Assembly: GCA_937921935.1 (NCBI GenBank)
Contig: CAKZWQ010000006.1
Coordinates: forward strand, 1-64,000
DNA: 64,000 nucleotides
Direction of reading: 5' to 3'
Origin: an uncultured Gammaproteobacteria bacterium
GTDB taxonomy: Bacteria; Pseudomonadota; Gammaproteobacteria; Steroidobacterales; GCA-2729495
Position 1 is the stretch's first letter; every line of letters starts with the position of its first letter. Shown piece after piece: positions 1 through 64,000 of the stretch. A program made the translations under genes and the position numbers. Below the pieces are notes generated by a model. That model was not told where the DNA came from, searched no databases, and saw only the letters and a program-made list of their open reading frames with translations.

Positions 1-1
1 A

Positions 2-280
2 GATCTGGCACAGCTGTGGGCGCAGTTGCTGGGGCTGGAGACGGTGGCCCCCCACGAGGATTTCTTTGCCCTGGGCGGGCATTCGCTGCTGGCGACCCGC
101 CTGGTTGCCCGTATCCGCGAACAGTTCGGCCGGGAAATCCCTTTGCTGGCCGTCTTCGAACATCCTACTGTGTCAGGGCTCGCCCGGATAATGGCGGACC
201 TGCCGGATGCAGGGCTGGCAGGCAATCGGCCCGTCTTGAAGCCTGTGAGCCGTCAATTGACTAACAGCCGGCCTGAATGA
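2..280 (+). CDS. Nonribosomal peptide synthetase, C-terminal carrier (PCP) domain, partial
   Basis: The left edge cuts this gene; only the last 92 residues are present. They form a peptidyl carrier domain: a leading helix ([13 protein letters not shown]), then the phosphopantetheine site [11 protein letters not shown], whose serine carries the 4'-phosphopantetheine arm, then the helix ending in [12 protein letters not shown]. About 27 residues follow with no thioesterase or further condensation domain, so the protein ends on a carrier. It is either the last module of a multi-protein line or a short adenylation-carrier protein whose product is released by another enzyme. folE begins 19 bases downstream on the same strand and may be cotranscribed. 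The product cannot be inferred. Confidence 0.85.
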
Positions 281-299
281 TGGGCCGAGGGGTAATAAT

Positions 300-911
300 A
301 TGTCAGCCCAGATCCCGTTCAAGCGCAGGGAAGTTGCCGTGACTGAAGAAGCCGAGACCATTGATGAACTGGCCACTCATTTCAAAGAGATCATTACCGG
401 TCTTGGCGAGGATGTGGACCGTGAAGGCCTGGTTGATACGCCCGTGCGAGCTGCCAAGGCCATGCGGTTTCTGACCCAGGGCTATCGTCAGAATCTCGGG
501 GACCTGGTCAATAACGCAGTTTTCACCAGTGACACGGATGAAATGGTCATCATCCGAAATATCGAGATGTACTCCTTGTGCGAGCATCACATGCTGCCCT
601 TTATTGGTCAGTGTCATGTCGCTTACCTGCCGCAGGGTAAGGTGCTGGGCTTATCGAAAATAGCTCGCATCGTGGATTATTTCGCGCGGCGTTTGCAGAT
701 TCAGGAAGTTCTGACTAAGCAAATTGCCGAGTGTGTCAAAGATGCCATCGATGCGCGCGGCGTCGGTGTTGTTATCGAGGCCAAGCACATGTGCATGATG
801 ATGCGTGGCGTGGAGAAACAGAACTCCACCATGACCACGTCCTGCATGATGGGCTCGTTCCGCGAAGACAAGGCGACCCGAGAGGAGTTCCTGCGGCTTG
901 CGCGACCGTAA
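300..911 (+). CDS. folE: GTP cyclohydrolase I
   Basis: Converts GTP to 7,8-dihydroneopterin triphosphate, the first step of folate (and pterin) synthesis, in the cytosol. The 203-residue length is normal for the family. Visible hallmarks are the zinc ligands in [10 protein letters not shown] (Cys and His) with the second Cys in KHMCMMMRG, and the active-site stretch [14 protein letters not shown]. The zinc-dependent type is therefore intact. The ATG at 300 gives a family-like N-terminus. It follows the synthetase gene by 19 bases and is closed by a strong terminator about 20 bases after its stop, so it is the last gene of that transcript. Confidence 0.95.
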
Positions 912-931
912 GCGAATGCCCCAATAGCTAA

Positions 932-960
932 TAAAAACGGCCTGTCAGGCCGTTTTTTTT
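932..960 (+). terminator. Rho-independent terminator after folE
   Basis: A perfect stem AACGGCCTG / CAGGCCGTT with a very short loop is followed by eight T residues and preceded by an A run. The A run on the other side means it could also serve the minus-strand glpQ transcript that ends at 984. Confidence 0.9.
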
Positions 961-983
961 GTCCAGCGGTTGGTCAATGCCGA

Positions 984-2072
984 TCAGTCTTTCGCGTCCT
1001 GTTGCTGCGGGGCGTTATCGCAGGCTGCCCGTGCAATATCAGGTTGCTCCGTGAACAGGCCATCGACACCCGCCTCAATAAACAGTCGGTGCTCGGCCAG
1101 GGAGTTGCCCAGGGCCGTGTTGGGGCCAGTGCTACGCAGGTTGGCGGGCAGGAATTCATTCTCAGCGCGAAAGGTCCAGGCGTGCACGAGCAGGCCGAGG
1201 CGATGGGCGCGCTGAGGGAGATCCGTAGCGTTCTCGCTCTTGAGATTGCCGGCTGCATCGCGCGGGATTAGCAGGCCGTACTTCGCCACGCCGATTCCAT
1301 CCACAAACTCTGCGAGCTGGCGCAGGCCGGCATCGCTTAGCTGGGAGTCTGCCGTTTCCGGATCATCCGGGTCGTAGCCAATCAGGTAAACCAGCCGCAT
1401 GTCAGTCAGCTTGTTGAGGCGTTGCAGGCTATCAGTCTCAAAGGCCTGAATGAAGATGGCTGCATCTGGTCCCTGGTAACCGTTCTTTTTCAGTTCGGCA
1501 ACCAGTGCGCCTTCCGGATCCAGCCCCCTGTCGCGAAAATAGGCCGGGGACTTCAATTCCGGGTACAGACCGATAGTGCGACCGACGATCTGCTCCATTT
1601 CGCGCACCATGTCGATGATGTCCTGCAGGCTTGGAATCGGGAACAGATCGTTCAGGGAAGTATTGGCAGGACGGATTTCCGGCAGCCTCTCTCTGGCTCT
1701 GAGTTGCTGTAGTTCAGCCAGGCTGAAATCTTCACTAAACCAGTCGGACTTCTCTTTGTCGTCAACGGTGCGTGTCGCCCGTCGTTTGGCGAATTCCGGG
1801 TGGTCGGCGATGTCCGTGGTACCTGCCAGTTGATTCTCGTGTCTGGCAATAAATTGACCGTCCCGGGTCATGACCAGGTCCGGTTCGATGTAGTCAGCGC
1901 CAAGGAGAATTGCGAGGCGATAAGCTGCCAGCGTATGCTCGGGTACATAGCCGCTTGCGCCCCGATGCGCGATTACCAGGCATTGTTGTTGTTCGGTTTT
2001 AGCCGCCACAGGGCCCGCTATAAGCAGGGACATAAGACCGGCGACAAGCCCGGTGCCAGGGAAGAATTTCAT
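984..2072 (-). CDS. glpQ: Periplasmic glycerophosphodiester phosphodiesterase
   Basis: Hydrolyses glycerophosphodiesters (lipid head groups) to glycerol-3-phosphate and an alcohol. It has an N-terminal signal peptide of about 24 residues ending at PVAAKT, so it acts in the periplasm. The GDPD barrel shows HRGASGYVPEHT (catalytic His and Glu) and the metal/acid site YIEPDLVMTRDGQFIARHE, and closes with AGVDGLFTEQPD. At 362 residues it matches GlpQ rather than the shorter cytosolic UgpQ. Its start codon directly abuts the start of the divergent PhoX-like gene, which fits joint use in phosphorus scavenging. No good Shine-Dalgarno was seen before this ATG. Confidence 0.92.
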   Translation of the reverse strand: MKFFPGTGLVAGLMSLLIAGPVAAKTEQQQCLVIAHRGASGYVPEHTLAAYRLAILLGADYIEPDLVMTRDGQFIARHENQLAGTTDIADHPEFAKRRATRTVDDKEKSDWFSEDFSLAELQQLRARERLPEIRPANTSLNDLFPIPSLQDIIDMVREMEQIVGRTIGLYPELKSPAYFRDRGLDPEGALVAELKKNGYQGPDAAIFIQAFETDSLQRLNKLTDMRLVYLIGYDPDDPETADSQLSDAGLRQLAEFVDGIGVAKYGLLIPRDAAGNLKSENATDLPQRAHRLGLLVHAWTFRAENEFLPANLRSTGPNTALGNSLAEHRLFIEAGVDGLFTEQPDIARAACDNAPQQQDAKD

Positions 2073-3653
2073 TTGTACAAGCCAGTCATTATTGCGATCG
2101 CTGTGTTGGCGAACTTTGGTTGTTCCGGTAGCCCTGCTCCAACCGATACCGGCCGGGTACCGATGTCCTGGCTCAAGCCTTTACCCGACAGCGGCCTGCA
2201 GGCCCAAGTATTGTTAACGGTAGGGGATCGTATTGGTGAATACCAGCCGCCCGGCCGTATTGATGGGCTGGGCGCGTGGCAAACGGACAAGGACACCTTG
2301 CGCATTCTTGCCAACCACGAACTGCCGGCTACCGGCGGTTATCCGTACCGACTCGCAAACGGGGTGGAATTGCGCGGTTCACGCATCAGCTACTTCGACC
2401 TGGATCTGAACAGTCGCGAGCTTCGGGCAGCGGGCCTGGCCTTTAACAGTATTCGTGATCGCGAGGGCAGGGCGGTGACGGTTGCCACGCAAGTCAGCGA
2501 ACAACCCAGGCGGCCAACGGCCGGGTTGAATGCCTTGTGTTCGGCGGCTGGTTATACCGCGGGCGAATTCGGCTTTGTCGATGATCTGTTTCTAACCAAT
2601 GAAGAAGTGACTGCCCTTGAAGACCATCCCCATGGCGGCAGTGTCTGGGCCCTGGATCTTAATCAGCGGGAACTATGGGCCGCGCCGGACCTTGGTCGTG
2701 GCTCATGGGAAAACGTTGCCGCCGCGGCTGCGCCCGAGGACTATATCGCCTTGCTATTGGGCGATGACCTGGAGTTCGGTCGAGCACCTTTGTATCTGTA
2801 TATCGGCCGCAAGCAGGGTGATGATTTCCTGGGCCGGAACGGTTTGCGCGACGGGCAGTTGCATGTGTGGGTTGCCACTGGGGGTGATCAGTCACCGGCT
2901 GACTGGCGCGGAACCGGCACTGCGCGGGCGGGGCGATTTGTTCCCCTGGCCGCCCGACTGGATTCCCGGGCTGGTGACGACGGCTATGACGCAATGGGCT
3001 ATCGCGATGACACGACCCTGCGCGAGGCGGCCTGGGAATTGGGTGCTTTCGCCTTCTCGCGACCCGAAGACCTGCATGTCAATCCGGCAGATGGCTTGCA
3101 GGCGATTTTCGCATCCACCGGTCAGGGTAGATCGGTACCCACCGATGATTGGGGGACTCTGTACCGGATAGACCTCGGCTTTGAGGCGAGGGCCGATGGC
3201 CTGCCTGCGGCGTCCGCTGTGCTGACCATCGTCCATGACGGAGATGACTTCGGCGACCGGGGAATTCGTAGCCCGGATAATTTGACCTGGGCGCGAGACG
3301 GCATGGTCTATGTGCAGGAAGATAAGGCGACCAAGCTGGCGAGCTTTGGCGCGGACACGGGTATTGATGCATCACTATGGCGCATTGATCCTGACAATTT
3401 CGCGGACTACCAGCGTCTGGCGGTTGTTAATCGTGCCGTCCCTCTGCCACCCGGTGCTGTGGACAAAAAAGCTGATGACTTCGGTGCCTGGGAAAGCTCC
3501 GGAATCATTGATCTGGCCGGCCGCCTGGGTTTGCCCTCAGGCCAGCGGGCCTTCCTGCTGAGCGTGCAGGCTCATGGGCTTCGCAACGGGCCCATCGGTG
3601 GTCGCGGTGACCTGGTGGAGGGCGGTCAGTTAGTCTTGCTGACTAGCGAATAA
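2073..3653 (+). CDS. PhoX-like (DUF839) phosphatase, predicted exported/lipoprotein
   Basis: A 526-residue protein of the DUF839/PhoX family, whose characterised members are calcium- and iron-dependent alkaline phosphatases. Supporting motifs are NEEVTALEDHPHGGSVWAL, RPEDLHVNPADG and, near residue 400, RSPDNLTWARDGMVYVQED. These match the repeated blade motifs of PhoX. The TTG at 2073 is chosen because AGGGA lies about 10 bases upstream and because it gives a short hydrophobic N-terminus ending in a cysteine (NFGCSGS), an imperfect lipoprotein box. Upstream ATGs in the same frame would overlap glpQ by more than 200 bases and destroy that signal. Enzyme specificity is inferred from the family only. 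Confidence 0.75.
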   Translation: MYKPVIIAIAVLANFGCSGSPAPTDTGRVPMSWLKPLPDSGLQAQVLLTVGDRIGEYQPPGRIDGLGAWQTDKDTLRILANHELPATGGYPYRLANGVELRGSRISYFDLDLNSRELRAAGLAFNSIRDREGRAVTVATQVSEQPRRPTAGLNALCSAAGYTAGEFGFVDDLFLTNEEVTALEDHPHGGSVWALDLNQRELWAAPDLGRGSWENVAAAAAPEDYIALLLGDDLEFGRAPLYLYIGRKQGDDFLGRNGLRDGQLHVWVATGGDQSPADWRGTGTARAGRFVPLAARLDSRAGDDGYDAMGYRDDTTLREAAWELGAFAFSRPEDLHVNPADGLQAIFASTGQGRSVPTDDWGTLYRIDLGFEARADGLPAASAVLTIVHDGDDFGDRGIRSPDNLTWARDGMVYVQEDKATKLASFGADTGIDASLWRIDPDNFADYQRLAVVNRAVPLPPGAVDKKADDFGAWESSGIIDLAGRLGLPSGQRAFLLSVQAHGLRNGPIGGRGDLVEGGQLVLLTSE

Positions 3654-3807
3654 TCGCCCGTACGGCCCCGGCGAAAAGCTTATCCACGCTCATTTATGGT
3701 CTTTTCGCCTCAGAAAATGTGCCTGCGCAGCAAGGTGTCAACGAAATAGGGGGACAGACAGGAAGCTGACCTGTCCGGACCAGACGCCGGGCAATGCGGT
3801 TTGCAGA

Positions 3808-4038
3808 ATGCACCCCATGAACACGCAACACAAAACGCAGAGAGGCCGGCCGCCCCTGGGGCGCACCCGGATGGTAACCATCGGTATCCGTATGGAGCCC
3901 ACTGAACGCGAGCAACTGGAAGTGCTGGCGACGAGAAGCGGTCATTCCCTGTGCGGCTATTTGCGCGAAATCATTCGTCGCGAACTGGCACAAGACGCAG
4001 CCGTAGCTGAAGACGTTCCCTTGAGAGCCTGCAGCTAA
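3808..4038 (+). CDS. Small ribbon-helix-helix-like DNA-binding protein
   Basis: A 76-residue basic protein. After a charged N-terminus (RGRPPLGRTR) comes VTIGIRMEPTEREQLEVLAT, which reads as a beta strand plus helix A, and then HSLCGYLREIIRRELAQ as helix B. This is the layout of CopG/Arc-type regulators or antitoxins. No toxin gene adjoins it: the next gene is an MFS transporter beyond a terminator. An alternative ATG at 3820 would remove four residues. The target and partner are unknown. Confidence 0.6.
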   Translation: MHPMNTQHKTQRGRPPLGRTRMVTIGIRMEPTEREQLEVLATRSGHSLCGYLREIIRRELAQDAAVAEDVPLRACS

Positions 4039-4079
4039 TTCATCCTCATATATAAAAACGATTCTCCCCCAATTATTGC

Positions 4080-4105
4080 GACCGCCATCCGGCGGTCTTT
4101 TTTTT
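4080..4105 (+). terminator. Rho-independent terminator after the ribbon-helix-helix gene
   Basis: Stem GACCGCC / GGCGGTC with loop ATCC, followed by eight or more T residues. It lies inside the longest possible reading frame of the next transporter gene and so argues for that gene's downstream start at 4157. Confidence 0.88.
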
Positions 4106-4156
4106 GCCCGGGCTTGGTGTTGGCTGCCCGCGTCTGGCAGTCTGGCTGCCCAGCCT

Positions 4157-5497
4157 ATGAATTCCATTAACCCCACAGCCGGCGCGTCGGGGCCCGCCCG
4201 TCTCGGCCCCATCCAACTCAGCCCTGGTGTCCGTCCGCGACACGCCGTGGCTATGTTTTATTCAGCGACCTTCATGATGGTCCTGATTAATGTGGTGGTT
4301 TTGCTCAATCCCTATCTGCTTCATCAGCACCTGGGCATGCCGACGGAAATTCAGGGCAACTTCACGGGCAATCTCACGGTGCTGCTCGAAATCATCGTAT
4401 TTGCCCTGGTTGTTCCCCTGGGAGGCTTGTCGGATCGAATCGGCCGGCGGCCTATCTTTGTCGCCGCTTTCCTGTTTTTCGCTGCGGGTCTGGCCTTGAT
4501 GCCCTTTGCCACCACCCCCTTGCAGTACGTGCTCATCCGTTGTCTGACGGCCACCGGCGCAGCCTGCGGGGTGACCATGGTGTCGGCCGTGTTGGCCGAT
4601 TACCCGGACAATAGTGATCGCGGCAAGATGATTAGTTTGAATGGCATCTTCGTCGGCCTGGGCCTGGTGCTAATTGCCTCCTTCGGTTTTGCGCAACTGC
4701 CCGAATTGCTGGCCAGGCGAGGTTTTACGGGCATTGATGCCGGGGTTTATACCTTCGGACTGGCGGCGCTGGTCGCACTGGTCTCTGCGCTGGTGGCGCA
4801 CTTCGGTCTTAAAGGCAGGGACGAGACTGACGATGGCCAGACGCGTGAGAGTTTCTCGCAGCAACTGCAGGTGGGCTTTGCCGCTATCCGGGCCAATCCA
4901 CACTTGCGCCTGGGTGCTGTTGCAACTTTTGTGTCCCGCGGTGACCTGACTGTACTGGCGGGGTTTTTTACCCTGTGGCTGGTTGCCCTGGGCACTGATG
5001 GTGGGCTGCAAGCGGCTGATGCCCAGGGCCTGGCAGGGCGTTTGTTTGGCGTTTCACAACTGGCCATGTTGCTGTTTATTCCCGTGATGGGCTTCATCGT
5101 GGACCGCTTCGATCGCACCACGGCGCTTATCGTGGCAATGGCGGTTGCGACTTTGGGCTACGGTGCGCTGGGTATCGTGCCGAATCCCTTGGAGTCACCG
5201 CTGATTTATCCCGTTGCCCTGCTGGCCGGTGCCGGTGAAGCGGGGGTGATCGTAACGGCGCCTGCCCTGGTGGGTCAGGAAGCACCGGCGCGGGTGCGAG
5301 GCTCTGTCATTGGTTTTATGGCGCTGGTGGGTGCCCTGGGTGTGCTGATCAATGTGAAAGCTGCTGGTGTGCTGTTTGATACCTGGATGTACCAGGGTCC
5401 GTTCTTGTGGATGGCCGGTCTGAATGCCCTCGTCTGTTGCTGGGCTGTCTACGTTCGGCTTCGATACGGTGCCCGCGCATCAGCGGTCAGACCCTAG
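4157..5497 (+). CDS. MFS transporter, window paralogue 1
   Basis: A 446-residue major facilitator with about 12 membrane helices. The loop 2-3 motif GGLSDRIGRRP is canonical. It belongs to a subfamily seen four times in this window, marked by an N-terminal LGPIQLSPGVRPRH, then IQGNFTGNL, RGDLTVLAGFFTLWL at mid-protein and GQEAPARVRGSVIGF near the end. The ATG at 4157 is used because the longer frame starts before a terminator hairpin. It converges on hemL with a gap of only six bases. The substrate is unknown; relatives here sit beside DUF1838 and aldehyde dehydrogenase genes or a metal ATPase. Confidence 0.85.
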   Translation: MNSINPTAGASGPARLGPIQLSPGVRPRHAVAMFYSATFMMVLINVVVLLNPYLLHQHLGMPTEIQGNFTGNLTVLLEIIVFALVVPLGGLSDRIGRRPIFVAAFLFFAAGLALMPFATTPLQYVLIRCLTATGAACGVTMVSAVLADYPDNSDRGKMISLNGIFVGLGLVLIASFGFAQLPELLARRGFTGIDAGVYTFGLAALVALVSALVAHFGLKGRDETDDGQTRESFSQQLQVGFAAIRANPHLRLGAVATFVSRGDLTVLAGFFTLWLVALGTDGGLQAADAQGLAGRLFGVSQLAMLLFIPVMGFIVDRFDRTTALIVAMAVATLGYGALGIVPNPLESPLIYPVALLAGAGEAGVIVTAPALVGQEAPARVRGSVIGFMALVGALGVLINVKAAGVLFDTWMYQGPFLWMAGLNALVCCWAVYVRLRYGARASAVRP

Positions 5498-5503
5498 GGG
5501 AGC

Positions 5504-6754
5504 TCAGCCCTCCGACTGCAGTAAGGCTGCCAGCATTTCCATGTGTTCCGGGGTATGGGCGTGCGACAGAAAACCCACTTCGTAGGGGCTGGGCGGCAGG
5601 TACAGACCCGCTTTGAGGCCGGCCTGAAACAATCGGCTGTAGCGCTCGCCCAGGTCGGCCGGCAGGGCCGCGGGTGAGCGCACAATCCCCTTGCCAGCCG
5701 ATGACAGCCAGAACAGGGAGCCTGTGCGCTGAAGCTGCCAGCTGGTGCTCTCGTTGACAGCCTGTTCCAACCGGGCGCCCAGAGCTTCGAGGTAGGCATA
5801 GACCTCACCGTCCACAAGAGCCGCCAGGGTTGCGTGACCGGCCGCCATGGCAATGGGGTTCGCGCTGAGGGTCCCGGCCTGGTAGACAGCACCCACGGGC
5901 GCGAGGTTTTCCATCAGGCTGCGATGGCCAGCCACTGCACCCACAGGAAAGCCACCGCCGATGATCTTGCCCCAGGTGACCAGGTCAGGCTGGATTCCCA
6001 AGTCCTGAGTGCAGCCGCCGAAACCCAGGCGAAAGCCCGTGATAACTTCATCGAAAATCAACAGGCTGCCCTGGTCCCGGCACCGTTGTGCCAGCCTGCT
6101 GAGAAAATTCCGCCGTTGCGGCAACAGGCCATAGTTAGCGGGCAGGGGTTCGATGATGGCCGCAGCGATGTCTTTGTGTTCAGCAAAGATGGCATCCAGT
6201 GCTGCTTCATCATCCAGGGGGGCTACCAGCGTGTCCGTGACCACGCCGGTGGGAATGCCCGCGCTATCCGCACTGCCCTGGCCGGCCAGTCCCGAGCCTG
6301 CGCGAATCAGCATGGCGTCCGTATGCCCGTGGTAGCAGCCGGCAAACTTGAGCAGCTTGTCTCGCCCGGTGGCAGCGCGCGCGATGCGCAAGGCGGTCAT
6401 CACCGCTTCGGTGCCGGAGTTCATAAAGCGGATCTGCTCGGCCCACGGCAACTGCTTGTTAATCAGTTCAGCCAGGGCCAGGGAGGCGGAATCTGCGGTA
6501 CCAAAACTCCAGCCGCGCTCAAGGGCGGCAGCGACCGCTGCTTTTACCGCAGGCGCGCTATGTCCCAGGATCAGTGGGCCGAAGGCCATGCAGAAATCAA
6601 CATAGCGGCGGCCGTCGATGGCCTCGATACAGGCACCGGAAGCGGATTGCATGAAAACCGGTTCGCCACCGACAGCCCGCAGGGCGCGGACCGGTGAGTG
6701 CACGCCACCCGGGGTGACACGTTGCGCGCGCTTAAGTAGCTCGTCGTCCGTCAC
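5504..6754 (-). CDS. hemL: Glutamate-1-semialdehyde 2,1-aminomutase
   Basis: Converts glutamate-1-semialdehyde to 5-aminolevulinate, the second step of the C5 tetrapyrrole route, using PLP. The 416 residues keep TPGGVHSPVRA at the N-terminus, NSGTEAVMTALRIAR, GCYHGHTDAMLIRAGSG, FDEVITGFRL and the PLP-lysine motif WGKIIGGGFPVGA. The tail PEHMEMLAALLQSEG ends a few residues early compared with typical members. It is the last gene of the coupled operon cysG-cysK-hemA-hemC-hemB-hemL; its ATG overlaps the hemB stop by four bases. Catalytically it looks intact. Confidence 0.93.
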   Translation of the reverse strand: MTDDELLKRAQRVTPGGVHSPVRALRAVGGEPVFMQSASGACIEAIDGRRYVDFCMAFGPLILGHSAPAVKAAVAAALERGWSFGTADSASLALAELINKQLPWAEQIRFMNSGTEAVMTALRIARAATGRDKLLKFAGCYHGHTDAMLIRAGSGLAGQGSADSAGIPTGVVTDTLVAPLDDEAALDAIFAEHKDIAAAIIEPLPANYGLLPQRRNFLSRLAQRCRDQGSLLIFDEVITGFRLGFGGCTQDLGIQPDLVTWGKIIGGGFPVGAVAGHRSLMENLAPVGAVYQAGTLSANPIAMAAGHATLAALVDGEVYAYLEALGARLEQAVNESTSWQLQRTGSLFWLSSAGKGIVRSPAALPADLGERYSRLFQAGLKAGLYLPPSPYEVGFLSHAHTPEHMEMLAALLQSEG

Positions 6755-7722
6755 GGCCGACGGGCTGCATAAGTGATGATCATGTTGGCGCCGGCGCGCA
6801 GGCAGGCTAACCAGCTTTCCTGCTGGGCGGCTTCCCGGTCAGCCAGACCGTTAGCGGCCAGCAGATCAATGGCTGCCTGCTCGCCGCTGACCTGGTAGGC
6901 GGCGCGGGGTCGATTCGGCACCCGGTCGCGCAGCCCGCTCAGAATATCCAGATAGGGCAGGGCAGGTTTCACGATCAGGATATCCGCGCCTTCATCGGCA
7001 TCACGTTGCGCGCTGGCCAGGGCATCGGCGGGGCGGGCCGGGTCGAGCTGGTAACTGCGTCTGTCGGTCAGTACGTTGCCCGGCGAGGGTGTGGACTGTG
7101 CCGCTTCTCGAAAGGGGCCGTAAAAGGCTGAGGCAAATTTTGCTGCGTAACTCATGATGGCAGTGCGGTCCAGGCCCTGGTTGTCCAGGCTGCTGCGAAT
7201 GGCAGCGACTCGCCCGTCCATCATGTCGCTCGGCGCCACGCAGTCTGCACCCGCTTGTGCATAAGCCAGTGCCGCCTTGGCCAGCACTGCAACCGTCGCC
7301 TCGTTATCAACGTAGTCGCCGGCTTCATTCAACAGGCCACAGTGACCGTGGTTGGTGTGGGAGCAAAGACACACGTCGGTGGCGAGCCAGATCGCGTCAC
7401 CGAAACGTAATTTTATTGCTGCGATCTGGGCGGCACAGAAATCAAAATCCATGGCGGTCGCATGCTTCTGGGCTGGGATGCCGAAGAGCAGAAACTTGCT
7501 GATGCCGGCGGACAAATCGGCCTCAATCTGATTTAGCAGCGAGTCGGGTGACTCCCGGTAGACGTCATCCATGCCGGCTACCGCTTCCCGCCGGGCCAAC
7601 CCATCAACGACAAACAGGGGCTGCACGAGTTGCTCGCGGCTGACACGGAATTCTCGGGTCAGCTCGCGCAAGTGGGGATTCAGGCGCGTGCGCCGCAGAC
7701 TTAATCGACCCATGTACGCCAC
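6751..7722 (-). CDS. hemB: Porphobilinogen synthase (delta-aminolevulinate dehydratase)
   Basis: Condenses two 5-aminolevulinates to porphobilinogen. The 323 residues contain the zinc-cysteine site DVCLCSHTNHGHCG, the two Schiff-base lysine regions (SYAAKFASAFYGPFREA and ILIVKPALPYLDIL) and AYQVSGEQAAI, where most relatives have GEYAMI. It is therefore a zinc-type enzyme with mild divergence. The ATG at 7722 has GAGG seven bases upstream; an inner ATG at 7713 is the alternative. It overlaps the HemC/D-like gene upstream by 22 bases and hemL downstream by four, showing translational coupling. Confidence 0.93.
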   Translation of the reverse strand: MAYMGRLSLRRTRLNPHLRELTREFRVSREQLVQPLFVVDGLARREAVAGMDDVYRESPDSLLNQIEADLSAGISKFLLFGIPAQKHATAMDFDFCAAQIAAIKLRFGDAIWLATDVCLCSHTNHGHCGLLNEAGDYVDNEATVAVLAKAALAYAQAGADCVAPSDMMDGRVAAIRSSLDNQGLDRTAIMSYAAKFASAFYGPFREAAQSTPSPGNVLTDRRSYQLDPARPADALASAQRDADEGADILIVKPALPYLDILSGLRDRVPNRPRAAYQVSGEQAAIDLLAANGLADREAAQQESWLACLRAGANMIITYAARRP

Positions 7723-9230
7723 GCCTCGCGGTTGGGGAATACGCGGGGTTGCTCGCCCATGTCACGCAGTGCCTGCAGTGTCTTGCCGCTGCCACAGGCA
7801 TGTTCGGCTTTACTGGGGAGACAATCACGCAATGCCAGGTACTGTTCCCGGCTGCCCCAGAAGAAATGTGTCGCCTGGCGCGCGGTTGCCCTAATCTGTG
7901 TCAATGCGCTGTCCGCTGGGGTTTCCAGTACATAGGTTGCGACGATCTGGCCAAGGCCGCTGTTCGCCCACGACTCCTCTGCCCCCGATCGCGTCAGTAC
8001 CGCCCAATTTTTCAGAGCCGGAAGCTGGAGTACAGACGTGCTTAAAGTGTCGCGCAGCGCATCAAAGCCCAGGCCATCAGCGCAGCCCTCGACCCAGATT
8101 CCAAGGGACGCAAGCTGTTGCCAGCTGGTGAGGCCGCTGACCCAGATGCGGTGGTTTTCCAGCGTGGGTGAGTTGCTGCCTAGTGCGTGCCAATGGGCGA
8201 TGAACAGCGCCGGCTGCCTGACATTTTCTACCGCAACGGGCAGGTGACGTCTCTGACAGGCGCGTGTCCAGGCAGCGCCGTCCCAGCCACGTGCCAGGGC
8301 CGGTGCCTCTGGCTGCATCCAGTTCAGGGCGGCACTATTTGCCGGTTCACGGCTGCGGGCGAATATCACGGTACCCAGGTCCGGCACCGTGATGGCCGTG
8401 GCACCCAGTGTGCTGTCGATGGCCGGGTTTGTCTGTGCGATCGCGCCAAACTCGGCGGCCACGGCAGTTGCAGTAGCGGCATCATTCAGCTTGGCCAGTG
8501 TTGCTGCCACCTTTCGGTCCCCGGCGCGGCATTCCAGAACCAGCGCACCCTGACCCGGTGCGGCCGGACATTCAGACAAGGGTGGCAGCATCCATCGCAG
8601 CCCGCTGAGCAGGGGCTGGAGCACACAACGCCCGTCTGCGTCAGCCCATAGCCGCTCCAGACCGGCCAGTGCAATGACCACGGCATCCAGTCCATCCGGT
8701 GAGTCGGGATCCGCATGCAAGTGCTCGATACGTTGCTCTACAGGCCCACGCAGTGACCGGAAAGTCAGGCGCGGATCCGGGCCGAGGCGGGGCAGGGCCG
8801 TGCGCAGAAAACGTCGCACGTTGACTTCGCGTCGGGCGGAAGACGAGCCAATTCTGATTGGTTTGCCGGCACGCAGTCTTGCCGGTGTCTCGGCACGAAA
8901 GAGAATGACGTCACGGGGGTTTGCCCGGGCCGGCATGGCTGCCGTAATCAGGCCCGTGGGCCGCTTATTGAGATCTTTCCGGGAGTGCACGGCGAATTCG
9001 GCTTCGCCCGCCAGAATCGCCTGATCGATTTCTGCGGAGAAAAAATCGGCATCGGCAACGGACTGCAAGGGCGTCGACAGGTTGCGGTCACCGCGGGTCG
9101 TGATGAGTTTCAGGGTGACTTCCAGGCCTGGATCACTGGCCATGAGCGCAGCGGCAACCTGACGGCTCTGGGCCACAGCCAGAACCGAGCCTCGCGTCGC
9201 AAGGCGAAGATGCCGTGCCGGCTGGCTCAT
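7701..9230 (-). CDS. hemC: Divergent hydroxymethylbilane synthase fused to a HemD-like domain, cofactor cysteine missing
   Basis: The first ~290 residues are HemC: LRLATRGSVLAVAQSR, AVHSRKDL (catalytic Asp retained), IGSSSARREV and RGPVEQRIEHL (substrate arginines retained) and ECPAAPGQGALVLECR. The domain that should carry the dipyrromethane cofactor reads FGAIAQTNPAIDSTLGATA where E. coli has RLEGGCQVPIG, so the cofactor cysteine appears replaced by Ile. The last ~200 residues resemble uroporphyrinogen-III synthase: a half beginning IWVSGLTSWQQL and one with THFFWGSREQYLAL and ACGSGKTLQALRDMG. Fused HemC-HemD proteins exist in other phyla. It overlaps the HemA-like gene by four bases and hemB by 22. 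If active, it would need another way to prime the chain. Confidence 0.8.
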   Translation of the reverse strand: MSQPARHLRLATRGSVLAVAQSRQVAAALMASDPGLEVTLKLITTRGDRNLSTPLQSVADADFFSAEIDQAILAGEAEFAVHSRKDLNKRPTGLITAAMPARANPRDVILFRAETPARLRAGKPIRIGSSSARREVNVRRFLRTALPRLGPDPRLTFRSLRGPVEQRIEHLHADPDSPDGLDAVVIALAGLERLWADADGRCVLQPLLSGLRWMLPPLSECPAAPGQGALVLECRAGDRKVAATLAKLNDAATATAVAAEFGAIAQTNPAIDSTLGATAITVPDLGTVIFARSREPANSAALNWMQPEAPALARGWDGAAWTRACQRRHLPVAVENVRQPALFIAHWHALGSNSPTLENHRIWVSGLTSWQQLASLGIWVEGCADGLGFDALRDTLSTSVLQLPALKNWAVLTRSGAEESWANSGLGQIVATYVLETPADSALTQIRATARQATHFFWGSREQYLALRDCLPSKAEHACGSGKTLQALRDMGEQPRVFPNREAWRTWVD

Positions 9231-10108
9231 GCCCGGGCGCGTTTGGCTGCTGAATAGCCGCCCGCGTAGCGGCTGGCAGCGTGCTCCGCACAGGCATTGC
9301 GCGCGTGTTCAATTTGCAGGGAACGAACGTTGTCCTGGCTTCGGCGCAAGGCAAACAAATCGTCCAGACAATGACATCGATCGGCTGAGTTAATCTGGAA
9401 GGAACCGGCCCGACGGTGACCCAGGTGGGTCACGCTAGCGGGCGCAGCGGCTTCCAGCCATCGTCGCCAACGCGCATCGTTAGCCGGATTGGGCGGCGTA
9501 GTCAGGATGACATGCCGGGCCCATCGCGCTGCCCTGTCGCCGTCGCCCGGCGCGAAATTTTCCAGCCATTCGACAGATAATGTCTCGGTGGGTCGATGGT
9601 TCCACAAAGCGGTAGAGAATTGCCGGAAAAATGGCCATACGGAGCGGGCCAGTTCGCCTGCCCCGACAAACAGGATGCGATCTTCACTGGCAGGTTGAAT
9701 CAGGCGACGTACCAGGGAACCGTAGGAAATTCCGCCGATTCCCTGCAGGTGCCGTGCTCGAATGCGGCGGGCGTCCTGAAGCAGTTGCTCCACAATGCTG
9801 GCCAGCTGCGAGGCCTGCGCCGGGTAGCTGGCGCGCCAGCGAAACCACGTCTGACGAAACTGGCCCAGAACATTCGTTTCACCGGGGATTGCACTGTGCA
9901 GCCCGCTGATGAATTCCAGCAAAAACTGAAAGGCTGCCCTGCCGGCGTAGACTTCCGTGCCACTAAGTTGCTCGCTGTCAGGTGCCGCGGCGCCGATCCA
10001 CACGCGCCGCAGGCAAGTATCCACGAGCAAGCCGTTGCCTGGCCTGGCCGTGTCTGCCAAGGGCGGATTGCCCGAATAGGGCAGGTGGGTGACAAACAGT
10101 TGCGTCAT
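9227..10108 (-). CDS. hemA: Minimal glutamyl-tRNA reductase-like protein
   Basis: A 293-residue protein, whereas HemA is usually about 420. The reductase core is recognisable: VDTCLRRVW matches the catalytic-cysteine motif STCNRTELY, and SGLHSAIPGETNVLGQFRQ matches SGLDS..GE.QILGQ. RILFVGAGELA is the NADPH-binding loop and CHCLDDLFAL matches the YSVDDL strand. The active-site His before SGL is replaced by Phe. The protein ends about where the long spine helix begins, so the C-terminal dimerisation domain is missing. Stop and start overlap by four bases with cysK upstream and the HemC-like gene downstream. It is either a stripped-down enzyme or a domain with a new role; assignment rests on these motifs. 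Confidence 0.7.
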   Translation of the reverse strand: MTQLFVTHLPYSGNPPLADTARPGNGLLVDTCLRRVWIGAAAPDSEQLSGTEVYAGRAAFQFLLEFISGLHSAIPGETNVLGQFRQTWFRWRASYPAQASQLASIVEQLLQDARRIRARHLQGIGGISYGSLVRRLIQPASEDRILFVGAGELARSVWPFFRQFSTALWNHRPTETLSVEWLENFAPGDGDRAARWARHVILTTPPNPANDARWRRWLEAAAPASVTHLGHRRAGSFQINSADRCHCLDDLFALRRSQDNVRSLQIEHARNACAEHAASRYAGGYSAAKRARA

Positions 10109-11067
10109 GCGGGGCTCAGCGTCTCCAGCCAGGCATCATCCGAGCCTTCTTCGATCTCTTCGAATAAATAAGTGCTCAGGTAGCGCTCACCTGTATCGGG
10201 CAGCATGATCAGGATCGTGCTGCCCGGCTTCGCCGTTTCTGCAACCTTCATGGCTGCGGCGAGAGTCGCTCCGGCTGATAGCCCGACAAAAATTCCTTCT
10301 TCGCGGGCCAGTCGAAGAGCCCAGTTCTTGCCGTCTTCGTCGGCTACCGGAATCAGTTCGTCGTACACCTTGGGATTCAACACGCCGGGCACAAAATTTG
10401 GCGTCCAGCCCTGGATCTTGTGCGGCTTCCACTCCTTGCCTGCCAGCAATGATGCTTCCACCGGTTCCGTGGCAATGATGCGGGTGTCGGCTCGCGCCCG
10501 TTTTATCACTTCGCCCGCACCCGTTAGCGTGCCGCCGGTACCCCAGCCAGTAACCCAGTAGTCGAGTGGCCGGTTGGCAAAATCACGCAGAATTTCCGGC
10601 CCCGTTGTGTTGCGGTGATAGGCGGGGTTGGCCGGGTTCTCAAACTGCCGGGCGAGGAACCAGCCGTGTTCTTTCGCCAGGGCTTCAGCCCGCAATACCA
10701 TCCCGGTGCCTTTTTCCGCCGCCGGCGTCAGGATGACCCGCGCACCCATCGCGCGCATGATCTTGCGCCGTTCGATGGAGAAGCTCTCGGCCATCGTGGC
10801 GACAAAAGGATAACCGCGCGCCGCACACACCATGGCCAGGGCGATGCCGGTGTTGCCTGAGGTTGCTTCCACCACCGTTTGCCCCGGCTTGAGTGCTCCG
10901 GTGCGCTCGGCATCATTGATGATCGCCAGGGCCAGACGATCCTTCACCGAACCCAGAGGGTTGAAGGATTCGACTTTCACAAACATTTCTATACCCGTCG
11001 GCGCGATCTTGTTCAGCCGGACAACGGGTGTGTTGCCAATAGTGTCGAGGATGCTGTCGTAGATCAT
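10105..11067 (-). CDS. cysK: Cysteine synthase (O-acetylserine sulfhydrylase)
   Basis: PLP enzyme forming cysteine from O-acetylserine and sulfide. The 320 residues show IGNTPVVRLNKI, the PLP lysine in NPLGSVKDRLA, the substrate loop EATSGNTGIALA, the glycine-rich phosphate loop GWGTGGTLTG and LPDTGERYLSTYLF. Length and motifs favour CysK over CysM. It lies between cysG (26-base gap) and the HemA-like gene (four-base overlap), which ties the end of sulfate assimilation to the siroheme pathway in one transcript. Confidence 0.93.
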   Translation of the reverse strand: MIYDSILDTIGNTPVVRLNKIAPTGIEMFVKVESFNPLGSVKDRLALAIINDAERTGALKPGQTVVEATSGNTGIALAMVCAARGYPFVATMAESFSIERRKIMRAMGARVILTPAAEKGTGMVLRAEALAKEHGWFLARQFENPANPAYHRNTTGPEILRDFANRPLDYWVTGWGTGGTLTGAGEVIKRARADTRIIATEPVEASLLAGKEWKPHKIQGWTPNFVPGVLNPKVYDELIPVADEDGKNWALRLAREEGIFVGLSAGATLAAAMKVAETAKPGSTILIMLPDTGERYLSTYLFEEIEEGSDDAWLETLSPA

Positions 11068-11093
11068 TGCTTTATCCCGTTTGCTCGTTGTTA

Positions 11094-12491
11094 TCAGATA
11101 GCGACACGTGCGTCGGTACTCTCACTGACAAACCATCGCAGACTTTCAGCCAGGGCGACGACATCACCGACGATCAGTAATGCCGGTGAGGCGACCTTGT
11201 CGACCCGGGCCGCCAGGTCAGCCAGTGTGCCGCCTGTTACACACTGTGCCGGGGTGGTGCCCCGTTCGATCAGGGCTGCCGGCGTCTCCGGACTTTTGCC
11301 GTGGGTCTGTAGTTCTTTGCATAGTGCCTCAAGTCGGCGGCCACCCATATAGATCACCAGGGTCTGCCCGCTGCGGACCAGGGGCTTGAAGTCTGTGGCC
11401 GGCGCGCCGTCTGCCCGATGGCCGGTGACGAAGCTCACGCCGGCCGCAAGCTCGCGGTGGGTTAGCGGAATTCCGGCATAAGCCGCGCAGCCAGCAGCAG
11501 CCGTGATACCCGGAACGACCTGGTAAGGCAGTCCTGCGTCGACCAGGCTCTGCAGTTCTTCACCGCCGCGGCCGAAAATAAAAGGGTCACCGCCCTTGAG
11601 CCGGCAAACACGCTGACCTCGTCGGACCCGGGCGATCAATTGACTATTGATATCGGCCTGTTTTACCGCCGCTCCGCCGCCCTGTTTGCCCACGCAAACC
11701 AGCTCGGCATCACGCCGCGCGTGATCCAGCAGTGCGGGTGCGACCAGCCGGTCATAAAGCACCGCATCGGCTCGTTGCAGCAGGTTGAGTCCGCGCTGGG
11801 TAATCAACTCCGGGTCGCCGGGTCCCGCCCCCACCAGCCAGGCCTCTCCGCGCGCGGCAGACCGGCCGTTAAGCTGCGCTTCCAGCAAGTCATCGGCGGC
11901 GGCTTCGCGGCCGGCCAGCACTTGCTCGGCCGGGGCGCCGTCCAGCGCCTGCTGCCAGAACTCCACCCGATCAGGAAATGACGGCAGTGCCTGCCCGACT
12001 CGCTTGCGCCAGCGGGCAATCCACCGGGCCAGGTTAGCCACGCGTGCGGGCAACCACGCGTCGATCTGTTGCCGCAGGCTGCGCGCCAGCATGGGCGCCT
12101 GCCCGCCGCTACTCACGGCGATCAGCAGGGGTGAACGGTCAACCACCGAGGGTACGATGAAAGTGCAGGCCGGCCCGTCATCGACCACGTTGCACAGGCG
12201 CTGGGAAGCCCGCGCTGCAGCCGCGACCGCATGGTTAGTCTGACGGTCGTCCGTCGCCGCGATAATCAGCAGGTGGGTATGGATCAGCGCGGGGTCAAAG
12301 TCCCGCGATGCATGGGCAATTTCGCCAGCTTCGGCCAGAGACTGCAGCTCGGCGGTCAGCTCGGGTGCATTGACCGTGACCCGCGCGCCCGCACGACGAA
12401 GCTGCCGCACTTTGCGAGCGGCCACGGCACCGCCCCCCACAATCAGGCAGGGGCGGTGGTGCAGGTCCGCAAAGAGCGGAAAATAGTCCAT
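11094..12491 (-). CDS. cysG: Siroheme synthase, trifunctional CysG
   Basis: Makes siroheme, the cofactor of sulfite and nitrite reductases, from uroporphyrinogen III. The N-terminal domain (about 1-200) is the NAD-dependent precorrin-2 dehydrogenase/ferrochelatase with CLIVGGGAVAARKVRQL and VSSGGQAPMLARSLR. The C-terminal domain (about 215-460) is the SAM uroporphyrinogen methyltransferase with VGAGPGDPELITQRG, DAVLYDRLV, RLKGGDPFIFGRGGEE and VPGITAAAGCAAYAGIPLTHR. Full length for the family at 465 residues. It is the first gene of the operon, divergent from cysB with a 175-base intergenic region that contains two inverted repeats. Confidence 0.95.
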   Translation of the reverse strand: MDYFPLFADLHHRPCLIVGGGAVAARKVRQLRRAGARVTVNAPELTAELQSLAEAGEIAHASRDFDPALIHTHLLIIAATDDRQTNHAVAAAARASQRLCNVVDDGPACTFIVPSVVDRSPLLIAVSSGGQAPMLARSLRQQIDAWLPARVANLARWIARWRKRVGQALPSFPDRVEFWQQALDGAPAEQVLAGREAAADDLLEAQLNGRSAARGEAWLVGAGPGDPELITQRGLNLLQRADAVLYDRLVAPALLDHARRDAELVCVGKQGGGAAVKQADINSQLIARVRRGQRVCRLKGGDPFIFGRGGEELQSLVDAGLPYQVVPGITAAAGCAAYAGIPLTHRELAAGVSFVTGHRADGAPATDFKPLVRSGQTLVIYMGGRRLEALCKELQTHGKSPETPAALIERGTTPAQCVTGGTLADLAARVDKVASPALLIVGDVVALAESLRWFVSESTDARVAI

Positions 12492-12576
12492 GAATCGAGC
12501 TCGGGGCTGCAGGCCGGGGGGCCGGGATGCCGTACCTTAACCGGGCGGCCTCAGCCCCAAAAGACTCACTTTGACT

Positions 12577-12601
12577 GGATATATCACCGGGCGCTATATC
12601 C
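12577..12601. promoter_or_regulatory. Inverted repeat in the cysG-cysB intergenic region
   Basis: GGATATA and TATATCC arms separated by 11 bases, about 86 bases upstream of cysG and 66 upstream of cysB. It could be an operator for CysB or part of an AT-rich promoter; function is inferred from position only. Confidence 0.4.
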
Positions 12602-12621
12602 CGGGCCAGTTGACTTGCTAG

Positions 12622-12636
12622 ATAACCAATGGTTAT
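12622..12636. promoter_or_regulatory. ATAACC-AAT-GGTTAT inverted repeat upstream of cysB, candidate CysB operator
   Basis: A perfect 6-base dyad with a 3-base centre, 30 bases before the cysB start and about 130 before cysG. A related GTTAT/ATAAC dyad lies upstream of cysH (14588-14603). LysR regulators commonly autoregulate from such a position. Confidence 0.5.
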
Positions 12637-12666
12637 ATGCGCACCCCCGCGACCCGGACCGCCGCG

Positions 12667-13677
12667 ATGACCTTGCAGCAACTTCGTTACCTTTTGGGCA
12701 TCGCCGATGCCGGCCTGAATATCACGGCGGCAGCCGAGCGCCTGTATACCAGCCAGCCGGGAATCAGCAAGCAGCTCAAGCTCCTGGAGCAGGAGCTTGG
12801 GGTGCAATTATTTACCCGCAAGGGAAAAAGCCTCACCGCCATCACGCCGGCGGGCAGGGATGTCATTGCCCGCGCCCGCAAAATCCTGCGCGAGGTGGAC
12901 AACATCAAGAGCCTGGCCAGCAATATTTCCGGGGAGCAGGAAGGCACCCTGTCTATTGCCACCACCCATACGCAGGCGCGCTACGTGCTGCCCGAGGTGG
13001 TGCGGGCCTTTCGTGATCGCTATCCGAAAGTCAGCCTTGAGCTGCACCAGGGAACCTCGGAACAGATTGCCGAGCTCGTGGCCGGCGGGCGTGTGGATTT
13101 CGCCATTGCTACCGGGTCGCAGAACCTGTTCCCCGGACTTGTGCTGTTGCCCTGTTATCACTGGGACCGCATTGTCCTGACACCCCGTGACCACCCCCTG
13201 ACCAAGCTGGACGGCAAACTGGACCTGGCAACCCTCGCCCAGCACCCGCTGATTACTTATGTATTCAGTCTGACGGGCGAATCCTCGTTCAAGAATGCTT
13301 TTGCAGAGCAGGGCCTGGAGCCCGACGTTGTCTTTACCGCTCGCGATGCCGACATCATCAAGACCTATGTGCGTATGGGCATGGGTGTTGGCGTGGTGGC
13401 TGCCATGTCTTATGAGTGCCAGGACGAACGTGATCTGGCGGCCCTGGATGCGGTGGGCCTGTTTCCGCGAGTGACAACCTGGATCGGTTATCGGCGTGAT
13501 GCCGTGCTGCGCGGTTTCATGGTGGATTTCATGGGCCTGTTTGCGCCCCATCTCACGCCGGAACTAATCCGCGACATCAAAGAGACGGATACCCAGGCCC
13601 AGGTGAATGAAATTCTGGCCGATTGTTCGTTACCCGTTCGGGGTGGCTGCGGCAATGAAGTGGCGGATGCTGCTTAG
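12667..13677 (+). CDS. cysB: LysR-type regulator of cysteine biosynthesis, CysB
   Basis: A 336-residue LysR protein. The helix-turn-helix is typical of CysB: MTLQQLRYLLGIAD, then NITAAAERLYTSQPGISKQLKLLEQELG in two blocks. The effector domain has ATTHTQARYVLP and GTSEQIAELVAGGRVDFAIAT, the sulfate/N-acetylserine-binding region of CysB. The ATG at 12667 gives the conserved start; a frame-extended ATG at 12637 would overlap the inverted repeat and add ten non-conserved residues. It is divergent from cysG and convergent with cysH, so all its likely targets surround it. Confidence 0.93.
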   Translation: MTLQQLRYLLGIADAGLNITAAAERLYTSQPGISKQLKLLEQELGVQLFTRKGKSLTAITPAGRDVIARARKILREVDNIKSLASNISGEQEGTLSIATTHTQARYVLPEVVRAFRDRYPKVSLELHQGTSEQIAELVAGGRVDFAIATGSQNLFPGLVLLPCYHWDRIVLTPRDHPLTKLDGKLDLATLAQHPLITYVFSLTGESSFKNAFAEQGLEPDVVFTARDADIIKTYVRMGMGVGVVAAMSYECQDERDLAALDAVGLFPRVTTWIGYRRDAVLRGFMVDFMGLFAPHLTPELIRDIKETDTQAQVNEILADCSLPVRGGCGNEVADAA

Positions 13678-13725
13678 TCAGCCATAGTTGGCGCGGTAGC
13701 AGGCGCCCGCGTTTCACCGCTGTCC

Positions 13726-14514
13726 CTACAGGGACGAAAGATCAATATCGTGCAGGCCACACTCGCGCTTCAGGCCGAAGAAGCGGGTCTGTTCTTCCGT
13801 TTCCACTTCGTGGATGGAACGCGTGGTATGGACATCGCCGATTGAGACATAGCCCTTTTCCCACAGCGGGTGATAGGGCAGATCGTGACGTTGCAGATAC
13901 CGGTAAACGTCGCGGTCGCTCCAGTCGGCGATAGGATGAACTTTCCAGCGATCCCCTGACCAGGCAAGGAAAGGTGTGTCAGCGCGACTGTGGCTCTGAT
14001 CACGACGCAGGCCGGCGAACCACGTACTGGCCCCCAGTTCACGCAGCGCGCGTTCCATGGGTTCGACTTTGTTGTCCCGGTTGTAGGCGTCCAGACCGAT
14101 CACGCCCTGTTCCCAGCGACGGCCGTAACGGGCTTCCTGCCAGTCCGGGCTCATGGCATTGCGATAGACCTGCAGATTGAGGTTCAGGCGCTGGGTGAGT
14201 TCATCAACAAAGCGATAGGTTTCCGGGAACAGGTACCCGGTATCGACGAAAATCACCGGAATATCCGGTTGCTGACTGGCGATCAGGTGCAAGGAAACCG
14301 CGGCTTGGGCGCCGAAACTGGAAGACAGAACATGTGCGCCCGGCAGATTATCCAGCGCCCAGGCCACACGCGCTTCCGCATCGAGCCCGGCAAAGCGCTG
14401 ATTGCAGTGCTCCAGGGCATGCTGGCGGGTTTCGTCCTCGCTGAAGGCGCCAAAATCCGTGCAGCCCTGGTCGAGGGGCAGTAATTCAGCGGTATTAGCG
14501 GCGTAACTGCTCAT
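13726..14514 (-). CDS. cysH: Phosphoadenylyl-sulfate (PAPS) reductase
   Basis: Reduces PAPS to sulfite with thioredoxin. The 262 residues include [32 protein letters not shown], the substrate loop [24 protein letters not shown] and the C-terminal catalytic ECGLH. The paired iron-sulfur cysteines of APS reductases are absent, which indicates the PAPS-specific type. The start at 14514 ([12 protein letters not shown]) is chosen; a longer frame adds 85 residues with no homology that would cross the promoter. A GTTAT/ATAAC dyad lies 74 bases upstream. Confidence 0.93.
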
Positions 14515-14587
14515 GGGTGTCGTTCGGGCCAGCCGGAGCGGGAAACAGAAGGTATCGGCTTGCCCGGCGTGGGTGAACGTCGGACTT

Positions 14588-14603
14588 GTTATCCCGGTAT
14601 AAC
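14588..14603. promoter_or_regulatory. GTTAT-N6-ATAAC inverted repeat between cysH and the aminotransferase
   Basis: Arms GTTAT (14588-14592) and ATAAC (14599-14603) with a six-base centre. They share the half-site of the dyad upstream of cysB. Candidate CysB site for cysH. Confidence 0.4.
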
Positions 14604-14650
14604 TGAGAATTATTTTGGCTCCGAATCCGCGGTTATAAGGAGATCGAAAC

Positions 14651-15748
14651 ATGAGGCCCGGTATTTCTCGACGTACCCTGCTGGCAGGCGCCCTGATGGG
14701 TGGCACCGCCCTGCGGGCCCTGGCAGGGGGCCACGCAGCCACCGGCGGGCTGCTTCGGCTGATCGCCAACGAAAACCCCTATGGGCCGTCACCGGCGGCC
14801 AGAGAGGCGGCCAACAGGGCGGTCCAGGCCGGCTGGAAGTACGCTATGCGCGAGGTGACAGCGCTGAAAGGCCGGATTGCGGCCCATGAAGGCGTCAGCC
14901 CGGCTCACATTATGGTGTCAGCGGGTTCTACTGAGGCGCTCCGGGTCAGTGCCCTGGCATTTCTCAGGGCCGGCGGCCGGGTGCTTGCAGCCCAGCCGAC
15001 CTTTGCCTTTTTTGCCGATTATGCGCGTGCCCTGGATTGTGAAGTTGATGCCATCCCGCTCACGGCGGCCAAGGCCCATGATCTGGATGCCATGGCTGCT
15101 GCCGTGAAGCCGGATACGCGCGCGGTTTATCTCTGCAATCCCAATAACCCAACAGGTACTCGCCTGCCCATCGCCGACCTGGAGGACTTTATTGCGGCCG
15201 TGGCGCCCAGGGCACCGGTCATCGTTGACGAAGCCTACCTGGACCTGGATCCGGACTGGCCTGGCCAGACTGCTGTGGCCCGAGTTCGGGCCGGCGATGC
15301 CGTCATTGTGACGCGTACATTCTCCAAACTGCACGGCATGGCAGGCTTGCGGGTTGGTTATGCCGTTGCGCCCCCGGCGATCATCGACCGCCTGGAAGCC
15401 TTGCGCATTACCCAGATGAGTTATCCCGGTGTCATGGCCGCCGCTGCCAGCCTCGACGATGAAGAATTCATCAATTTCAGTCGCGCCCGTATTCGCGAGG
15501 GTGTGGCAATTGTCACAGGGGTTCTGCAGGCATTGCGGCGACCCTATATTTCAAGCTATGGAAATTTTGTTTTCTTTGATACCGGCGCGCCGGCCCGGGA
15601 ATTCATGGCCGGCATGCGCCAGCGCGGCATATTGACGGGCATGCCTTCGGGGTCCTACCCGACATGGGCCCGCGTCAGTGTGGGTAAGGTGGAAGAAATG
15701 CAGGCCTTTGCCACAGCGGCGCGTGATTATTTTGGAGGGAAGGGGTGA
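14651..15748 (+). CDS. Tat-exported HisC-like PLP aminotransferase
   Basis: A fold-type I aminotransferase of the histidinol-phosphate family: [32 protein letters not shown] and the PLP-lysine motif [17 protein letters not shown]. The first ~30 residues are a twin-arginine signal ([20 protein letters not shown]), so it should fold with PLP in the cytosol and be exported. Most HisC proteins are cytosolic, so its job is likely not histidine synthesis. A good ribosome site (AAGGAG) precedes the ATG. Its stop overlaps the GTG start of the permease gene by four bases, so the two probably work together, perhaps on an amino-acid-like compound. Confidence 0.88.
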
Positions 15749-16695
15749 CACCAGGACCCGGCAGTTCAGACCCCGGACGAGGCATTGTTTTCATGTGCAG
15801 CGGCGTGCTCTGCATGGTGGGCCTGGATGTGTGCGCGAAATGGTTGCTGGAGACCTACGCCATTTCCCAGCTGGTGCTGCTGCGCTGTGGTTTTTCTGCT
15901 TTGCTGATTTTCTGGTACGGCCTTACGCGAGCGGCACCCGGCGCCCTGAAGCCGCGGCGGCCCTTGCTCCACTTGGGCCGCTCCGTCTTGATGGCCGGCT
16001 CCATGTTTGCCTTTTTTTATGCGCTGCCGCGTATCTCCCTGGCCGAAGTACTGACCTTCGCTTTTGCCGCTCCCCTGATCGTTACCGCTCTGTCGCGGCC
16101 CTTGCTTGGCGAGGTGGTAGGGCCCTGGCGCTGGCTGGCGGTGCTTATTGGCTTTAGTGGCGTCATGGTTGTCTTGCAGCCCGGCCAGGGTCTGATGGAG
16201 CCCGCCGCTTTGGTTGCCCTGGGTGGAGCCGCCCTTTATGCCCTGTTGTCCGTCAGCGCCCGCCATCTGAGCGCGACGGAAACCACTATTTCTCTAAGCC
16301 TGTATTTGTTCCCCCTGCCCATGCTGATCAGTGTGCCTCTGGCTGTGCGTGACTGGATTACGCCGGCGCCCTGGGACTGGCTGCTCTTTGCCGCCTGCGG
16401 AATTTTTGGTGGCCTGGCCTTTGTCTTCATGAACGCCGCTTTCCGCCGGGCTCAGGCGGCGCTGCTGGTGCCCTTCGAGTACACCGGCCTGGTCTGGGCT
16501 GCCGGAGCGGGGTATTTACTGTGGGGCGAAGTGCCTGCGGCGCGGACCTGGCTGGGGGCCGGGATTATCGTCAGCAGCGGCCTGTTCATTCTGTACCGGG
16601 AGACGCGGAGCCACCGGCCCCAGTCCCAGGCGGATTTCCCCCTGCAGGAGGCGGTGGTGGCGCGAGCCGAGGGCCCGGGGAGGACGGAGCAGTAG
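15745..16695 (+). CDS. EamA/DMT-family permease
   Basis: A 316-residue inner-membrane protein with about ten hydrophobic segments and two EamA halves, in the RhtA/YdcZ-like drug/metabolite transporter superfamily. The GTG start at 15745 overlaps the aminotransferase stop and has GGAGGGA at the right spacing. The last ~25 residues are a charged cytosolic tail. Export or uptake of an amino acid or related metabolite is plausible from the coupled aminotransferase, but the substrate is not known. Confidence 0.85.
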   Translation: MTPGPGSSDPGRGIVFMCSGVLCMVGLDVCAKWLLETYAISQLVLLRCGFSALLIFWYGLTRAAPGALKPRRPLLHLGRSVLMAGSMFAFFYALPRISLAEVLTFAFAAPLIVTALSRPLLGEVVGPWRWLAVLIGFSGVMVVLQPGQGLMEPAALVALGGAALYALLSVSARHLSATETTISLSLYLFPLPMLISVPLAVRDWITPAPWDWLLFAACGIFGGLAFVFMNAAFRRAQAALLVPFEYTGLVWAAGAGYLLWGEVPAARTWLGAGIIVSSGLFILYRETRSHRPQSQADFPLQEAVVARAEGPGRTEQ

Positions 16696-16749
16696 CCCGT
16701 GTCCTTGGGGTAAAATATTCTGTCTTGATCCAATAACCACATCCCCTCG

Positions 16750-17616
16750 ATGGCGAAAACCCTGAATCTCATTTACCACGCGGCAAAGGTCCGGCTTGGC
16801 TTTCTGATCATGGCCTGCGCCCTGGCGGGACTGGCTGTGAGCCCGGGTGATGGTCTGGCGCCCTGGCAGGTCCTGGTCCTGGGTCTGGCCGTGCTGGTGG
16901 CTTCCTCAGCCGCGGGTGCTTTCAATCAGCTTTACGAGCGCGACCTCGATTCCCGCATGAAGCGCACGCGCGGCCGGGCATTCGTTACCGGCCGGTTGCA
17001 GGCGAGCTGGTACTGGTCAGCGGGTGTGGTGTTGATCACCTTGATGGCCCTGGTCGCGGCCGCCATGGCCACGAATGTGGCTGCGGCTTTTTATGTTTTT
17101 CTTGGTTCCTTCACCTACGGCGTGGTCTACACGGTGTGGTTAAAGCGCAGAACCTGGATGAACATCGTGATCGGTGGCCTGGCCGGCAGCTTTGCGGTGA
17201 TGGCGGGTGCGGCTGCGGTGGGGGAGACCTTTTCGCCCGCCCCGCTGATTCTCGCCGTGGTGCTGTTCCTGTGGACCCCGCCGCATTTCTGGGCGCTGGC
17301 CTATGCGTGCAAGAAAGACTATGCAGCGGCGGGCGTGCCCATGCTGCCTGTGGTTGTTTCCGAGCCGGTAGCAACCTGGGCAATTTTTGGCCACACCCTG
17401 CCTCTGGTCCTGCTGTCCCTGGCGCCAGGTTTCTACGGCATGGGCTGGATTTACCTGCTGTGCGCGGCCGCGGGTGGCCTTTATTTTCTGCGCGAGAGTC
17501 TCGTTCTGGTGATGAAGCCGTCGACGGCGCAGGCCTGGCGAACCTTTGCCGCTTCAATCGTGCAACTGGGTTTGCTGCTGACCGGAGCGATTTTCGATAA
17601 TCTGTTTCTGGGCTGA
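16750..17616 (+). CDS. ctaB: Protoheme IX farnesyltransferase (heme O synthase)
   Basis: A UbiA-family prenyltransferase that adds a farnesyl group to heme b, giving heme O for terminal oxidases. The 288-residue protein has about eight membrane helices. The first aspartate-rich motif is NQLYERDLDSRMKRTRGRA, diagnostic for CtaB/CyoE, and the second region reads GVPMLPVV. WTPPHFWALAYACKKDY is also typical. No oxidase, Surf1 or ctaA gene adjoins it. It starts 54 bases after the permease gene; the A/T-rich TAAAATATT between them may hold a promoter. Confidence 0.93.
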   Translation: MAKTLNLIYHAAKVRLGFLIMACALAGLAVSPGDGLAPWQVLVLGLAVLVASSAAGAFNQLYERDLDSRMKRTRGRAFVTGRLQASWYWSAGVVLITLMALVAAAMATNVAAAFYVFLGSFTYGVVYTVWLKRRTWMNIVIGGLAGSFAVMAGAAAVGETFSPAPLILAVVLFLWTPPHFWALAYACKKDYAAAGVPMLPVVVSEPVATWAIFGHTLPLVLLSLAPGFYGMGWIYLLCAAAGGLYFLRESLVLVMKPSTAQAWRTFAASIVQLGLLLTGAIFDNLFLG

Positions 17617-17624
17617 TTCTTCGG

Positions 17625-18689
17625 CTAGCGCATGGTGCAGACAAGCACCTTGGGTGCGGTAATGGAGCCGATCAGCAACAAATTGTCATACTTGACACCG
17701 ACGCTGCTGGCAGAAATTTCCCGCCCATCGTTCAGATAAACGTCGTCAATCACGGGCTCGCCGCCAAGGCGAATTCGGCGGACCTGGGACGGCGCCGGTT
17801 TGCCCGATGTGAAATGCTGAATCAGCTTCAGCGTATTGGCGTGAGCACCGATCCAGAGGCTGCCGTCTTCGGCCACATCTACGTTATCCGGGGAGGTATC
17901 CACCGGAATCCGATACAACTCCATCAGGCTGTTGTCCCTTGGGTCGCGCTCCAGAACGCGGATGCGCTGCGCAGCGGTTTCAGCCACGAAAATGCGCGTC
18001 CCATCCTTCGAGGCAGCAATGCCGCCGCCCGAAGCAATGTTATCCAGGACAATTGTCGCTTTGCCGTCATCAATAAAGGTCAGGGGGGAGCCGCCAATGC
18101 CGATTTGCTGCACGGCATTTCCCAGGGGGGTTCTGGCCTTGTCATTGGCGATGTAAGCCTGCCTGGGGCCGACCGCCACTACGTCATTGGGTGACATCAG
18201 GGCGGGGTCCGAGAAAGTCGCTGCAGGTCTGAATTGACCCGGCGTCTGTTCTTCAAAAACCTCCAGCATCTCCGGCTCGCTGCCCCGGTTGACCGGATGG
18301 TTCAGGGCAAACAGGTAGCGGCGTCCCTGGTCATCAATGTGCAGGCTGAGGCCATGGGGTCGGAAATGGTCCGGCTGGCTAATCAGGGCTGGTTCGGCCT
18401 GCAGGGGCTGCAGATTCAGGTTTACCCGCATGATGGTGCCCTGGACGTCTTCGCCGCCGCGCACCAGGGCCTGTCGATCCAGCACGGACAGGTAGGCAAA
18501 GCCGCGTTCCCGGTCCAGCTGGATATCTTCTGCACTGCCGTCAAGGGGCAGATCCTCGCAGGTTCCGGCAAAACCCGGCTCCACATCCCTGAAAAAGTGA
18601 CCACGGAATGCGACGATGGCGGTAAATGCGATGCTGATCAGCACGAGGATGCCTATCAGCTTAAATAAGCGACGCAGGAGCTTGAGCAT
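17625..18689 (-). CDS. SMP-30/arylesterase (paraoxonase)-like beta-propeller, membrane-anchored
   Basis: A 354-residue protein with an N-terminal membrane anchor (LIGILVLISIAFTAIVAF) and a six-bladed propeller. HFRPHGLSLHID, LMSPNDVVAVGP and DTSPDNVDVAEDG match the calcium- and His-bearing strands of paraoxonase/arylesterase and gluconolactonase relatives. It probably hydrolyses a lactone or ester in the periplasm. The ATG at 18689 has AGAAGG upstream; the longer start at 18719 has none. It is divergent from the MFS-DUF1838-dehydrogenase cluster and could supply its substrate, but that is inference. Confidence 0.75.
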   Translation of the reverse strand: MLKLLRRLFKLIGILVLISIAFTAIVAFRGHFFRDVEPGFAGTCEDLPLDGSAEDIQLDRERGFAYLSVLDRQALVRGGEDVQGTIMRVNLNLQPLQAEPALISQPDHFRPHGLSLHIDDQGRRYLFALNHPVNRGSEPEMLEVFEEQTPGQFRPAATFSDPALMSPNDVVAVGPRQAYIANDKARTPLGNAVQQIGIGGSPLTFIDDGKATIVLDNIASGGGIAASKDGTRIFVAETAAQRIRVLERDPRDNSLMELYRIPVDTSPDNVDVAEDGSLWIGAHANTLKLIQHFTSGKPAPSQVRRIRLGGEPVIDDVYLNDGREISASSVGVKYDNLLLIGSITAPKVLVCTMR

Positions 18690-18911
18690 GCTGGACCTTC
18701 TGAGGGTTAACGCGGGCATATTCTAGACCCAAACCACGCTGGTCGCAGTCCCGGGGATTGAATTGCCTCAGCCAGGGATCGAAACCGTTAGCGGCCGTGG
18801 GGCGAAACCTCTGTTCAGATCAAGGAATGGACACCCGGGGCAGGGCGGTTGTGCCGCAGGCCCGGGGGGATGACCATTCGGCGGCTCGTTAACGTCTGAC
18901 AAGGGGAAAAG

Positions 18912-20267
18912 GTGTCCAGTTCAGCATCAGAAGCCACGGCCGGCGCTGCCGTGCCAGGCCAGGAGGGCCTGAAGTTCGGGCCCCTGCGAATGCAGCCTGG
19001 CGTGCGCCCCAAGCACTTGTTCGCGCTCTATTTTGCCTCCTTTTTCGGCATCGCGAGCATGAGCTTCATCAATACGAGCCAGCCCTACATATTCACTGAG
19101 ATCCTGAATATCCCGCTGTCCGAGCAGGGCAATTTGTCTGGCGATCTGGTTACGGCCCAGGAGGTGGCCTTGCTTTGCATGCTCGCCTTTGTCGGCCCAC
19201 TCTCCGACAAGTTTGGCCGCAAGCCCGTGTGGATTGGGGCCTTCCTGCTGCTGGGCCTGGCGTACTTTTTATACCCGATGGCCACCACCCTGATGATGCT
19301 GTTCAGCTTTCGCATGATTTTTGCAACGGGCGTGGCAGCCAACCAGGTCATGTTGCCGGCCGTGGCGAACGACTACACCCAAGAGCATTGTCGGGCCAAG
19401 ATGATCGCATCCTGTTTTATTTTTAATGGCCTCGGGCTGGTGTTGCTTATCAGTTTCCTGCGTGGGTTGCCGGTGACATTCACTGAAACGGGCATTGATC
19501 CCGTCACCGCCGGCAAGTATTGGTTGTGGACGGTTTCGGGTTTCTGTCTGTTGGTGGCCGTGGTCCTTGCCATATTTCTCAAGCCCGGCGCACCTAAGCA
19601 GCTGGAGAAGCGCGAGCCGATCATGGCCACGCTGCGCGTGGGATTGAGGGCCGGGCGCAGCGGCCGGATTCTGTTGGCCTACGCGGCTGCAGGCGTGTCC
19701 CGTGGCGACTTGGCCGTGATGAGTACCTTCTTTACGCTCTGGCTGACCCAGGTGGGTATCGGACAGGGCATGAGTACCGCAGAGGCTGCCAAGACAGCGC
19801 TGTTGTTTTACGTCATCGTGCAGGGTTTTGCCCTGCCGGCTGCGCCCATTGCCGGCATCATCCTGGACCGCATCGATCGCGTCGCCGGTCTCGCCATGGC
19901 GATGTTGATCGGTGCCGTGGGTTACGGTTCGCTCTTTCTGCTAGAGGATCCCCTGGGCAGCGGCATGTATATCTGTGCGGCCCTGATCGGCTGCGCCGAA
20001 ATGTTCGCCAACCTCTCGGCGACCTCGCTGATCGGCAAGGAGGCCCCTGAGCGAGGGCGGGGGGCGGTGTTGGGCATGTGGAGCTGGTTTGGAGCCCTGG
20101 GCATCCTGCTTGTGGCGCAAGTCGGCGGTTACCTGTTTGACAACGTCAGTAAGATCGGCCCCTTCATGTTTGTCGCAAGCGCCAATTTTGCCCTGATGGT
20201 TTTCGCCATTTACCTGTACCTGAAGAGCCGAAGCCAGGCGGCGGCAGCTGCGGCACAGAACATCTGA
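18912..20267 (+). CDS. MFS transporter, window paralogue 2
   Basis: A 451-residue, 12-helix major facilitator. Subfamily marks are FGPLRMQPGVRPKHLFAL, SEQGNLSGDLVTAQEV, PLSDKFGRKPVW, RGDLAVMSTFFTLWL and GKEAPERGRGAVLGM. The GTG at 18912 is preceded by AAGGGGAAAA. It opens a same-strand cluster with a Tat-exported DUF1838 protein, an aldehyde dehydrogenase and a further paralogue, so it probably imports a substrate of that route. The substrate is unknown. Confidence 0.88.
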   Translation: MSSSASEATAGAAVPGQEGLKFGPLRMQPGVRPKHLFALYFASFFGIASMSFINTSQPYIFTEILNIPLSEQGNLSGDLVTAQEVALLCMLAFVGPLSDKFGRKPVWIGAFLLLGLAYFLYPMATTLMMLFSFRMIFATGVAANQVMLPAVANDYTQEHCRAKMIASCFIFNGLGLVLLISFLRGLPVTFTETGIDPVTAGKYWLWTVSGFCLLVAVVLAIFLKPGAPKQLEKREPIMATLRVGLRAGRSGRILLAYAAAGVSRGDLAVMSTFFTLWLTQVGIGQGMSTAEAAKTALLFYVIVQGFALPAAPIAGIILDRIDRVAGLAMAMLIGAVGYGSLFLLEDPLGSGMYICAALIGCAEMFANLSATSLIGKEAPERGRGAVLGMWSWFGALGILLVAQVGGYLFDNVSKIGPFMFVASANFALMVFAIYLYLKSRSQAAAAAAQNI

Positions 20268-20344
20268 GTTAGCGCCTCCCTTGCAAGCCTCCCCCGGACC
20301 GGCGATCCTTGCTCGTCCGCATCTTGTGATTCTGGAGTGGCAGC

Positions 20345-21343
20345 ATGCAGCATGAGCGTAGAGATTTTTTAAAGGGCTTTGCCGGAGTCGGCGCGGCGGG
20401 AGCGATGGGTATGGCTCTCAGCTCCATGAGTGAGCAGGCCCGGGCTGGCGGCCATGCGAAGACTCAGTATGGGCGCGGGCCGGCCATCAAGGGCCCTTAC
20501 CTGGACCTGACCACGGGCCGGGGTAATCAGCTCGCCTACGCGCGGCTGCAGAGCGACATCGATTTCGGCAAGCAGAAGTTTTTCTGGTTCCGTGGCTATG
20601 TGGCCGGTAATCGGCCGATGAAGAAGATTGATAATCTCATCGGTGCCCAGGGTTTCGGTGTCATTCGGCTCAACGAGCGCGACGACGGCGTGATTGAACG
20701 CATGTGCCGAGAGATCATTCTGTATACGGATCTGCGCACCGGCGAAGTGCTGGAAGAATGGGATAATCCTTACACCGGCGAAACCGTCAACGTTGTGCAG
20801 GTATCCAACGATCCTTACAACTACACCATTGATAAATACTTTCCTCCTCCGCCACAGTTCGGTGGCCTGAACAAGGAGAAGGCCCCGCCCAAGATTCCTT
20901 TCATTTTGCCCTGGTATCAAAACGGTAATCGCCTGGATATGGAGATTCACATCCATCTGGCCTATCCCAGTGCGCTGCAGCCGGACAAATGGCCACGCGA
21001 GTCTGCCGGTCCCATTGCCCAGGTTTCCGAGATGTTTGCGCATCATGTGACAGCCGAGGATATGCAGAATCCCGACATCACGAGTCTGGACTACAGCGGC
21101 ACCTGGAATCGTGTCACGCCGTGGCTGCCCTGGATGCTGATGGGGCAGATGCCGGGTCATTGCATGTACCAGTGTTTCATGGGGACCTGTGGCCATCCCA
21201 GCGAAGTGTTGTCCCGTTCCGCTGTGGACTACGCCGAGAAGAATTACCCCAAATATTTTGAAGCGCCGACGACCATGGAGGGCGAGAGCCTGTCCAGCCT
21301 GGAGCGCTACGCTATGGAGCAGAAGCCTGCGCCCGTGAAGTAG
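20345..21343 (+). CDS. DUF1838 protein, Tat-exported, copy 1
   Basis: A 332-residue protein of the uncharacterised DUF1838 family. The N-terminus is a twin-arginine signal (ERRDFLKGFAGVGAAGAMGM, cleavage near ARAGGHA), which suggests a folded, possibly cofactor-bearing periplasmic protein. Family marks shared with copy 2 at 41529 are YTDLRTGEVLEEWDNPYTGE, PFILPWYQ and the region around KWPRESAGPIAQVSE. MPGHCMYQCFMGTCGHPSE holds three Cys and two His that could bind a metal, but no known motif was recognised. The gene lies between an MFS transporter and an aldehyde dehydrogenase. Confidence 0.85.
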   Translation: MQHERRDFLKGFAGVGAAGAMGMALSSMSEQARAGGHAKTQYGRGPAIKGPYLDLTTGRGNQLAYARLQSDIDFGKQKFFWFRGYVAGNRPMKKIDNLIGAQGFGVIRLNERDDGVIERMCREIILYTDLRTGEVLEEWDNPYTGETVNVVQVSNDPYNYTIDKYFPPPPQFGGLNKEKAPPKIPFILPWYQNGNRLDMEIHIHLAYPSALQPDKWPRESAGPIAQVSEMFAHHVTAEDMQNPDITSLDYSGTWNRVTPWLPWMLMGQMPGHCMYQCFMGTCGHPSEVLSRSAVDYAEKNYPKYFEAPTTMEGESLSSLERYAMEQKPAPVK

Positions 21344-21517
21344 CTGCCACCTCCGCCAGCGGGCGTCGGTCCTAAGCCGGCACCCGCGTCAGGGCTTCGA
21401 TTTCAGGCTTTCTCGGCCTTAGTATTGCCGTCAGGTGAACGCTGACGCGACGGGTCTTTCAGCCCTCTGTCCGCATCCTCAGAATCGTCTGTTGCTTGGC
21501 CAGTCGCGGATTTTCCA

Positions 21518-22969
21518 GTGAGTTTAGAGTTTGGTGATCGCCTGATGTTTGTGGGCGGCGAGTTTGTCGCCGCTGAGACGGGCGAGTGGATGGATTCTGT
21601 GAATCCGGCCACCGAAGAGGTCCATGGGCGGGTTCCGGCGGCATCGCCGGCGGATATTGACCGTGCCGTGCAGGCAGCTGCGGCTGCCCAACCCGAGTGG
21701 GCGGCGAAGTCTGTTTTTGAGCGCGGCAACTTGCTGCGCGCGCTGGCGGCACAAATCCGGGCGCGCGCCGACCAGGTGCTGCCCCTGGAGGCGGCGGATA
21801 CCGGCAACACCATCGCCAGTCTGGGCAATGACATCACATTGGCCGCTGGTTATATCGACATGATGGCGGGCCTGGGCATCGAGCTGAAAGGCGAGACGGT
21901 GCCGGCCACGGGTCAGAATATACATTTCACCCTGCGCCAGCCCTATGGTGTAGTGGGCCGTATCGTGCCCTTTAATCATCCCTTCCTGTTTGCCGGTGCA
22001 CATTTGGCTGCGCCGCTGATGGCGGGTAATTCTGTGGTGCTGAAGTCTCCCGACCAAAGTCCCTTGTCCGGCAGCGTGATGGGCGAGATCTGTCGTGACG
22101 TATTACCCCCAGGCGTTATCAATATTGTCTCGGGACAGGGGCCCGTGGCCGGTGACGCTATCGTTCGCCATCCCCTGGTGCAGCGAATCGGCTTTACAGG
22201 ATCTGTGCCCACGGGCATGCGCATTCAACGCTCGGCCGCCGAAGTTGGCATCAAGCACCTGAGCCTGGAACTGGGGGGTAAGAACCCCCTGATCGCCTTC
22301 CCTGATGCGGATCCGGCTGCCATCACGAAGGCGGCGGTGGCCGGCATGAATTTCGCCTGGTCGGGCCAGTCCTGCGGGTCAACCAGTCGTCTGATGTTGC
22401 ACGAGTCTATTTACGATGAAGTTGTCAGCGGTATCGTTGAGCATGTTGGTGCCATCAAGCTCGGTGATCCTCGTGATCCGGCGTCGGAAATGGGCCCGGT
22501 TAATTCGGCGGGCCACTATCAGCATGTCACTAACATGATCGCCGTCGGCAAGGCCGATGGCGCCACGTTGCTGACGGGCGGCGAACGACCGGCTGGTGAA
22601 AGTTTTGCCAAGGGCTATTGGGTTCGACCCACGGTATTTGGTGACGTCACCATGGACATGCGCATTGGCCGCGAAGAAGTCTTCGGCCCGGTGCTTTCCA
22701 TTCTCAAGTGGCGCGAACGGGATGAAGTGCTGGCCATGGCCAATGCAACGGAGTTTGGACTGACGGCTGGTGTCTGGACCAACGATATCGGCACAGCCAT
22801 GGGCATGGCGCGCGAACTGGAGACGGGTCTGGTCTGGATTAATGGCGGTGGCCGGCATTTTCTTGGTACCGGTTTCAGCGGCTGGAAGAACAGCGGCCTG
22901 GGGCGCGAAGAGTGCCTGGAAGAATTGCTGAGTTACACCCAGTCCAAGTCTGTCCACATCATGCTTTGA
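21518..22969 (+). CDS. NAD(P)-dependent aldehyde dehydrogenase
   Basis: Oxidises an aldehyde to the acid. The 483 residues have the catalytic Cys in WSGQSCGSTSR, the general base Glu in LELGGKNP, the cofactor segment VVLKSPDQSPLSG, the Rossmann motif GFTGSVPTGMRIQ and EEVFGPVLSILKW. The oxyanion Asn lies in PFNHPFLFAG, a variant of the usual PWNFP. The GTG at 21518 gives the standard N-terminus; no strong ribosome site was noted. It stands third in the MFS-DUF1838-dehydrogenase-MFS series. The substrate cannot be read from sequence. Confidence 0.92.
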   Translation: MSLEFGDRLMFVGGEFVAAETGEWMDSVNPATEEVHGRVPAASPADIDRAVQAAAAAQPEWAAKSVFERGNLLRALAAQIRARADQVLPLEAADTGNTIASLGNDITLAAGYIDMMAGLGIELKGETVPATGQNIHFTLRQPYGVVGRIVPFNHPFLFAGAHLAAPLMAGNSVVLKSPDQSPLSGSVMGEICRDVLPPGVINIVSGQGPVAGDAIVRHPLVQRIGFTGSVPTGMRIQRSAAEVGIKHLSLELGGKNPLIAFPDADPAAITKAAVAGMNFAWSGQSCGSTSRLMLHESIYDEVVSGIVEHVGAIKLGDPRDPASEMGPVNSAGHYQHVTNMIAVGKADGATLLTGGERPAGESFAKGYWVRPTVFGDVTMDMRIGREEVFGPVLSILKWRERDEVLAMANATEFGLTAGVWTNDIGTAMGMARELETGLVWINGGGRHFLGTGFSGWKNSGLGREECLEELLSYTQSKSVHIML

Positions 22970-23088
22970 GGGCTGTCGTCAGGGTGATGGGGTTACAAAT
23001 TGTTACAGGCTCTTGGGCGATGAGCGGGTAGTTTGGCAATGGCCCATGATTTAGTGCGCCGGCAGAGAATCAGATTGGAGAGCATGGA

Positions 23089-24423
23089 TTGAAAACAGAC
23101 CCCACAACGGCTGAACTGGACGATCAGGGCCGCAAGTTTCTCTTTGTCTGGCTGCAGCCGGGAATCACCGGGCTCAATGCCGTGTTCTTCCTGTATGCGG
23201 CCTTCGCCACCATTGGCCTGCTGACCTTTGTTTCGCCCGGCACCGCGCTGGTGCTGAATGCCAACTTCGGGATGCCCGCCAATGAACAGGGCACCGTCAG
23301 CGGCGACCTGGTGCTGATAACCGAGATCGTCCAGATACTGGTATTTGGCGTGGTGGGTGTGATCTCTGATCGCATCGGTCGCCGTGAACTGTTTGCCGCC
23401 GGTATCTTCATCATGGGCCTGGGCTACCTGCTGTATCCCTTTGCCGAGTCCGTGCCGGAACTTTTGATCTATCGTGGTATCTACGCGCTGGGTCTGGGTG
23501 CCTCCACCGGCATGCTGGGCACGATCCTGGCTGACTATCCGCAGGACCGGTCCCGCGGCAAGTTCGTGGCGCTGGCCGGCTTCTTCAACGGTATCGGTGT
23601 ACTGGTGGTCACCGTGGTCTTTGGTCGGCTCGCGCCGCCCGCGTTCATTGAGATGGGCTATGACGCGATGCAGACCACCAAGATCGTGCACGTCATCGTA
23701 TTTACGGCCTGCGCCGTGTCCGCGGTGATATATATGCTGGGCCTGAAAAAGGGCACGCCCGGCAAACACGAGGAGCGCCTGCCCTTTAAAGAGCTGGTGG
23801 TCAGCGGCTATGCAGAAGCCGTGCGCAACCCGCGCATTGGTCTGTCCTATGCGGCGGCCTTCGTAGCCCGCAGTGACCTGGTGATTCTCGGCACTTTCAC
23901 GGTGCTGTGGGGCACCGTGGCCGGTGTCAGCCAGGGCATGGACCCGGCGTTGGCGGCCGCCCGCGGCGCCGGTGTGTTTGGTATCTCCCAGGGCGGCGCT
24001 TTGCTCTGGTTATGCGTGCTCGGCGTGTTCCTGGATCGATTCAACCGGGTGACCGGCACAGTTTTCTGTATGGGCATGGCCGCGATTGGTTACAGCTCCA
24101 TGCTCTTCGTGGAGGATCCGCTGGCCCGCGAATCCATACCCTTGTTCCTCCTGCTGGGTGTGGGGCAGATCAGTGCCTTCTTCGGCGCCACGACATTAAT
24201 CAGCCAGGAAGCACCGAAGCTCAGTCGCGGCGCGGTGGTGGGTGCCTTCAACACCTGCGGTGCCATAGGCATCCTGGTGGCCGGTGGTCTCGGCGGTCGA
24301 TTGTTCGATGCGATTGCACCGTCTGCACCTTTCGTACTGATTGGAATCCTGAATGCCTGCGTGATGCTCTTTGCGATCTATGTGCGTATCAAAGCACCGG
24401 GCCCAATACCCGTGAAGGCCTGA
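23089..24423 (+). CDS. MFS transporter, window paralogue 3
   Basis: A 444-residue, 12-helix major facilitator of the subfamily seen four times here: LFVWLQPGITGLN, NEQGTVSGDLVLITEI, GVISDRIGRRELF, RSDLVILGTFTVLWG and SQEAPKLSRGAVVGA. The TTG at 23089 is preceded by TTGGAGA at the right distance, and no in-frame ATG gives a complete first helix. It ends the DUF1838/dehydrogenase cluster. Two different paralogues in one cluster could take up two related substrates or separate uptake from export. Confidence 0.86.
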   Translation: MKTDPTTAELDDQGRKFLFVWLQPGITGLNAVFFLYAAFATIGLLTFVSPGTALVLNANFGMPANEQGTVSGDLVLITEIVQILVFGVVGVISDRIGRRELFAAGIFIMGLGYLLYPFAESVPELLIYRGIYALGLGASTGMLGTILADYPQDRSRGKFVALAGFFNGIGVLVVTVVFGRLAPPAFIEMGYDAMQTTKIVHVIVFTACAVSAVIYMLGLKKGTPGKHEERLPFKELVVSGYAEAVRNPRIGLSYAAAFVARSDLVILGTFTVLWGTVAGVSQGMDPALAAARGAGVFGISQGGALLWLCVLGVFLDRFNRVTGTVFCMGMAAIGYSSMLFVEDPLARESIPLFLLLGVGQISAFFGATTLISQEAPKLSRGAVVGAFNTCGAIGILVAGGLGGRLFDAIAPSAPFVLIGILNACVMLFAIYVRIKAPGPIPVKA

Positions 24424-24483
24424 GCGCTTCCCGCAACTTCACTCGAATTCGTATGCCGCCCCAGGTTGGCGGCGAACCTGCCT

Positions 24484-24693
24484 TCAGGCTGGCACGTCGA
24501 AGCCGGCGTCTTCGATTGCCTGAACCAGGCCTGCGCGTTGAATCACGGCGGGGTCAAACGCAATGGTCACCTGCTTGGCATCCAGGTCAGCCCTGGCCTC
24601 GTTAACACCGTCATGGGCCTGCAGGGCATTCTGAACGCTCTTGACGCAGCCGCCGCAAGTCATGCCTTCTACTTTCAGTTCAATTTTTTCCAT
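24484..24693 (-). CDS. copZ: Heavy-metal-associated (HMA) copper chaperone
   Basis: A 69-residue ferredoxin-like HMA domain with the metal site GMTCGGC and the closing AIEDAGFDVPA. It should bind Cu(I) in the cytosol and hand it to the ATPase encoded 19 bases upstream in the same direction. Size and placement match CopZ. Confidence 0.92.
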   Translation of the reverse strand: MEKIELKVEGMTCGGCVKSVQNALQAHDGVNEARADLDAKQVTIAFDPAVIQRAGLVQAIEDAGFDVPA

Positions 24694-24712
24694 GTTTGCA
24701 AGTCTCAGCTTA

Positions 24713-27166
24713 TTACTTGGATGAATGATCGAGCTGCGGTTTCCAGCCCCGCAGCAGGAGCGAGTTGGTGACCACGCTGACGCTGCTTAGCGCCATGGCC
24801 AGGCCCGCGAGGGCCGGGCTCAGCAGGCCGGCGGCTGCCAGGGGAATGCCCACCACGTTATAGATGAACGCCCAGAACAGGTTCTGCTTAATTTTCCTAA
24901 AGGTGGCGCGGCTGGCTGAAATGGCACCACTGACCAGGCGCGGGTCCGGTCGCATCAGGGTAATTCCGGCGGTTTCCATCGCGATGTCCGTACCCGTCCC
25001 CATGGCAATGCCCACGTCAGCAGCTGCCAGTGCTGGTGCATCATTAATGCCGTCGCCAATCATGCCCACGGCATAACCTTCCGCCATGAGTTGTTCTACG
25101 GCCTTGGCCTTGTCATCCGGCCGCATGCCGCCCCGGGCTTCGTCGATATTGGCTTGCTGACCAATGGCTTCAGCCACCAGTGGCGCATCGCCCGAGAGCA
25201 TCAGGGTGCGAATATTCTGCTCGCGCAGCGCCCTGACAGCCTCTGCGGCCTCAGCCTTGAGCGGGTCGGCAATGGCGAAAATGCCCAGCAGACCGGCATC
25301 GTCAGCAACCCAGATGACAGTCTTGGCTTCCCCTTCCCAGGCGCGCGCGCGCGCCAGTTCGGCAGACGGGTCCAGCTGGTGTTCGGCCAGGAGTTTTTCG
25401 TTGCCGATCACGATGCGTTGCTCGCCCACCCGGCTGACGAGTCCGCGACCGGTATAACTCTGAAAATCGCTGATAGCCTGCAGCGCGATGCCGCGCTCTT
25501 CGGCCAGTTCCAGCAAGGCTTTGGCCAGGGGATGCTCACTGCCCTGCTGCGCCGATGCAGCCAGCCCGAGCAGGGTGGCTTCATCGCCCCGCAGGGTATG
25601 CAGATCCGTGACCTTGGGTCGCCCCTCCGTCAGGGTGCCTGTTTTGTCGAAGATTACGGCACTGATTCGATGGGCCCGTTCCAGCGACGCGACGTCCTTA
25701 ATCAGAATGCCCGCCCGGGCGGCTGCGCCGGTACCCGTCATGATGGCGGTGGGTGTCGCCAGGCCCAGTGCGCAGGGGCAGGCAATGACCAGCACTGACA
25801 CAGCGGCGATCAGCGCCGACTCAAAGTCCCCGGCCGTGAAATACCACGCCAGAAAAGTGATCGCCGCGATGACTATGACCGTGGGTACAAATATCGCCGA
25901 GATGCTGTCAACCAGTCGCTGCACCGGGGCTTTGCCGGCCTGGGCACTTTCAACCAAGCGGATAATTCTTGACAGGGTCGAGTCTTCGCCCACAGTGGTG
26001 GCGCGAAGCTCCAACAGGCCCGTGCCGTTGATGGCCCCACCGGTGACTTTGTCGCCGGCGCTTTTTAGTACCGGCAGGCTTTCCCCGGTGATCAGGGACT
26101 CGTCCAGTTCACTTTGACCACTGACAACCTCTCCATCCACGGGAATGCGTTCGCCGGGCTTGACGATGATCAGCGCGCCCGTGGTGATGCTGGCGACGGG
26201 GAGTTCCACTTCGCTGCCGTCATCCTGACGCACACGCGCCGTTTGGGGGCGCAGGTCCATGAGTTGCCGAATGGCAGCCGTGGTACCGCGCTTGGCGCGG
26301 GCTTCCATGAATTTTCCCAGTAACACCAGCGTAATGATGACCGCGGATGCCTCGAAATAGAGTTGACCTTCTGCGGCAGTACCCAGCGTACCGATCAGAT
26401 ACCAGCTGTAGAGGTAGGCGGCACTGGTGCCCATCACTACCAACACATCCATGTTGCCGGAGCCGGCCCGCACCGCGTTCCAGGCGGCGCGATAGAAACG
26501 CGCGCCGACCAGGAACTGCACCGGTGTGGCCAGCAGCACTTCCATGAAGGGCATCAGATGAAAGTCGAAACCAAGCCAGGTGGCGAGCATCTGGCCTACC
26601 AGGGGGGTGGTCAGCAGGGCTGAAAAAATCAGCCAGCGACGCTCGCGCTCGAGTTGCGCTTCAGCCTCAGCTCGATGCCGCTCTTCTGCGCGGGCTTCAT
26701 CTTCGCCGGCGCCACTGATCAGCAGGCGATAGCCGGCTTTCTCCACGGCCTCGGCCAGTTGTTCAAGCTTGACGCCGCCGTCAATGGTCGTGATGTCGGC
26801 CCGCTCCAGGGCAACGTTCACGCTGGCTTCTACGACACCGGGTACCTTGTTCAGCGCTTTTTCGACCCGTCCTGCACAGGCGCTGCAGGTCATGCCACTG
26901 ACGGGAATAGCGTACTGGTTGCGACTGACGCTGAAGCCGGCTTTGCCGATCACGTCGCTGATCGTCGTGATGTCGGTCTGGGACGGCTCGAAATCAATGG
27001 CCGCGCGCTCCAGGGCGAAGTTCACGCTGGCCTGGTCGATGCCCGTCGCCCGCTTGAGGGCTTTCTCCAGCCGGACGGCGCAGGCGCCGCAGGTCATGCC
27101 CTGCACCGGCAGTTCTGCATGGGCCAGCTCGGCGGCGAGGGGTGTAGCTTGTAATTCGGCACTCAT
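24713..27166 (-). CDS. copA: Copper-exporting P1B-type ATPase
   Basis: An 817-residue inner-membrane copper pump. Two N-terminal HMA domains carry GMTCGAC (about residue 23) and GMTCSAC (about residue 93). The transmembrane metal site is [14 protein letters not shown], followed by the phosphorylation motif [17 protein letters not shown] and [16 protein letters not shown]. The Cys-Pro-Cys with downstream ALGLATP is the Cu(I) type (P1B-1). It is the first gene of a two-gene copZ unit. A small hairpin (TAGCGG/CCGCTA, 27200-27216) lies upstream; no clear CueR-like site was identified. Confidence 0.95.
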
Positions 27167-27289
27167 AAGATAAGGGGCTTCCCAAGGCTTTTTAGAGTCT
27201 AGCGGTGGCTCCGCTAATACCGCAAAGCAGCATCATGCTTTGGGCCGACAGGTAGATTTGGGGCCATCAAGACCATAATCCAAGCCTGC

Positions 27290-28039
27290 TTAGCGAGATG
27301 GCAGGGTCAGGCGGCGGGCGCGGGCGTGAAACAGCCGCAGATACTCGCCAAACAAGCGCCCGCCCAGGCTAAGGGATTGCTCAATCAGGGTCGGTGTTGC
27401 GGCTTTGATCCTGGCCACACGGGTCGCGCCATCGCCCATGCTTTCCAGTTCACGCATATTCACCGGCGCATGCAGCCAGCGATCAATCATGGCCTCGTCC
27501 ACTTCCAGGTGAAACTGCAGGCCATAGACATTTTCCCCGTAGCGAAAGGCCTGGTGGGCACAATCGGGTGAGCTGGCCAGATGCACCGCATGCTCCGGAA
27601 TATCAAAGGTATCGCCATGCCACTGAAAGATCGATTGCTTGGGGGGCAGTAATCGGAACAGAGGGTCTGTTGCTGCTGCCGGTGTCGGCTGCAGCGGGTA
27701 CCAGCCGATTTCCTTCACCGGATTGCGCTGCACGCGCGCGCCAAGGGCCCGGGCCAGTATCTGTGCGCCCAGGCAGATGCCCAGCACGGGTTTAGCTTGC
27801 CGGATCGCGGACTGCGCCAGTTCAACCTCCGTGGCCAGATGCGGGTGACGCTCGACCTGGTCGCAGTTCATGGGGCCGCCGAGAAGGATCAGGCCGTCGT
27901 AGCGTTCCATGTCGGGTCGGGCATCGGGCTGACGACCGAAATTGACATAGCGAATGCGAAAACCGGCTCTGCGCAGCAACGGGTCAAGGATTCCCAGGAT
28001 CTCATGGGCTACATGCTGACAGACCAGCAGCCGACGCAT
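27290..28039 (-). CDS. Class I glutamine amidotransferase domain protein
   Basis: A stand-alone 249-residue GATase1 domain like those in GMP synthase-related proteins. The nucleophile is in PVLGICLGAQILA and the catalytic His-Glu pair in LQFHLEVDE; the oxyanion region is LILLGGPMNCDQ. It should release ammonia from glutamine or, as in gamma-glutamyl hydrolase relatives, cut gamma-glutamyl bonds. No acceptor synthase adjoins it. Substrate unknown. Confidence 0.85.
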   Translation of the reverse strand: MRRLLVCQHVAHEILGILDPLLRRAGFRIRYVNFGRQPDARPDMERYDGLILLGGPMNCDQVERHPHLATEVELAQSAIRQAKPVLGICLGAQILARALGARVQRNPVKEIGWYPLQPTPAAATDPLFRLLPPKQSIFQWHGDTFDIPEHAVHLASSPDCAHQAFRYGENVYGLQFHLEVDEAMIDRWLHAPVNMRELESMGDGATRVARIKAATPTLIEQSLSLGGRLFGEYLRLFHARARRLTLPSR

Positions 28040-28189
28040 TCAGTTTCTCCCTGTTGAACCAGTCTTAACCATCTCTGAGAGCCTGCCGGCTTGTCAACGC
28101 AGCGTGCCTGCTTGTGGATGATTCGTTCCGCTTGGCTGCCTGCCACCCTATAATCCGCCCCACTGTTCTAAACCCAAGGATTTCCTCCC

Positions 28190-28606
28190 ATGGAACTGAC
28201 CCTCGCCTTCGACGTAGTCAACTGGTACGCAGTGCTGGTCGCTGCGTTGGCCAGCTTCCTGCTGGCCGGGATCTGGTATTCACCCGTCCTGTTCGGTCGT
28301 TTCGGTGTGCTGGCCGAGAACGCTGAAACCCGCGGTGGTCCCGCGCGCCGCATCGAGATTATTTTCGTGGCGGCCTTTGGCATGCAGTGGATTACCGCGT
28401 CATTGCTGGCGGCGATCCTGGGCCCGAATTCAGATCTTTCCCTGGGCCTCAATGTCGGCGCACTCATTGGCCTGTTTTTCGTGGGTACAGGCGTTGGAAT
28501 TACCAGTATTTTCGAGCGCCGGCCCTATACTCATGTCCTGATCGACGGCGGTTACCACCTGGTTAATTTCTGCATCATGGGCGGCATTATCGGCAGCTGG
28601 CACTGA
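28190..28606 (+). CDS. DUF1761 small membrane protein
   Basis: A 138-residue protein with four predicted membrane helices. The motif AGIWYSPVLFGRF and the ending DGGYHLVNFCIMGGIIGSW are typical of the uncharacterised DUF1761 family. It converges on the omega-amidase gene with a six-base gap. No function is known. Confidence 0.75.
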   Translation: MELTLAFDVVNWYAVLVAALASFLLAGIWYSPVLFGRFGVLAENAETRGGPARRIEIIFVAAFGMQWITASLLAAILGPNSDLSLGLNVGALIGLFFVGTGVGITSIFERRPYTHVLIDGGYHLVNFCIMGGIIGSWH

Positions 28607-28612
28607 GCAGAC

Positions 28613-29416
28613 TCAGGTCTGGTTTTTGCTGTCGTCAGCCTGGGTGCGCAGTGAGAAGCGGTCCGCGTCGAGGTGGGCTGGAAATTTCTCCCGATAGCGA
28701 GTCAGCGCTACGCCGTCCAGTTCCACAGTGATCACGCCCGGCGTGCTGCCACCGTCGGCCATAGCCTTGCCCAGGTAATCCCAGGCCCCACTGTCGCCGG
28801 CATACTCAATACCTTTGCCATCGGTGCCGATGCGATTCAGGCCGGCGCAGTAACAAAGATTTTCCACCCCTCGCGCCGGTAGCAGGCTCTGCCAGGCGGA
28901 GCGGCGGGCAGCGGGCCAGTTCGCCACATACAGCAATAGATCGAATTCGTTAATGCCGCGGCTCCAGACGGGGAATCTCAGGTCGTAGCAGACCAGGGGG
29001 CAAATGCGCCAGTCGTCCAGGCGGAAAATCTGCCGGCTTTCGCCCGCGGCAAAATGTTCTTGTTCGCCGGCCATACGAAACAGGTGGCGTTTGTCGTAGC
29101 TGGACGCCTCACCGGACGGGGGCATCCAGATGAGCCGGTTGAAGCATCGCCCATCGTCGGCGATGACCAGACTGCCCGTGACGGTCACCTCGTGCCGGCG
29201 GGCAAGCTCGCGCATCCATGCGATGCTTGGCCCGTCCATGGACTCGGCAACGGTAGCCGTTTCCATGGTGAAGCCGGTGTTAAACATTTCGGGTAGAACC
29301 AGTAGTTGGGTCTGCGCAGGAACTTGCCTGGCTAGCTTTGCGAACAGGTCCTGATTCTGCGCCGGATCTTGCCAGTGCAGATCGGCCTGCAACAGGCTGA
29401 CAGTCAGATTGCGCAT
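28613..29416 (-). CDS. yafV: Omega-amidase, YafV/NIT2-like carbon-nitrogen hydrolase
   Basis: Nitrilase-superfamily hydrolase with the Glu-Lys-Cys triad in LPEMFNTGF, YDKRHLFRM and VCYDLRFPVW. The last two motifs and the 267-residue length match omega-amidases, which deamidate alpha-ketoglutaramate or alpha-ketosuccinamate. The start overlaps the aminotransferase stop by 13 bases. The pair forms the known transamination plus omega-amidase route that drives salvage of 4-methylthio-2-oxobutyrate to methionine with glutamine as donor. Confidence 0.9.
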   Translation of the reverse strand: MRNLTVSLLQADLHWQDPAQNQDLFAKLARQVPAQTQLLVLPEMFNTGFTMETATVAESMDGPSIAWMRELARRHEVTVTGSLVIADDGRCFNRLIWMPPSGEASSYDKRHLFRMAGEQEHFAAGESRQIFRLDDWRICPLVCYDLRFPVWSRGINEFDLLLYVANWPAARRSAWQSLLPARGVENLCYCAGLNRIGTDGKGIEYAGDSGAWDYLGKAMADGGSTPGVITVELDGVALTRYREKFPAHLDADRFSLRTQADDSKNQT

Positions 29417-30603
29417 AGGATCTCCGCTGCCCGCTCCAGGGTCTGATTATCCTTGGCAAAACAGAAGCGCACCAGGCGCTGCGCCGCCGGTGGCGAAGCG
29501 TAGAAGACCGATATCGGAATGCAGGCCACACCGGATTCCCGCGTCAGGCGTTCAGCGAATACCGTATCCGTCTCGTCACTGATTTCACCGTAATTCGCCA
29601 GCTGGAAGTAGGTCCCGGCCGAGGGCTGCAGCCGGAATCTTGAGTTGGCCAATAGCTGACAGAAATAGTCGCGTTTGCCGGCATAGAAAGCCGGTAGCTC
29701 ACGATAATGCCCGGGGTCCGATGCCAGGAAATCAGCGAGGCCATGTTGCAGTGGCGTGGCGACGCAGAATTGGACGAACTGGTGCACGCGGCGGAATTCC
29801 CGGGTCAGGGCCGGGCTGGCCACCACATAGCCGATTTTCCAGCCGGTTACGTGGTAGGTCTTACCAAAGGAGAACACGGCAAGACTGCGCTCAGCCAGCT
29901 CCGGGTAGCGCAGCAGGCTCTCGTGCCTGACATCGCCGTAAACCATGTGCTCATAAACCTCATCGCCCAGCAGCAGGATGTCGGTATTGCGCACCAGGTC
30001 TGCGAGGCGCTGCAGATCGTCGCCCGTCAGAATCGCGCCGGTGGGATTGTGGGGTGTGTTGAGAATCAGCATCCGCGTGCTGACACCGATAGCCGCCTCC
30101 AGCGCCGAAAAGTCGAGGGAGAAATCCGGGCTGCGCAGGGGCACGTGAACGGGGCGCCCGCCTGCGAGGCGAATAGCCGGATCGTAGGAATCGTAGGCAG
30201 GGTCAAAAACGATGACTTCATCACCGGGGTGCACGAAGGCCTCAATGGCGCAAAACAGGGCCTCGGTAGCGCCGGAGGTCACGGTAATTTCCTGCTCCGG
30301 GTCCGCGCGATGTGCATAACAGGCCAGGGTCTTGGCGGCGATGGCTTCTCGCAGGGCCGGCAGTCCCGCCATGGGGGCGTATTGATTGTGTGCCGCGCGC
30401 AGATGATGGTTGACCCGTTCCAGCAAGCCTTCAGGTGCCGCGAAGTCGGGGAAACCCTGTGACAGGTTAATGGCGCCGCAGTCGGCGGCCAGCGCAGACA
30501 TTACAGTGAAAATTGTGGTGCCGACATCAGGCAACTTGCTGGTCGTGGGGGCCACGCGCAGTCCCGTTGGTAGAGCGGTGAAGACTTTGCCACGCCGGTG
30601 CAT
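29404..30603 (-). CDS. ybdL: Methionine/glutamine-type aminotransferase (YbdL-like)
   Basis: A 399-residue fold-type I aminotransferase: INLSQGFPDF, HNQYAPMAGLPALREAIA, TSGATEALFCAI, NTPHNPTGAIL, GDEVYEHMVYG and the PLP-lysine motif FSFGKTYHVTGWKIGY. These match kynurenine aminotransferase/glutamine transaminase K and E. coli YbdL. The ATG at 30603 is chosen; the frame continues upstream but that would overlap the divergent Usp gene and lacks similarity. It is followed by the omega-amidase in an overlapping arrangement, which supports methionine salvage. Confidence 0.9.
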   Translation of the reverse strand: MHRRGKVFTALPTGLRVAPTTSKLPDVGTTIFTVMSALAADCGAINLSQGFPDFAAPEGLLERVNHHLRAAHNQYAPMAGLPALREAIAAKTLACYAHRADPEQEITVTSGATEALFCAIEAFVHPGDEVIVFDPAYDSYDPAIRLAGGRPVHVPLRSPDFSLDFSALEAAIGVSTRMLILNTPHNPTGAILTGDDLQRLADLVRNTDILLLGDEVYEHMVYGDVRHESLLRYPELAERSLAVFSFGKTYHVTGWKIGYVVASPALTREFRRVHQFVQFCVATPLQHGLADFLASDPGHYRELPAFYAGKRDYFCQLLANSRFRLQPSAGTYFQLANYGEISDETDTVFAERLTRESGVACIPISVFYASPPAAQRLVRFCFAKDNQTLERAAEILCAI

Positions 30604-30706
30604 CAGCTGTCGAACCGGGCGCCGTATGTCGCGCACCCTTTCGCCCGGACTGCCCAGACGGCGGCAATTGTTATGATGCAATTCACGATCAAGCGAGGAG
30701 ACACCA

Positions 30707-31567
30707 ATGAGGGTCATTCTGGTTCCGGTGGCTGACCGCCCCGAGTGTGCCCATGCACTGGAAGCGGCCTTTCGGCTCGCTGCCCGCTTCGATGCCAACG
30801 TCGTGGGCTGTCATATTCGTCCCCATCGCGAGAGCCGGGTGCGCATGCCTGGTCTGCACGCGATGGCGGCCCTGGAGTGGGCCAGCGCCCAAAAGGGGAA
30901 GAATGTGGAGAAGGGCAGCCGCGATGCCAAGGCTCTGTTCGGCCAGGTTGCTGAGGGAGCCGGCTATCGGGTCGCGCAACGTGCCGGTGCGCATAGTCGC
31001 GGTGTCGGCATCTGGCAGGAACGGGTCGGTTCTCCCGACCGGGTCATGCCCATTATCGGCCCCATGTCAGATCTGCTGGTGCTGTCGCGGCCCGGGCTCA
31101 AAGGCGGCAAGCTGGCCCATATGTTCATGATGGAGTCCCTGCTGCACGGTTGTCGGCCTTTGCTGCTGTTGCCCCAGCGGCGGATGCGGGAGCCCGGGCG
31201 CAACATCCTGATCGGCTGGAACCAGAGTCCGGAAGCCAGCCGTGCCGTGGCGGCGGGCATGTCGCTGCTGCAACGGGCCAACAGCGTGACCATTGCCGTC
31301 GCCGGTCAGGAATCATCGCCGGGACCCAAGGCCAGTCACCTGGCGAAGTACCTGAGTCATCATGGGATTGAGGCCGAGGTCAAAACCAGTCGCGGTAAGG
31401 ACCCGGCCAGGGAACTGGAGGTGGCTTATCGGGACACCGGTGCCGACTTGCTGTTGATGGGGGCCTACAGCCGGCACCGGCTGCGCGAGCAAATCTTTGG
31501 GGGTGTCACGGAGCACATGCTTAACCGCACCAAGCTGCCCGTGTTGATCTATCACAGCGCCAGCTGA
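30707..31567 (+). CDS. Universal stress protein, tandem-domain type
   Basis: A 286-residue protein with a degenerate N-terminal Usp domain (MRVILVPVADRPEC, ADFLVLSRPG-like segment) and a clearer C-terminal Usp domain (NILIGWNQSPEASRAVAAG, then DLLLMGAYSRHRLREQIFGG and the ending NRTKLPVLIYHSAS). It resembles two-domain UspA proteins of proteobacteria that bind nucleotides. It is divergent from the aminotransferase gene, 103 bases apart. Role in stress survival is known only for the family. Confidence 0.82.
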   Translation: MRVILVPVADRPECAHALEAAFRLAARFDANVVGCHIRPHRESRVRMPGLHAMAALEWASAQKGKNVEKGSRDAKALFGQVAEGAGYRVAQRAGAHSRGVGIWQERVGSPDRVMPIIGPMSDLLVLSRPGLKGGKLAHMFMMESLLHGCRPLLLLPQRRMREPGRNILIGWNQSPEASRAVAAGMSLLQRANSVTIAVAGQESSPGPKASHLAKYLSHHGIEAEVKTSRGKDPARELEVAYRDTGADLLLMGAYSRHRLREQIFGGVTEHMLNRTKLPVLIYHSAS

Positions 31568-31762
31568 CAAATCCCCGTCATCACTGCACCCAGGTATGCC
31601 TGGCCTGAGATGAGCCAAGAATTAGCTTGTCATTACATATCATTGACTTTGCAGTGTTTTTATCCAATTATTCCTACCGGCCGCGTCAGACCACCTACGG
31701 GTTAGAAAAGTGACAGCAGGGCAAAACGCCGATTTTTTGGCGAATGCCCGAACAGGGGAATC

Positions 31763-32833
31763 ATGAGCGAGCTAGCCGAAAGCGACGCTGAAACTCTGCC
31801 TGAGGCGGCAGCGACCGACACCAGTGCCCCCCATTTCCCAACGGGCTCCAGCCCACGGATGTCCCAGGTTCGCTCCATGGTGGATCAGGTCGCCGGCCTC
31901 ACCACCAACGTATTGATTACCGGCGAGTCCGGCACGGGTAAGGAGTGGGCTGCCCGCTACATTCACACCCTGTCGCCGCGTGGTGATCGGCCCTTCGTGT
32001 CCGTGAACTGCGGCGCCATCCCCGCAGACTTGCTCGAAAGCGAACTCTTCGGCCATGAGAAAGGGGCCTTTACCGGCGCAATTTCGGCCCGGGTCGGCCG
32101 TTTCGAAGCTGCGGAAGGGGGCACGCTGTTCCTCGACGAAATTGGCGACATGAGCCTGCCCATGCAGGTGAAGCTGCTGCGCGTGCTGCAGGAACGGGTC
32201 TATGAGCGCGTCGGTAGTGATAAGAGTCGTGCCTGCGATGTTCGCATTGTCGCTGCCACTCACCGGGACCTGGAAAGTGCCATTCGGGACGGCAAGTTCC
32301 GCGAGGACCTTTTCTACCGGCTGAACGTCTTCCCCATCGAATTACCCTCCCTGCGGGATCGGCTCGACGATCTCCCGGAGTTGGTGCAGAACATCCTGGA
32401 CCGATCAGCCGGTTCGGGAGTGCGCATTATCGACCTGACGCCGGGTGCCCTGCGGGTGCTGCGGCATTATGAATGGCCGGGCAATATCCGCGAGCTGTCG
32501 AATCTGCTGGAGCGACTGTGTGTGCTGTATCCGGGCGCGACCGTTGATATTCCAAATCTGCCTACCCGATATACGGCCAATGCGCCGCTGCGCGATTCCG
32601 ACCGGCGCGAGCTGGCCTCCACGCGCGCATCGGGGCCCCAGCCGCAGGACTTTGAGCTGCCCACCGAGGGCATGCCCCTGAAGGAGTATCTTGAGAAAAT
32701 CGAGATGGCCCTGATTCGTCGCGCCCTGCATGGCGCCGACGGCGTGGTTGCCCATGCAGCGCGCCGCCTGCAAATCCGGCGCACGACCCTGGCGGAGAAA
32801 ATGAAGCGCTACGCCATCAATTCTGCCGCCTAG
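31763..32833 (+). CDS. Sigma54-dependent activator lacking a receiver domain (FleQ/FlrA-like)
   Basis: A 356-residue enhancer-binding protein. After only ~35 unconserved residues comes the AAA+ core: Walker A GESGTGKE, the sigma54 loop [17 protein letters not shown], Walker [13 protein letters not shown], and the sensor region [16 protein letters not shown] and [13 protein letters not shown]-terminal Fis helix-turn-helix ([18 protein letters not shown]) follows. The HTH tail [23 protein letters not shown] is close to flagellar master regulators FleQ/FlrA, but their ~120-residue N-terminal domain is absent. Nearby flagellar remnants (DUF2802, fliA fragment) support that origin. It could now act constitutively on other sigma54 promoters. 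Confidence 0.85.
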
Positions 32834-32839
32834 GCCCGC

Positions 32840-34360
32840 CTAAGCCGCCTTGATGGTGTCGTAACAGGTGTGCTGATCACGCCCGTTCCGCTTGGAGTGA
32901 TACAGGGCTTCATCGGCAGCCGCGAGCAGATCGGCAGGTTTCTCGAACTTCGCGGCTGAGTCCTGGGTCGCCGTGCCGAGGGACAGGGTGATGCTCACCT
33001 GATCACCGCTTGCGCCCTTTACGCTTCTGCCGCGGGCGCCGTCGACGAGTCGACCGGCCACCTGTTCGGCAGCCTTGGCATCCAGGCCTGGTAGCAGCAG
33101 TACGAACTCATCGCCGCCGTAACGGGCCAAGATGTCTTCGCTGCGCAGATTCTCGGTCAGCAAATCTGCCACAGCGCACAACATCTTGTCACCTGCCTGG
33201 TGGCCGTGCGTAGCATTGATCTGCTTGAAGCGATCCAGGTCGACAAAAACGATGCTGACAGGCCAGTTGTGGTTGTCGGCCGAGTTAAATTCCCTGGCCA
33301 GCGCCTCTTCGAAATAGCGACGGTTGAATACACCCGTCAGACCATCTGAACTGGCTTCATGCTGCAGTTCTTCCCGGTCAGCTTCCAGTTCGCGCTTCTG
33401 ATCTTCCAGCCCCTGGTTCTGCGAGAGGGTATGCAGATTCCGGACTATCAGAATTTCGCGGGCGGTGTCCGTAAAGTCCTGCAAATGATCTGTCTCGAAC
33501 AGGTCCATCTCAAAAATGCTCTCCGCGACGGGCAGCTGATCACTAATGATTTCGAACATTTCCGCCAAGCGATTGGGCAGGATGCCGAGATTGCGATGGG
33601 CGTCCATCCCGGCGCGGCGGATGGCCACTTCATTCCGGCTGCCGATCCACACGTCGGCCAGATCGCCGGACATGGCGACGGCGCGGATGAAACCTTTCTG
33701 ATCATTATCAACCCCGGCAGCGCTCAGGTCATGGCTGTGCAATACGGCCTGGCAAAGATGCTCCGGCATATTCCAGGAGTTCAGCAACCACGCGCCGATC
33801 ATGCGGTGGTCAGTTTCCATCTGGGTTTTCTCGTGCTGGGCCACGCGCGCGTGTTCCAGCTGGAAGGGGCTGATGCCTTCGTAAACTTCCGGTGCAATCT
33901 TGTCCACTGCCAGCATGCCGATATCCTGCAGCAGGGCGGCCAGGAAGACTTCTTCAGCATCACGACGGCCGAATTCGCCGGCCAGCAATTTGCCCCAGGT
34001 GCCGGCCAGGATTGCCCGGCGCCAGTAGGCATCAAAATCGAAACCCTTGGGTGGCGCATTACGCAGGGAGGCTACCAGGCTAAAGCTTAGGGCAAGGGTC
34101 AGGGTGGCATTCAGGCCAAGTACGATGAGTGCCTGGCGCAGATTCGAGCTCTGCCGCCGGCGGGCATACAGGGCTGAGTTGGCAATGCGCATGACCTTGG
34201 CTGCGATAGCCGGATCGCCGCTGATGGTATCCGCCACTGTCACCAGATCAATTTCCGGGTTCTGCGCGAGCTCAATAACTTTCATCGCCACCGGCGGCGG
34301 TGACTGAAAGCTCGTGCAGGTCTTTAGCCTGGTGACAATATCATCGGGTAACTGAACCAT
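32840..34360 (-). CDS. HDOD-GGDEF signalling protein (diguanylate cyclase)
   Basis: A 506-residue cytosolic protein. The N-terminal half is an HDOD domain (VQLPDDIVTRLKTCTSF, AIAAKVMRIANSALYARR). A coiled linker (DQKRELEADREELQHEA) leads to a GGDEF domain with FVDLDRFKQINATHGHQAGD and an intact RYGGDEFVLLLP active site. RSED, five residues before the motif, is a likely RxxD inhibitory site, so it should make c-di-GMP under product control. It converges on the sigma54 activator and precedes the decayed flagellar genes. Confidence 0.9.
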   Translation of the reverse strand: MVQLPDDIVTRLKTCTSFQSPPPVAMKVIELAQNPEIDLVTVADTISGDPAIAAKVMRIANSALYARRRQSSNLRQALIVLGLNATLTLALSFSLVASLRNAPPKGFDFDAYWRRAILAGTWGKLLAGEFGRRDAEEVFLAALLQDIGMLAVDKIAPEVYEGISPFQLEHARVAQHEKTQMETDHRMIGAWLLNSWNMPEHLCQAVLHSHDLSAAGVDNDQKGFIRAVAMSGDLADVWIGSRNEVAIRRAGMDAHRNLGILPNRLAEMFEIISDQLPVAESIFEMDLFETDHLQDFTDTAREILIVRNLHTLSQNQGLEDQKRELEADREELQHEASSDGLTGVFNRRYFEEALAREFNSADNHNWPVSIVFVDLDRFKQINATHGHQAGDKMLCAVADLLTENLRSEDILARYGGDEFVLLLPGLDAKAAEQVAGRLVDGARGRSVKGASGDQVSITLSLGTATQDSAAKFEKPADLLAAADEALYHSKRNGRDQHTCYDTIKAA

Positions 34361-34412
34361 CCCTACTACTCCCCAGAGAGTTCTTCGTCTTAACTACAAT
34401 GTCGGCCCGGTT

Positions 34413-34781
34413 TCAGTGCGCTTGAGCGACACCATCGGGCTGGTACAAATTTCTGATCAGCTGGGCTTCACCGCGGGTCAGACCGCAGGTGTCCATCAGG
34501 ACATGGTCATCAGCGCCGTCCTGGCTGAGCCTGATCGCATCCTGGTAGCCGCCTGCAGTCCCATGGCGTTCGATCCGCGCCTGCTTCAGGGTCAGGCGGT
34601 CAGCCCGGCCGCAAAGTTCCGCGATATCGGCCCGCGGGCCTACTTCGGCAGCCTCCGCGCGCAGGGAGCTTTCCAGGGCGTCGGCAAGCGCGTCCGCCAG
34701 GGCTGCGGCGCGTTCGGCGCCAATGCGCGCCTGTCGCCAACCGGCCAGCGCTGTGCTAACCGCAATAAACGTGACCGGCAT
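34413..34781 (-). CDS. DUF2802 protein, flagellar-operon associated
   Basis: A 122-residue protein with an N-terminal hydrophobic/helical stretch and a C-terminal DUF2802 motif: GGYQDAIRLSQDGADDHVL followed by CGLTRGEAQLIRNLY. In gammaproteobacteria this family usually sits after cheW at the end of the fliA-che operon. Here it follows a small charged protein and a fliA fragment with nothing of the che region left, so it appears to be a survivor of a deleted locus. A plus-strand frame over the same bases shows no family pattern. Confidence 0.7.
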   Translation of the reverse strand: MPVTFIAVSTALAGWRQARIGAERAAALADALADALESSLRAEAAEVGPRADIAELCGRADRLTLKQARIERHGTAGGYQDAIRLSQDGADDHVLMDTCGLTRGEAQLIRNLYQPDGVAQAH

Positions 34782-34795
34782 CTCACTTTCCTCCG

Positions 34796-34969
34796 TCAGG
34801 CGAGTTCATCAACCTGGTGATCAGGATCATCGGTCTTATGTCCTGTTGGGATTTTAGGCTTGGGCTTGCGCCTTTCGCCCGGAACTGTTTCACGTCTTTC
34901 ATCCTTGCCGTCCTGTCTGCGCACCAAGTGGCTGGGCAGTATTCGGCGCATCTGGTCTACAGGTCTCAT
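34796..34969 (-). CDS. Small charged protein, possible flagellar-operon partner of DUF2802
   Basis: A 57-residue basic protein (MRPVDQMRRILPSHLVRR at the start, DDPDHQVDELA at the end). Short charged proteins with a similar acidic C-terminus accompany DUF2802 genes, but I am not certain of the family. The ATG at 34969 has GGAG eight bases upstream. It lies 14 bases before the DUF2802 gene and 47 after the fliA remnant, all on the minus strand. Confidence 0.45.
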   Translation of the reverse strand: MRPVDQMRRILPSHLVRRQDGKDERRETVPGERRKPKPKIPTGHKTDDPDHQVDELA

Positions 34970-35016
34970 GGCTAGCTCTCCATGTCCGCGACCGCGCGCC
35001 GTTGCCGCCGCCCGGT

Positions 35017-35484
35017 CTAGGCCTCCTTTCTCAGGCCTGACCAGTCCTGCAGCCGGGCTCGCAGCCTTGCGAGGGCCTGGCCATGGATCTGGCAAACTCT
35101 GGATTCACTGACGCCGAGAACTTCGCCTATTTCCTTCAGGTTGAGTTCCTGGTCTTAATACATGGCCATGACAAGCCCTTCACCCTCGGGCAGGTCGCGG
35201 ATGGCCTCCACCATGGCTTCGTGGAATTCTTCGGATTCCAGGTCCCGCACGGGATTGGAGCTGCGGTCTACCTATCGATCCAGGGCGGGCTCGGAATTGA
35301 TCTGGCTGACAATATCCTGGACGGACTTGCTCTCGTCGGCGAGGTCCTGGTGCAGGCGCACCACGGCGTCGGGAAAACCCGGCAACTCCAGGTCATCCTT
35401 GCTCAAGTCGCCGGCCAGTCCCTGTACGAACTTGAAGGCTGCGGCGTTGAGTTCTTCCGTGGTGGTCATGTTGTTTTCCTTCAT
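35017..35484 (-). pseudogene. fliA: Chimeric HDOD::FliA pseudogene
   Basis: One minus-strand frame of 156 codons runs through two stops. Codons 1-70 (from 35484) are the start of an HDOD domain: LPGFPDAVVRLHQDLADES, then VSQINSEPALDR and a TAG at 35272-35274. The same frame then becomes the flagellar sigma factor FliA: VDRSSNPVRDLESEEFHEAM, AIRDLPEGEGLVMAMY, a TAA near 35156, then NLKEIGEVLGVSESRVCQIH and GQALARLRARLQDW to a normal stop at 35017. FliA regions 2 and 3 are missing. A deletion seems to have joined two genes, followed by point mutations (TAA where FliA has a Tyr codon). An upstream hairpin (GGCCGCCC/GGGCGGCC, near 35492-35511) sits in its leader. Confidence 0.8.
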
Positions 35485-35717
35485 AGGTCAGGCCGCCCGG
35501 ATGGGCGGCCATTAGCTGCTATATCGGCTGCAGCACAGGCCGACTTTAGGTAAACATAAGGACGGGTTCTGAGACTTGACGCACGTTATTTTTCAGGCGA
35601 AAGTCGACAGCAATCAGGGCAGGGGTGTCCTGTTGTCGTGGCCACCCGGAAGATGGGTGGCGTTGGTGGCGTTGGTGGCGTAGCGGCGCAAGCTCTACTC
35701 TGCCAAGGGGGAATGAC

Positions 35718-35819
35718 GTGCAGAACTATCGAGAAATCGACGCCTTTCACGGCATCATGACGGCCTGCGCCGTCGGTTTTGCCATTTGGTTGGCCATCGC
35801 CGTGGGGCTGTGGATTTAA
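35718..35819 (+). CDS. Small single-helix membrane protein
   Basis: A 33-residue peptide starting with GTG, preceded by AAGGGGGAATGAC, a strong ribosome site. A short polar N-terminus (VQNYREIDAFHG) is followed by one membrane helix (MTACAVGFAIWLAIAVGLWI). It lies between the chimeric pseudogene and the convergent AraC gene. The surrounding 35485-35717 stretch holds a GGTGGCGTT triplet-like repeat (about 35650-35675) but no other gene that I can see. Confidence 0.4.
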   Translation: MQNYREIDAFHGIMTACAVGFAIWLAIAVGLWI

Positions 35820-35829
35820 GCGGCAGCTC

Positions 35830-36834
35830 TTAGCCGCGATATTCGCGCGGCGACAGCCCGGTCCAGCGTTTGAAGGCGCGCGAAAAATTGCTCTGGTCTG
35901 AAAAACCGAGCAGGTAAGCAATCTGGCTTAAGGACATTTCCTGGGCCCGAATGTATTCCTCGGCCAGGCGTCGGCGAGTTTCATCGCGCAATTTCTGAAA
36001 GCTGATGCCCTCAGCGCTGAGCTGGCGTTGCAAGGTACTCAGACTGCGATTCATGCGTTGGGCCACGTCGTCCTGGCGGACGGTTCCCGAGGGCATGATT
36101 TCGACCAGTATTTCGCGTACCGCGCTGGCGACTCGTTCCGGGTCCAGGCTGGAGAGATAACGTTCCGCCACCTCGTCATTGGCGTTGGCCAGCTCCGGAT
36201 TGTCCCCGGGCAAATGCGCTTCGGCATCTTCGCGACGCAGGCTAAAGCCCGTTCGTGACGAGTTGAACTGAACGCCCGGACCCAGGGCGTCGACGTAACG
36301 CTGACGCTGACCTTGATCGTCGTGGGGCAGCATCACCGCCAGCGGGAAAAAGTCGGCACTGGTCGCTGCCTGCATCAGCCTGACCATCCCGCACAGAAAA
36401 GCATCGACGTTGGCGATTCCGGGCACCAGGGCCGGGTCAGGGAAGTGCAGGGTGAAGGTCCAGCAGTCGGGCTCTTCCCGGGCCAGTGATACTTCGATAT
36501 CGACTGTCGACAGCACGGCACGATAGCGGCACAGTCGCTCAAGCGCTTCCAGCAGGGTCGCGCTGGATACCCAGGAAAAGCCGATGGCGTGATAGCTGCT
36601 AATGCGCACGCGCTGGCCGGCTTTCAGCCCGAAACACGGATCGCCTGAGAAACGGCTTGCGGCTTCCCAGAGCTTGCGCAAATTGGGCCACGGATAACGC
36701 GCGCCCGGTATCTCCAGGCGTGACATATCCAGGCCGGCCTCGGCGAACACTTCCGCGGGGTCGATACCGTAATCGGCCCGCAGGGTTTCGGCCAGTATCT
36801 GAGCACCGGTGGCAAGGTTGGTATCTTCAAGCAT
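35830..36834 (-). CDS. AraC-family transcriptional regulator
   Basis: A 334-residue regulator with the N-terminal arabinose-binding-like domain of the OruR/ToxR-type AraC group (about 20-200) and a C-terminal double helix-turn-helix. SLSTLQRQLSAEGISFQKLRD is the first HTH, and LSQIAYLLGFSDQSNFSRAF with KRWTGLSPREYR the second. Such regulators often control lipid or amine catabolism. It is divergent from a hypothetical gene, and no obvious target adjoins it. Confidence 0.9.
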   Translation of the reverse strand: MLEDTNLATGAQILAETLRADYGIDPAEVFAEAGLDMSRLEIPGARYPWPNLRKLWEAASRFSGDPCFGLKAGQRVRISSYHAIGFSWVSSATLLEALERLCRYRAVLSTVDIEVSLAREEPDCWTFTLHFPDPALVPGIANVDAFLCGMVRLMQAATSADFFPLAVMLPHDDQGQRQRYVDALGPGVQFNSSRTGFSLRREDAEAHLPGDNPELANANDEVAERYLSSLDPERVASAVREILVEIMPSGTVRQDDVAQRMNRSLSTLQRQLSAEGISFQKLRDETRRRLAEEYIRAQEMSLSQIAYLLGFSDQSNFSRAFKRWTGLSPREYRG

Positions 36835-36924
36835 CTGGCCAGCTAACCCTATTTAGACCTTCAATGACCCGCGGCAGACTGGAAATGATAAGCCGGAAAC
36901 AGGGTCGAGGCGTAGTGTGTCTGA

Positions 36925-37290
36925 ATGCATGTCCGGACACCGCCCGCCATTTCCCTGGAAGCCTTATCCGCCGCCGACCGGCTGGCCCGGGCCGCCTCCC
37001 TGTGGTTGCGCCGCGAAGAGGGCGAGGGCCTTGCCATGCCCCGTCTGGGCCCGGAGCGGCGTGACTATCTTGCCGGCCTGGTGGCCGGCCTGGGCCAGTG
37101 GCTGCGCCAGGACGAGTCTGTCCAGCTGCTGGCGGCCTATTCCCTGGCCATGCTGGAACAGGAGCGGGAGGGGGCGCTGGATGCGACCCTGCGGCTTGGC
37201 CAGGCAGAGCCTGTGGCGTCCGCCTATGCCCGGGGCCAGCGGGTGGCCGATCGCCTGATCGCCGAGATGGGCAGGCCTCCGGCGACCTGA
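36925..37290 (+). CDS. Hypothetical protein
   Basis: A 121-residue, alanine- and leucine-rich, mostly helical soluble protein (AADRLARAASLWLRREEGEG, QLLAAYSLAMLEQER). No family was recognised. Its base composition matches real neighbours, and the other frames over it give Pro/Trp-rich non-protein sequence, so it is probably coding. It lies 90 bases from the divergent AraC gene and 88 before uspA. Confidence 0.5.
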   Translation: MHVRTPPAISLEALSAADRLARAASLWLRREEGEGLAMPRLGPERRDYLAGLVAGLGQWLRQDESVQLLAAYSLAMLEQEREGALDATLRLGQAEPVASAYARGQRVADRLIAEMGRPPAT

Positions 37291-37377
37291 CAGTGGAGAT
37301 AGGGGTTATCCACGCTTGCCCAACCCCCCTCAGCGTCGATCTAATGCCAATATACCAATTTTAAAAGGCGTTCGATC

Positions 37378-37818
37378 ATGGCTACCAGTGCTGTCGTTTT
37401 TCCCACTGACTTCTCGGAACTATCTCTGAAGGCTTTGCCCCTGGCTCGCCGGATGGCGGCCGTGCTGGACGCGGAATTGCATTGCGTTTATGCCGTTGAA
37501 GAGCCGCATATTTACGCCACCCTTGATATGGGCCCGGTGGCCATCCCCACGGCTGAAGAGCTGGCGGCATCGGCCACAACCCGGCTGCAAAGTTTTGTTA
37601 GCGATCAGCTAAAGGGTCTTGATAACCCGGTTCACAGCCGCGTACTGACCGGGCGGCCGGCGGAGGAAATTGCCAACTACGCCAATGAGGTCAATGCCGA
37701 GATGATCGTGATGACGACTCATGGCCACAGCGGTGTGAAGCACGTGATTCTCGGCAGTACGACAGAAGCCGTGCTAAGGCATGCGACTTGCCCGGTCTTG
37801 TCGGTACGCGCTGACTAA
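37378..37818 (+). CDS. Universal stress protein A family
   Basis: A 146-residue single Usp domain: AVVFPTDFSELSLKALPLAR at the N-terminus and the ATP-binding signature TTHGHSGVKHVILGSTTEAV with the ending CPVLSVRAD. The G-2x-G-9x-G-S/T pattern is intact, so it should be of the nucleotide-binding class. It has its own upstream region and converges on the photolyase gene. Confidence 0.93.
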   Translation: MATSAVVFPTDFSELSLKALPLARRMAAVLDAELHCVYAVEEPHIYATLDMGPVAIPTAEELAASATTRLQSFVSDQLKGLDNPVHSRVLTGRPAEEIANYANEVNAEMIVMTTHGHSGVKHVILGSTTEAVLRHATCPVLSVRAD

Positions 37819-37840
37819 TTTAGTGGCCCGGGCCGCCGGT

Positions 37841-39262
37841 TCAGGCGGCCCGGGTGCGCATTTCCTTGTAGGCACGCAAGGCACGCTCGCGGGCCATGCC
37901 GTGGTCCACCACAGGTTGCGGATAAGCCGGATCAACATCGGCACCGTCCGGTGACAGCCACGGCGTTTGCAGCCACTTGTCCGGGCAGTCTCTGAGCTCC
38001 GGCAACCAATGCCGCACATAGCGGCCCTGCGGATCGAATTTTTTGGCCTGCAGACTGGGATTGAAGATCCGAAAGTAGGGTGCGGAATCCGTCCCGCAGC
38101 CCGCCACCCATTGCCAGCTCGCCCCGTTATTGGCCGGATCGGCATCGACGAGGGTGTCCCAGAACCACTGTTCACCCGCCTGCCAGGGAATCATCAAATC
38201 CTTGATCAGGAAGGAAGCGGCAATCATGCGAACCCGGTTGTGCATCCAGCCTGTTGCCCAGAGTTCACGCATGCCGGCATCAACGATGGGATAACCGGTG
38301 CGGCCCTGCTGCCAGCGCCTGAGCTGTTGCGCATCATCACGCCACGGAAAGCTTGCGAACTCCTGGCGCAAGGGCTGGCTATTGAGTTGAGGATGGTGGA
38401 ACAGCAGGTGATAGGAGAACTCGCGCCAGATCAGCTGCCGCAAGAAGGCCTCGATACCGGTTTCCGTGGTTTGTTGTACTGCCGCCGCCCTCGCTGTGTG
38501 CCACAGCAGGCGCGGACTGACTTCCCCGAAGTGCAAATGGGCAGATAGCCGGGAACTCCCGGGCCGGTCCGGAAAGTCACGGTCGGTCTTGTACCGGCTG
38601 GCATGGGAGTCGAGAAAGTCATCCAGTGCATTCAGGGCGCCTGCTTCGCCAGGTTGCCACGCAGTGCGGAGGCCTCCCGCCCAGTCCGGTGACACGGGCA
38701 GCAGTCGCCACTCCGCCAGTTTGTCCGAGGCCAGGCTTGGTGCTGCATCGGACCACCGCTCAGGCGCCGGCAAGCTGGCGGACTGCTCGGGCAGGCTCTG
38801 GCAGGCTTTCCAGAAAGGGGTGAAAACTTTGTAGGGGCTGCCATCCCCTTTCAGGACTTGTTCTGGCTCAAATAACAGGCGCCCGCCGAAGCGGCGCAGT
38901 TCCAGCGTCTGGCCCAGGCTTCGGTACAGGGCTGCCTCCGTCGCGACATCCTCAGGCCCGTGATGGCGCGTGAAATACAGCGCCGAGGCATCAGTCTCGT
39001 CGATTAGCTTGCCAAGACACTGGATCGCTTCGCCGTGCCGCAGGATCAGTTGTCCGCCCAGCTCCCGGATCGCGGCGCGAAAATGCAGCAGGCTCTGATG
39101 CAGCCACCAGCGGCTGGCTCCGCCCAGGGGGCGCCCTGCGGTGTCATCGAGCACGAATACCGGGATGACCGGACGACCGGCGCGCAGCGCGGTGACCAGG
39201 GCCGGATGATCTGCCAGCCGCAGTTCCCGGCGGATCCAGACGATAATCGGTTTTCTGCTCAT
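37841..39262 (-). CDS. phrB: Deoxyribodipyrimidine photolyase
   Basis: Light-driven repair of cyclobutane pyrimidine dimers using FADH- and an antenna cofactor. The 473 residues begin PIIVWIRRELRLADHPAL, and the FAD domain contains SRLSAHLHFGEVSPR, YPIVDAGMRELWATGWMHNR, DLMIPWQAGEQWFWDTLVDAD and WQWVAGCGTDSAPYFRIFNP. The Trp/Asn pattern fits a CPD class I enzyme rather than a cryptochrome. The ATG at 39262 is used because the frame upstream (to 39322) adds 20 residues with no homology. Confidence 0.94.
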   Translation of the reverse strand: MSRKPIIVWIRRELRLADHPALVTALRAGRPVIPVFVLDDTAGRPLGGASRWWLHQSLLHFRAAIRELGGQLILRHGEAIQCLGKLIDETDASALYFTRHHGPEDVATEAALYRSLGQTLELRRFGGRLLFEPEQVLKGDGSPYKVFTPFWKACQSLPEQSASLPAPERWSDAAPSLASDKLAEWRLLPVSPDWAGGLRTAWQPGEAGALNALDDFLDSHASRYKTDRDFPDRPGSSRLSAHLHFGEVSPRLLWHTARAAAVQQTTETGIEAFLRQLIWREFSYHLLFHHPQLNSQPLRQEFASFPWRDDAQQLRRWQQGRTGYPIVDAGMRELWATGWMHNRVRMIAASFLIKDLMIPWQAGEQWFWDTLVDADPANNGASWQWVAGCGTDSAPYFRIFNPSLQAKKFDPQGRYVRHWLPELRDCPDKWLQTPWLSPDGADVDPAYPQPVVDHGMARERALRAYKEMRTRAA

Positions 39263-39376
39263 AGAGTGAGGGGTTCGCTGGCCTGCGTCCGGCGGATGAA
39301 GGGACTTGGCCTCACGCCGCACGCGTTGTAGTGTCAGTTGCTAATTGGGCCACGTTTAAATTAAGGAGATCGGTTC

Positions 39377-39745
39377 ATGCAGATGTACATCGCAACCCTG
39401 TTTGCCAAGCATGGCGCGGAGGATGACGTCGCCGCGTTCTACCAGGGTATGGAAGATCAGTTGAAAGGGGCTAAAGGTTTTATCAGCCGGCAGATTTTCC
39501 AGGCACAGCCCGGACGCATGTTCGATATCGTGAAGAATTACATTTCCGAGGAAGAACTGGCAGCAAACAAAGAGCCGCCGCATCCTCCGGGCGTCCATTT
39601 TGTGATCCTTGAACACTGGGAAGATGCTGAAGATCGCGTGCGCTTCTCTCGTTCTCTGGACAAGGCGCGCAGTGCAGCCCTGTATCCGAACCTGCTGCCA
39701 CAGCATACCCACGAGTTTTATACCGACATCACGCCGACAGGCTAG
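39377..39745 (+). CDS. ABM-like (dimeric alpha-beta barrel) protein
   Basis: A 122-residue protein with the pattern of antibiotic-biosynthesis-monooxygenase-type barrels: a first strand MYIATLFAKHG, a helix around DVAAFYQGMEDQL, the strand GFISRQIFQAQPGR, then VHFVILEHWEDAEDRVRFSR. AAGGAG stands upstream of the ATG. Its end overlaps the convergent gene at 39742 by four bases. The catalytic role is unknown; some relatives are heme-degrading or quinone monooxygenases. Confidence 0.55.
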   Translation: MQMYIATLFAKHGAEDDVAAFYQGMEDQLKGAKGFISRQIFQAQPGRMFDIVKNYISEEELAANKEPPHPPGVHFVILEHWEDAEDRVRFSRSLDKARSAALYPNLLPQHTHEFYTDITPTG

Positions 39746-40524
39746 GGCGCCGGTTTCTGCGGCGGGCCCAGAATAAACAACTCATCCGCCATGGGTGTGT
39801 CGACCTGCGCCGTGCGCCAGTTGATATCGGCTGTCTTGATGCCGTCATAGTAAAGCCGGACCCGGCCCGGTTGCAGGAAGCCGGGTTTATCCAGCCAGTA
39901 AAAATCACTGTAGGTTCGCTGGTGCCAGCCCTGGGGCGTATCCCAGGCAACCAGGCGAATGGCATAGCTGTCTGCATCAATGCCGAAGAGGGTGTCCGTG
40001 CCCGACGGATCCCTGACCCGCAGGAAATGGCCGGGTCGGCCGTCGATTTCATCGTCGGGCATGCGGCTTAGTTCGAAGCCGTCATTCAGGGCGAAGCGCG
40101 CGGCACTGTAGCCGAAGGATGAAGCGGCCAGTCGTTCCGCGGCGGCGGGGTCCATGGGGCCATTTTGATCGTACATTTGCTCGCCGTCATAGCTGATGCT
40201 GAACAGCAGTGCATCGGCGCGCTGCGCGTCCAGACGAAACTTGCCCGTCGTTGTGTGGGCAGCATCCAGGGCGCGCGGGTAAACGCGGTACATCCGGTAG
40301 TCGTCGGCAGCCACCGCGCGGCCATCCCGGTACAGGGTGGCGTCACCCTGTAAGCGGATAGTGCTGGCTAGTCTCCAGGCATCACCACCGGCGGCCGCTG
40401 TGGCCCGGTCCATGATCTGGCGCGCGGTCAGGGCTTCACGCTTGGGCACTTCTGCGCTGCAGGCAAGGGGTATCAGTAGTCCCAGGACAAAACTGATAAG
40501 AGCGGCGCGATAAAGCACTGACAT
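39742..40524 (-). CDS. Exported LolA-like protein of unknown function
   Basis: A 260-residue protein with an N-terminal signal (AALISFVLGLLIPLACS, possibly a lipoprotein cysteine although the box PLAC is imperfect). The body (TARQIMDRATAAAGGDAWRL, IRLQGDATLYRDG, FGIDADSYAIRLVAWDTPQG) reads as the half-barrel of outer-membrane lipoprotein-sorting-like domains. The start at 40524 gives a compact signal peptide; the frame extends 14 residues further. Function is not known. Confidence 0.6.
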   Translation of the reverse strand: MSVLYRAALISFVLGLLIPLACSAEVPKREALTARQIMDRATAAAGGDAWRLASTIRLQGDATLYRDGRAVAADDYRMYRVYPRALDAAHTTTGKFRLDAQRADALLFSISYDGEQMYDQNGPMDPAAAERLAASSFGYSAARFALNDGFELSRMPDDEIDGRPGHFLRVRDPSGTDTLFGIDADSYAIRLVAWDTPQGWHQRTYSDFYWLDKPGFLQPGRVRLYYDGIKTADINWRTAQVDTPMADELFILGPPQKPAP

Positions 40525-40638
40525 CGTGATCGAACTCCGGTCGTGCGAGCGTGTAAGCTTAAGCACTCTGCTTGCTGGGGTCCAAGACGCTTCCGGACGG
40601 ACCTGTTTTAATGATTTGTTAAAAGGTGTCAGCTAACC

Positions 40639-41094
40639 ATGTCTAAACCGATTTTCCCTGGGCGAGCCATGCTGCTGGTCGCGCTGTTTGCGGCTTCCGT
40701 TCTGGTTCTCAGCCTGGCCATGGCCGGTGCCCATCAGGATGCAGCGATTGAGTCTGCGGGGCCGGTTAGCACAGCATCCGGGCTGATCTATGAAGAATTG
40801 CAGGCCGGTACCGGTGCCTCGCCCCGATCCAGCGACACGGTCCGTGTGCACTACCACGGCACCCTGACCGACGGGTCGGTTTTCGACAGTTCCGTGGAGC
40901 GAGGTCAGCCTATCGATCTGTCGCTGCAGCGGGTCATCGCCTGCTGGCAGGAAGGTATCCCGATGATGAAGGAAGGGGGCAAGAGCCGGCTGACCTGTCC
41001 CGCAGCGATTGCTTACGGACAAAGGGCTGTGGGCAGCATTCCCGCAGGCTCTACGCTGATTTTTGATGTGGAGCTGATCCAGGTCCGGCGCTAA
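40639..41094 (+). CDS. FKBP-type peptidyl-prolyl cis-trans isomerase, membrane-anchored or periplasmic
   Basis: A 151-residue protein with an N-terminal hydrophobic segment (LLVALFAASVLVLSLAMAGA) and one FKBP domain: SDTVRVHYHGTLTDGSVFDS, QRVIACWQEGIPMMKEGGK, PAAIAYGQRAVGSIPAGSTL and DVELIQV. The core aromatic residues are present. It should assist folding of exported proteins. Strong terminator downstream at 41167. Confidence 0.92.
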   Translation: MSKPIFPGRAMLLVALFAASVLVLSLAMAGAHQDAAIESAGPVSTASGLIYEELQAGTGASPRSSDTVRVHYHGTLTDGSVFDSSVERGQPIDLSLQRVIACWQEGIPMMKEGGKSRLTCPAAIAYGQRAVGSIPAGSTLIFDVELIQVRR

Positions 41095-41166
41095 GCCGGC
41101 AGCTTCGGACCGGAAACTGACCCGGTTCGACCAGACTCCTGCCACCCGAAATCTGACAATTGCCTT

Positions 41167-41196
41167 CGCGATCCCACGATCGCGGAGGTTTTTCCG
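41167..41196 (+). terminator. Likely terminator after the FKBP gene
   Basis: Perfect stem CGCGATC/GATCGCG with loop CCAC, then GAGG and five T residues. The interrupting GAGG makes it weaker than the others listed. Confidence 0.6.
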
Positions 41197-41229
41197 AATG
41201 TGGCTTCACTACTCTATGGCGCGCCGCCG

Positions 41230-41415
41230 ATGAGCCGGCGCAGTCGCCCCATCGCGATGTTTCTGCTGATGCTCTGGGTGCCCGCCCTGGCTATGTTCAG
41301 CGTGCGCCTGGGTGGCTGCACGGCCGATCCCGGCAGCGAAGCCGCCGAATTCCGCGCCCCGGCATCGGATGCCGGGCACTCCGCATTGGATGCGGAGGGC
41401 GTGGTTCTTTTCTAG
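41230..41415 (+). CDS. Possible small exported peptide
   Basis: The 41095-41528 gap holds the hairpin above and this 61-residue frame: MSRRSRPIAMFLLMLWVPAL begins like a signal peptide, followed by a Cys and an acidic, alanine-rich tail (APASDAGHSALDAEGVVLF). No family was recognised and no strong ribosome site was seen, so it may be chance. Confidence 0.25.
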   Translation: MSRRSRPIAMFLLMLWVPALAMFSVRLGGCTADPGSEAAEFRAPASDAGHSALDAEGVVLF

Positions 41416-41528
41416 GGCATCGTTGCCGAGCCACCCAACGGTCGGCAGCCGTCATGGCAGTTTGAATTAGCCTCGGCTGGGCCGCATTCTCCACCACCTT
41501 AGCCAGCGTATTAGTGGAGCCTTGTCTG

Positions 41529-42593
41529 ATGCAGTCTGTCTTGATGTCCCAATTAATGATGAGTCGTCGATCTGCCCTCGGGCTCGCAGCAGGGGCTATG
41601 GCCCTGTCCACGAGCGGTTACGCAGGGAACCATTCGGCGCCAAAAGCAGGCCTTGGCCTGGACTATTCTGACCCCGCCGACAATCTCTACGCCTTTGGCA
41701 AGATGTGGGCCAGCTATGACGAGCCGGTCATCGGCGCCTTTCACGGTCTGATGTACGCGCGCATCGGTGCGAACCGAATGGTCCCCGTCTTCGGTTATAC
41801 CGGCACGGGTGTATTGCTGGCCAAGCTTGATGAGAATGGCGACCTGTGGGTCAAGTCCCGGGAGACGGGTTACTTTACCGATCTGGAAACGGGGGACATT
41901 TTAGAGACTTGGGACAATCCGTTCACGGGCAAGACCGTGGAGGTTTACCACTTCTACAATCCCAACCTGATCGGCAAGATCGGCAAGGAGATTCCAAAAT
42001 TCTTTTTCGGCACGGAAGGTGACTCCCCCACCTTGATGAACGAGGGCACGGTCTTCCCGAATGCCGAAGGCCGCTATCCTTTCCTGTTGCCGTTCCAGGT
42101 CTATGGTGATGACATGATGCTGTCATGGGATTACACCCACGAGTACACCAACCCCGTCACCCCTGAAGGTTGGCCGCGTTCGTCCACCGGACCCCGTATC
42201 TCGCCCTCGGAGCACTTCACGTTTAATTGCTCAAAGCAGGAACTGGAAGACCGCGATCTGCCGACGGTCCGCATGACCGCAGGCTTCTCGCGCATTTCGC
42301 AGTTCTGGCCCTTTATGGAAATGGGCGGCACGCCCTATGCCGACGGCTCGCTGTTTGGTCGCTGCTTCAGTCACAAGGGGCTTAAGGGTTACGACGAGAT
42401 TCCGCCGAAGGTGCTGGCTTATATAGAAAAGAATGCGCCGGACTTCCTGGAGATTCCTGAAGGCTGGGAGCCCAACAATGCCCGGGTGGAAACCTGGAAA
42501 GCCTATGCGCTGGATGTGCCGCCGGAGAATCCTGATTACCCGTGGGAACCCTCGGACTTCAAGGTGCCCAGCGGGCGGGCCAAGCGCGCCTGA
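41529..42593 (+). CDS. DUF1838 protein, Tat-exported, copy 2
   Basis: A 354-residue paralogue of the protein at 20345. The signal is of twin-arginine type (MSRRSALGLAAGAMALSTSG). Shared blocks are YFTDLETGDILETWDNPFTG, PFLLPFQVYGDD, a GWPRSSTGPRISPSEH block, and the late FWPFMEMGG. The Cys/His-rich segment of copy 1 (MPGHCMYQCFMGTCGHP) is replaced by GSLFGRCFSHKGLKG. The ATG at 41529 has TGGAG upstream; a GTG at 41514 is an alternative. No dehydrogenase or MFS gene adjoins this copy. Confidence 0.83.
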   Translation: MQSVLMSQLMMSRRSALGLAAGAMALSTSGYAGNHSAPKAGLGLDYSDPADNLYAFGKMWASYDEPVIGAFHGLMYARIGANRMVPVFGYTGTGVLLAKLDENGDLWVKSRETGYFTDLETGDILETWDNPFTGKTVEVYHFYNPNLIGKIGKEIPKFFFGTEGDSPTLMNEGTVFPNAEGRYPFLLPFQVYGDDMMLSWDYTHEYTNPVTPEGWPRSSTGPRISPSEHFTFNCSKQELEDRDLPTVRMTAGFSRISQFWPFMEMGGTPYADGSLFGRCFSHKGLKGYDEIPPKVLAYIEKNAPDFLEIPEGWEPNNARVETWKAYALDVPPENPDYPWEPSDFKVPSGRAKRA

Positions 42594-42694
42594 TTCAGGA
42601 GCTAGTCCCGCCGCTCAGTGCTGACCACGCGGTCGTTGTCCTAAACTCGAACAAACCATCGCCACTTAAGATTTTCATCGGAACTTTTAATGGC

Positions 42695-42949
42695 ATGGTT
42701 ATAGGCGCCCTGATCGGCCTGGCCTTGGCCATGCTGTTGCTGAATCGCCAGACCACGGACTACTGGAGTCATGTGGCTATCGGCTCAAGCTTTAGCATTA
42801 CCTATACCGCGTACCCGCGCTTTGCCGACATCATCTGGTCGGATTTCCCGTATGGCTATCAACTAATGATGATTTTCTCGGACGGCCTCAGCTGGATTCT
42901 GATGGCGCTAGTCATGGCCTGCTTTACGCTCCCGCGCAGGGCCCGTTAG
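42695..42949 (+). CDS. Small two-helix membrane protein
   Basis: At least 84 residues with two membrane helices (MVIGALIGLALAMLLL and LMMIFSDGLSWILMALVMAC) around a hydrophilic aromatic loop (SITYTAYPRFADIIWSDFPY). The same frame is open upstream and a non-ATG start in 42626-42690 is possible. It follows DUF1838 copy 2 on the same strand. No family was recognised. Confidence 0.45.
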   Translation: MVIGALIGLALAMLLLNRQTTDYWSHVAIGSSFSITYTAYPRFADIIWSDFPYGYQLMMIFSDGLSWILMALVMACFTLPRRAR

Positions 42950-43139
42950 CCGGGCCGCCGCCGATGGGCGGCAGGGGGGGCTCACGTATTGACCTGCTAG
43001 CGCTGGCTTGTTTAACTGCGTACGTTTTCGGGCCTTTCAGGCCGGCGGGTGAGTCAGGGGCTTGGCTGTCTCCGGCGGAGAGGCTGATGGCCGGCAGGGT
43101 CAGGCCCATGCCGGCAAGTTGCGATTGGGGAGTACCGAC

Positions 43140-44417
43140 GTGCATAGACCGCTGATCCTTGGCGCACTGGCGTGGCTGTTTTTTGCCTTGCCTGCAGCCG
43201 CCTACGACTACCCCGTTACGGACCCTTTTCAGGCGACGGTGGTGGGCGTACCTGTCCCGCAACTCAAGGCCCAGCTGCCGAAGGTCAAGTTCCGCACCGG
43301 TTACCTGGAAAAGACCGTTGAACGCGAGATACCGGATGCGCTCTGGTACAACTGGCGGATCCCTTATATGTTCGCCATGCAGCGCAAGTCGGCGCCCCTG
43401 GTGTTCGTGATTGCCGGCACCGGCGCCGCTCATAATTCGGCAAATAATCTTTTTCTCATGCGGGCCCTGTATGCGGCGGGCATGCATGTGGTTGGGCTGG
43501 ATTCTCCGACCCTGTCACGTTTCGTTACGGCCGCCGGCAGCACAGGCGTCCCCGGTTATCTCACCATCGACGCGGAGGATCTGTACCGGGTCATGCAGGG
43601 GGTCCGCGATGATCTGAGCCGTCGGAACCGGGAGCGGATTACAGATTATGGTCTGACGGGTTATAGCCTGGGCGGCAGCCATGCCGCGTTCGTGGCGAAG
43701 CTCGATAAGGAACGCGGCGACTTCAACTTTTCCAAGGTCCTGCTAATCAACCCGCCGCTGTCGCTGTACACCTCGGTGTCGCGTCTGGACCGAATGATCG
43801 AGAGCATCCCCGGCGGCATTGATAACTTCCCGCGCTTTTTTAATAAGCTCGTAGGCCAGGTCAGTGCTGCCTACCAAGCGTCGGATACGGTGGCTTTCGA
43901 TGAAACCCTGTTCTTCAAGGCCTTCCAGGCAAATCCGCCCGGTCCCGACGAATTGGCCGGGCTCATCGGCGCCGCCTTCAGAATTTCAGCCAGTAGCCTG
44001 ATCGCGACGTCGGATATCGTGACGCGATTTGGCTTTGCCATTCCCGCCAATGCACAGCTGAATCGCAGCACATCCCTGACCCCCTTCAGCCAGGTCACCG
44101 TGCGCACGGGCTTCACCGACTACTACCATGAGATGTATTTCCCCTTCTACCAGGCCAAAGAGCCCTCGCTGAGCCGCGCGTCTCTGGCTGAACGCCAGAG
44201 CCTGATATCCATCCAGGGCTTTTTGCAGAAAGCGGATTACATCGGTGTGCAGCACAACCGAGACGACATTATTCTTTCTCCGGGCCAGATCGACTTCTTT
44301 ACGGAGGTGTTTGGTGATCGAGCAATTATCTATCCCCATGGCGGGCATCTGGGCAACCTGAGTTACCGGGAGAATATCAGCGACTTCCAGGCCTTCTTTA
44401 CGGAGGGCTGGAAATGA
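43140..44417 (+). CDS. Exported alpha/beta-hydrolase (lipase-like)
   Basis: A 425-residue protein with a signal peptide ending LPAAAYDYPV. The hydrolase fold shows the oxyanion segment PLVFVIAGTGAAHNS, the nucleophile elbow LTGYSLGGSHAAF, and a late PHGGHLGNLSY that can supply the catalytic His. The GTG at 43140 has GGGGAG upstream. The stop overlaps the mlaA start by four bases, and a binding-protein gene follows, so all three act on the cell envelope and the substrate may be a lipid or ester. Confidence 0.8.
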   Translation: MHRPLILGALAWLFFALPAAAYDYPVTDPFQATVVGVPVPQLKAQLPKVKFRTGYLEKTVEREIPDALWYNWRIPYMFAMQRKSAPLVFVIAGTGAAHNSANNLFLMRALYAAGMHVVGLDSPTLSRFVTAAGSTGVPGYLTIDAEDLYRVMQGVRDDLSRRNRERITDYGLTGYSLGGSHAAFVAKLDKERGDFNFSKVLLINPPLSLYTSVSRLDRMIESIPGGIDNFPRFFNKLVGQVSAAYQASDTVAFDETLFFKAFQANPPGPDELAGLIGAAFRISASSLIATSDIVTRFGFAIPANAQLNRSTSLTPFSQVTVRTGFTDYYHEMYFPFYQAKEPSLSRASLAERQSLISIQGFLQKADYIGVQHNRDDIILSPGQIDFFTEVFGDRAIIYPHGGHLGNLSYRENISDFQAFFTEGWK

Positions 44418-45193
44418 GCATGTTCATCGATTACAAGCGCCTGAGCATGCTCTGTGCCCTGGCGGTCATGCTGGTTCTGACCGGTTGCAGTACCAAGCTC
44501 AAGACCGATGGTGAACCTGAAGAGCCAATTTTTGTTCGCGAGCGCATGATTGACCCGTCAGTGCAGCCCCTGACTGCGGTTAGTGATCCCTGGGAGGGCT
44601 TGAATCGCCGCCTCTACAACTTCAACTCGCGCGCCGATCGCTGGGTGTTGTTGCCGGCGGTCCGTGGCTATCGATTCATTTTTCCGCAATTCATGCGCAC
44701 TGGTATCCGCAACGTGTTTAACACCTTCGGCGATGTAGTCACTTTTGCCAACCAGTTGCTGCAGTTCAAGCCCAAGCAGGCGGGCCAGACAACCGTCCGT
44801 GTGGCGGCAAACCTGACTTTTGGTCTGCTGGGCACCATTGACGCGGCCTCGGCGATGAAGCTGGCGAAGTATCAGGAAGATTTCGGCCAGACCCTCGGGC
44901 ACTGGGGCGTAGGCACCGGGCCCTATGTGGTATTGCCCCTGTATGGCCCCTCCAACCTGCGGGATGCGGTCGGCCTGATTCCGGATACCTTGTTGCAGAA
45001 CTATCTCTGGGACCAGCTACTGAGTGACGATGACGGTTATAGCGCTGAGCGTAATGCGGCCCGCGTCATCCTGCAGACACTGGACGCCCGGGACCGCGTC
45101 GGGTTCCGCTATCACAGTACGTCCTCACCTTTTGAATATGAACTTGTGCGCTTGTTAGCTGCGACGAAGCGCCAACTGGATGTGGAGAAGTAG
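44414..45193 (+). CDS. mlaA: MlaA (VacJ) outer-membrane phospholipid-retrograde lipoprotein
   Basis: A 259-residue lipoprotein with lipobox LTGCS near residue 25. DPWEGLNRRLYNFNSRADRW, GIRNVFNTFGDVVTFANQLLQ and GHWGVGTGPYVVLPLYGPS are canonical for MlaA, which removes misplaced phospholipids from the outer leaflet. Unlike the usual arrangement, no mlaBCDEF genes adjoin. It is embedded between a coupled hydrolase gene and a solute-binding protein gene that starts two bases after its stop. Confidence 0.94.
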   Translation: MSMFIDYKRLSMLCALAVMLVLTGCSTKLKTDGEPEEPIFVRERMIDPSVQPLTAVSDPWEGLNRRLYNFNSRADRWVLLPAVRGYRFIFPQFMRTGIRNVFNTFGDVVTFANQLLQFKPKQAGQTTVRVAANLTFGLLGTIDAASAMKLAKYQEDFGQTLGHWGVGTGPYVVLPLYGPSNLRDAVGLIPDTLLQNYLWDQLLSDDDGYSAERNAARVILQTLDARDRVGFRYHSTSSPFEYELVRLLAATKRQLDVEK

Positions 45194-45195
45194 GC

Positions 45196-46386
45196 ATGCG
45201 TAAACGGATGACTACTGGAGTTCTTGTTTTTCTTGCCTTGCTGTTGATTGCGCCCTGGTCTTTGGCGCAAGAGGGGCCGGTCAAGATTGGGGTCACTTAT
45301 TCACAGACCGGTAAGTACGCAGATTTCGGGATCGAGATGCTGCTGGGCATGGAAATGTTCATCGAAGACGTGAATGGGCGTGGTGGTGCCAGCGGCCGAG
45401 CGGTGGAGCTGGTTGTCTATGACGATGAGTCCGATCGGGAGACCGCCGCCCGGCTGTACGAGAAATTGATTGTTGAAGATAAGGTCGATCTGCTGGTGGG
45501 CCCCTACGGCACGCCCCTGACCCTGGCAGTGACGGAAGTCACCGAGCGATACAATTTTCCGATTGTCGTGACCGGCACCGCCCTGGAGATCTTCGAGCGC
45601 GGCATGCGCAATGTTTTCGGTCTCTATACACCGGCACCGGAAATCATGCGCCCCATTCTGGCTGTGGCCCAGGAAAAAGGCTTGCAGCGGGTGGCAATGG
45701 GCTACTCGGACAACGAAGCGCCCTCAAGCATCGCCGAGGGCGTCAGATCCCAGGTGGGCGGTTATAAGCTCGATCTGGTCTTCGAGCAGTCATACAACCG
45801 TAACAAAGCGCGGCCTGAGGATTTCGCGAGCCTGATCGACGGCATGAAGGCGGCTCGCCCCGAGGTGGCGATTTTCGGTTCCTATCTGAACGACTCCGTG
45901 GCCTTGCTGAAGGAGGCCAAGGCCAAGGGCTTCGCCCCGGATATCATGGTGTTCAGCTTTGGCCCGGCTCTGTATGAATTCGGAGCAATGGTAGGTATCG
46001 AGAACGCCGAAGGCGCGCTGGCTACCAGCCAGTGGCAGCGGGGTCAGCATATGCCCGGGGCTTTCGATTTCTCTTTCCGCTTCAAGAAACGGACGGGCCG
46101 CAATGCGAGCTATCCGGCAGCGGGTGCCTATGCCAGTGGCCAGGTGGTCGAGGCCGCCGCCCGTCTTGCGGGTCGTGGCCGCACGGTTGACGAGTACCGC
46201 GATCAGCTGCGCAACATGACTTTCCGTTCGCTGCTGGGCCCCTACCGCGTGGATGAAACAGGCCTGCAGACGGGCAAGCCCATTTTTGTTCTTCAGTGGC
46301 AGAACGGGCGTCGGGAACTGGTCTACCCGGAGGCTTTTGCCCGGGAACCCATTATCTATCCCTTGCCGGCCTGGGAAGCTCGCTAA
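45196..46386 (+). CDS. Periplasmic binding protein, LivJ/branched-chain amino-acid type
   Basis: A 396-residue type I periplasmic binding protein with a signal peptide (LLLIAPWSLAQEG). VKIGVTYSQTGKYADFGIEM, VELVVYDDESDRETAARLYE and VDLLVGPYGTPLTLAVTEV are typical of Peripla_BP_6/LivK proteins. No permease or ATPase genes lie nearby. It is third in the hydrolase-mlaA operon, so it may bind a product of the hydrolase or act as a sensor instead of feeding an amino-acid transporter. Confidence 0.88.
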   Translation: MRKRMTTGVLVFLALLLIAPWSLAQEGPVKIGVTYSQTGKYADFGIEMLLGMEMFIEDVNGRGGASGRAVELVVYDDESDRETAARLYEKLIVEDKVDLLVGPYGTPLTLAVTEVTERYNFPIVVTGTALEIFERGMRNVFGLYTPAPEIMRPILAVAQEKGLQRVAMGYSDNEAPSSIAEGVRSQVGGYKLDLVFEQSYNRNKARPEDFASLIDGMKAARPEVAIFGSYLNDSVALLKEAKAKGFAPDIMVFSFGPALYEFGAMVGIENAEGALATSQWQRGQHMPGAFDFSFRFKKRTGRNASYPAAGAYASGQVVEAAARLAGRGRTVDEYRDQLRNMTFRSLLGPYRVDETGLQTGKPIFVLQWQNGRRELVYPEAFAREPIIYPLPAWEAR

Positions 46387-46408
46387 TCAAAGCTTTCCAG
46401 GGCGACGG

Positions 46409-47218
46409 CTACTGGTCGCCGGCAATTCCCGCTGCATAGTTCTCACGAATCGCTTCGCGAGCGGCGGCGTCCAGAGACTGGACGGCCTTGTTCATAATGG
46501 TATAGGCCCGAAAGCTGCTGCGACCGACGCCGATACGGATTGAATAGAGATAGCGCGTCTCGCTCGCGATGCGCAGGCCCTGGTGAGCGGGGGTCATGAG
46601 CAAATATTCCATCATGAACTGGGAGCCTACCAGGGCATCCACGGCACCCGCTTGTACCTGGGACAAGCCTTCTGACAGGTCTTTGACGGCAACACGTTCA
46701 ATGCCAGGGAAATCCACTCCGACTTTTTCATCCAGGGCATAGCCGGGAACAACGGCGAGGCGTTTGCCTTGCAGGTCGGTCATCTGGTTGATATCCATGC
46801 GATCAGCTTTGGTGACGATCACGGATGGTTCTGTAATGTACGCATCGGTGAAGCTCAGGTAAGGTTCTCGCGCCTGCGTCTGGTTCACGGCCGAGACCAC
46901 ATCACAGCCTCCCTGGGTGACCAGTTCCCAGGTCTCTTCCCAGTTGGCAGTTTGCACGACTTCAAAACTGAACCCGGTTCGAGTTTCGAACTCGCTCATG
47001 TATTCCGGGATCAGGCCTGTGTACTCACCGTCTTCCGTCAGTCCTTCATAGGGTAGCCAGTTCGGATCAATACACAGCCGCAGAGTCTGATTGTCCGCGA
47101 TGAACGCCTTCTCAGAGGCTGATAAATTCAGCATTTCTGCCGCATTCGCCGCGACGCTTCCACCCAGGATCAGTGCAATTAGCAGGGCGGGGGCCCGACT
47201 ATTTATGTTTGTTGGCAT
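46409..47218 (-). CDS. Periplasmic binding protein, SBP_bac_3 type
   Basis: A 269-residue type II (Venus-flytrap) binding protein with signal peptide (ALLIALILGGSVAANAAE). Motifs LRLCIDPNWLPYEGLTEDGE and YTGLIPEYMSEFE are those of polar amino-acid binding domains and of BvgS-like sensor modules. There is no permease next to it. It converges on the LivJ-like gene. Confidence 0.85.
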   Translation of the reverse strand: MPTNINSRAPALLIALILGGSVAANAAEMLNLSASEKAFIADNQTLRLCIDPNWLPYEGLTEDGEYTGLIPEYMSEFETRTGFSFEVVQTANWEETWELVTQGGCDVVSAVNQTQAREPYLSFTDAYITEPSVIVTKADRMDINQMTDLQGKRLAVVPGYALDEKVGVDFPGIERVAVKDLSEGLSQVQAGAVDALVGSQFMMEYLLMTPAHQGLRIASETRYLYSIRIGVGRSSFRAYTIMNKAVQSLDAAAREAIRENYAAGIAGDQ

Positions 47219-47284
47219 TGTATGGCTCCGCGAAACAATCGTTGACAGATTATGCCCCCGATCAGGCAGATGCGCGAGCCACGG

Positions 47285-48751
47285 CTATGGCCCAGGGGAC
47301 CAGTAGCCATGGAAGCTCAGGGGGACATGATGGCGCAGGTGAATTCGGGCGACGGGGCCCGCCATGAAGTCCCTGCGGTCCATGACCGCAAAGTGACTGC
47401 GCTTGCTGAGGTCATCGTAGATCTGTGTGATCAGATATCGCCCGTTTTCCCCATCCAGGGCATCACAGATAACCGGCTCGGAACAAAAAGCATTTGGCCC
47501 GAAATCGTAGCTGCGGCTGGTCAGGCTATGAGCATCCAGTTCGCACAGGTTGTGGGCGAATACCGCGCCGGCGCCTGCCTGGATCATATAGGCCTGGCCA
47601 TAGGGCAGGCCGCGCTCGGTGGCGGACACGCAAGGCAATTCGAAATTGGCGTCCTTGGCCAGAATCGTTTCCTCGACAGGCCCTCGGCCGGGACGCACCC
47701 GCAGGCGTCGGGGTAGATTGATCGGCTCCGGCGGCAAGGCCGGTTCCTTGCCCTGCATGATCTCGAACAGAGGCGAGGTTTCGTCGCCCAGTCCGCCTCC
47801 CATTTCGCCGCCGATGAAATCCAGCACGATATCCGGACCTTCGTCGAAGGCATTGATCGTGTGCCACATCCAGCAGGGATCAACTTCAAGGTTTCGGGCC
47901 TCGCCTTCGCCGCGAGGCGCGACGGTTAGCAGGGAGCCTTTTTCCGGCCGCCACTGGATGGCATGTGCGAAGGTCTCCCGGCCTGCCGCGATTTTCAGAA
48001 TGCGGGGCAGGGAAATAAAAGCCGGATGGAGCAGAAACGCGAAATGACCGCCAGTCACAAACCAGTCGTGGATATACACGCTGCGTGGCAGGGGAATGAC
48101 CTGGCGTTCAGCGATCTTGCCGCTAAGGTCAAGACTCACCACATGGGCGGCTGGTTTTGGGCCCGCCACCATTGAGAGCAGGTGCAGGCGTTGGCGGGCG
48201 GCATCCAGCTTCCAGTGAGCCCAGTAACGCAGCTTCTGTTGTTCGGCATCCAGGCTGCGTTCGCCGAGAGTTTCCAATTGGCGGTCCAGTTCATGGGGTC
48301 GTTGTCCTTCATCGAAAGCGAAGATTCGACCAGCCCACTCAATCACTGTCGTATTGGCCTGATTTACGATGTTAATGCCCAGGTTGTGACGCAGAGGGCC
48401 TGAACCATGGGTAGAGAAAGTGGGATAGATAAATCGGCCGGCTTTTTCTTCGGCGACATACTTCGCCGTGCGCACGAAGCGATTGCGGAAGCGGGCCGTT
48501 CCATCGGCCAGGTCCAGGACCTGCACCATGCCATCGCCATCGAGCATCATGCGTTTGCGGTCCGGGCCCCGGTCATAGAGGCCGGGGCCGATGCGATACA
48601 GGCTTCCGTTCAGGTCAGGTAGCCGGCCCTCGATTTCACAGCGGTAGTCCATTTCATCGGGCAGGGAGGAGAGCAGTCCTGCCCAGGGCGCCGGATTGCG
48701 CTCCAGGGCCGGCCAGTCAGCGGCTGACAGGGGTAGTTTTCGCCAGGCCAT
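47285..48751 (-). CDS. Carotenoid oxygenase family protein
   Basis: A 488-residue Fe(II)-dependent oxygenase of the carotenoid-cleavage family. The four iron-binding His fit KLRYWAHWKLD, SVYIHDWFVTGGHFA, CWMWHTINAFDEG and the C-terminal HHVPLSFHGYW; MMLDGDGMVQ and GSLYRIGPG are also typical. Substrates in the family include carotenoids, stilbenes and lignin-derived alkenes. No carotenoid synthesis gene is present in this window, so an alternative substrate is quite possible. Confidence 0.9.
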   Translation of the reverse strand: MAWRKLPLSAADWPALERNPAPWAGLLSSLPDEMDYRCEIEGRLPDLNGSLYRIGPGLYDRGPDRKRMMLDGDGMVQVLDLADGTARFRNRFVRTAKYVAEEKAGRFIYPTFSTHGSGPLRHNLGINIVNQANTTVIEWAGRIFAFDEGQRPHELDRQLETLGERSLDAEQQKLRYWAHWKLDAARQRLHLLSMVAGPKPAAHVVSLDLSGKIAERQVIPLPRSVYIHDWFVTGGHFAFLLHPAFISLPRILKIAAGRETFAHAIQWRPEKGSLLTVAPRGEGEARNLEVDPCWMWHTINAFDEGPDIVLDFIGGEMGGGLGDETSPLFEIMQGKEPALPPEPINLPRRLRVRPGRGPVEETILAKDANFELPCVSATERGLPYGQAYMIQAGAGAVFAHNLCELDAHSLTSRSYDFGPNAFCSEPVICDALDGENGRYLITQIYDDLSKRSHFAVMDRRDFMAGPVARIHLRHHVPLSFHGYWSPGP

Positions 48752-48995
48752 CGCAGCACTCCGAGGCGGATTAACAGGGTCCGGTCATTCACTCTAACGG
48801 CTTAAACATAAGAACGATAAATGCCGTTCTACCGGTTTGATCTGGGCGCCAGGGCCAGGGCCAATGCAGATTGCGGCGGCAAGCGAGGGGCCCGGCCTGT
48901 CAACCAAGGGCCGCGGGCGGCGTTTTGTACTCCAGGAGCCGCAGCAGGCGGCGTTTGGACCGGCCGGGATCACCGGTAAACCAGGGAGTTGGACC

Positions 48996-50147
48996 ATGAC
49001 AGCACGTATTTACAGCAGCTTGGGCATTGGCGCGATGATCATTCTGGCGGCAAGTCTCGCCTTACCCGTGACTGCGATAGCTGCCGATAGCGACAACATT
49101 GTGTTGGCGGCGAAGAACGGGCGGCAAGCAGGTCGTCAGGGTTCGGCGCGCAGCAATCGCGGGGCGGCCCGCAGCGGCGAGCGCAGAAGCGCGTCCCGCC
49201 AGGGCAGCTACAAGCGCGAATCCACGGCCACCGGTCCCGGTGGACAGCAACGCACGCGCACGGAGCAGGGCAGCTGGGATCGTGATGCCGGTACCCGCAC
49301 CCGGGAACGCACCCGGACCGGCGCCGATGGGCGGACGGCGACTTCGTCGAGCACGCGCCAGCGAACCGACGATGGCTTTACGCGCAACTCCACTCGCACC
49401 GGCCCCGATGGTCGCCAGGCAACGCGTGATACCACAGTGACCCGTGATCGAGACAGCGGCACTCGTACGCGGGACAGCCTGACCACCTTGCCCGACGGGC
49501 GCACGGCAACGTCTTCGAGTACACGCCAGCGAACTGACGATGGTTTTACGCAGAATTCCACCCGGACGGGTCCTGAGGGTCAGACCGTGAGTCGGGATAC
49601 CACCGTCAGCCGGGATGCCGAGAGCGGCACCCGTTCGCGGAACAGCGTGACCACCTTGCCGGACGGGCGCACGGCGACTTCGTCGAGTACGCGCCAGCGA
49701 ACTGATGACGGCTTTACCAGTAATACCACCCGGACCGGGCCTGAGGGCCAGACTGTGAGTCGGGATACCACCGTCAGCCGGGACGCCGAGAGCGGCACCC
49801 GCACCCGCGACACGGTGACCACACTGCCTGACGGACGCACGGCCAGCACCTCGGTCACCAATCAGCAAACGGATGACGGCATGATCCGCAGCGTTACGCG
49901 AACCGGGCCCGATGGCCAGATTGTCACTACCGAGAGCGCACGCAAGGTGGACCGCGAAGCCGGCATCGCCACGCGCGATACAGTAACGACACTGCCGGAC
50001 GGCCGCACAGCGAGTATTGCCGCGGTAACGGAGCGCACAGACAGTGGCCGCTTGCGGACGGTGACCCGCACGGGCCCCGACGGTCAGGAGGCGACCCGGG
50101 TAACGGAAACGGAGTTCGATCTGGGCGGCGAGGCAAGCGTTGACTAG
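48996..50147 (+). CDS. Exported protein with 56-residue repeats
   Basis: A 383-residue protein with a signal peptide (AASLALPVTAIAADS) and a basic Arg/Ser/Gly stretch. Repeats of about 56 residues follow, each with DGRTATSSSTRQRTDDGFT, RTGP(D/E)G and (V/T)SRDTTVSRDAESGTRT or close variants. At DNA level units start near 49325, 49493 and 49661, a 168-base period; later units are more diverged. It is hydrophilic, rich in Thr, Arg, Asp and Gly, with no Cys. No family was recognised. AGGGAG precedes the ATG and a strong terminator follows. Confidence 0.75.
   Translation: MTARIYSSLGIGAMIILAASLALPVTAIAADSDNIVLAAKNGRQAGRQGSARSNRGAARSGERRSASRQGSYKRESTATGPGGQQRTRTEQGSWDRDAGTRTRERTRTGADGRTATSSSTRQRTDDGFTRNSTRTGPDGRQATRDTTVTRDRDSGTRTRDSLTTLPDGRTATSSSTRQRTDDGFTQNSTRTGPEGQTVSRDTTVSRDAESGTRSRNSVTTLPDGRTATSSSTRQRTDDGFTSNTTRTGPEGQTVSRDTTVSRDAESGTRTRDTVTTLPDGRTASTSVTNQQTDDGMIRSVTRTGPDGQIVTTESARKVDREAGIATRDTVTTLPDGRTASIAAVTERTDSGRLRTVTRTGPDGQEATRVTETEFDLGGEASVD
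49325..50090 (+). repeat. Tandem 168-bp coding repeats
   Basis: Three near-identical in-frame units (starts about 49325, 49493, 49661) and two or three degenerate ones encode the 56-residue repeats. Differences are mostly at synonymous third positions, which suggests selection on the protein. Confidence 0.8.
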
Positions 50148-50173
50148 TTGTCGCCGGGTGAAAACAGAGAGCT

Positions 50174-50204
50174 AAAAAAGCCCGGCCAGGCCGGGCTTTT
50201 TTTC
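50174..50204. terminator. Bidirectional terminator
   Basis: AAAAAAGCCCGGC-CAG-GCCGGGCTTTTTTT: a perfect nine-base stem with A and T runs on either side. It serves the repeat-protein gene on the plus strand and the MFS gene ending at 50223 on the minus strand. Confidence 0.93.
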
Positions 50205-50222
50205 TGCCTGATCTTCGTGTGG

Positions 50223-51548
50223 TCAGGGCGGAGCATCGGCCGCGGCGACCGTCGCCCCCTGGGTGCCTAATCTTAACTCCGCCAGGCGCCGCCCTGCGGC
50301 GCAAAGCAGAACAATCCCATTGGCTGTTGCGACGGCGATGAAAGGTGCATTCGGGCCGAAGGCGTCATACAGTCGCCCACCGCCATAGGAAATCATCAGG
50401 ATTCCCCAGGCACCGCAGAATGCCTGCATACCGAAAGTTGAGCCCCGAATCCTGGCAGGCGATTCCTGCGCCAGCAGCACGGTTGCGGCCAGCTGGCTAC
50501 TCGACAGGCCCATCCCCAGCAGCAGCAGGGCAGGAATGGCCAGCGGCGAGAGAATATCGTCGATTGTCGCCACCCAGCCATAGCCGAGGGTGGCAATGGC
50601 GAAGGCCACGACCAGCAGTGTCAGCTTGTCCATTCGATCGGCAATAAAACCGAATATGGGCGCCCAGATCACCGAGGCAATCTGCAAAGTGCCAATGATC
50701 ATGCCGGCACGGGCGGTTGCTTCGGCCGTCGACACCGTATCGCTGCTGGCCGCCTGAACCACCCACAGTCCCAGGAACAATGTGACAATTACCATGTCGG
50801 CGCGCGCCGCGAAAGCGCTCAGATAGGACAGGGAGATCCTCACATTGCGTCCGGCGGATACGCCTTCCGCCAGGAGTGTGAGCACCGGTGTTTTCGGCGC
50901 ACTGTTATCGGGCCGACCCGGCTTGAGGCCGAGCATGACCAGCGCCGCGAGCAGGCAGATGGCGGCCACGAGGAGGTAGGAATAGCGGCCTGCCCATAAT
51001 TCCTCGACGCCCCGGCCGCTCAGTATCGCCGGCAAGCGGGCCAGGCCCAGGTTAAAGAATATGGCCCCGAGCCCGTTGAGGAAAAAAGCGATCCCCGTTA
51101 GCTTGCCCCGGGACTTTTCATCAGCGTAGTCCGCAAGAATCGCAGCCAGGCAGGTGGTCGTTGAGGCAATGCCCAACGCGAAGACCAGGCGATAGGCGAT
51201 CAGTTCCTGGGGTGTTGTCGCGAAGGCGTAGATGCCATAAGCGAGGAACATGATCAGGAAGCCGATGACGTAGACCAGGCGGCGGCCAATACGGTCCGAC
51301 AGCACACCCCAGAAGCCCAGGGTGAAGAGCAGCACGATCTCTTGATAGAACTGCAAATCACCCGAGACTGTGCCCTGGTCTGCCTCCGGCAGACCCAGGT
51401 TGACGTTAAAGACAAACGGCGTCAGCGTAACCAGGTAGGTGTAGACACCAATGCTGATGAAGGCCGCGAACAGGTAACACAGGACATGCCGCGGCAGTAC
51501 ACCCGGCGCCAGGCCAATGGGCCCCAGCTTGCGTCTTTGCTCTGTCAC
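50223..51548 (-). CDS. MFS transporter, window paralogue 4
   Basis: A 441-residue, 12-helix facilitator. Subfamily marks: LGPIGLAPGVLPRHVLCYL, EADQGTVSGDLQFYQEI, GVLSDRIGRRLVYV, RADMVIVTLFLGLWV and AQESPARIRGSTFGM. Its ATG overlaps the stop of the P-type ATPase by four bases, so it is translated with a metal pump. That differs from its three paralogues and suggests a link to metal or metal-complex transport, which is inference. Confidence 0.88.
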   Translation of the reverse strand: MTEQRRKLGPIGLAPGVLPRHVLCYLFAAFISIGVYTYLVTLTPFVFNVNLGLPEADQGTVSGDLQFYQEIVLLFTLGFWGVLSDRIGRRLVYVIGFLIMFLAYGIYAFATTPQELIAYRLVFALGIASTTTCLAAILADYADEKSRGKLTGIAFFLNGLGAIFFNLGLARLPAILSGRGVEELWAGRYSYLLVAAICLLAALVMLGLKPGRPDNSAPKTPVLTLLAEGVSAGRNVRISLSYLSAFAARADMVIVTLFLGLWVVQAASSDTVSTAEATARAGMIIGTLQIASVIWAPIFGFIADRMDKLTLLVVAFAIATLGYGWVATIDDILSPLAIPALLLLGMGLSSSQLAATVLLAQESPARIRGSTFGMQAFCGAWGILMISYGGGRLYDAFGPNAPFIAVATANGIVLLCAAGRRLAELRLGTQGATVAAADAPP

Positions 51549-53920
51549 GACTGCCGCAGCAGGCGCATGCCGTTCAGGGTCACCAGCAGGGTTGCGCCCA
51601 CATCAGCGAGCACCGCCATCCACAGGGTTGCAATACCGGGTATGGCCAGCGCGAGAAAAGCCAGCTTCAGAGCGAGGCTCAGCACGATGTTCTCTTTGAT
51701 AACCCGGCGCGACTTGCGCGCCATGCGCAGTGCCAGGGGCACGCTGGAAAGATCATCTTGCATCAGGACCACGTCGGCTGTCTCCATGGCCTGGGCTGTG
51801 CCGCCGCCGCCCATGGCAATACCGATGTCGGCACGGGCCAGGGCGGGCGCGTCGTTGATGCCATCGCCCACCATGGCGGTGGCCCCGGCAAATTCTCGCA
51901 GGGTCTCGATTGCCTGAAGTTTTTCCTCAGGTAGCAGGCCGGCATGGACTTCGTCGATGCCGGCCACGGCGGCCGCAACGCGCTCGGCAGCGCGGGGCTG
52001 ATCGCCCGTCAGCATGACGCGACGGATAGGCGGGTCAAAGTCACCAAGTTCCTGCAGCGCGGCGCGGCTGGCATCGCGGATCTCATCCTGCACGCCGATA
52101 TAACCCACTACCTTGTCCTGGCGGGACACGTACATGACGGTGTCACCCTGGTCACTGGCGGCCTTCGCATGGGGCGATACCTGGTCCCAACCTGCCATGC
52201 TGTCATCAAACATCTCGCCCTTGCCGACGGCAACCTTGTGCCCGTTGCCGAGTTGGCCGCTGACCCCACGCCCGGGGTGCGCCATTACTTCAGTGGCCAT
52301 GGGGAATCGATGGGCCACATCCCGCTGGCCGGCGGCCGTGATGATGGCGTGGGCGACGGGGTGCTCTGATGCGCGTTCCACTGCAGCCGCTGCGGCGACC
52401 AGTTCATCGCAGTCGCCACAGTCTCCATTTTGTTCGGCCGGATGCTCGCAATCGCTGGCCCGGATACCGGTCACGGTGGGTCGGCCGTGGGTCAGGGTGC
52501 CCGTCTTGTCAAAGGCCACAACCTGAACATCAGCCAGTCGATCCAGTTGCGCACCGCCCTTGACCAGAACGCCGAGATTCGCCAGGCGCGTCAGGCCACT
52601 GACAACCGTGACGGGGATGGAGATAACCAGCGCGCAGGGGCAGGCAATAATCAACAGGGTCAAGCCCCGATAAAGCCAGCCAGTCACACCATCGGCCGTG
52701 GTCAGCAGGGGCTGACCAAATCCCACTACCGGGATAAGCACGGTCAGCGTGGCAATCAATACCACCGCCGGTGTGTAGTACTTTGCAAAGCGATCGATAA
52801 AGCGTTCCTGCGGACTGCGCTGGGCTTGCGCCTGCTCAACCAGTTTCGCGATGCGCGCGATAGTGCCATCGGCAGCCGGGCGGGTTACGCGCACTTCAAT
52901 GGCCGCTTCGCCGTTGACTGTGCCGGCCATGACATCATCACCGGTCTCTTTGACCACGGGCACGCTCTCACCAGTGACGGGTGCCTGGTTGACGGAGGAG
53001 ATGCCATTGATCACTTCGCCGTCTACCGGAATGCGTTGCGCCGGACGCACCAGGACGCGATCGCCAACCTGCACCTGGTCAACGGGCACTGTGACCTGGT
53101 GGTCATGGCTGCCGTGAGCATGCTCATGTCCGGCATGGTCTTCGTGCTGGTTTGCCTGGCCGTGGTCATGACCGTGATCGTGGTCATGGTCGTCATGTTC
53201 ATGGCCCGCATGTTCTTCGTGGTTATCGTGGACGTCGTCAGCGTGGGCTCGCAGCACCGTCGCTTCCTGGGGCTGCAGGGACATCAGACTGCGCAGGGAG
53301 TCGCGGGCGCGTTCGGCGCTATAGGCCTCCAGGGCCTCGCCGAGCATAAATAACAGGATGACGGTCACGGCTTCGCCGGTTTCGCCGATTCCCAGGGCGC
53401 CAACGCAGGCCACCGCCATCAGCAGATCGATAGTGATGCGCTGCGCGAAAATCAGGGCGCGCACGCCTTTTATAAAAACCGGTGCGCCGGCAACCAGCAC
53501 CCCGGCGCCGAACAACAGGCTCAGCGCAGGCATTCCCGCCACGTTCAGGTCGAACGGAATAGCAACCAGGCCGATGATCACGGCCGCCGTGACAAACAGG
53601 GCGCGCCGCAGGGGCGGTTGCTCCCAGAGGAAATGCAGAAAGCCACTCAGGCCCCGATGTTCCACCAGGTCCTCGGGTGCAATCCCCGGTTCGTCCTGGG
53701 CAATGCGGTAACCCAGTTCCTTGAGGCGTTGCTGTATAGCCTCAATGCTGACATCGCCATCAACATCCATGGTTTCCGTGGTGAAGCTGACGCTCGCGTC
53801 GTTCACCCCCGGCAGCTTGCGAATGCTGTTTTCGATGGTCATGGCGCAACTGCCGCAGTCCATGCCGGCAATCTTGACTTGAATTGGCTGTGCCGCGACG
53901 GCGGCGCTGGCTTCACTCAT
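51545..53920 (-). CDS. zntA: Zn/Cd/Pb-type P1B ATPase with a His-rich insertion
   Basis: A 791-residue pump. The N-terminal HMA domain has GMDCGSCAMTIENSI. The membrane site is CPCALVISIPVTVVSG, the zinc/cadmium/lead type, with DKTGTLTHGRPTV and [16 protein letters not shown]. In the cytosolic loop before VPVDQVQVGDRVLV, about 50 residues contain some 18 His among Asp, Glu and Gly (HDDHDHDHGHDHG core), a probable metal-binding flap. The promoter upstream (53962-53993) is of MerR type, and the MerR gene is just upstream on the same strand. The downstream MFS gene overlaps by four bases. Confidence 0.92.
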   Translation of the reverse strand: MSEASAAVAAQPIQVKIAGMDCGSCAMTIENSIRKLPGVNDASVSFTTETMDVDGDVSIEAIQQRLKELGYRIAQDEPGIAPEDLVEHRGLSGFLHFLWEQPPLRRALFVTAAVIIGLVAIPFDLNVAGMPALSLLFGAGVLVAGAPVFIKGVRALIFAQRITIDLLMAVACVGALGIGETGEAVTVILLFMLGEALEAYSAERARDSLRSLMSLQPQEATVLRAHADDVHDNHEEHAGHEHDDHDHDHGHDHGQANQHEDHAGHEHAHGSHDHQVTVPVDQVQVGDRVLVRPAQRIPVDGEVINGISSVNQAPVTGESVPVVKETGDDVMAGTVNGEAAIEVRVTRPAADGTIARIAKLVEQAQAQRSPQERFIDRFAKYYTPAVVLIATLTVLIPVVGFGQPLLTTADGVTGWLYRGLTLLIIACPCALVISIPVTVVSGLTRLANLGVLVKGGAQLDRLADVQVVAFDKTGTLTHGRPTVTGIRASDCEHPAEQNGDCGDCDELVAAAAAVERASEHPVAHAIITAAGQRDVAHRFPMATEVMAHPGRGVSGQLGNGHKVAVGKGEMFDDSMAGWDQVSPHAKAASDQGDTVMYVSRQDKVVGYIGVQDEIRDASRAALQELGDFDPPIRRVMLTGDQPRAAERVAAAVAGIDEVHAGLLPEEKLQAIETLREFAGATAMVGDGINDAPALARADIGIAMGGGGTAQAMETADVVLMQDDLSSVPLALRMARKSRRVIKENIVLSLALKLAFLALAIPGIATLWMAVLADVGATLLVTLNGMRLLRQS

Positions 53921-53961
53921 TTCTGCAGTCCTCGGGCCTACGGCCGATTCGAATGCAGTCG

Positions 53962-53993
53962 ATCCTGACCCTTTAAGCAGGGTTTAAGGTCAA
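53962..53993 (-). promoter_or_regulatory. MerR-type promoter/operator of the P-type ATPase gene
   Basis: On the minus strand TTGACC (-35) and CAGGAT (-10) are separated by 20 bases, the overlong spacing used by MerR regulators. The spacer holds the imperfect dyad GACCTTAAAC / TTAAAGGGTC. It shares TTGACCTTAAACC with the site at 54849. Confidence 0.75.
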
Positions 53994-54033
53994 GCCCTGA
54001 TCAGGGCTGCAACGGGGGTTCCCGCGCAAGGGC

Positions 54034-54801
54034 TCAGGCCTCAGTGGCTTCCAGGGCCAGGAAAAGCTGGGCAAACAGGAAGGCATTTGGCCCCCGGGCC
54101 CGAAACAGCAGGCCCCGGTCCTCGCTGGAGATCTCCGGCTCCAGGTGAGCATCACAGTCGGATTCCGACGCCGCCAGCCGGGCCAGGGCCGCGGCCAGGG
54201 CAGGCTCAGGATCGGCGAACAACACGGCGTAGGCATCATCCTCGCGCCAGATGTGCAGGTGCTGACCCCGCAGGTCTTCGAACAAGGTGTCCCATTCAGC
54301 CGCCGCCAGGTTACAGCCCAGACGTTGGGTCAGCTTGCGCAAGGTAGTAGAGGCCTGCGTGTGCCCATGTTCATGGCCGCAGGCCTGTTCCAGTAGCTGC
54401 CGGTATTGTTCGCCGGAGGATTCGCCCACGGACTTGTCCAGGAGTACCGCGACATCGTCCAGGAACAGTTCCAGTTCATGCCTCAGTACCAGCATTTCTG
54501 TAACTCTTTGTTCTATATCTATAAAACGTTGTTCTGCGATATCGCGTATCCCTTTCCCGCCGTCAGTCTCAGCTGCCTCCGTGCCCAGGATCAGCCGGAT
54601 GTCGTTCAGGGAAAAGCCATAGCGCTGGGCGCTGCGAATGAATCGGAGGCGGCGTTCGGCGTCCGGCGAATAGAGCCGATAACCCGCTTCGCTGCGTCCC
54701 GCAGGCCGCAGCAGGTTCTCCTTCTCGTAGTACCTGAGTAAAGAGGTGGACACGTTGGCTCGTTTAGCCAGTTCGCCGATGGTTAGAGGCTGTTGCTGCA
54801 T
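54034..54801 (-). CDS. MerR-family regulator with long C-terminal domain
   Basis: A 255-residue regulator. The first 70 residues are a MerR winged helix: LTIGELAKRANVSTSLLRYY, ENLLRPAGRSEAGYRLYSP and SAQRYGFSLNDIRLIL. A helical dimerisation segment follows, then an unusual C-terminal half with CGHEHGHTQ, a possible metal site, and a domain (LHIWREDDAYAVLFADPEPA) not found in CueR or ZntR. It lies 113 bases before the ATPase gene and next to the ABC exporter promoter. Two matching operators make a metal or thiol stress signal likely. Confidence 0.88.
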   Translation of the reverse strand: MQQQPLTIGELAKRANVSTSLLRYYEKENLLRPAGRSEAGYRLYSPDAERRLRFIRSAQRYGFSLNDIRLILGTEAAETDGGKGIRDIAEQRFIDIEQRVTEMLVLRHELELFLDDVAVLLDKSVGESSGEQYRQLLEQACGHEHGHTQASTTLRKLTQRLGCNLAAAEWDTLFEDLRGQHLHIWREDDAYAVLFADPEPALAAALARLAASESDCDAHLEPEISSEDRGLLFRARGPNAFLFAQLFLALEATEA

Positions 54802-54848
54802 AGGAGTAATGTGTGTGGATTGGCTGAAGTGCCCGCAGCAGGCGGGGG

Positions 54849-54880
54849 TTGACCTTAAACCTAGCTTTCAGGTCTAGGAT
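54849..54880 (+). promoter_or_regulatory. MerR-type promoter/operator of the ABC exporter genes
   Basis: TTGACC (54849-54854) and TAGGAT (54875-54880) are 20 bases apart. The spacer carries GACCTTAAAC-CTAG-CTTTCAGGTC, a dyad with eight of ten matches. It points at the ABC gene starting at 54955 and repeats the first 13 bases of the ATPase promoter. Confidence 0.75.
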
Positions 54881-54954
54881 AACGCAACTGGCATCTGCGG
54901 TACGGTCCGGATATGCCTCTAAGTCATTGAATTAAAAGGATCCGGAGCAAGATA

Positions 54955-56715
54955 ATGCTAGGAGTCGACGACAGGCTGGTTACACCAGACACGCTCAAAT
55001 GGGTCAAGGTGGGCCTGGTCGCCGGATTGGCGACCATTCCGACGACCATTCTTTTGTACTACGTGCTCGGCTTGACTGTTGATGGTGCTTATACCGACGG
55101 CATCAACGCGGTCCGCGAGTGGTTCTGGATTCTTGCCGGCCTGGTGCTTCTCAAGGCAGTGCTGGCCTGGACTTTCCGCACCGGCCAGTTCCGCGCCTCC
55201 AGCGAGGCCAAGCTGAATGTCCGGGACCAGATCTATAAGAAAGTGGTGGACTTGGGGCCTGGCCTGCTGGGCAAGCGTCGCACCGGTGAAATCGCCAACA
55301 CTGCGACGGAAGGTGTTGAGTACCTCGACTACTACTTCAGTGTCTACTTCGTGCAGATCTGGGTTGCCATTGCGATCCCGTTATTTCTGGTTGCAGCCAT
55401 TTTCTGGATCGACTGGGTAGTTGGTCTGTGGATGCTTGCCGGTGTACCTCTGACACCCTTGTTTGTGGGTTCCTCCGCGCGGGGTTTCCGCCGTATCAGT
55501 TCCAAGAACGAAGACGTCAAGAACCGCAACAGCGCCCAGTACCTCGATTCCATTCAGGGTATGTCCACCCTGAAAATGTTCAACGAGGAAATCCGTCGCG
55601 GCAAGCAGATGGAGGACGACAACGAAGTTCAGCGCAAGATCACCATGAAGTTGCTGCTGGTTGCTCAATCACAGTTCGTCTTCCTGGAGCTGGGTTTTGC
55701 CCTGTTCTCCACGGCGGTTGCCATGGGTGTGTCCCTGTACCGCTATACGGGGGGCTTCATGACGCCGGGTGAGGTGGTTGCCGTCGTTCTGCTGAGTCTG
55801 GAATTCAGTCGTACCCTGCTATTGGTGGGTGAATTTTTCTTTGCCGGTGCCCTGGGCCGGGAAGTGGCCGCGAAGATAGTCGAGTTCCTGGATGAAAAAG
55901 TCCCGGTGCGCAGCACCAAGGGTGCCCATGGCGGCCGCACCGATGGCCGTGCTATCAGCATCGAGTTCCGCAACGTGAACTTCACTTACCCGGGCGCTGA
56001 GGAGCCTTCTATCAAGGATCTCAGCATCAAGCTGGAGCCCAATGAAACCGTAGCTTTGATCGGCAAGAGCGGTTCGGGCAAAACCACGGTCACGAATCTC
56101 ATGCTGCGGACCCTGGACCCCCAGTCCGGGGTCATCCTGTTTGACGGCACGCCGGAAGAAGAACTCTCGGTGGAGTGGGTCCGCGAGCAGATCGCCCTGG
56201 TTCCCCAGGATCCCTTCCTGTTCTTCGGTACCATCGCGGAAAATCTGCGTATGGCCAAGGAACATGCAAGCGATGAAGAGTTGCTGGAGGCTTTGAAGGC
56301 TGCTGAGTTGCTGGACTTCGTGCAAACCAATCCAGCCGGCCTGAACACCATGGTCGGTGATCAGGGAATGGCCCTGAGTGGCGGCCAGGCGCAGCGGCTG
56401 GCCATTGCGCGGGCTATTCTCAAGGATGCCCCCATCGTTATCCTCGATGAACCCACCTCGCAGATTGATGTGGAAACGGAGGCTTTGCTGAACCGCGCCC
56501 TCGAGCGCCTGTGCGCCAGCAAAACCGTGCTGCTGATCGCCCATCGTCTGAGCACTATCGAGCAGGCGAGCCGCATTATCGTGATGGATCATGGCGCGTT
56601 GGCCGAAAGTGGGACCAAGGAAGAACTCGTTGCGCAGGGCGGCATTTATGCCAGCATGCTGCAGACCAAACGTGAAACCGAGCACGCGGCGCCAATCCCC
56701 GCCGCGGCTGTTTAG
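54955..56715 (+). CDS. CydD-like ABC exporter subunit
   Basis: A 586-residue half transporter: six-helix membrane domain (about 1-310), then an ATPase domain with Walker A IGKSGSGKTT, signature ALSGGQAQRLAIARA, Walker B IVILDEP and the switch LLIAHRLST. The segment DLGPGLLGKRRTGEIANTAT with EGVEYLDYYFSVY is typical of CydD, which with CydC exports thiols or heme. The D-loop region reads DEPTSQIDVE, a variant of DEATSALD. The gene sits behind a MerR-type promoter and 21 bases before its partner; no cytochrome bd genes are near. Confidence 0.85.
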   Translation: MLGVDDRLVTPDTLKWVKVGLVAGLATIPTTILLYYVLGLTVDGAYTDGINAVREWFWILAGLVLLKAVLAWTFRTGQFRASSEAKLNVRDQIYKKVVDLGPGLLGKRRTGEIANTATEGVEYLDYYFSVYFVQIWVAIAIPLFLVAAIFWIDWVVGLWMLAGVPLTPLFVGSSARGFRRISSKNEDVKNRNSAQYLDSIQGMSTLKMFNEEIRRGKQMEDDNEVQRKITMKLLLVAQSQFVFLELGFALFSTAVAMGVSLYRYTGGFMTPGEVVAVVLLSLEFSRTLLLVGEFFFAGALGREVAAKIVEFLDEKVPVRSTKGAHGGRTDGRAISIEFRNVNFTYPGAEEPSIKDLSIKLEPNETVALIGKSGSGKTTVTNLMLRTLDPQSGVILFDGTPEEELSVEWVREQIALVPQDPFLFFGTIAENLRMAKEHASDEELLEALKAAELLDFVQTNPAGLNTMVGDQGMALSGGQAQRLAIARAILKDAPIVILDEPTSQIDVETEALLNRALERLCASKTVLLIAHRLSTIEQASRIIVMDHGALAESGTKEELVAQGGIYASMLQTKRETEHAAPIPAAAV

Positions 56716-56736
56716 GAATAAGGAGAGGGCAAGATT

Positions 56737-58569
56737 ATGACGACCCTGAAAAGCACGGCCGGGCCTCTTCCGAACGTTAGCAATTACCAGATCATCAAGC
56801 GCCTGCTGAAGTTCATGCAGCCGTTCAACACCATTATGATCACCTCCCTGGTGGCGCGCGTGGCCAAGTTCTGTGGCCAGGCCGCGGTGCTCGGCATCGC
56901 AGCGGCGAGCGTCGGCATTTATATCAGCAGCGCCGAGCCCGGCGTGGTGAACTGGGATGTTATCTGGACCCAGGTGAAGTGGATTGCCCTGGCGGGCACC
57001 CTGGTGGGGCTGATGTCCTACATCGAAAACTACACGGGCCATTACGTGGCCTTCCGGATTCTCGCGGCATTTCGCGACCGGTTCTACTATTCCATGCTGC
57101 CCCTGGCCCCGGCCAAGACGGCCAAGCTGCAGTCGGGTGACGCGGTTAGCCGGGTCATGACCGATTGTGAGCGCATCGAGCCTTTCTATGCCCACACGAT
57201 CGCGCCGGCTATTGCGGCCTTTTATGTGCCCATCATTATTCTTGCCTGGTGCTGGACGGTGAGTCCGACCATCGTGTATGTACTGGCCCCGTTCTATATT
57301 GCCAACACCCTGTTGCTGCCCTGGCTGGTATCGAAGCTGGGCGGGGACGGTATCCAGTATCGTGAGCAGCTCGGGCAGGTTAACGCCTTTGTGTCCGATA
57401 GCATTCAGGGCGTTCGTGACACCATCGCCTTTGGTTATGAAAATCGGCGCGCTAAGGAGCTTTTTGAAATCGGGGCTACCATGCAGGAAGGTCAGGAAAA
57501 GCTCTACGGCGCTGACGCCTGGCAACGTGCCCTGGCGGAAATTTTCATCACCGTCGGCATCCTGGCATCGGCCTGGGTAGGGATTGAACTGTCCCTGGCT
57601 GGCGAAATCGACCCCTTGGTCGATTTACCCGCCATCATTGCCGTATCCGTGGTCGGCTTCTACCTGTCAGTGGGCCTGGCGAACAATTACACGGATTTTC
57701 GAGTGTCGCTGATTGCCGCTCGTCGCCTGTTTTCCATGATGGATCAGGCCCCGGCCGTGACTGATACGGCGACGGCGCCGGTTGCCGGAACCATCGAGCC
57801 CAAGATTCGTTTCAGCGATGTGACTTTTGAATACGACGCTGACGATGCGGCCTGGAGTCGCGAGAAGAAGGTCTTTGACGGTCTTTCTCTGGATATCGAG
57901 CCCGGCAGGCATGTAGCCCTCGTCGGGCCGAGTGGCACCGGTAAGTCCACCATCGTCAACCTGCTGCTTCGCCAATGGGATCCCCAGTCAGGCAAGATTG
58001 AAATTGGCGGTCACCCCCTGACGGAATTCCCGCTGGCTGATCTGCAGCGCTATATAGCCGTTGTCTCGCAGCGTAGCTATATTTTCAATGACACGGTGCG
58101 CGAGAATATTCGCATGGGTCGTTATGACGCTACCGATGAAGAAATTATGGCGGCTGCGGAAAAGGCCGGCCTGACCAAATGGCTGGCCAGTACACCGGAC
58201 GGCATGGAAACCCAGGCCGGTGAGCGCGGCAGCAAAATTTCCGGTGGCCAGCGTCAGCGTGTGGCGATTGCCCGCGCGATCCTGAAGGACTCACCGATTG
58301 TGCTGCTTGACGAAGCCACGTCCAGCCTGGATGTGGAAACCGAGCGTAGCGTCATGGAGGCCTTGCGGATTCTCACGGCGGGCCGGACGACGCTGACTAT
58401 CGCGCATCGCTTGTCCACGGTAGTGCACACTGACGAGATCCTGGTCATGCTTAAGGGGCGGATTGCCGAACGTGGCACTCACGAGGAGCTTATGTCCCGG
58501 GGCGGCTGGTACGCGCGCATGTTTGAGATGCAACAGGACGAGGTTGACGCGACGCTGGTTGCTCACTGA
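56737..58569 (+). CDS. CydC-like ABC exporter subunit
   Basis: A 610-residue half transporter and the likely heterodimer partner of the gene before it. The membrane domain (to about 330) includes LQSGDAVSRVMTDCERIEPF, and the ATPase has Walker A VGPSGTGKST, ISGGQRQRVAIARA, VLLDEATSSLDVE and LTIAHRLSTVV. All ATPase motifs are canonical. AAGGAGAGG precedes the ATG. It ends the operon, closed by a strong terminator. Substrates of relatives include glutathione, cysteine and heme; here metal-thiol conjugates are a reasonable guess. Confidence 0.85.
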   Translation: MTTLKSTAGPLPNVSNYQIIKRLLKFMQPFNTIMITSLVARVAKFCGQAAVLGIAAASVGIYISSAEPGVVNWDVIWTQVKWIALAGTLVGLMSYIENYTGHYVAFRILAAFRDRFYYSMLPLAPAKTAKLQSGDAVSRVMTDCERIEPFYAHTIAPAIAAFYVPIIILAWCWTVSPTIVYVLAPFYIANTLLLPWLVSKLGGDGIQYREQLGQVNAFVSDSIQGVRDTIAFGYENRRAKELFEIGATMQEGQEKLYGADAWQRALAEIFITVGILASAWVGIELSLAGEIDPLVDLPAIIAVSVVGFYLSVGLANNYTDFRVSLIAARRLFSMMDQAPAVTDTATAPVAGTIEPKIRFSDVTFEYDADDAAWSREKKVFDGLSLDIEPGRHVALVGPSGTGKSTIVNLLLRQWDPQSGKIEIGGHPLTEFPLADLQRYIAVVSQRSYIFNDTVRENIRMGRYDATDEEIMAAAEKAGLTKWLASTPDGMETQAGERGSKISGGQRQRVAIARAILKDSPIVLLDEATSSLDVETERSVMEALRILTAGRTTLTIAHRLSTVVHTDEILVMLKGRIAERGTHEELMSRGGWYARMFEMQQDEVDATLVAH

Positions 58570-58591
58570 GTCGCTGTCAGCTCTTAGCCTG

Positions 58592-58625
58592 AAGGCCTGT
58601 GACCGAGGTGGTCACAGGCCTTTCT
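58592..58625 (+). terminator. Rho-independent terminator of the ABC exporter operon
   Basis: Perfect 13-base stem AAGGCCTGTGACC / GGTCACAGGCCTT with loop GAGGT, running into a short T-rich tail (TTTCTT). Confidence 0.88.
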
Positions 58626-58683
58626 TATTGGCCGCGCGTTCTTTGTTCTGTCTGCAGTAGCGGGTTGATCGTCTGCCGTGCCG

Positions 58684-59064
58684 TCACTGAGCATCCAGAT
58701 GGACGAAAATTTCGCCCGCTGTTTCTTCGATCGGCACCGTGGTCAGCGGGGCGGGCGATTTACCCATGGAAATCATGCCGTGGGTCCACTTGGGCATGGG
58801 CACGCCGGCAAAGGCGTTGACCCAGTCGAGATTGGCGCCGGTGCAGAAGTCGAAGCGGGAGCCATGCCACGGGCATTTGAGTACGCCATCGCTTAGCTCG
58901 CCGCGACTCATTTTCATGCCCATATGCGGGCAACGATTGACGACGGCCCGGGCCTGGCCCTGGATGCGCGTCAACAGTAATTTTTGCTCATTGGCCTGGG
59001 TTGCAAACAGCTTCCCTTCTGCAACATCCTGTGACGACGCCACCCGAATTTTCTGTTCAGCCAT
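58684..59064 (-). CDS. Rieske [2Fe-2S] ferredoxin-like protein
   Basis: A 126-residue soluble protein with both Rieske ligand boxes, CPHMGMKMSRGEL and CPWHGSRFDF. It is the size of Rieske ferredoxins or NirD-like small subunits. No oxygenase adjoins it. It would carry electrons to an oxygenase encoded elsewhere. Confidence 0.9.
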   Translation of the reverse strand: MAEQKIRVASSQDVAEGKLFATQANEQKLLLTRIQGQARAVVNRCPHMGMKMSRGELSDGVLKCPWHGSRFDFCTGANLDWVNAFAGVPMPKWTHGMISMGKSPAPLTTVPIEETAGEIFVHLDAQ

Positions 59065-59114
59065 AGGGGCTTCCTCCGTTTAGGATTGCCACGACTTTAG
59101 CACCTGCACCTCGG

Positions 59115-59870
59115 CTAGTCTGTCTGGGTGCGCAGCTCACCGCGCGGGTAATCGGTGTGAGTGCGAATGCCGGGTGCGACTTCGGCCAGGTCGACAAAGT
59201 CGGCATAGTAGCGCAGCGGCCAGTAATGGCCGTCGCGCGGGAAAAGGTCGCGCCGGGGGCTCGCGGTCACGTCGCGGTTGTAGGCCTGTGACAGGGGTGA
59301 GTTAGAGGCTACGGTCGGATCATCACGATTAATGAAGGTGACGGCAAAGTCAGCACAGCGGCCATGATTTCTGACCCCGTAGCGCCAGTCGATAAAGCCG
59401 AGGATCCCGAAAGGGTCCAGGAAGGTCATTTCGATCCATGTTTCGCTGCGCGTTTCTCGCAGGCTTGCGCACAGAGCATCAGCCACGAAGGCGCCCGAGC
59501 TGTGGGTGATCAATCGCATACGTTCCAGCTTGGGTAGCGTCGCCAGTTCCGTACCGAGAGCATCTCCCAGGCGGCGCGCATTAGCAGCGGCGCGCAGGCG
59601 TTCGTCAGCGCCGGCGTCCCAGCGGTAATTCACGACAGCCGTACCCGAGTCGAGGGCGGCCAAGTCGCGAAAGCGTGTGGCGATCTCGTCAAGGATCGGA
59701 TTGCCTCCGTCCTGGGAGCCGTGGAAAATTAACACGACCTGTCGGGTCTCATCCGGATTCAGGTTCAGGGGCGTAACGAGAAATGAAGCAGGCAGGCGCG
59801 CGTAGATTTCTGTGGCGGCGAGAGCTACCAGCAGGATACTTAGCAGGGCCAGCAAAGCACGGCCTGGCAT
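59115..59870 (-). CDS. Alpha/beta-hydrolase-like protein with N-terminal anchor
   Basis: A 251-residue protein with a signal or anchor helix (LLALLSILLVALAATEIYA). VVLIFHGSQDGGNP and the elbow LITHSSGAFVADAL give a serine nucleophile, with a late DGHYWPLRYY as possible His. The ATG at 59870 starts directly before the hydrophobic helix; a frame-extended start at 59900 adds ten residues. The substrate is unknown. Confidence 0.65.
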   Translation of the reverse strand: MPGRALLALLSILLVALAATEIYARLPASFLVTPLNLNPDETRQVVLIFHGSQDGGNPILDEIATRFRDLAALDSGTAVVNYRWDAGADERLRAAANARRLGDALGTELATLPKLERMRLITHSSGAFVADALCASLRETRSETWIEMTFLDPFGILGFIDWRYGVRNHGRCADFAVTFINRDDPTVASNSPLSQAYNRDVTASPRRDLFPRDGHYWPLRYYADFVDLAEVAPGIRTHTDYPRGELRTQTD

Positions 59871-59971
59871 AGGGTCTTCTCCGACTGCAGCCAGTCGCAA
59901 TCGTAGCAGGGAGTTGGTATAGCGCAGCGCCTTTTTACGTAGGCACCGCGACTCCGCGCAATCAGCAGATT

Positions 59972-60238
59972 CTAGCCTTCTATTCTGGCCAGTCGGCCGT
60001 CAGGTCCGAATGTAAGCGTGCGCTTGAACTGGCCGGGCCGGTCATAGACCCAGGTATTGCCGAAGCGCTCAGTCGGTTCACCGCAGCGCTTCAGGACTTC
60101 GTACTTGCCCATACCGCTGCGATTGCTGTCGGAAACGATATGGGTTCCGCAGCGCATACTGCCGGCAAAAGCCTCACCGAAGAGAAAAAGGCTGGAAATC
60201 AGGGCAATCACCAGGCTGTAAATGATCTTGTATTTCAT
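59972..60238 (-). CDS. DUF2845 small exported protein
   Basis: An 88-residue protein with signal peptide (ALISSLFLFGEAFA) and the DUF2845 pattern: SMRCGTHIVSDSNRSGMGKY, VLKRCGEPTER and WVYDRPGQFKRTLTFGPDG. The two Cys may form a disulfide. It starts 21 bases after the stop of the gene at 60260. Function is unknown. Confidence 0.8.
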   Translation of the reverse strand: MKYKIIYSLVIALISSLFLFGEAFAGSMRCGTHIVSDSNRSGMGKYEVLKRCGEPTERFGNTWVYDRPGQFKRTLTFGPDGRLARIEG

Positions 60239-60259
60239 GGTTAATTCTCCGCCTGTCGA

Positions 60260-60793
60260 TTACTCGGGAATCCGATACTTCAGTTCAGTCAGTTCCGCCA
60301 ATCCTGTTGCAATCCGCAACTCACTGCCGCTCGCCAAGTCCACGGCGAGCACCTGTAAGGGTGAGCGAACTCTCATCTTGCTCGAACCCGAAGCGCCGGC
60401 GAAGCGACCGCCGCCGCCGGTAACGCGAAATTCGCCATTGCAGTTGCCCAGCGCGCCTTCGCAAACGAACTCTGCATAGACGACATTGTCACCGTCCACC
60501 GCGATCTCGCACTGGCCAACACCCGAGGTCGCCCGTGTGCTGGTGTTGATTCGCTGGGTCACGGGGCAGAGCATGAAGCCTTCATTCAGCACGCCCTGGT
60601 CGGTTTCTGCATAGACGATTCCGCGCAGGGCGCCCAGGAAAATCATGGTGTCGGGGCCTATACGAAATACCCGACCTTCCCCCTCCCAGGGGATGGTTGC
60701 GCTCAGGGTGCCCGATTCAGCCGCTGCCAGGCCGCTGTTCAGGCAGAGCAGGGTAGTCAGGCAGGCAAGGAAGGATCGCTTCAGTTTCATCAT
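60260..60793 (-). CDS. Exported hypothetical protein
   Basis: A 177-residue protein with signal peptide (FLACLTTLLCLNSGLAAAES) and a beta-rich body (EGRVFRIGPDTMIFLGALRG, GVGQCEIAVDGDNVVY, CEGALGNCNGEF, TGGGGRFAGASGSSKMRV). The final part resembles allene-oxide-cyclase-like or dirigent-type barrels, but I am unsure. AGGAGATGCA before the ATG at 60793 sets the start. It may be cotranscribed with the DUF2845 gene. Confidence 0.6.
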   Translation of the reverse strand: MMKLKRSFLACLTTLLCLNSGLAAAESGTLSATIPWEGEGRVFRIGPDTMIFLGALRGIVYAETDQGVLNEGFMLCPVTQRINTSTRATSGVGQCEIAVDGDNVVYAEFVCEGALGNCNGEFRVTGGGGRFAGASGSSKMRVRSPLQVLAVDLASGSELRIATGLAELTELKYRIPE

Positions 60794-60963
60794 TGCATCT
60801 CCTGTGCACACGCCGGCGCGAGGTCCGGCCGGTAATCTGCCCCGATTATGCCGCTAGCCGGGTAGGGGCACAATTCAAACTCTGCAGCCTTTGGGCTATG
60901 GCAGGGCTGCCTTTAAAAAGAGCCCTTCTTAATCAAGACGGCGGCATAACAAGGGGCCTGATC

Positions 60964-61195
60964 ATGGATCTTATGCAAATCGCGACCAAACTTTTTTATG
61001 CGGCAACTGGGCGGAGCGGGCAGCAGCCTGAACAGCGACGGGGTGCAATCGGCTCTGGGCGGCTTGTCAGGCGCCAGCGGCGGCAAGCTGGACCTGGGTG
61101 CCATCGTCTCTCAGCTGGACGGCGGTGGCCTGGCAACTATGGCCAAGTTCGGGACGGAGGTCTGCACCCTCGGTATGCGCGTCGCCTGCGCCTGA
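60964..61195 (+). pseudogene. Frameshifted DUF937/YidB-like gene
   Basis: The first frame reads MDLMQIATKLF and then meets six T residues (around 60989-60995). Removing one T joins it to MRQLGGAGSSLNSDGVQSAL and GGKLDLGAIVSQLDGGGLA, the pattern of DUF937/YidB proteins (DSDALSGALSGLL..., LDLGSLLSRFQGGGL). After LATMAK the expected SWLGDG motif is lost and the frame ends at 61195. The gene looks broken twice: a homopolymer shift and a missing C-terminus. A sequencing error could explain the first but not the second. 61197-61322 shows nothing further. Confidence 0.55.
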
Positions 61196-61322
61196 AGAAG
61201 GGGGGCGGACGCCGGAGAGCGGCAGAACTGCAGCGACATCGAAGCGCCCGCGCTGTCCCGGTAGCTTGATACGCCCGATCCGCCAGCCGTTATCCGGTGG
61301 CGGGTCAGCGCACACCGCGCAG

Positions 61323-62663
61323 TTAGTTTAAAAAGCGCAGCGTCCCGGTGAGGTACACGACATAGAAGTCTTTGAAGTCACCACTAAAACGGGCGCCCTG
61401 AGCGGTCTGGTCTACCGCTGAATCGCCAAAAATCTGTACTTGTCCCGCTAAGGACCAGCCAAACTTTTTGTTACCCGAGTTGAAGTAAGCAGTGGAAATT
61501 TTCCAGTTTTCCTCGAACGGCAAGTCAATGGTGCGATCGCCATCGCTGACGGGAGAGCTTTCGTAGCCGACACCAAAAAGCCATCCGCCGTTAGCTTTTT
61601 GCGAGCTAATATCAATGTCCCGCTCGCGGGTGCCAAAGGCCAGGCCCACGCTCCAGGTGTCGTCGAACTGACGATCAAGTTTGGCGACCTGCGGTGGCGC
61701 CCCGGCTGCCGGCAAGCTGATGGTTAATTGATTCTCACTGAATTCAGACCATTCCTGCCAGTTGCCCCTCAGCCAGATGAATTTAGTGCCGGTTACTTTC
61801 CAGGCCAGACCGGCCTCCAGCCACTGTGGGTTGGTCCAGTCAATATCCAGATTGCTGTTGCCGGGCAGGGGGATACTGGGATCAAGGTTGCGCAAGCGCA
61901 GGTTGCCGTCCAGTTCCGTATCGAATTCGGCCCGGTAGTTCAGGCCCAACATCAGCCTGTCATTTACCTGATATTGCACGCCGACGATGGGTTGCACGCC
62001 CAGGTCATCCAGATCCCTGAATTCAACCTCGGCATCCGGTGTCCCGGGGCCCACGACAGCGGCCTGGTTGATAGCTATTTTCTGATTGAACTGGGTTTGT
62101 ATCACCGAGGCGCCGAAGCCCAGGGATAATTTGTCCGTGGCTTTGTAGCCGAAGGACCAGGTCGCGCCCAGGCCCTGCAGCAACACTTCGGTTGCGCCGT
62201 AGCGCCCCACAAAGTTTCTGCCGTAGTCGGCGCCGCCACCCTGCAGCGCCGATACACCAAAGCCCATGGACCAGCGGTCAGTCAACGGCTGGGCGTAATA
62301 CAGACCGGGCGCCACTGCAGGGTTGCCGGTGTTGCCACCGGACAGGCCGCCAGCCTCGGAGACGTCAGCGTCCCACTTGGCAACCGGGGCTGCAATCGTC
62401 AGCCCTGTCAGAATCGTGGGTGCCGTTGTGCCTGTCAGGCCGGCTGGATTGGCCCAGGCCGCGTCAGGCCCGATATTGTTAGTCACGTTAGCTGCGCCAC
62501 CCGTGCCGACACTCAGCGGCGTGCCGACCGCTTCGAAGTAAAAACCTGCTGCCTGCGACCCCATGGATGCTGTCAGTGCCAGCATGGCCAGGCCGCCGCC
62601 AAGCAGATGTTGAGTTCCGGTCCGGTGATTCCGCCGTGACGGTTTGCCAGAGTAGTTGATCAT
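61323..62663 (-). CDS. FadL-type outer-membrane transport protein
   Basis: A 446-residue outer-membrane beta-barrel of the FadL/TodX family for long-chain fatty acids or other hydrophobic compounds. The signal peptide ends at SMGSQAAGFYF. The N-terminal hatch shows VGTGGAANVTNNIGPDAAWA and NPAGLTG, and the C-terminus is DFYVVYLTGTLRFLN with an aromatic close to the end. AGGAG stands eight bases before the ATG at 62663; a longer frame starts at 62717. It is monocistronic. Confidence 0.88.
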   Translation of the reverse strand: MINYSGKPSRRNHRTGTQHLLGGGLAMLALTASMGSQAAGFYFEAVGTPLSVGTGGAANVTNNIGPDAAWANPAGLTGTTAPTILTGLTIAAPVAKWDADVSEAGGLSGGNTGNPAVAPGLYYAQPLTDRWSMGFGVSALQGGGADYGRNFVGRYGATEVLLQGLGATWSFGYKATDKLSLGFGASVIQTQFNQKIAINQAAVVGPGTPDAEVEFRDLDDLGVQPIVGVQYQVNDRLMLGLNYRAEFDTELDGNLRLRNLDPSIPLPGNSNLDIDWTNPQWLEAGLAWKVTGTKFIWLRGNWQEWSEFSENQLTISLPAAGAPPQVAKLDRQFDDTWSVGLAFGTRERDIDISSQKANGGWLFGVGYESSPVSDGDRTIDLPFEENWKISTAYFNSGNKKFGWSLAGQVQIFGDSAVDQTAQGARFSGDFKDFYVVYLTGTLRFLN

Positions 62664-62769
62664 GGACAGAACTCCTGTTGACTTGTTGATGCCGCGTAGA
62701 TTGGTCGTTCGCTGCACAGTCTATCAGCGCCCTGACGGGCTTGCCTGAATCGGTCGGCGCCCCTGGCGC

Positions 62770-63837
62770 TTATCGGGCTCGAGACAGGGCTACGACGACA
62801 CACACGCTCAAGGCGATAGTCGGCAGCCAGGCCGTAAGAATCGGGTTGATACCGTAGAGGGCGCCGCCGTCGATAATGCCGTTAGCTGCCAGAAAATAAG
62901 CCAGGCCAATAATGACCCCCACGGCCACCCGGGCACCGGTGCCGGAACTGCGCAGCGAACCAAAAGCAAAGGGCAGGGCCAGGACGCACATGGCGATGGT
63001 CGCCACACTGGCCGAGATACGCTGCCAGAAAGCCACGATATAGGTTTCGGCATTCAAGCCACTCTGCTGTCGGAAGCGTATATAGCGGAAGAGGCTAACG
63101 GCATCCAGGCTTTCTTCTCGCACCACAGTCAGGCCCACCATGTCCGGTGGCAGACTGTTGGGCTCGGTGGCCTGGGTTTCGCTGCGCACGCTGACGCGCT
63201 CGTCACCGAAGGTCGTCTCCGTGTAGTTATCCAGGACCCAGGAATTGTCAGGGCTGACTTGCGCCGAGTCGGCGTGGCCGATGGCTTCCAGGCTATCGCC
63301 TGGGTCCAGTCTGAAAAGGTAAAGCCCGCCAAAGCCGTTCCCCTGGTTCATGCGGGTAACCTGCAGGAAGGTGTTGCCATCGCGTATCCAGACAGCCTTG
63401 CCGGCAACCATGCTCTGGGGGCCGTACTTGGCCTCAGCTCGAAACTGACGGGCATAGTTGTCCAGGGGCGGTGCCAGCCAGCCCCCCAGGGCGAGAGCCA
63501 GCAGACCAAGGACGGTACCCGTTGCGCCTACGGCCCCTGCAAGGCTGACAGGCGAGACGCCGCCGGCGCGGATAGCGATTAGTTCGCTGTGGGTTGCCAG
63601 GTTGCCCAGCCCCAGCATGGCGCCCAGCAGGGCTGCCATAGGCAGCATGCGAAAGGCATAGTGCGGCAATTCAAGGGCCGCGAAAATCAGCGCCTGCAGG
63701 GTGCCGTAATTGCCTTTGCCGATATTGCCCAGTTCATCGACAAATTCAATGAACATGCCCAGAGACAGCAAGACGGCCAGCACAATGGCCGCATTGGCCA
63801 TGATGTTGCGGAACAGGTAGCGACGCAAAATTCGCAT
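62770..63837 (-). CDS. lptG: LPS export permease LptG
   Basis: A 355-residue inner-membrane component of the LptB2FG complex, which extracts lipopolysaccharide. Three N-terminal helices (MRILRRYLFRNIMANAAIVL, LPHYAFRMLPMAALLGAMLG), a periplasmic beta-jellyroll (about 130-255) and three C-terminal helices (IAMCVLALPFAFGSLRSSG) match the family. ELIAIRAGGVSP is the conserved coupling helix. lptF, which usually lies directly upstream, is not here: upstream is a divergent gene. Confidence 0.92.
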   Translation of the reverse strand: MRILRRYLFRNIMANAAIVLAVLLSLGMFIEFVDELGNIGKGNYGTLQALIFAALELPHYAFRMLPMAALLGAMLGLGNLATHSELIAIRAGGVSPVSLAGAVGATGTVLGLLALALGGWLAPPLDNYARQFRAEAKYGPQSMVAGKAVWIRDGNTFLQVTRMNQGNGFGGLYLFRLDPGDSLEAIGHADSAQVSPDNSWVLDNYTETTFGDERVSVRSETQATEPNSLPPDMVGLTVVREESLDAVSLFRYIRFRQQSGLNAETYIVAFWQRISASVATIAMCVLALPFAFGSLRSSGTGARVAVGVIIGLAYFLAANGIIDGGALYGINPILTAWLPTIALSVCVVVALSRAR

Positions 63838-63920
63838 GGCCGAAAGTATTCGGGCAGAGCAGGCAAGCCGTCAAGTAAACTTCTGCCTTTATCTTCAGTC
63901 CATCGCTTTTGAATAAGTCC

Positions 63921-64000
63921 ATGAGTCTTCGCGTTGTTGCCGTAGAAAATCGTCGTCAGCTCAGGGACTGGGTGACTCTGCCCTATCAACTGTATCGCGA
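63921..64000 (+). CDS. Start of a plus-strand gene, partial
   Basis: An ATG at 63921 opens a frame that runs off the window (MSLRVVAVENRRQLRDWVTL then PYQLYR). This opening resembles GNAT-like proteins that begin with a segment such as FIRFPWELYRGDP, but only 26 residues are visible. It is divergent from lptG, 83 bases away. Confidence 0.5.
   Translation, partial: MSLRVVAVENRRQLRDWVTLPYQLYR

Follow-up and report, generated by a model that had tools for sequence, protein, structure and literature searches.

A predicted MerR-family regulon that joins a Zn/Cd-type P-type ATPase to a CydDC-like ABC exporter pair

RESULTS

Two outward-facing MerR-type promoters flank a single merR gene

The window, by which we mean the whole 64,000-nucleotide stretch of DNA that was analyzed, contains a merR-type gene with transporter genes on both sides. 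The features of the locus are as follows.

50223 to 51548, minus strand: MFS transporter, 441 aa; shares 4 nt with the ATPase gene (operon)
51545 to 53920, minus strand: P1B-2 (ZntA/CadA-type) heavy-metal ATPase, 791 aa; HMA motif GMDCGSC, CPC, K752, D773, and a His-rich cytosolic loop at about residues 230 to 275
53962 to 53993, minus strand: promoter 2, MerR type; -35 TTGACC, 20-bp spacer, -10 CAGGAT at 53967 to 53962; ahead of the P-type ATPase and MFS genes
54034 to 54801, minus strand: merR-type regulator, 255 aa; MerR helix-turn-helix and dimerization helix (residues 6 to 125), C-terminal Cys/His domain (residues ~128 to 255)
54849 to 54880, plus strand: promoter 1, MerR type; -35 TTGACC at 54849 to 54854, 20-bp spacer, -10 TAGGAT at 54875 to 54880; ahead of the ABC pair
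54955 to 56715, plus strand: ABC_D, CydD-like half transporter, 586 aa; 403 bits to TIGR02857 (cut-off, 435)
56737 to 58569, plus strand: ABC_C, CydC-like half transporter, 610 aa; 326.4 bits to TIGR02868 (cut-off, 329.05)

The initial annotation had described two promoters, each with a dyad and a 20-base spacer, facing outward from one merR gene, and at both places the sequence reads as it claimed. The merR gene lies between the promoters, which are both directed away from it. In the window, TTGACCTTAAACC occurs exactly twice, at 54849 to 54861 (plus strand) and 53993 to 53981 (minus strand), and its other matches carry three mismatches. An imperfect dyad of the form ACCTTNAA-N6-TTNAAGG(T) lies inside the 20-base spacer of both promoters. 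The -10 element of promoter 1 is 75 nt from the start of ABC_D at 54955, with ABC_C then starting at 56737; that of promoter 2 is 42 nt from the ATPase start at 53920, and the MFS gene overlaps the ATPase gene (51548/51545). Neither promoter appeared in the output of a generic sigma-70 scan (spacers of 16 to 18 bp), as expected, since their spacers are 20 bp. When the whole 3.04-Mb source genome (94.5% complete) was searched with the full-dyad pattern TTGACCTTNAA...GGTC, only two sites were found, both at the merR locus, and the reversed pattern gave no match in the same genome.

The ATPase scored above the cut-off of TIGR01512 (479 bits versus 313.5) and also passed that of TIGR01525. It has CPC at residues 427 to 429 in TM6, the K752 and D773 residues of the last transmembrane pair, and the HMA motif GMDCGSC, and the His-rich cytosolic loop is common to several members. 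These features identify a pump of the P1B-2 type, predicted to be of the Zn/Cd/Pb class. For the MFS protein, the closest named models were MamH and MamZ, with a score far under the cut-off.

Other genes in the window were recorded in passing. Two further MFS genes (18912 to 20267 and 23089 to 24423, both plus strand) have N-terminal halves that look like that of the 50223-to-51548 gene by eye, and both lie near a gene for a TAT-signal DUF1838 protein (20345 to 21343). A second P1B ATPase (24713 to 27166, minus strand), with two CxxC HMA domains and CPC, is copper type by its features, and a third P1B ATPase is on a different contig. Past the MFS end of the locus, a plus-strand gene (48837 to 50147) encodes a repetitive protein with TRTGPDGR and TTLPDGRTA repeats.

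The regulator carries an invariant Cys/His set in a C-terminal domain outside Pfam

The N-terminal part of the regulator has the winged helix-turn-helix and dimerization helix of the MerR family (PF13411, 9e-17; PF00376, 9e-15; PF09278, 5e-11), and the AlphaFold model aligns over this half to SoxR, CadR, and CueR with Z scores of about 9 to 12.5. The regulator was rejected as a ZntR, CadR, or CueR equivalog, since its scores fall under the NCBIfam cut-offs and its cysteine pattern differs. The two ZntR models gave 83.4 and 90.3 bits against cut-offs of 168 and 143, and the CadR-PbrR, CueR, and MerR models gave 62, 68.5, and 72 bits against 151, 147, and 151. The cysteines of ZntR, CadR, and MerR(Hg), at the start of the dimerization helix and in the loop after it, are absent from the window regulator, whose only three cysteines are C141, C163, and C216, with none in residues 1 to 140.

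Full-length relatives of the regulator were collected from 99 related genomes, giving 34 sequences with 45 to 73% identity to the window copy (own copy included). C141, C163, H181, H183, C216, and H219 are invariant in this alignment, and H143 is present in 33 of the 34 members; we infer that this C-terminal Cys/His set binds metal. The domain that holds it, about 125 aa long, had no Pfam match in the window protein and no consistent one among 29 members, and a match to the precorrin isomerase (CobH/CbiC) family, of the kind seen in CoaR, was likewise absent from the Pfam results for this region. Predicted alone (pLDDT, 79), the domain has a helix-rich start followed by repeated beta-beta-alpha units. 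A Foldseek search with this model returned nothing at an E value of ≤0.001 (the best, at 0.019, being designed proteins), VIA-align gave Z scores of at most 7.7 (I-DmoI and the ArgR C-domain), and a PDB profile search with the domain gave no significant match. The domain was found in 41 of 296 genomes of the host order and in 1 of 398 genomes of a phylum-wide sample, that one being the source genome. Among plasmids, no record spanned 80% of the protein, and the matches were to the MerR domain only. As judged from its sequence, the regulator is a lineage-restricted MerR subtype with a C-terminal domain outside Pfam. This domain, the most unusual part, is not mentioned in the initial annotation.

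The ABC pair groups with CydDC and differs at heme-ligand positions

Both half transporters fall below the NCBIfam cut-offs for CydD and CydC. The best model for ABC_D is CydD, whereas ABC_C is matched best by MsbA models, with CydC next. In a tree of 36 sequences with long branches, ABC_D groups with CydD (support, 98/93) and ABC_C with CydC (86/78, or 100/99 once fused relatives are counted in), both outside MsbA and MdlAB. The nearest plasmid-borne relatives of the pair are 33 to 37% identical and are fused Agrobacterium-type or CydDC-type proteins. One of the former (L144, positions 2156 to 5761), a fused CydD-CydC-like protein of 1,201 aa from Agrobacterium plasmids, represents a third branch of the CydDC lineage, with His at the positions of CydC-85, CydD-312, and CydC-136.

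Cytochrome bd subunit I (PF01654 above cut-off) was found in none of 25 genomes of the host family, f1. This result rules out a canonical CydDC that serves the bd oxidase. Of the two axial heme ligands, CydC H85 is kept as H102 in 23 of 23 sequences, and the residue at CydD H312 is Phe in 24 of 24; two fused relatives, like Escherichia coli and Rubrobacter, have His at the latter position. Among the other E. coli heme ligands (PMC10374445), R77 and R81 are missing from the ABC pair, and R136 has become His in it, as it has in the fused relatives. Because these residues differ, the substrate pocket has probably changed relative to that of E. coli CydDC.

A thiol or a metal-thiol compound is the substrate that we favor; the export of metal-thiol complexes, which the initial annotation suggested, is thereby a possible function and stays hypothetical. 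One explanation of this kind is that the pair is a general exporter of thiols (glutathione or cysteine) that supplies periplasmic reductant and is co-regulated with metal efflux for periplasmic repair, with no export of a metal complex. GshA is present, which makes glutathione synthesis probable, and E. coli CydDC has been reported to be a glutathione exporter (Pittman 2005, as cited in PMC7689651 and PMC10304878). Residues C144, H102, and H153, which are conserved in ABC_C, would on the other hand suit a metal-bearing substrate, and sequence cannot separate the export of a thiol from that of a metal-thiol. We regard purely reductant export as possible, with some reserve.

The pair could instead export heme or another tetrapyrrole as canonical CydDC would, with a regulator that senses heme, a metalloporphyrin, or a metal interfering with heme synthesis, so that the system guards against metal-porphyrin stress. 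The sister relationship to CydD and CydC in the tree, the retention of the axial ligand H85 of CydC (PMC10374445), and the precedent of CoaR, a MerR-family protein that has a C-terminal domain of the tetrapyrrole type and regulates a P-type ATPase (PMC7689651), are consistent with this explanation. However, the loss of CydD H312 and of R77, R81, and R136, the lack of cytochrome bd in the host family, and the lack of a CobH/CbiC match in the regulator all argue against it, and we consider heme export quite unlikely.

The predicted operator is conserved upstream of ABC, ATPase, and MFS genes in related genomes

Orthologous promoters were scanned for the dyad alone, with no -10 element required. 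All 29 orthologous ABC_D genes and all 26 orthologous ATPase genes were preceded by a site; the three misses were paralogs of 30 to 31% identity. These 55 promoters comprise 44 in the window or in loci picked by the regulator alone and 11 in loci picked through a site; the site was present in 44/44 of the former and 11/11 of the latter. MerR-family promoters have a dyad in a spacer of 19 to 20 bp, and the spacer was 20 bp in 55/55 of the aligned promoters. Positions 28 and 32 were A and T in every one, giving a TANNNT-like -10 element at exactly 20 bp, and the bases past position 32 were little conserved. A held-out set, whose loci were picked by regulator or ABC matches without the use of sites, had a site in 17 of 17 promoters (ABC_D, 9/9; ATPase, 8/8), again with the -10 A and T at 20 bp. 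The search of related genomes for the same sites, which the initial annotation had named as a check, was thus positive for all MerR-selected and all held-out promoters.

A scan of 28 whole genomes, allowing ≤1 mismatch, gave 51 sites, and 46 of them precede an ATPase (22), ABC_D (22), or MFS (2) gene. One more adjoins an MFS fragment (G018), and 4 precede unrelated or unassignable genes. Since the pattern was built from the relatives' sites, their number is not independent evidence, whereas their position before three types of genes is. A backwards-pattern control gave no site in any of the 28 genomes, and four genomes that lack this MerR regulator also had none. At L150, L151, L152, and L157 (genomes G010, G017, and G024), operator-like sites lie elsewhere than before an ABC_D, ATPase, or MFS gene; two of these precede genes for proteins of 261 and 273 aa that have similar starts (GMLVPGGWE and GILQPGGLE) and no Pfam match.

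Unlinked extra copies of the ABC pair with their own site occur in G011, G018, G027, G030, and G033, and the same is true of an unlinked ATPase gene (G013) and of separate MFS genes (G011 and G027). These copies make it unlikely that autoregulation alone accounts for the site on the ABC side. Promoter 1 does lie in the divergent merR-ABC region, where a site for merR autoregulation would classically be placed, and in principle only the ATPase side could be a true target, with the ABC-side site a by-product and ABC control nonfunctional; but ABC copies without an adjoining merR keep the site (L153 to L155, L166 to L168, and L178), and in one genus group (G014, G034, G036, G038, and G039) the ABC pair and the ATPase gene stand back to back, away from merR, with one site each, which makes this explanation highly improbable. 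That a different MerR-type regulator of the genome binds the dyads is scarcely credible, for although the operators of CueR, SoxR, and ZntR are similar in kind, a protein search of the source genome (G000) found no MerR relative other than this regulator at an E value of ≤0.001, and a genome without the regulator but with two short MerR paralogs (G009) has no sites. The proposal that a Zn/Cd-type ATPase, an MFS protein, and a CydDC-like pair belong to a single MerR-type regulon is borne out by a predicted site that is kept before all three across families, including far from merR, and the predicted co-regulation of the ABC pair with the ATPase and MFS genes is well supported by this comparative evidence.

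The ABC pair accompanies the regulator in the host family

The order ABC_C-ABC_D-merR-ATPase-MFS is kept in several genera and in another family (G863, G952, and G982). Within family f1, the presence of merR correlates strongly with that of the ABC pair: the two occur together in 28 genomes, the regulator alone in 2, the ABC pair alone in 1, and neither in 9 (Fisher P = 2e-6, with relatedness ignored). In both regulator-only genomes (G003 and G017) the locus is cut by a contig end, and the ABC-only genome (G035) is 78% complete. The ABC pair exists in two divergent forms, with about 78% and about 50% identity to the window pair. Family f6 and genome G970 have merR and the ATPase gene with a site and lack the ABC pair, which is therefore not an obligatory part of the regulon. 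From this distribution, it is reasonable to infer that a regulator-ATPase core came first and that the ABC pair was recruited later.

DISCUSSION

We think it probable that the locus forms a metal-efflux regulon in which one MerR-family activator of an undescribed subtype controls export by both an ATPase and an ABC transporter. In the proposed mechanism, a MerR dimer would occupy the long spacer and repress both promoters. A Zn(II)/Cd(II)/Pb(II)-class ion, or its complex, would be bound by ligands among C141, H143, C163, H181, H183, C216, and H219, and the metal-bound regulator would twist the DNA so that RNA polymerase could read both promoters, as in the long-spacer mechanism of MerR proteins (PMC9909328). 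The ATPase would then move the free ion to the periplasm, and the CydDC-like heterodimer would export an accompanying substrate, for which a low-molecular-weight thiol or its metal complex is the likeliest candidate, and so protect the cell from the same stress. A more specific version would make the regulator a new class of MerR sensor, in which the C-terminal Cys/His domain reads not the bare ion but a metal-thiol or other metal-ligand complex and turns on the free-ion ATPase together with a dedicated, CydDC-derived exporter of the complex; this version we consider unlikely.

The initial annotation did not recognize a regulon of this composition, and the open-access literature gave no account of a locus with MerR and a CydDC-like pair. 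The comparative data point to a real and apparently undescribed metal-defense circuit. Backed by comparative genomics, such a regulon connects metal efflux with a CydDC-type exporter in hosts without cytochrome bd, and the debated substrate of CydDC-type exporters (thiol or heme) could thus be tested apart from oxidase assembly. In addition, a MerR sensor with a non-Pfam, Cys/His-invariant domain could add a new solution for metal recognition to the family.

Comparison with known systems

The ABC pair shares with CydDC its organization as a heterodimer of half transporters, the grouping of the D protein with CydD and of the C protein with CydC, and the His residue at CydC position 85. It differs from CydDC in its scores below the NCBIfam cut-offs, the loss of CydD His312, the MerR-type promoter, and a host family without cytochrome bd.

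To our knowledge, CoaR is the sole precedent for a MerR-family protein that regulates a P-type ATPase and bears a large additional C-terminal domain. The CoaR-CoaT system of Synechocystis resembles the present one in having a MerR-family sensor, such a domain, and a P1-type ATPase as target (PMC7689651). The CoaR domain is like precorrin isomerase (CobH/CbiC) and has a Cys-His-Cys motif, whereas the window regulator has another Cys/His pattern.

Atm1 is a homodimer. With Atm1/AtmA-type exporters of metal or glutathione compounds, the locus shares an ABC exporter proposed to act in metal resistance; AtmA of Cupriavidus metallidurans is cited for Ni/Co resistance in PMC10304878.

The closest likeness of the DNA-binding half is to the ZntR models (90 bits), and the dyad in a 20-bp spacer and the Zn/Cd/Pb-type ATPase target are shared with zntR-zntA, cadR-cadA, and pbrR-pbrA. 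In contrast to ZntR, CadR, and PbrR, the window regulator falls under every equivalog cut-off and has no Cys before residue 141, and it possesses an extra Cys/His domain and a second target promoter, that of the ABC pair.
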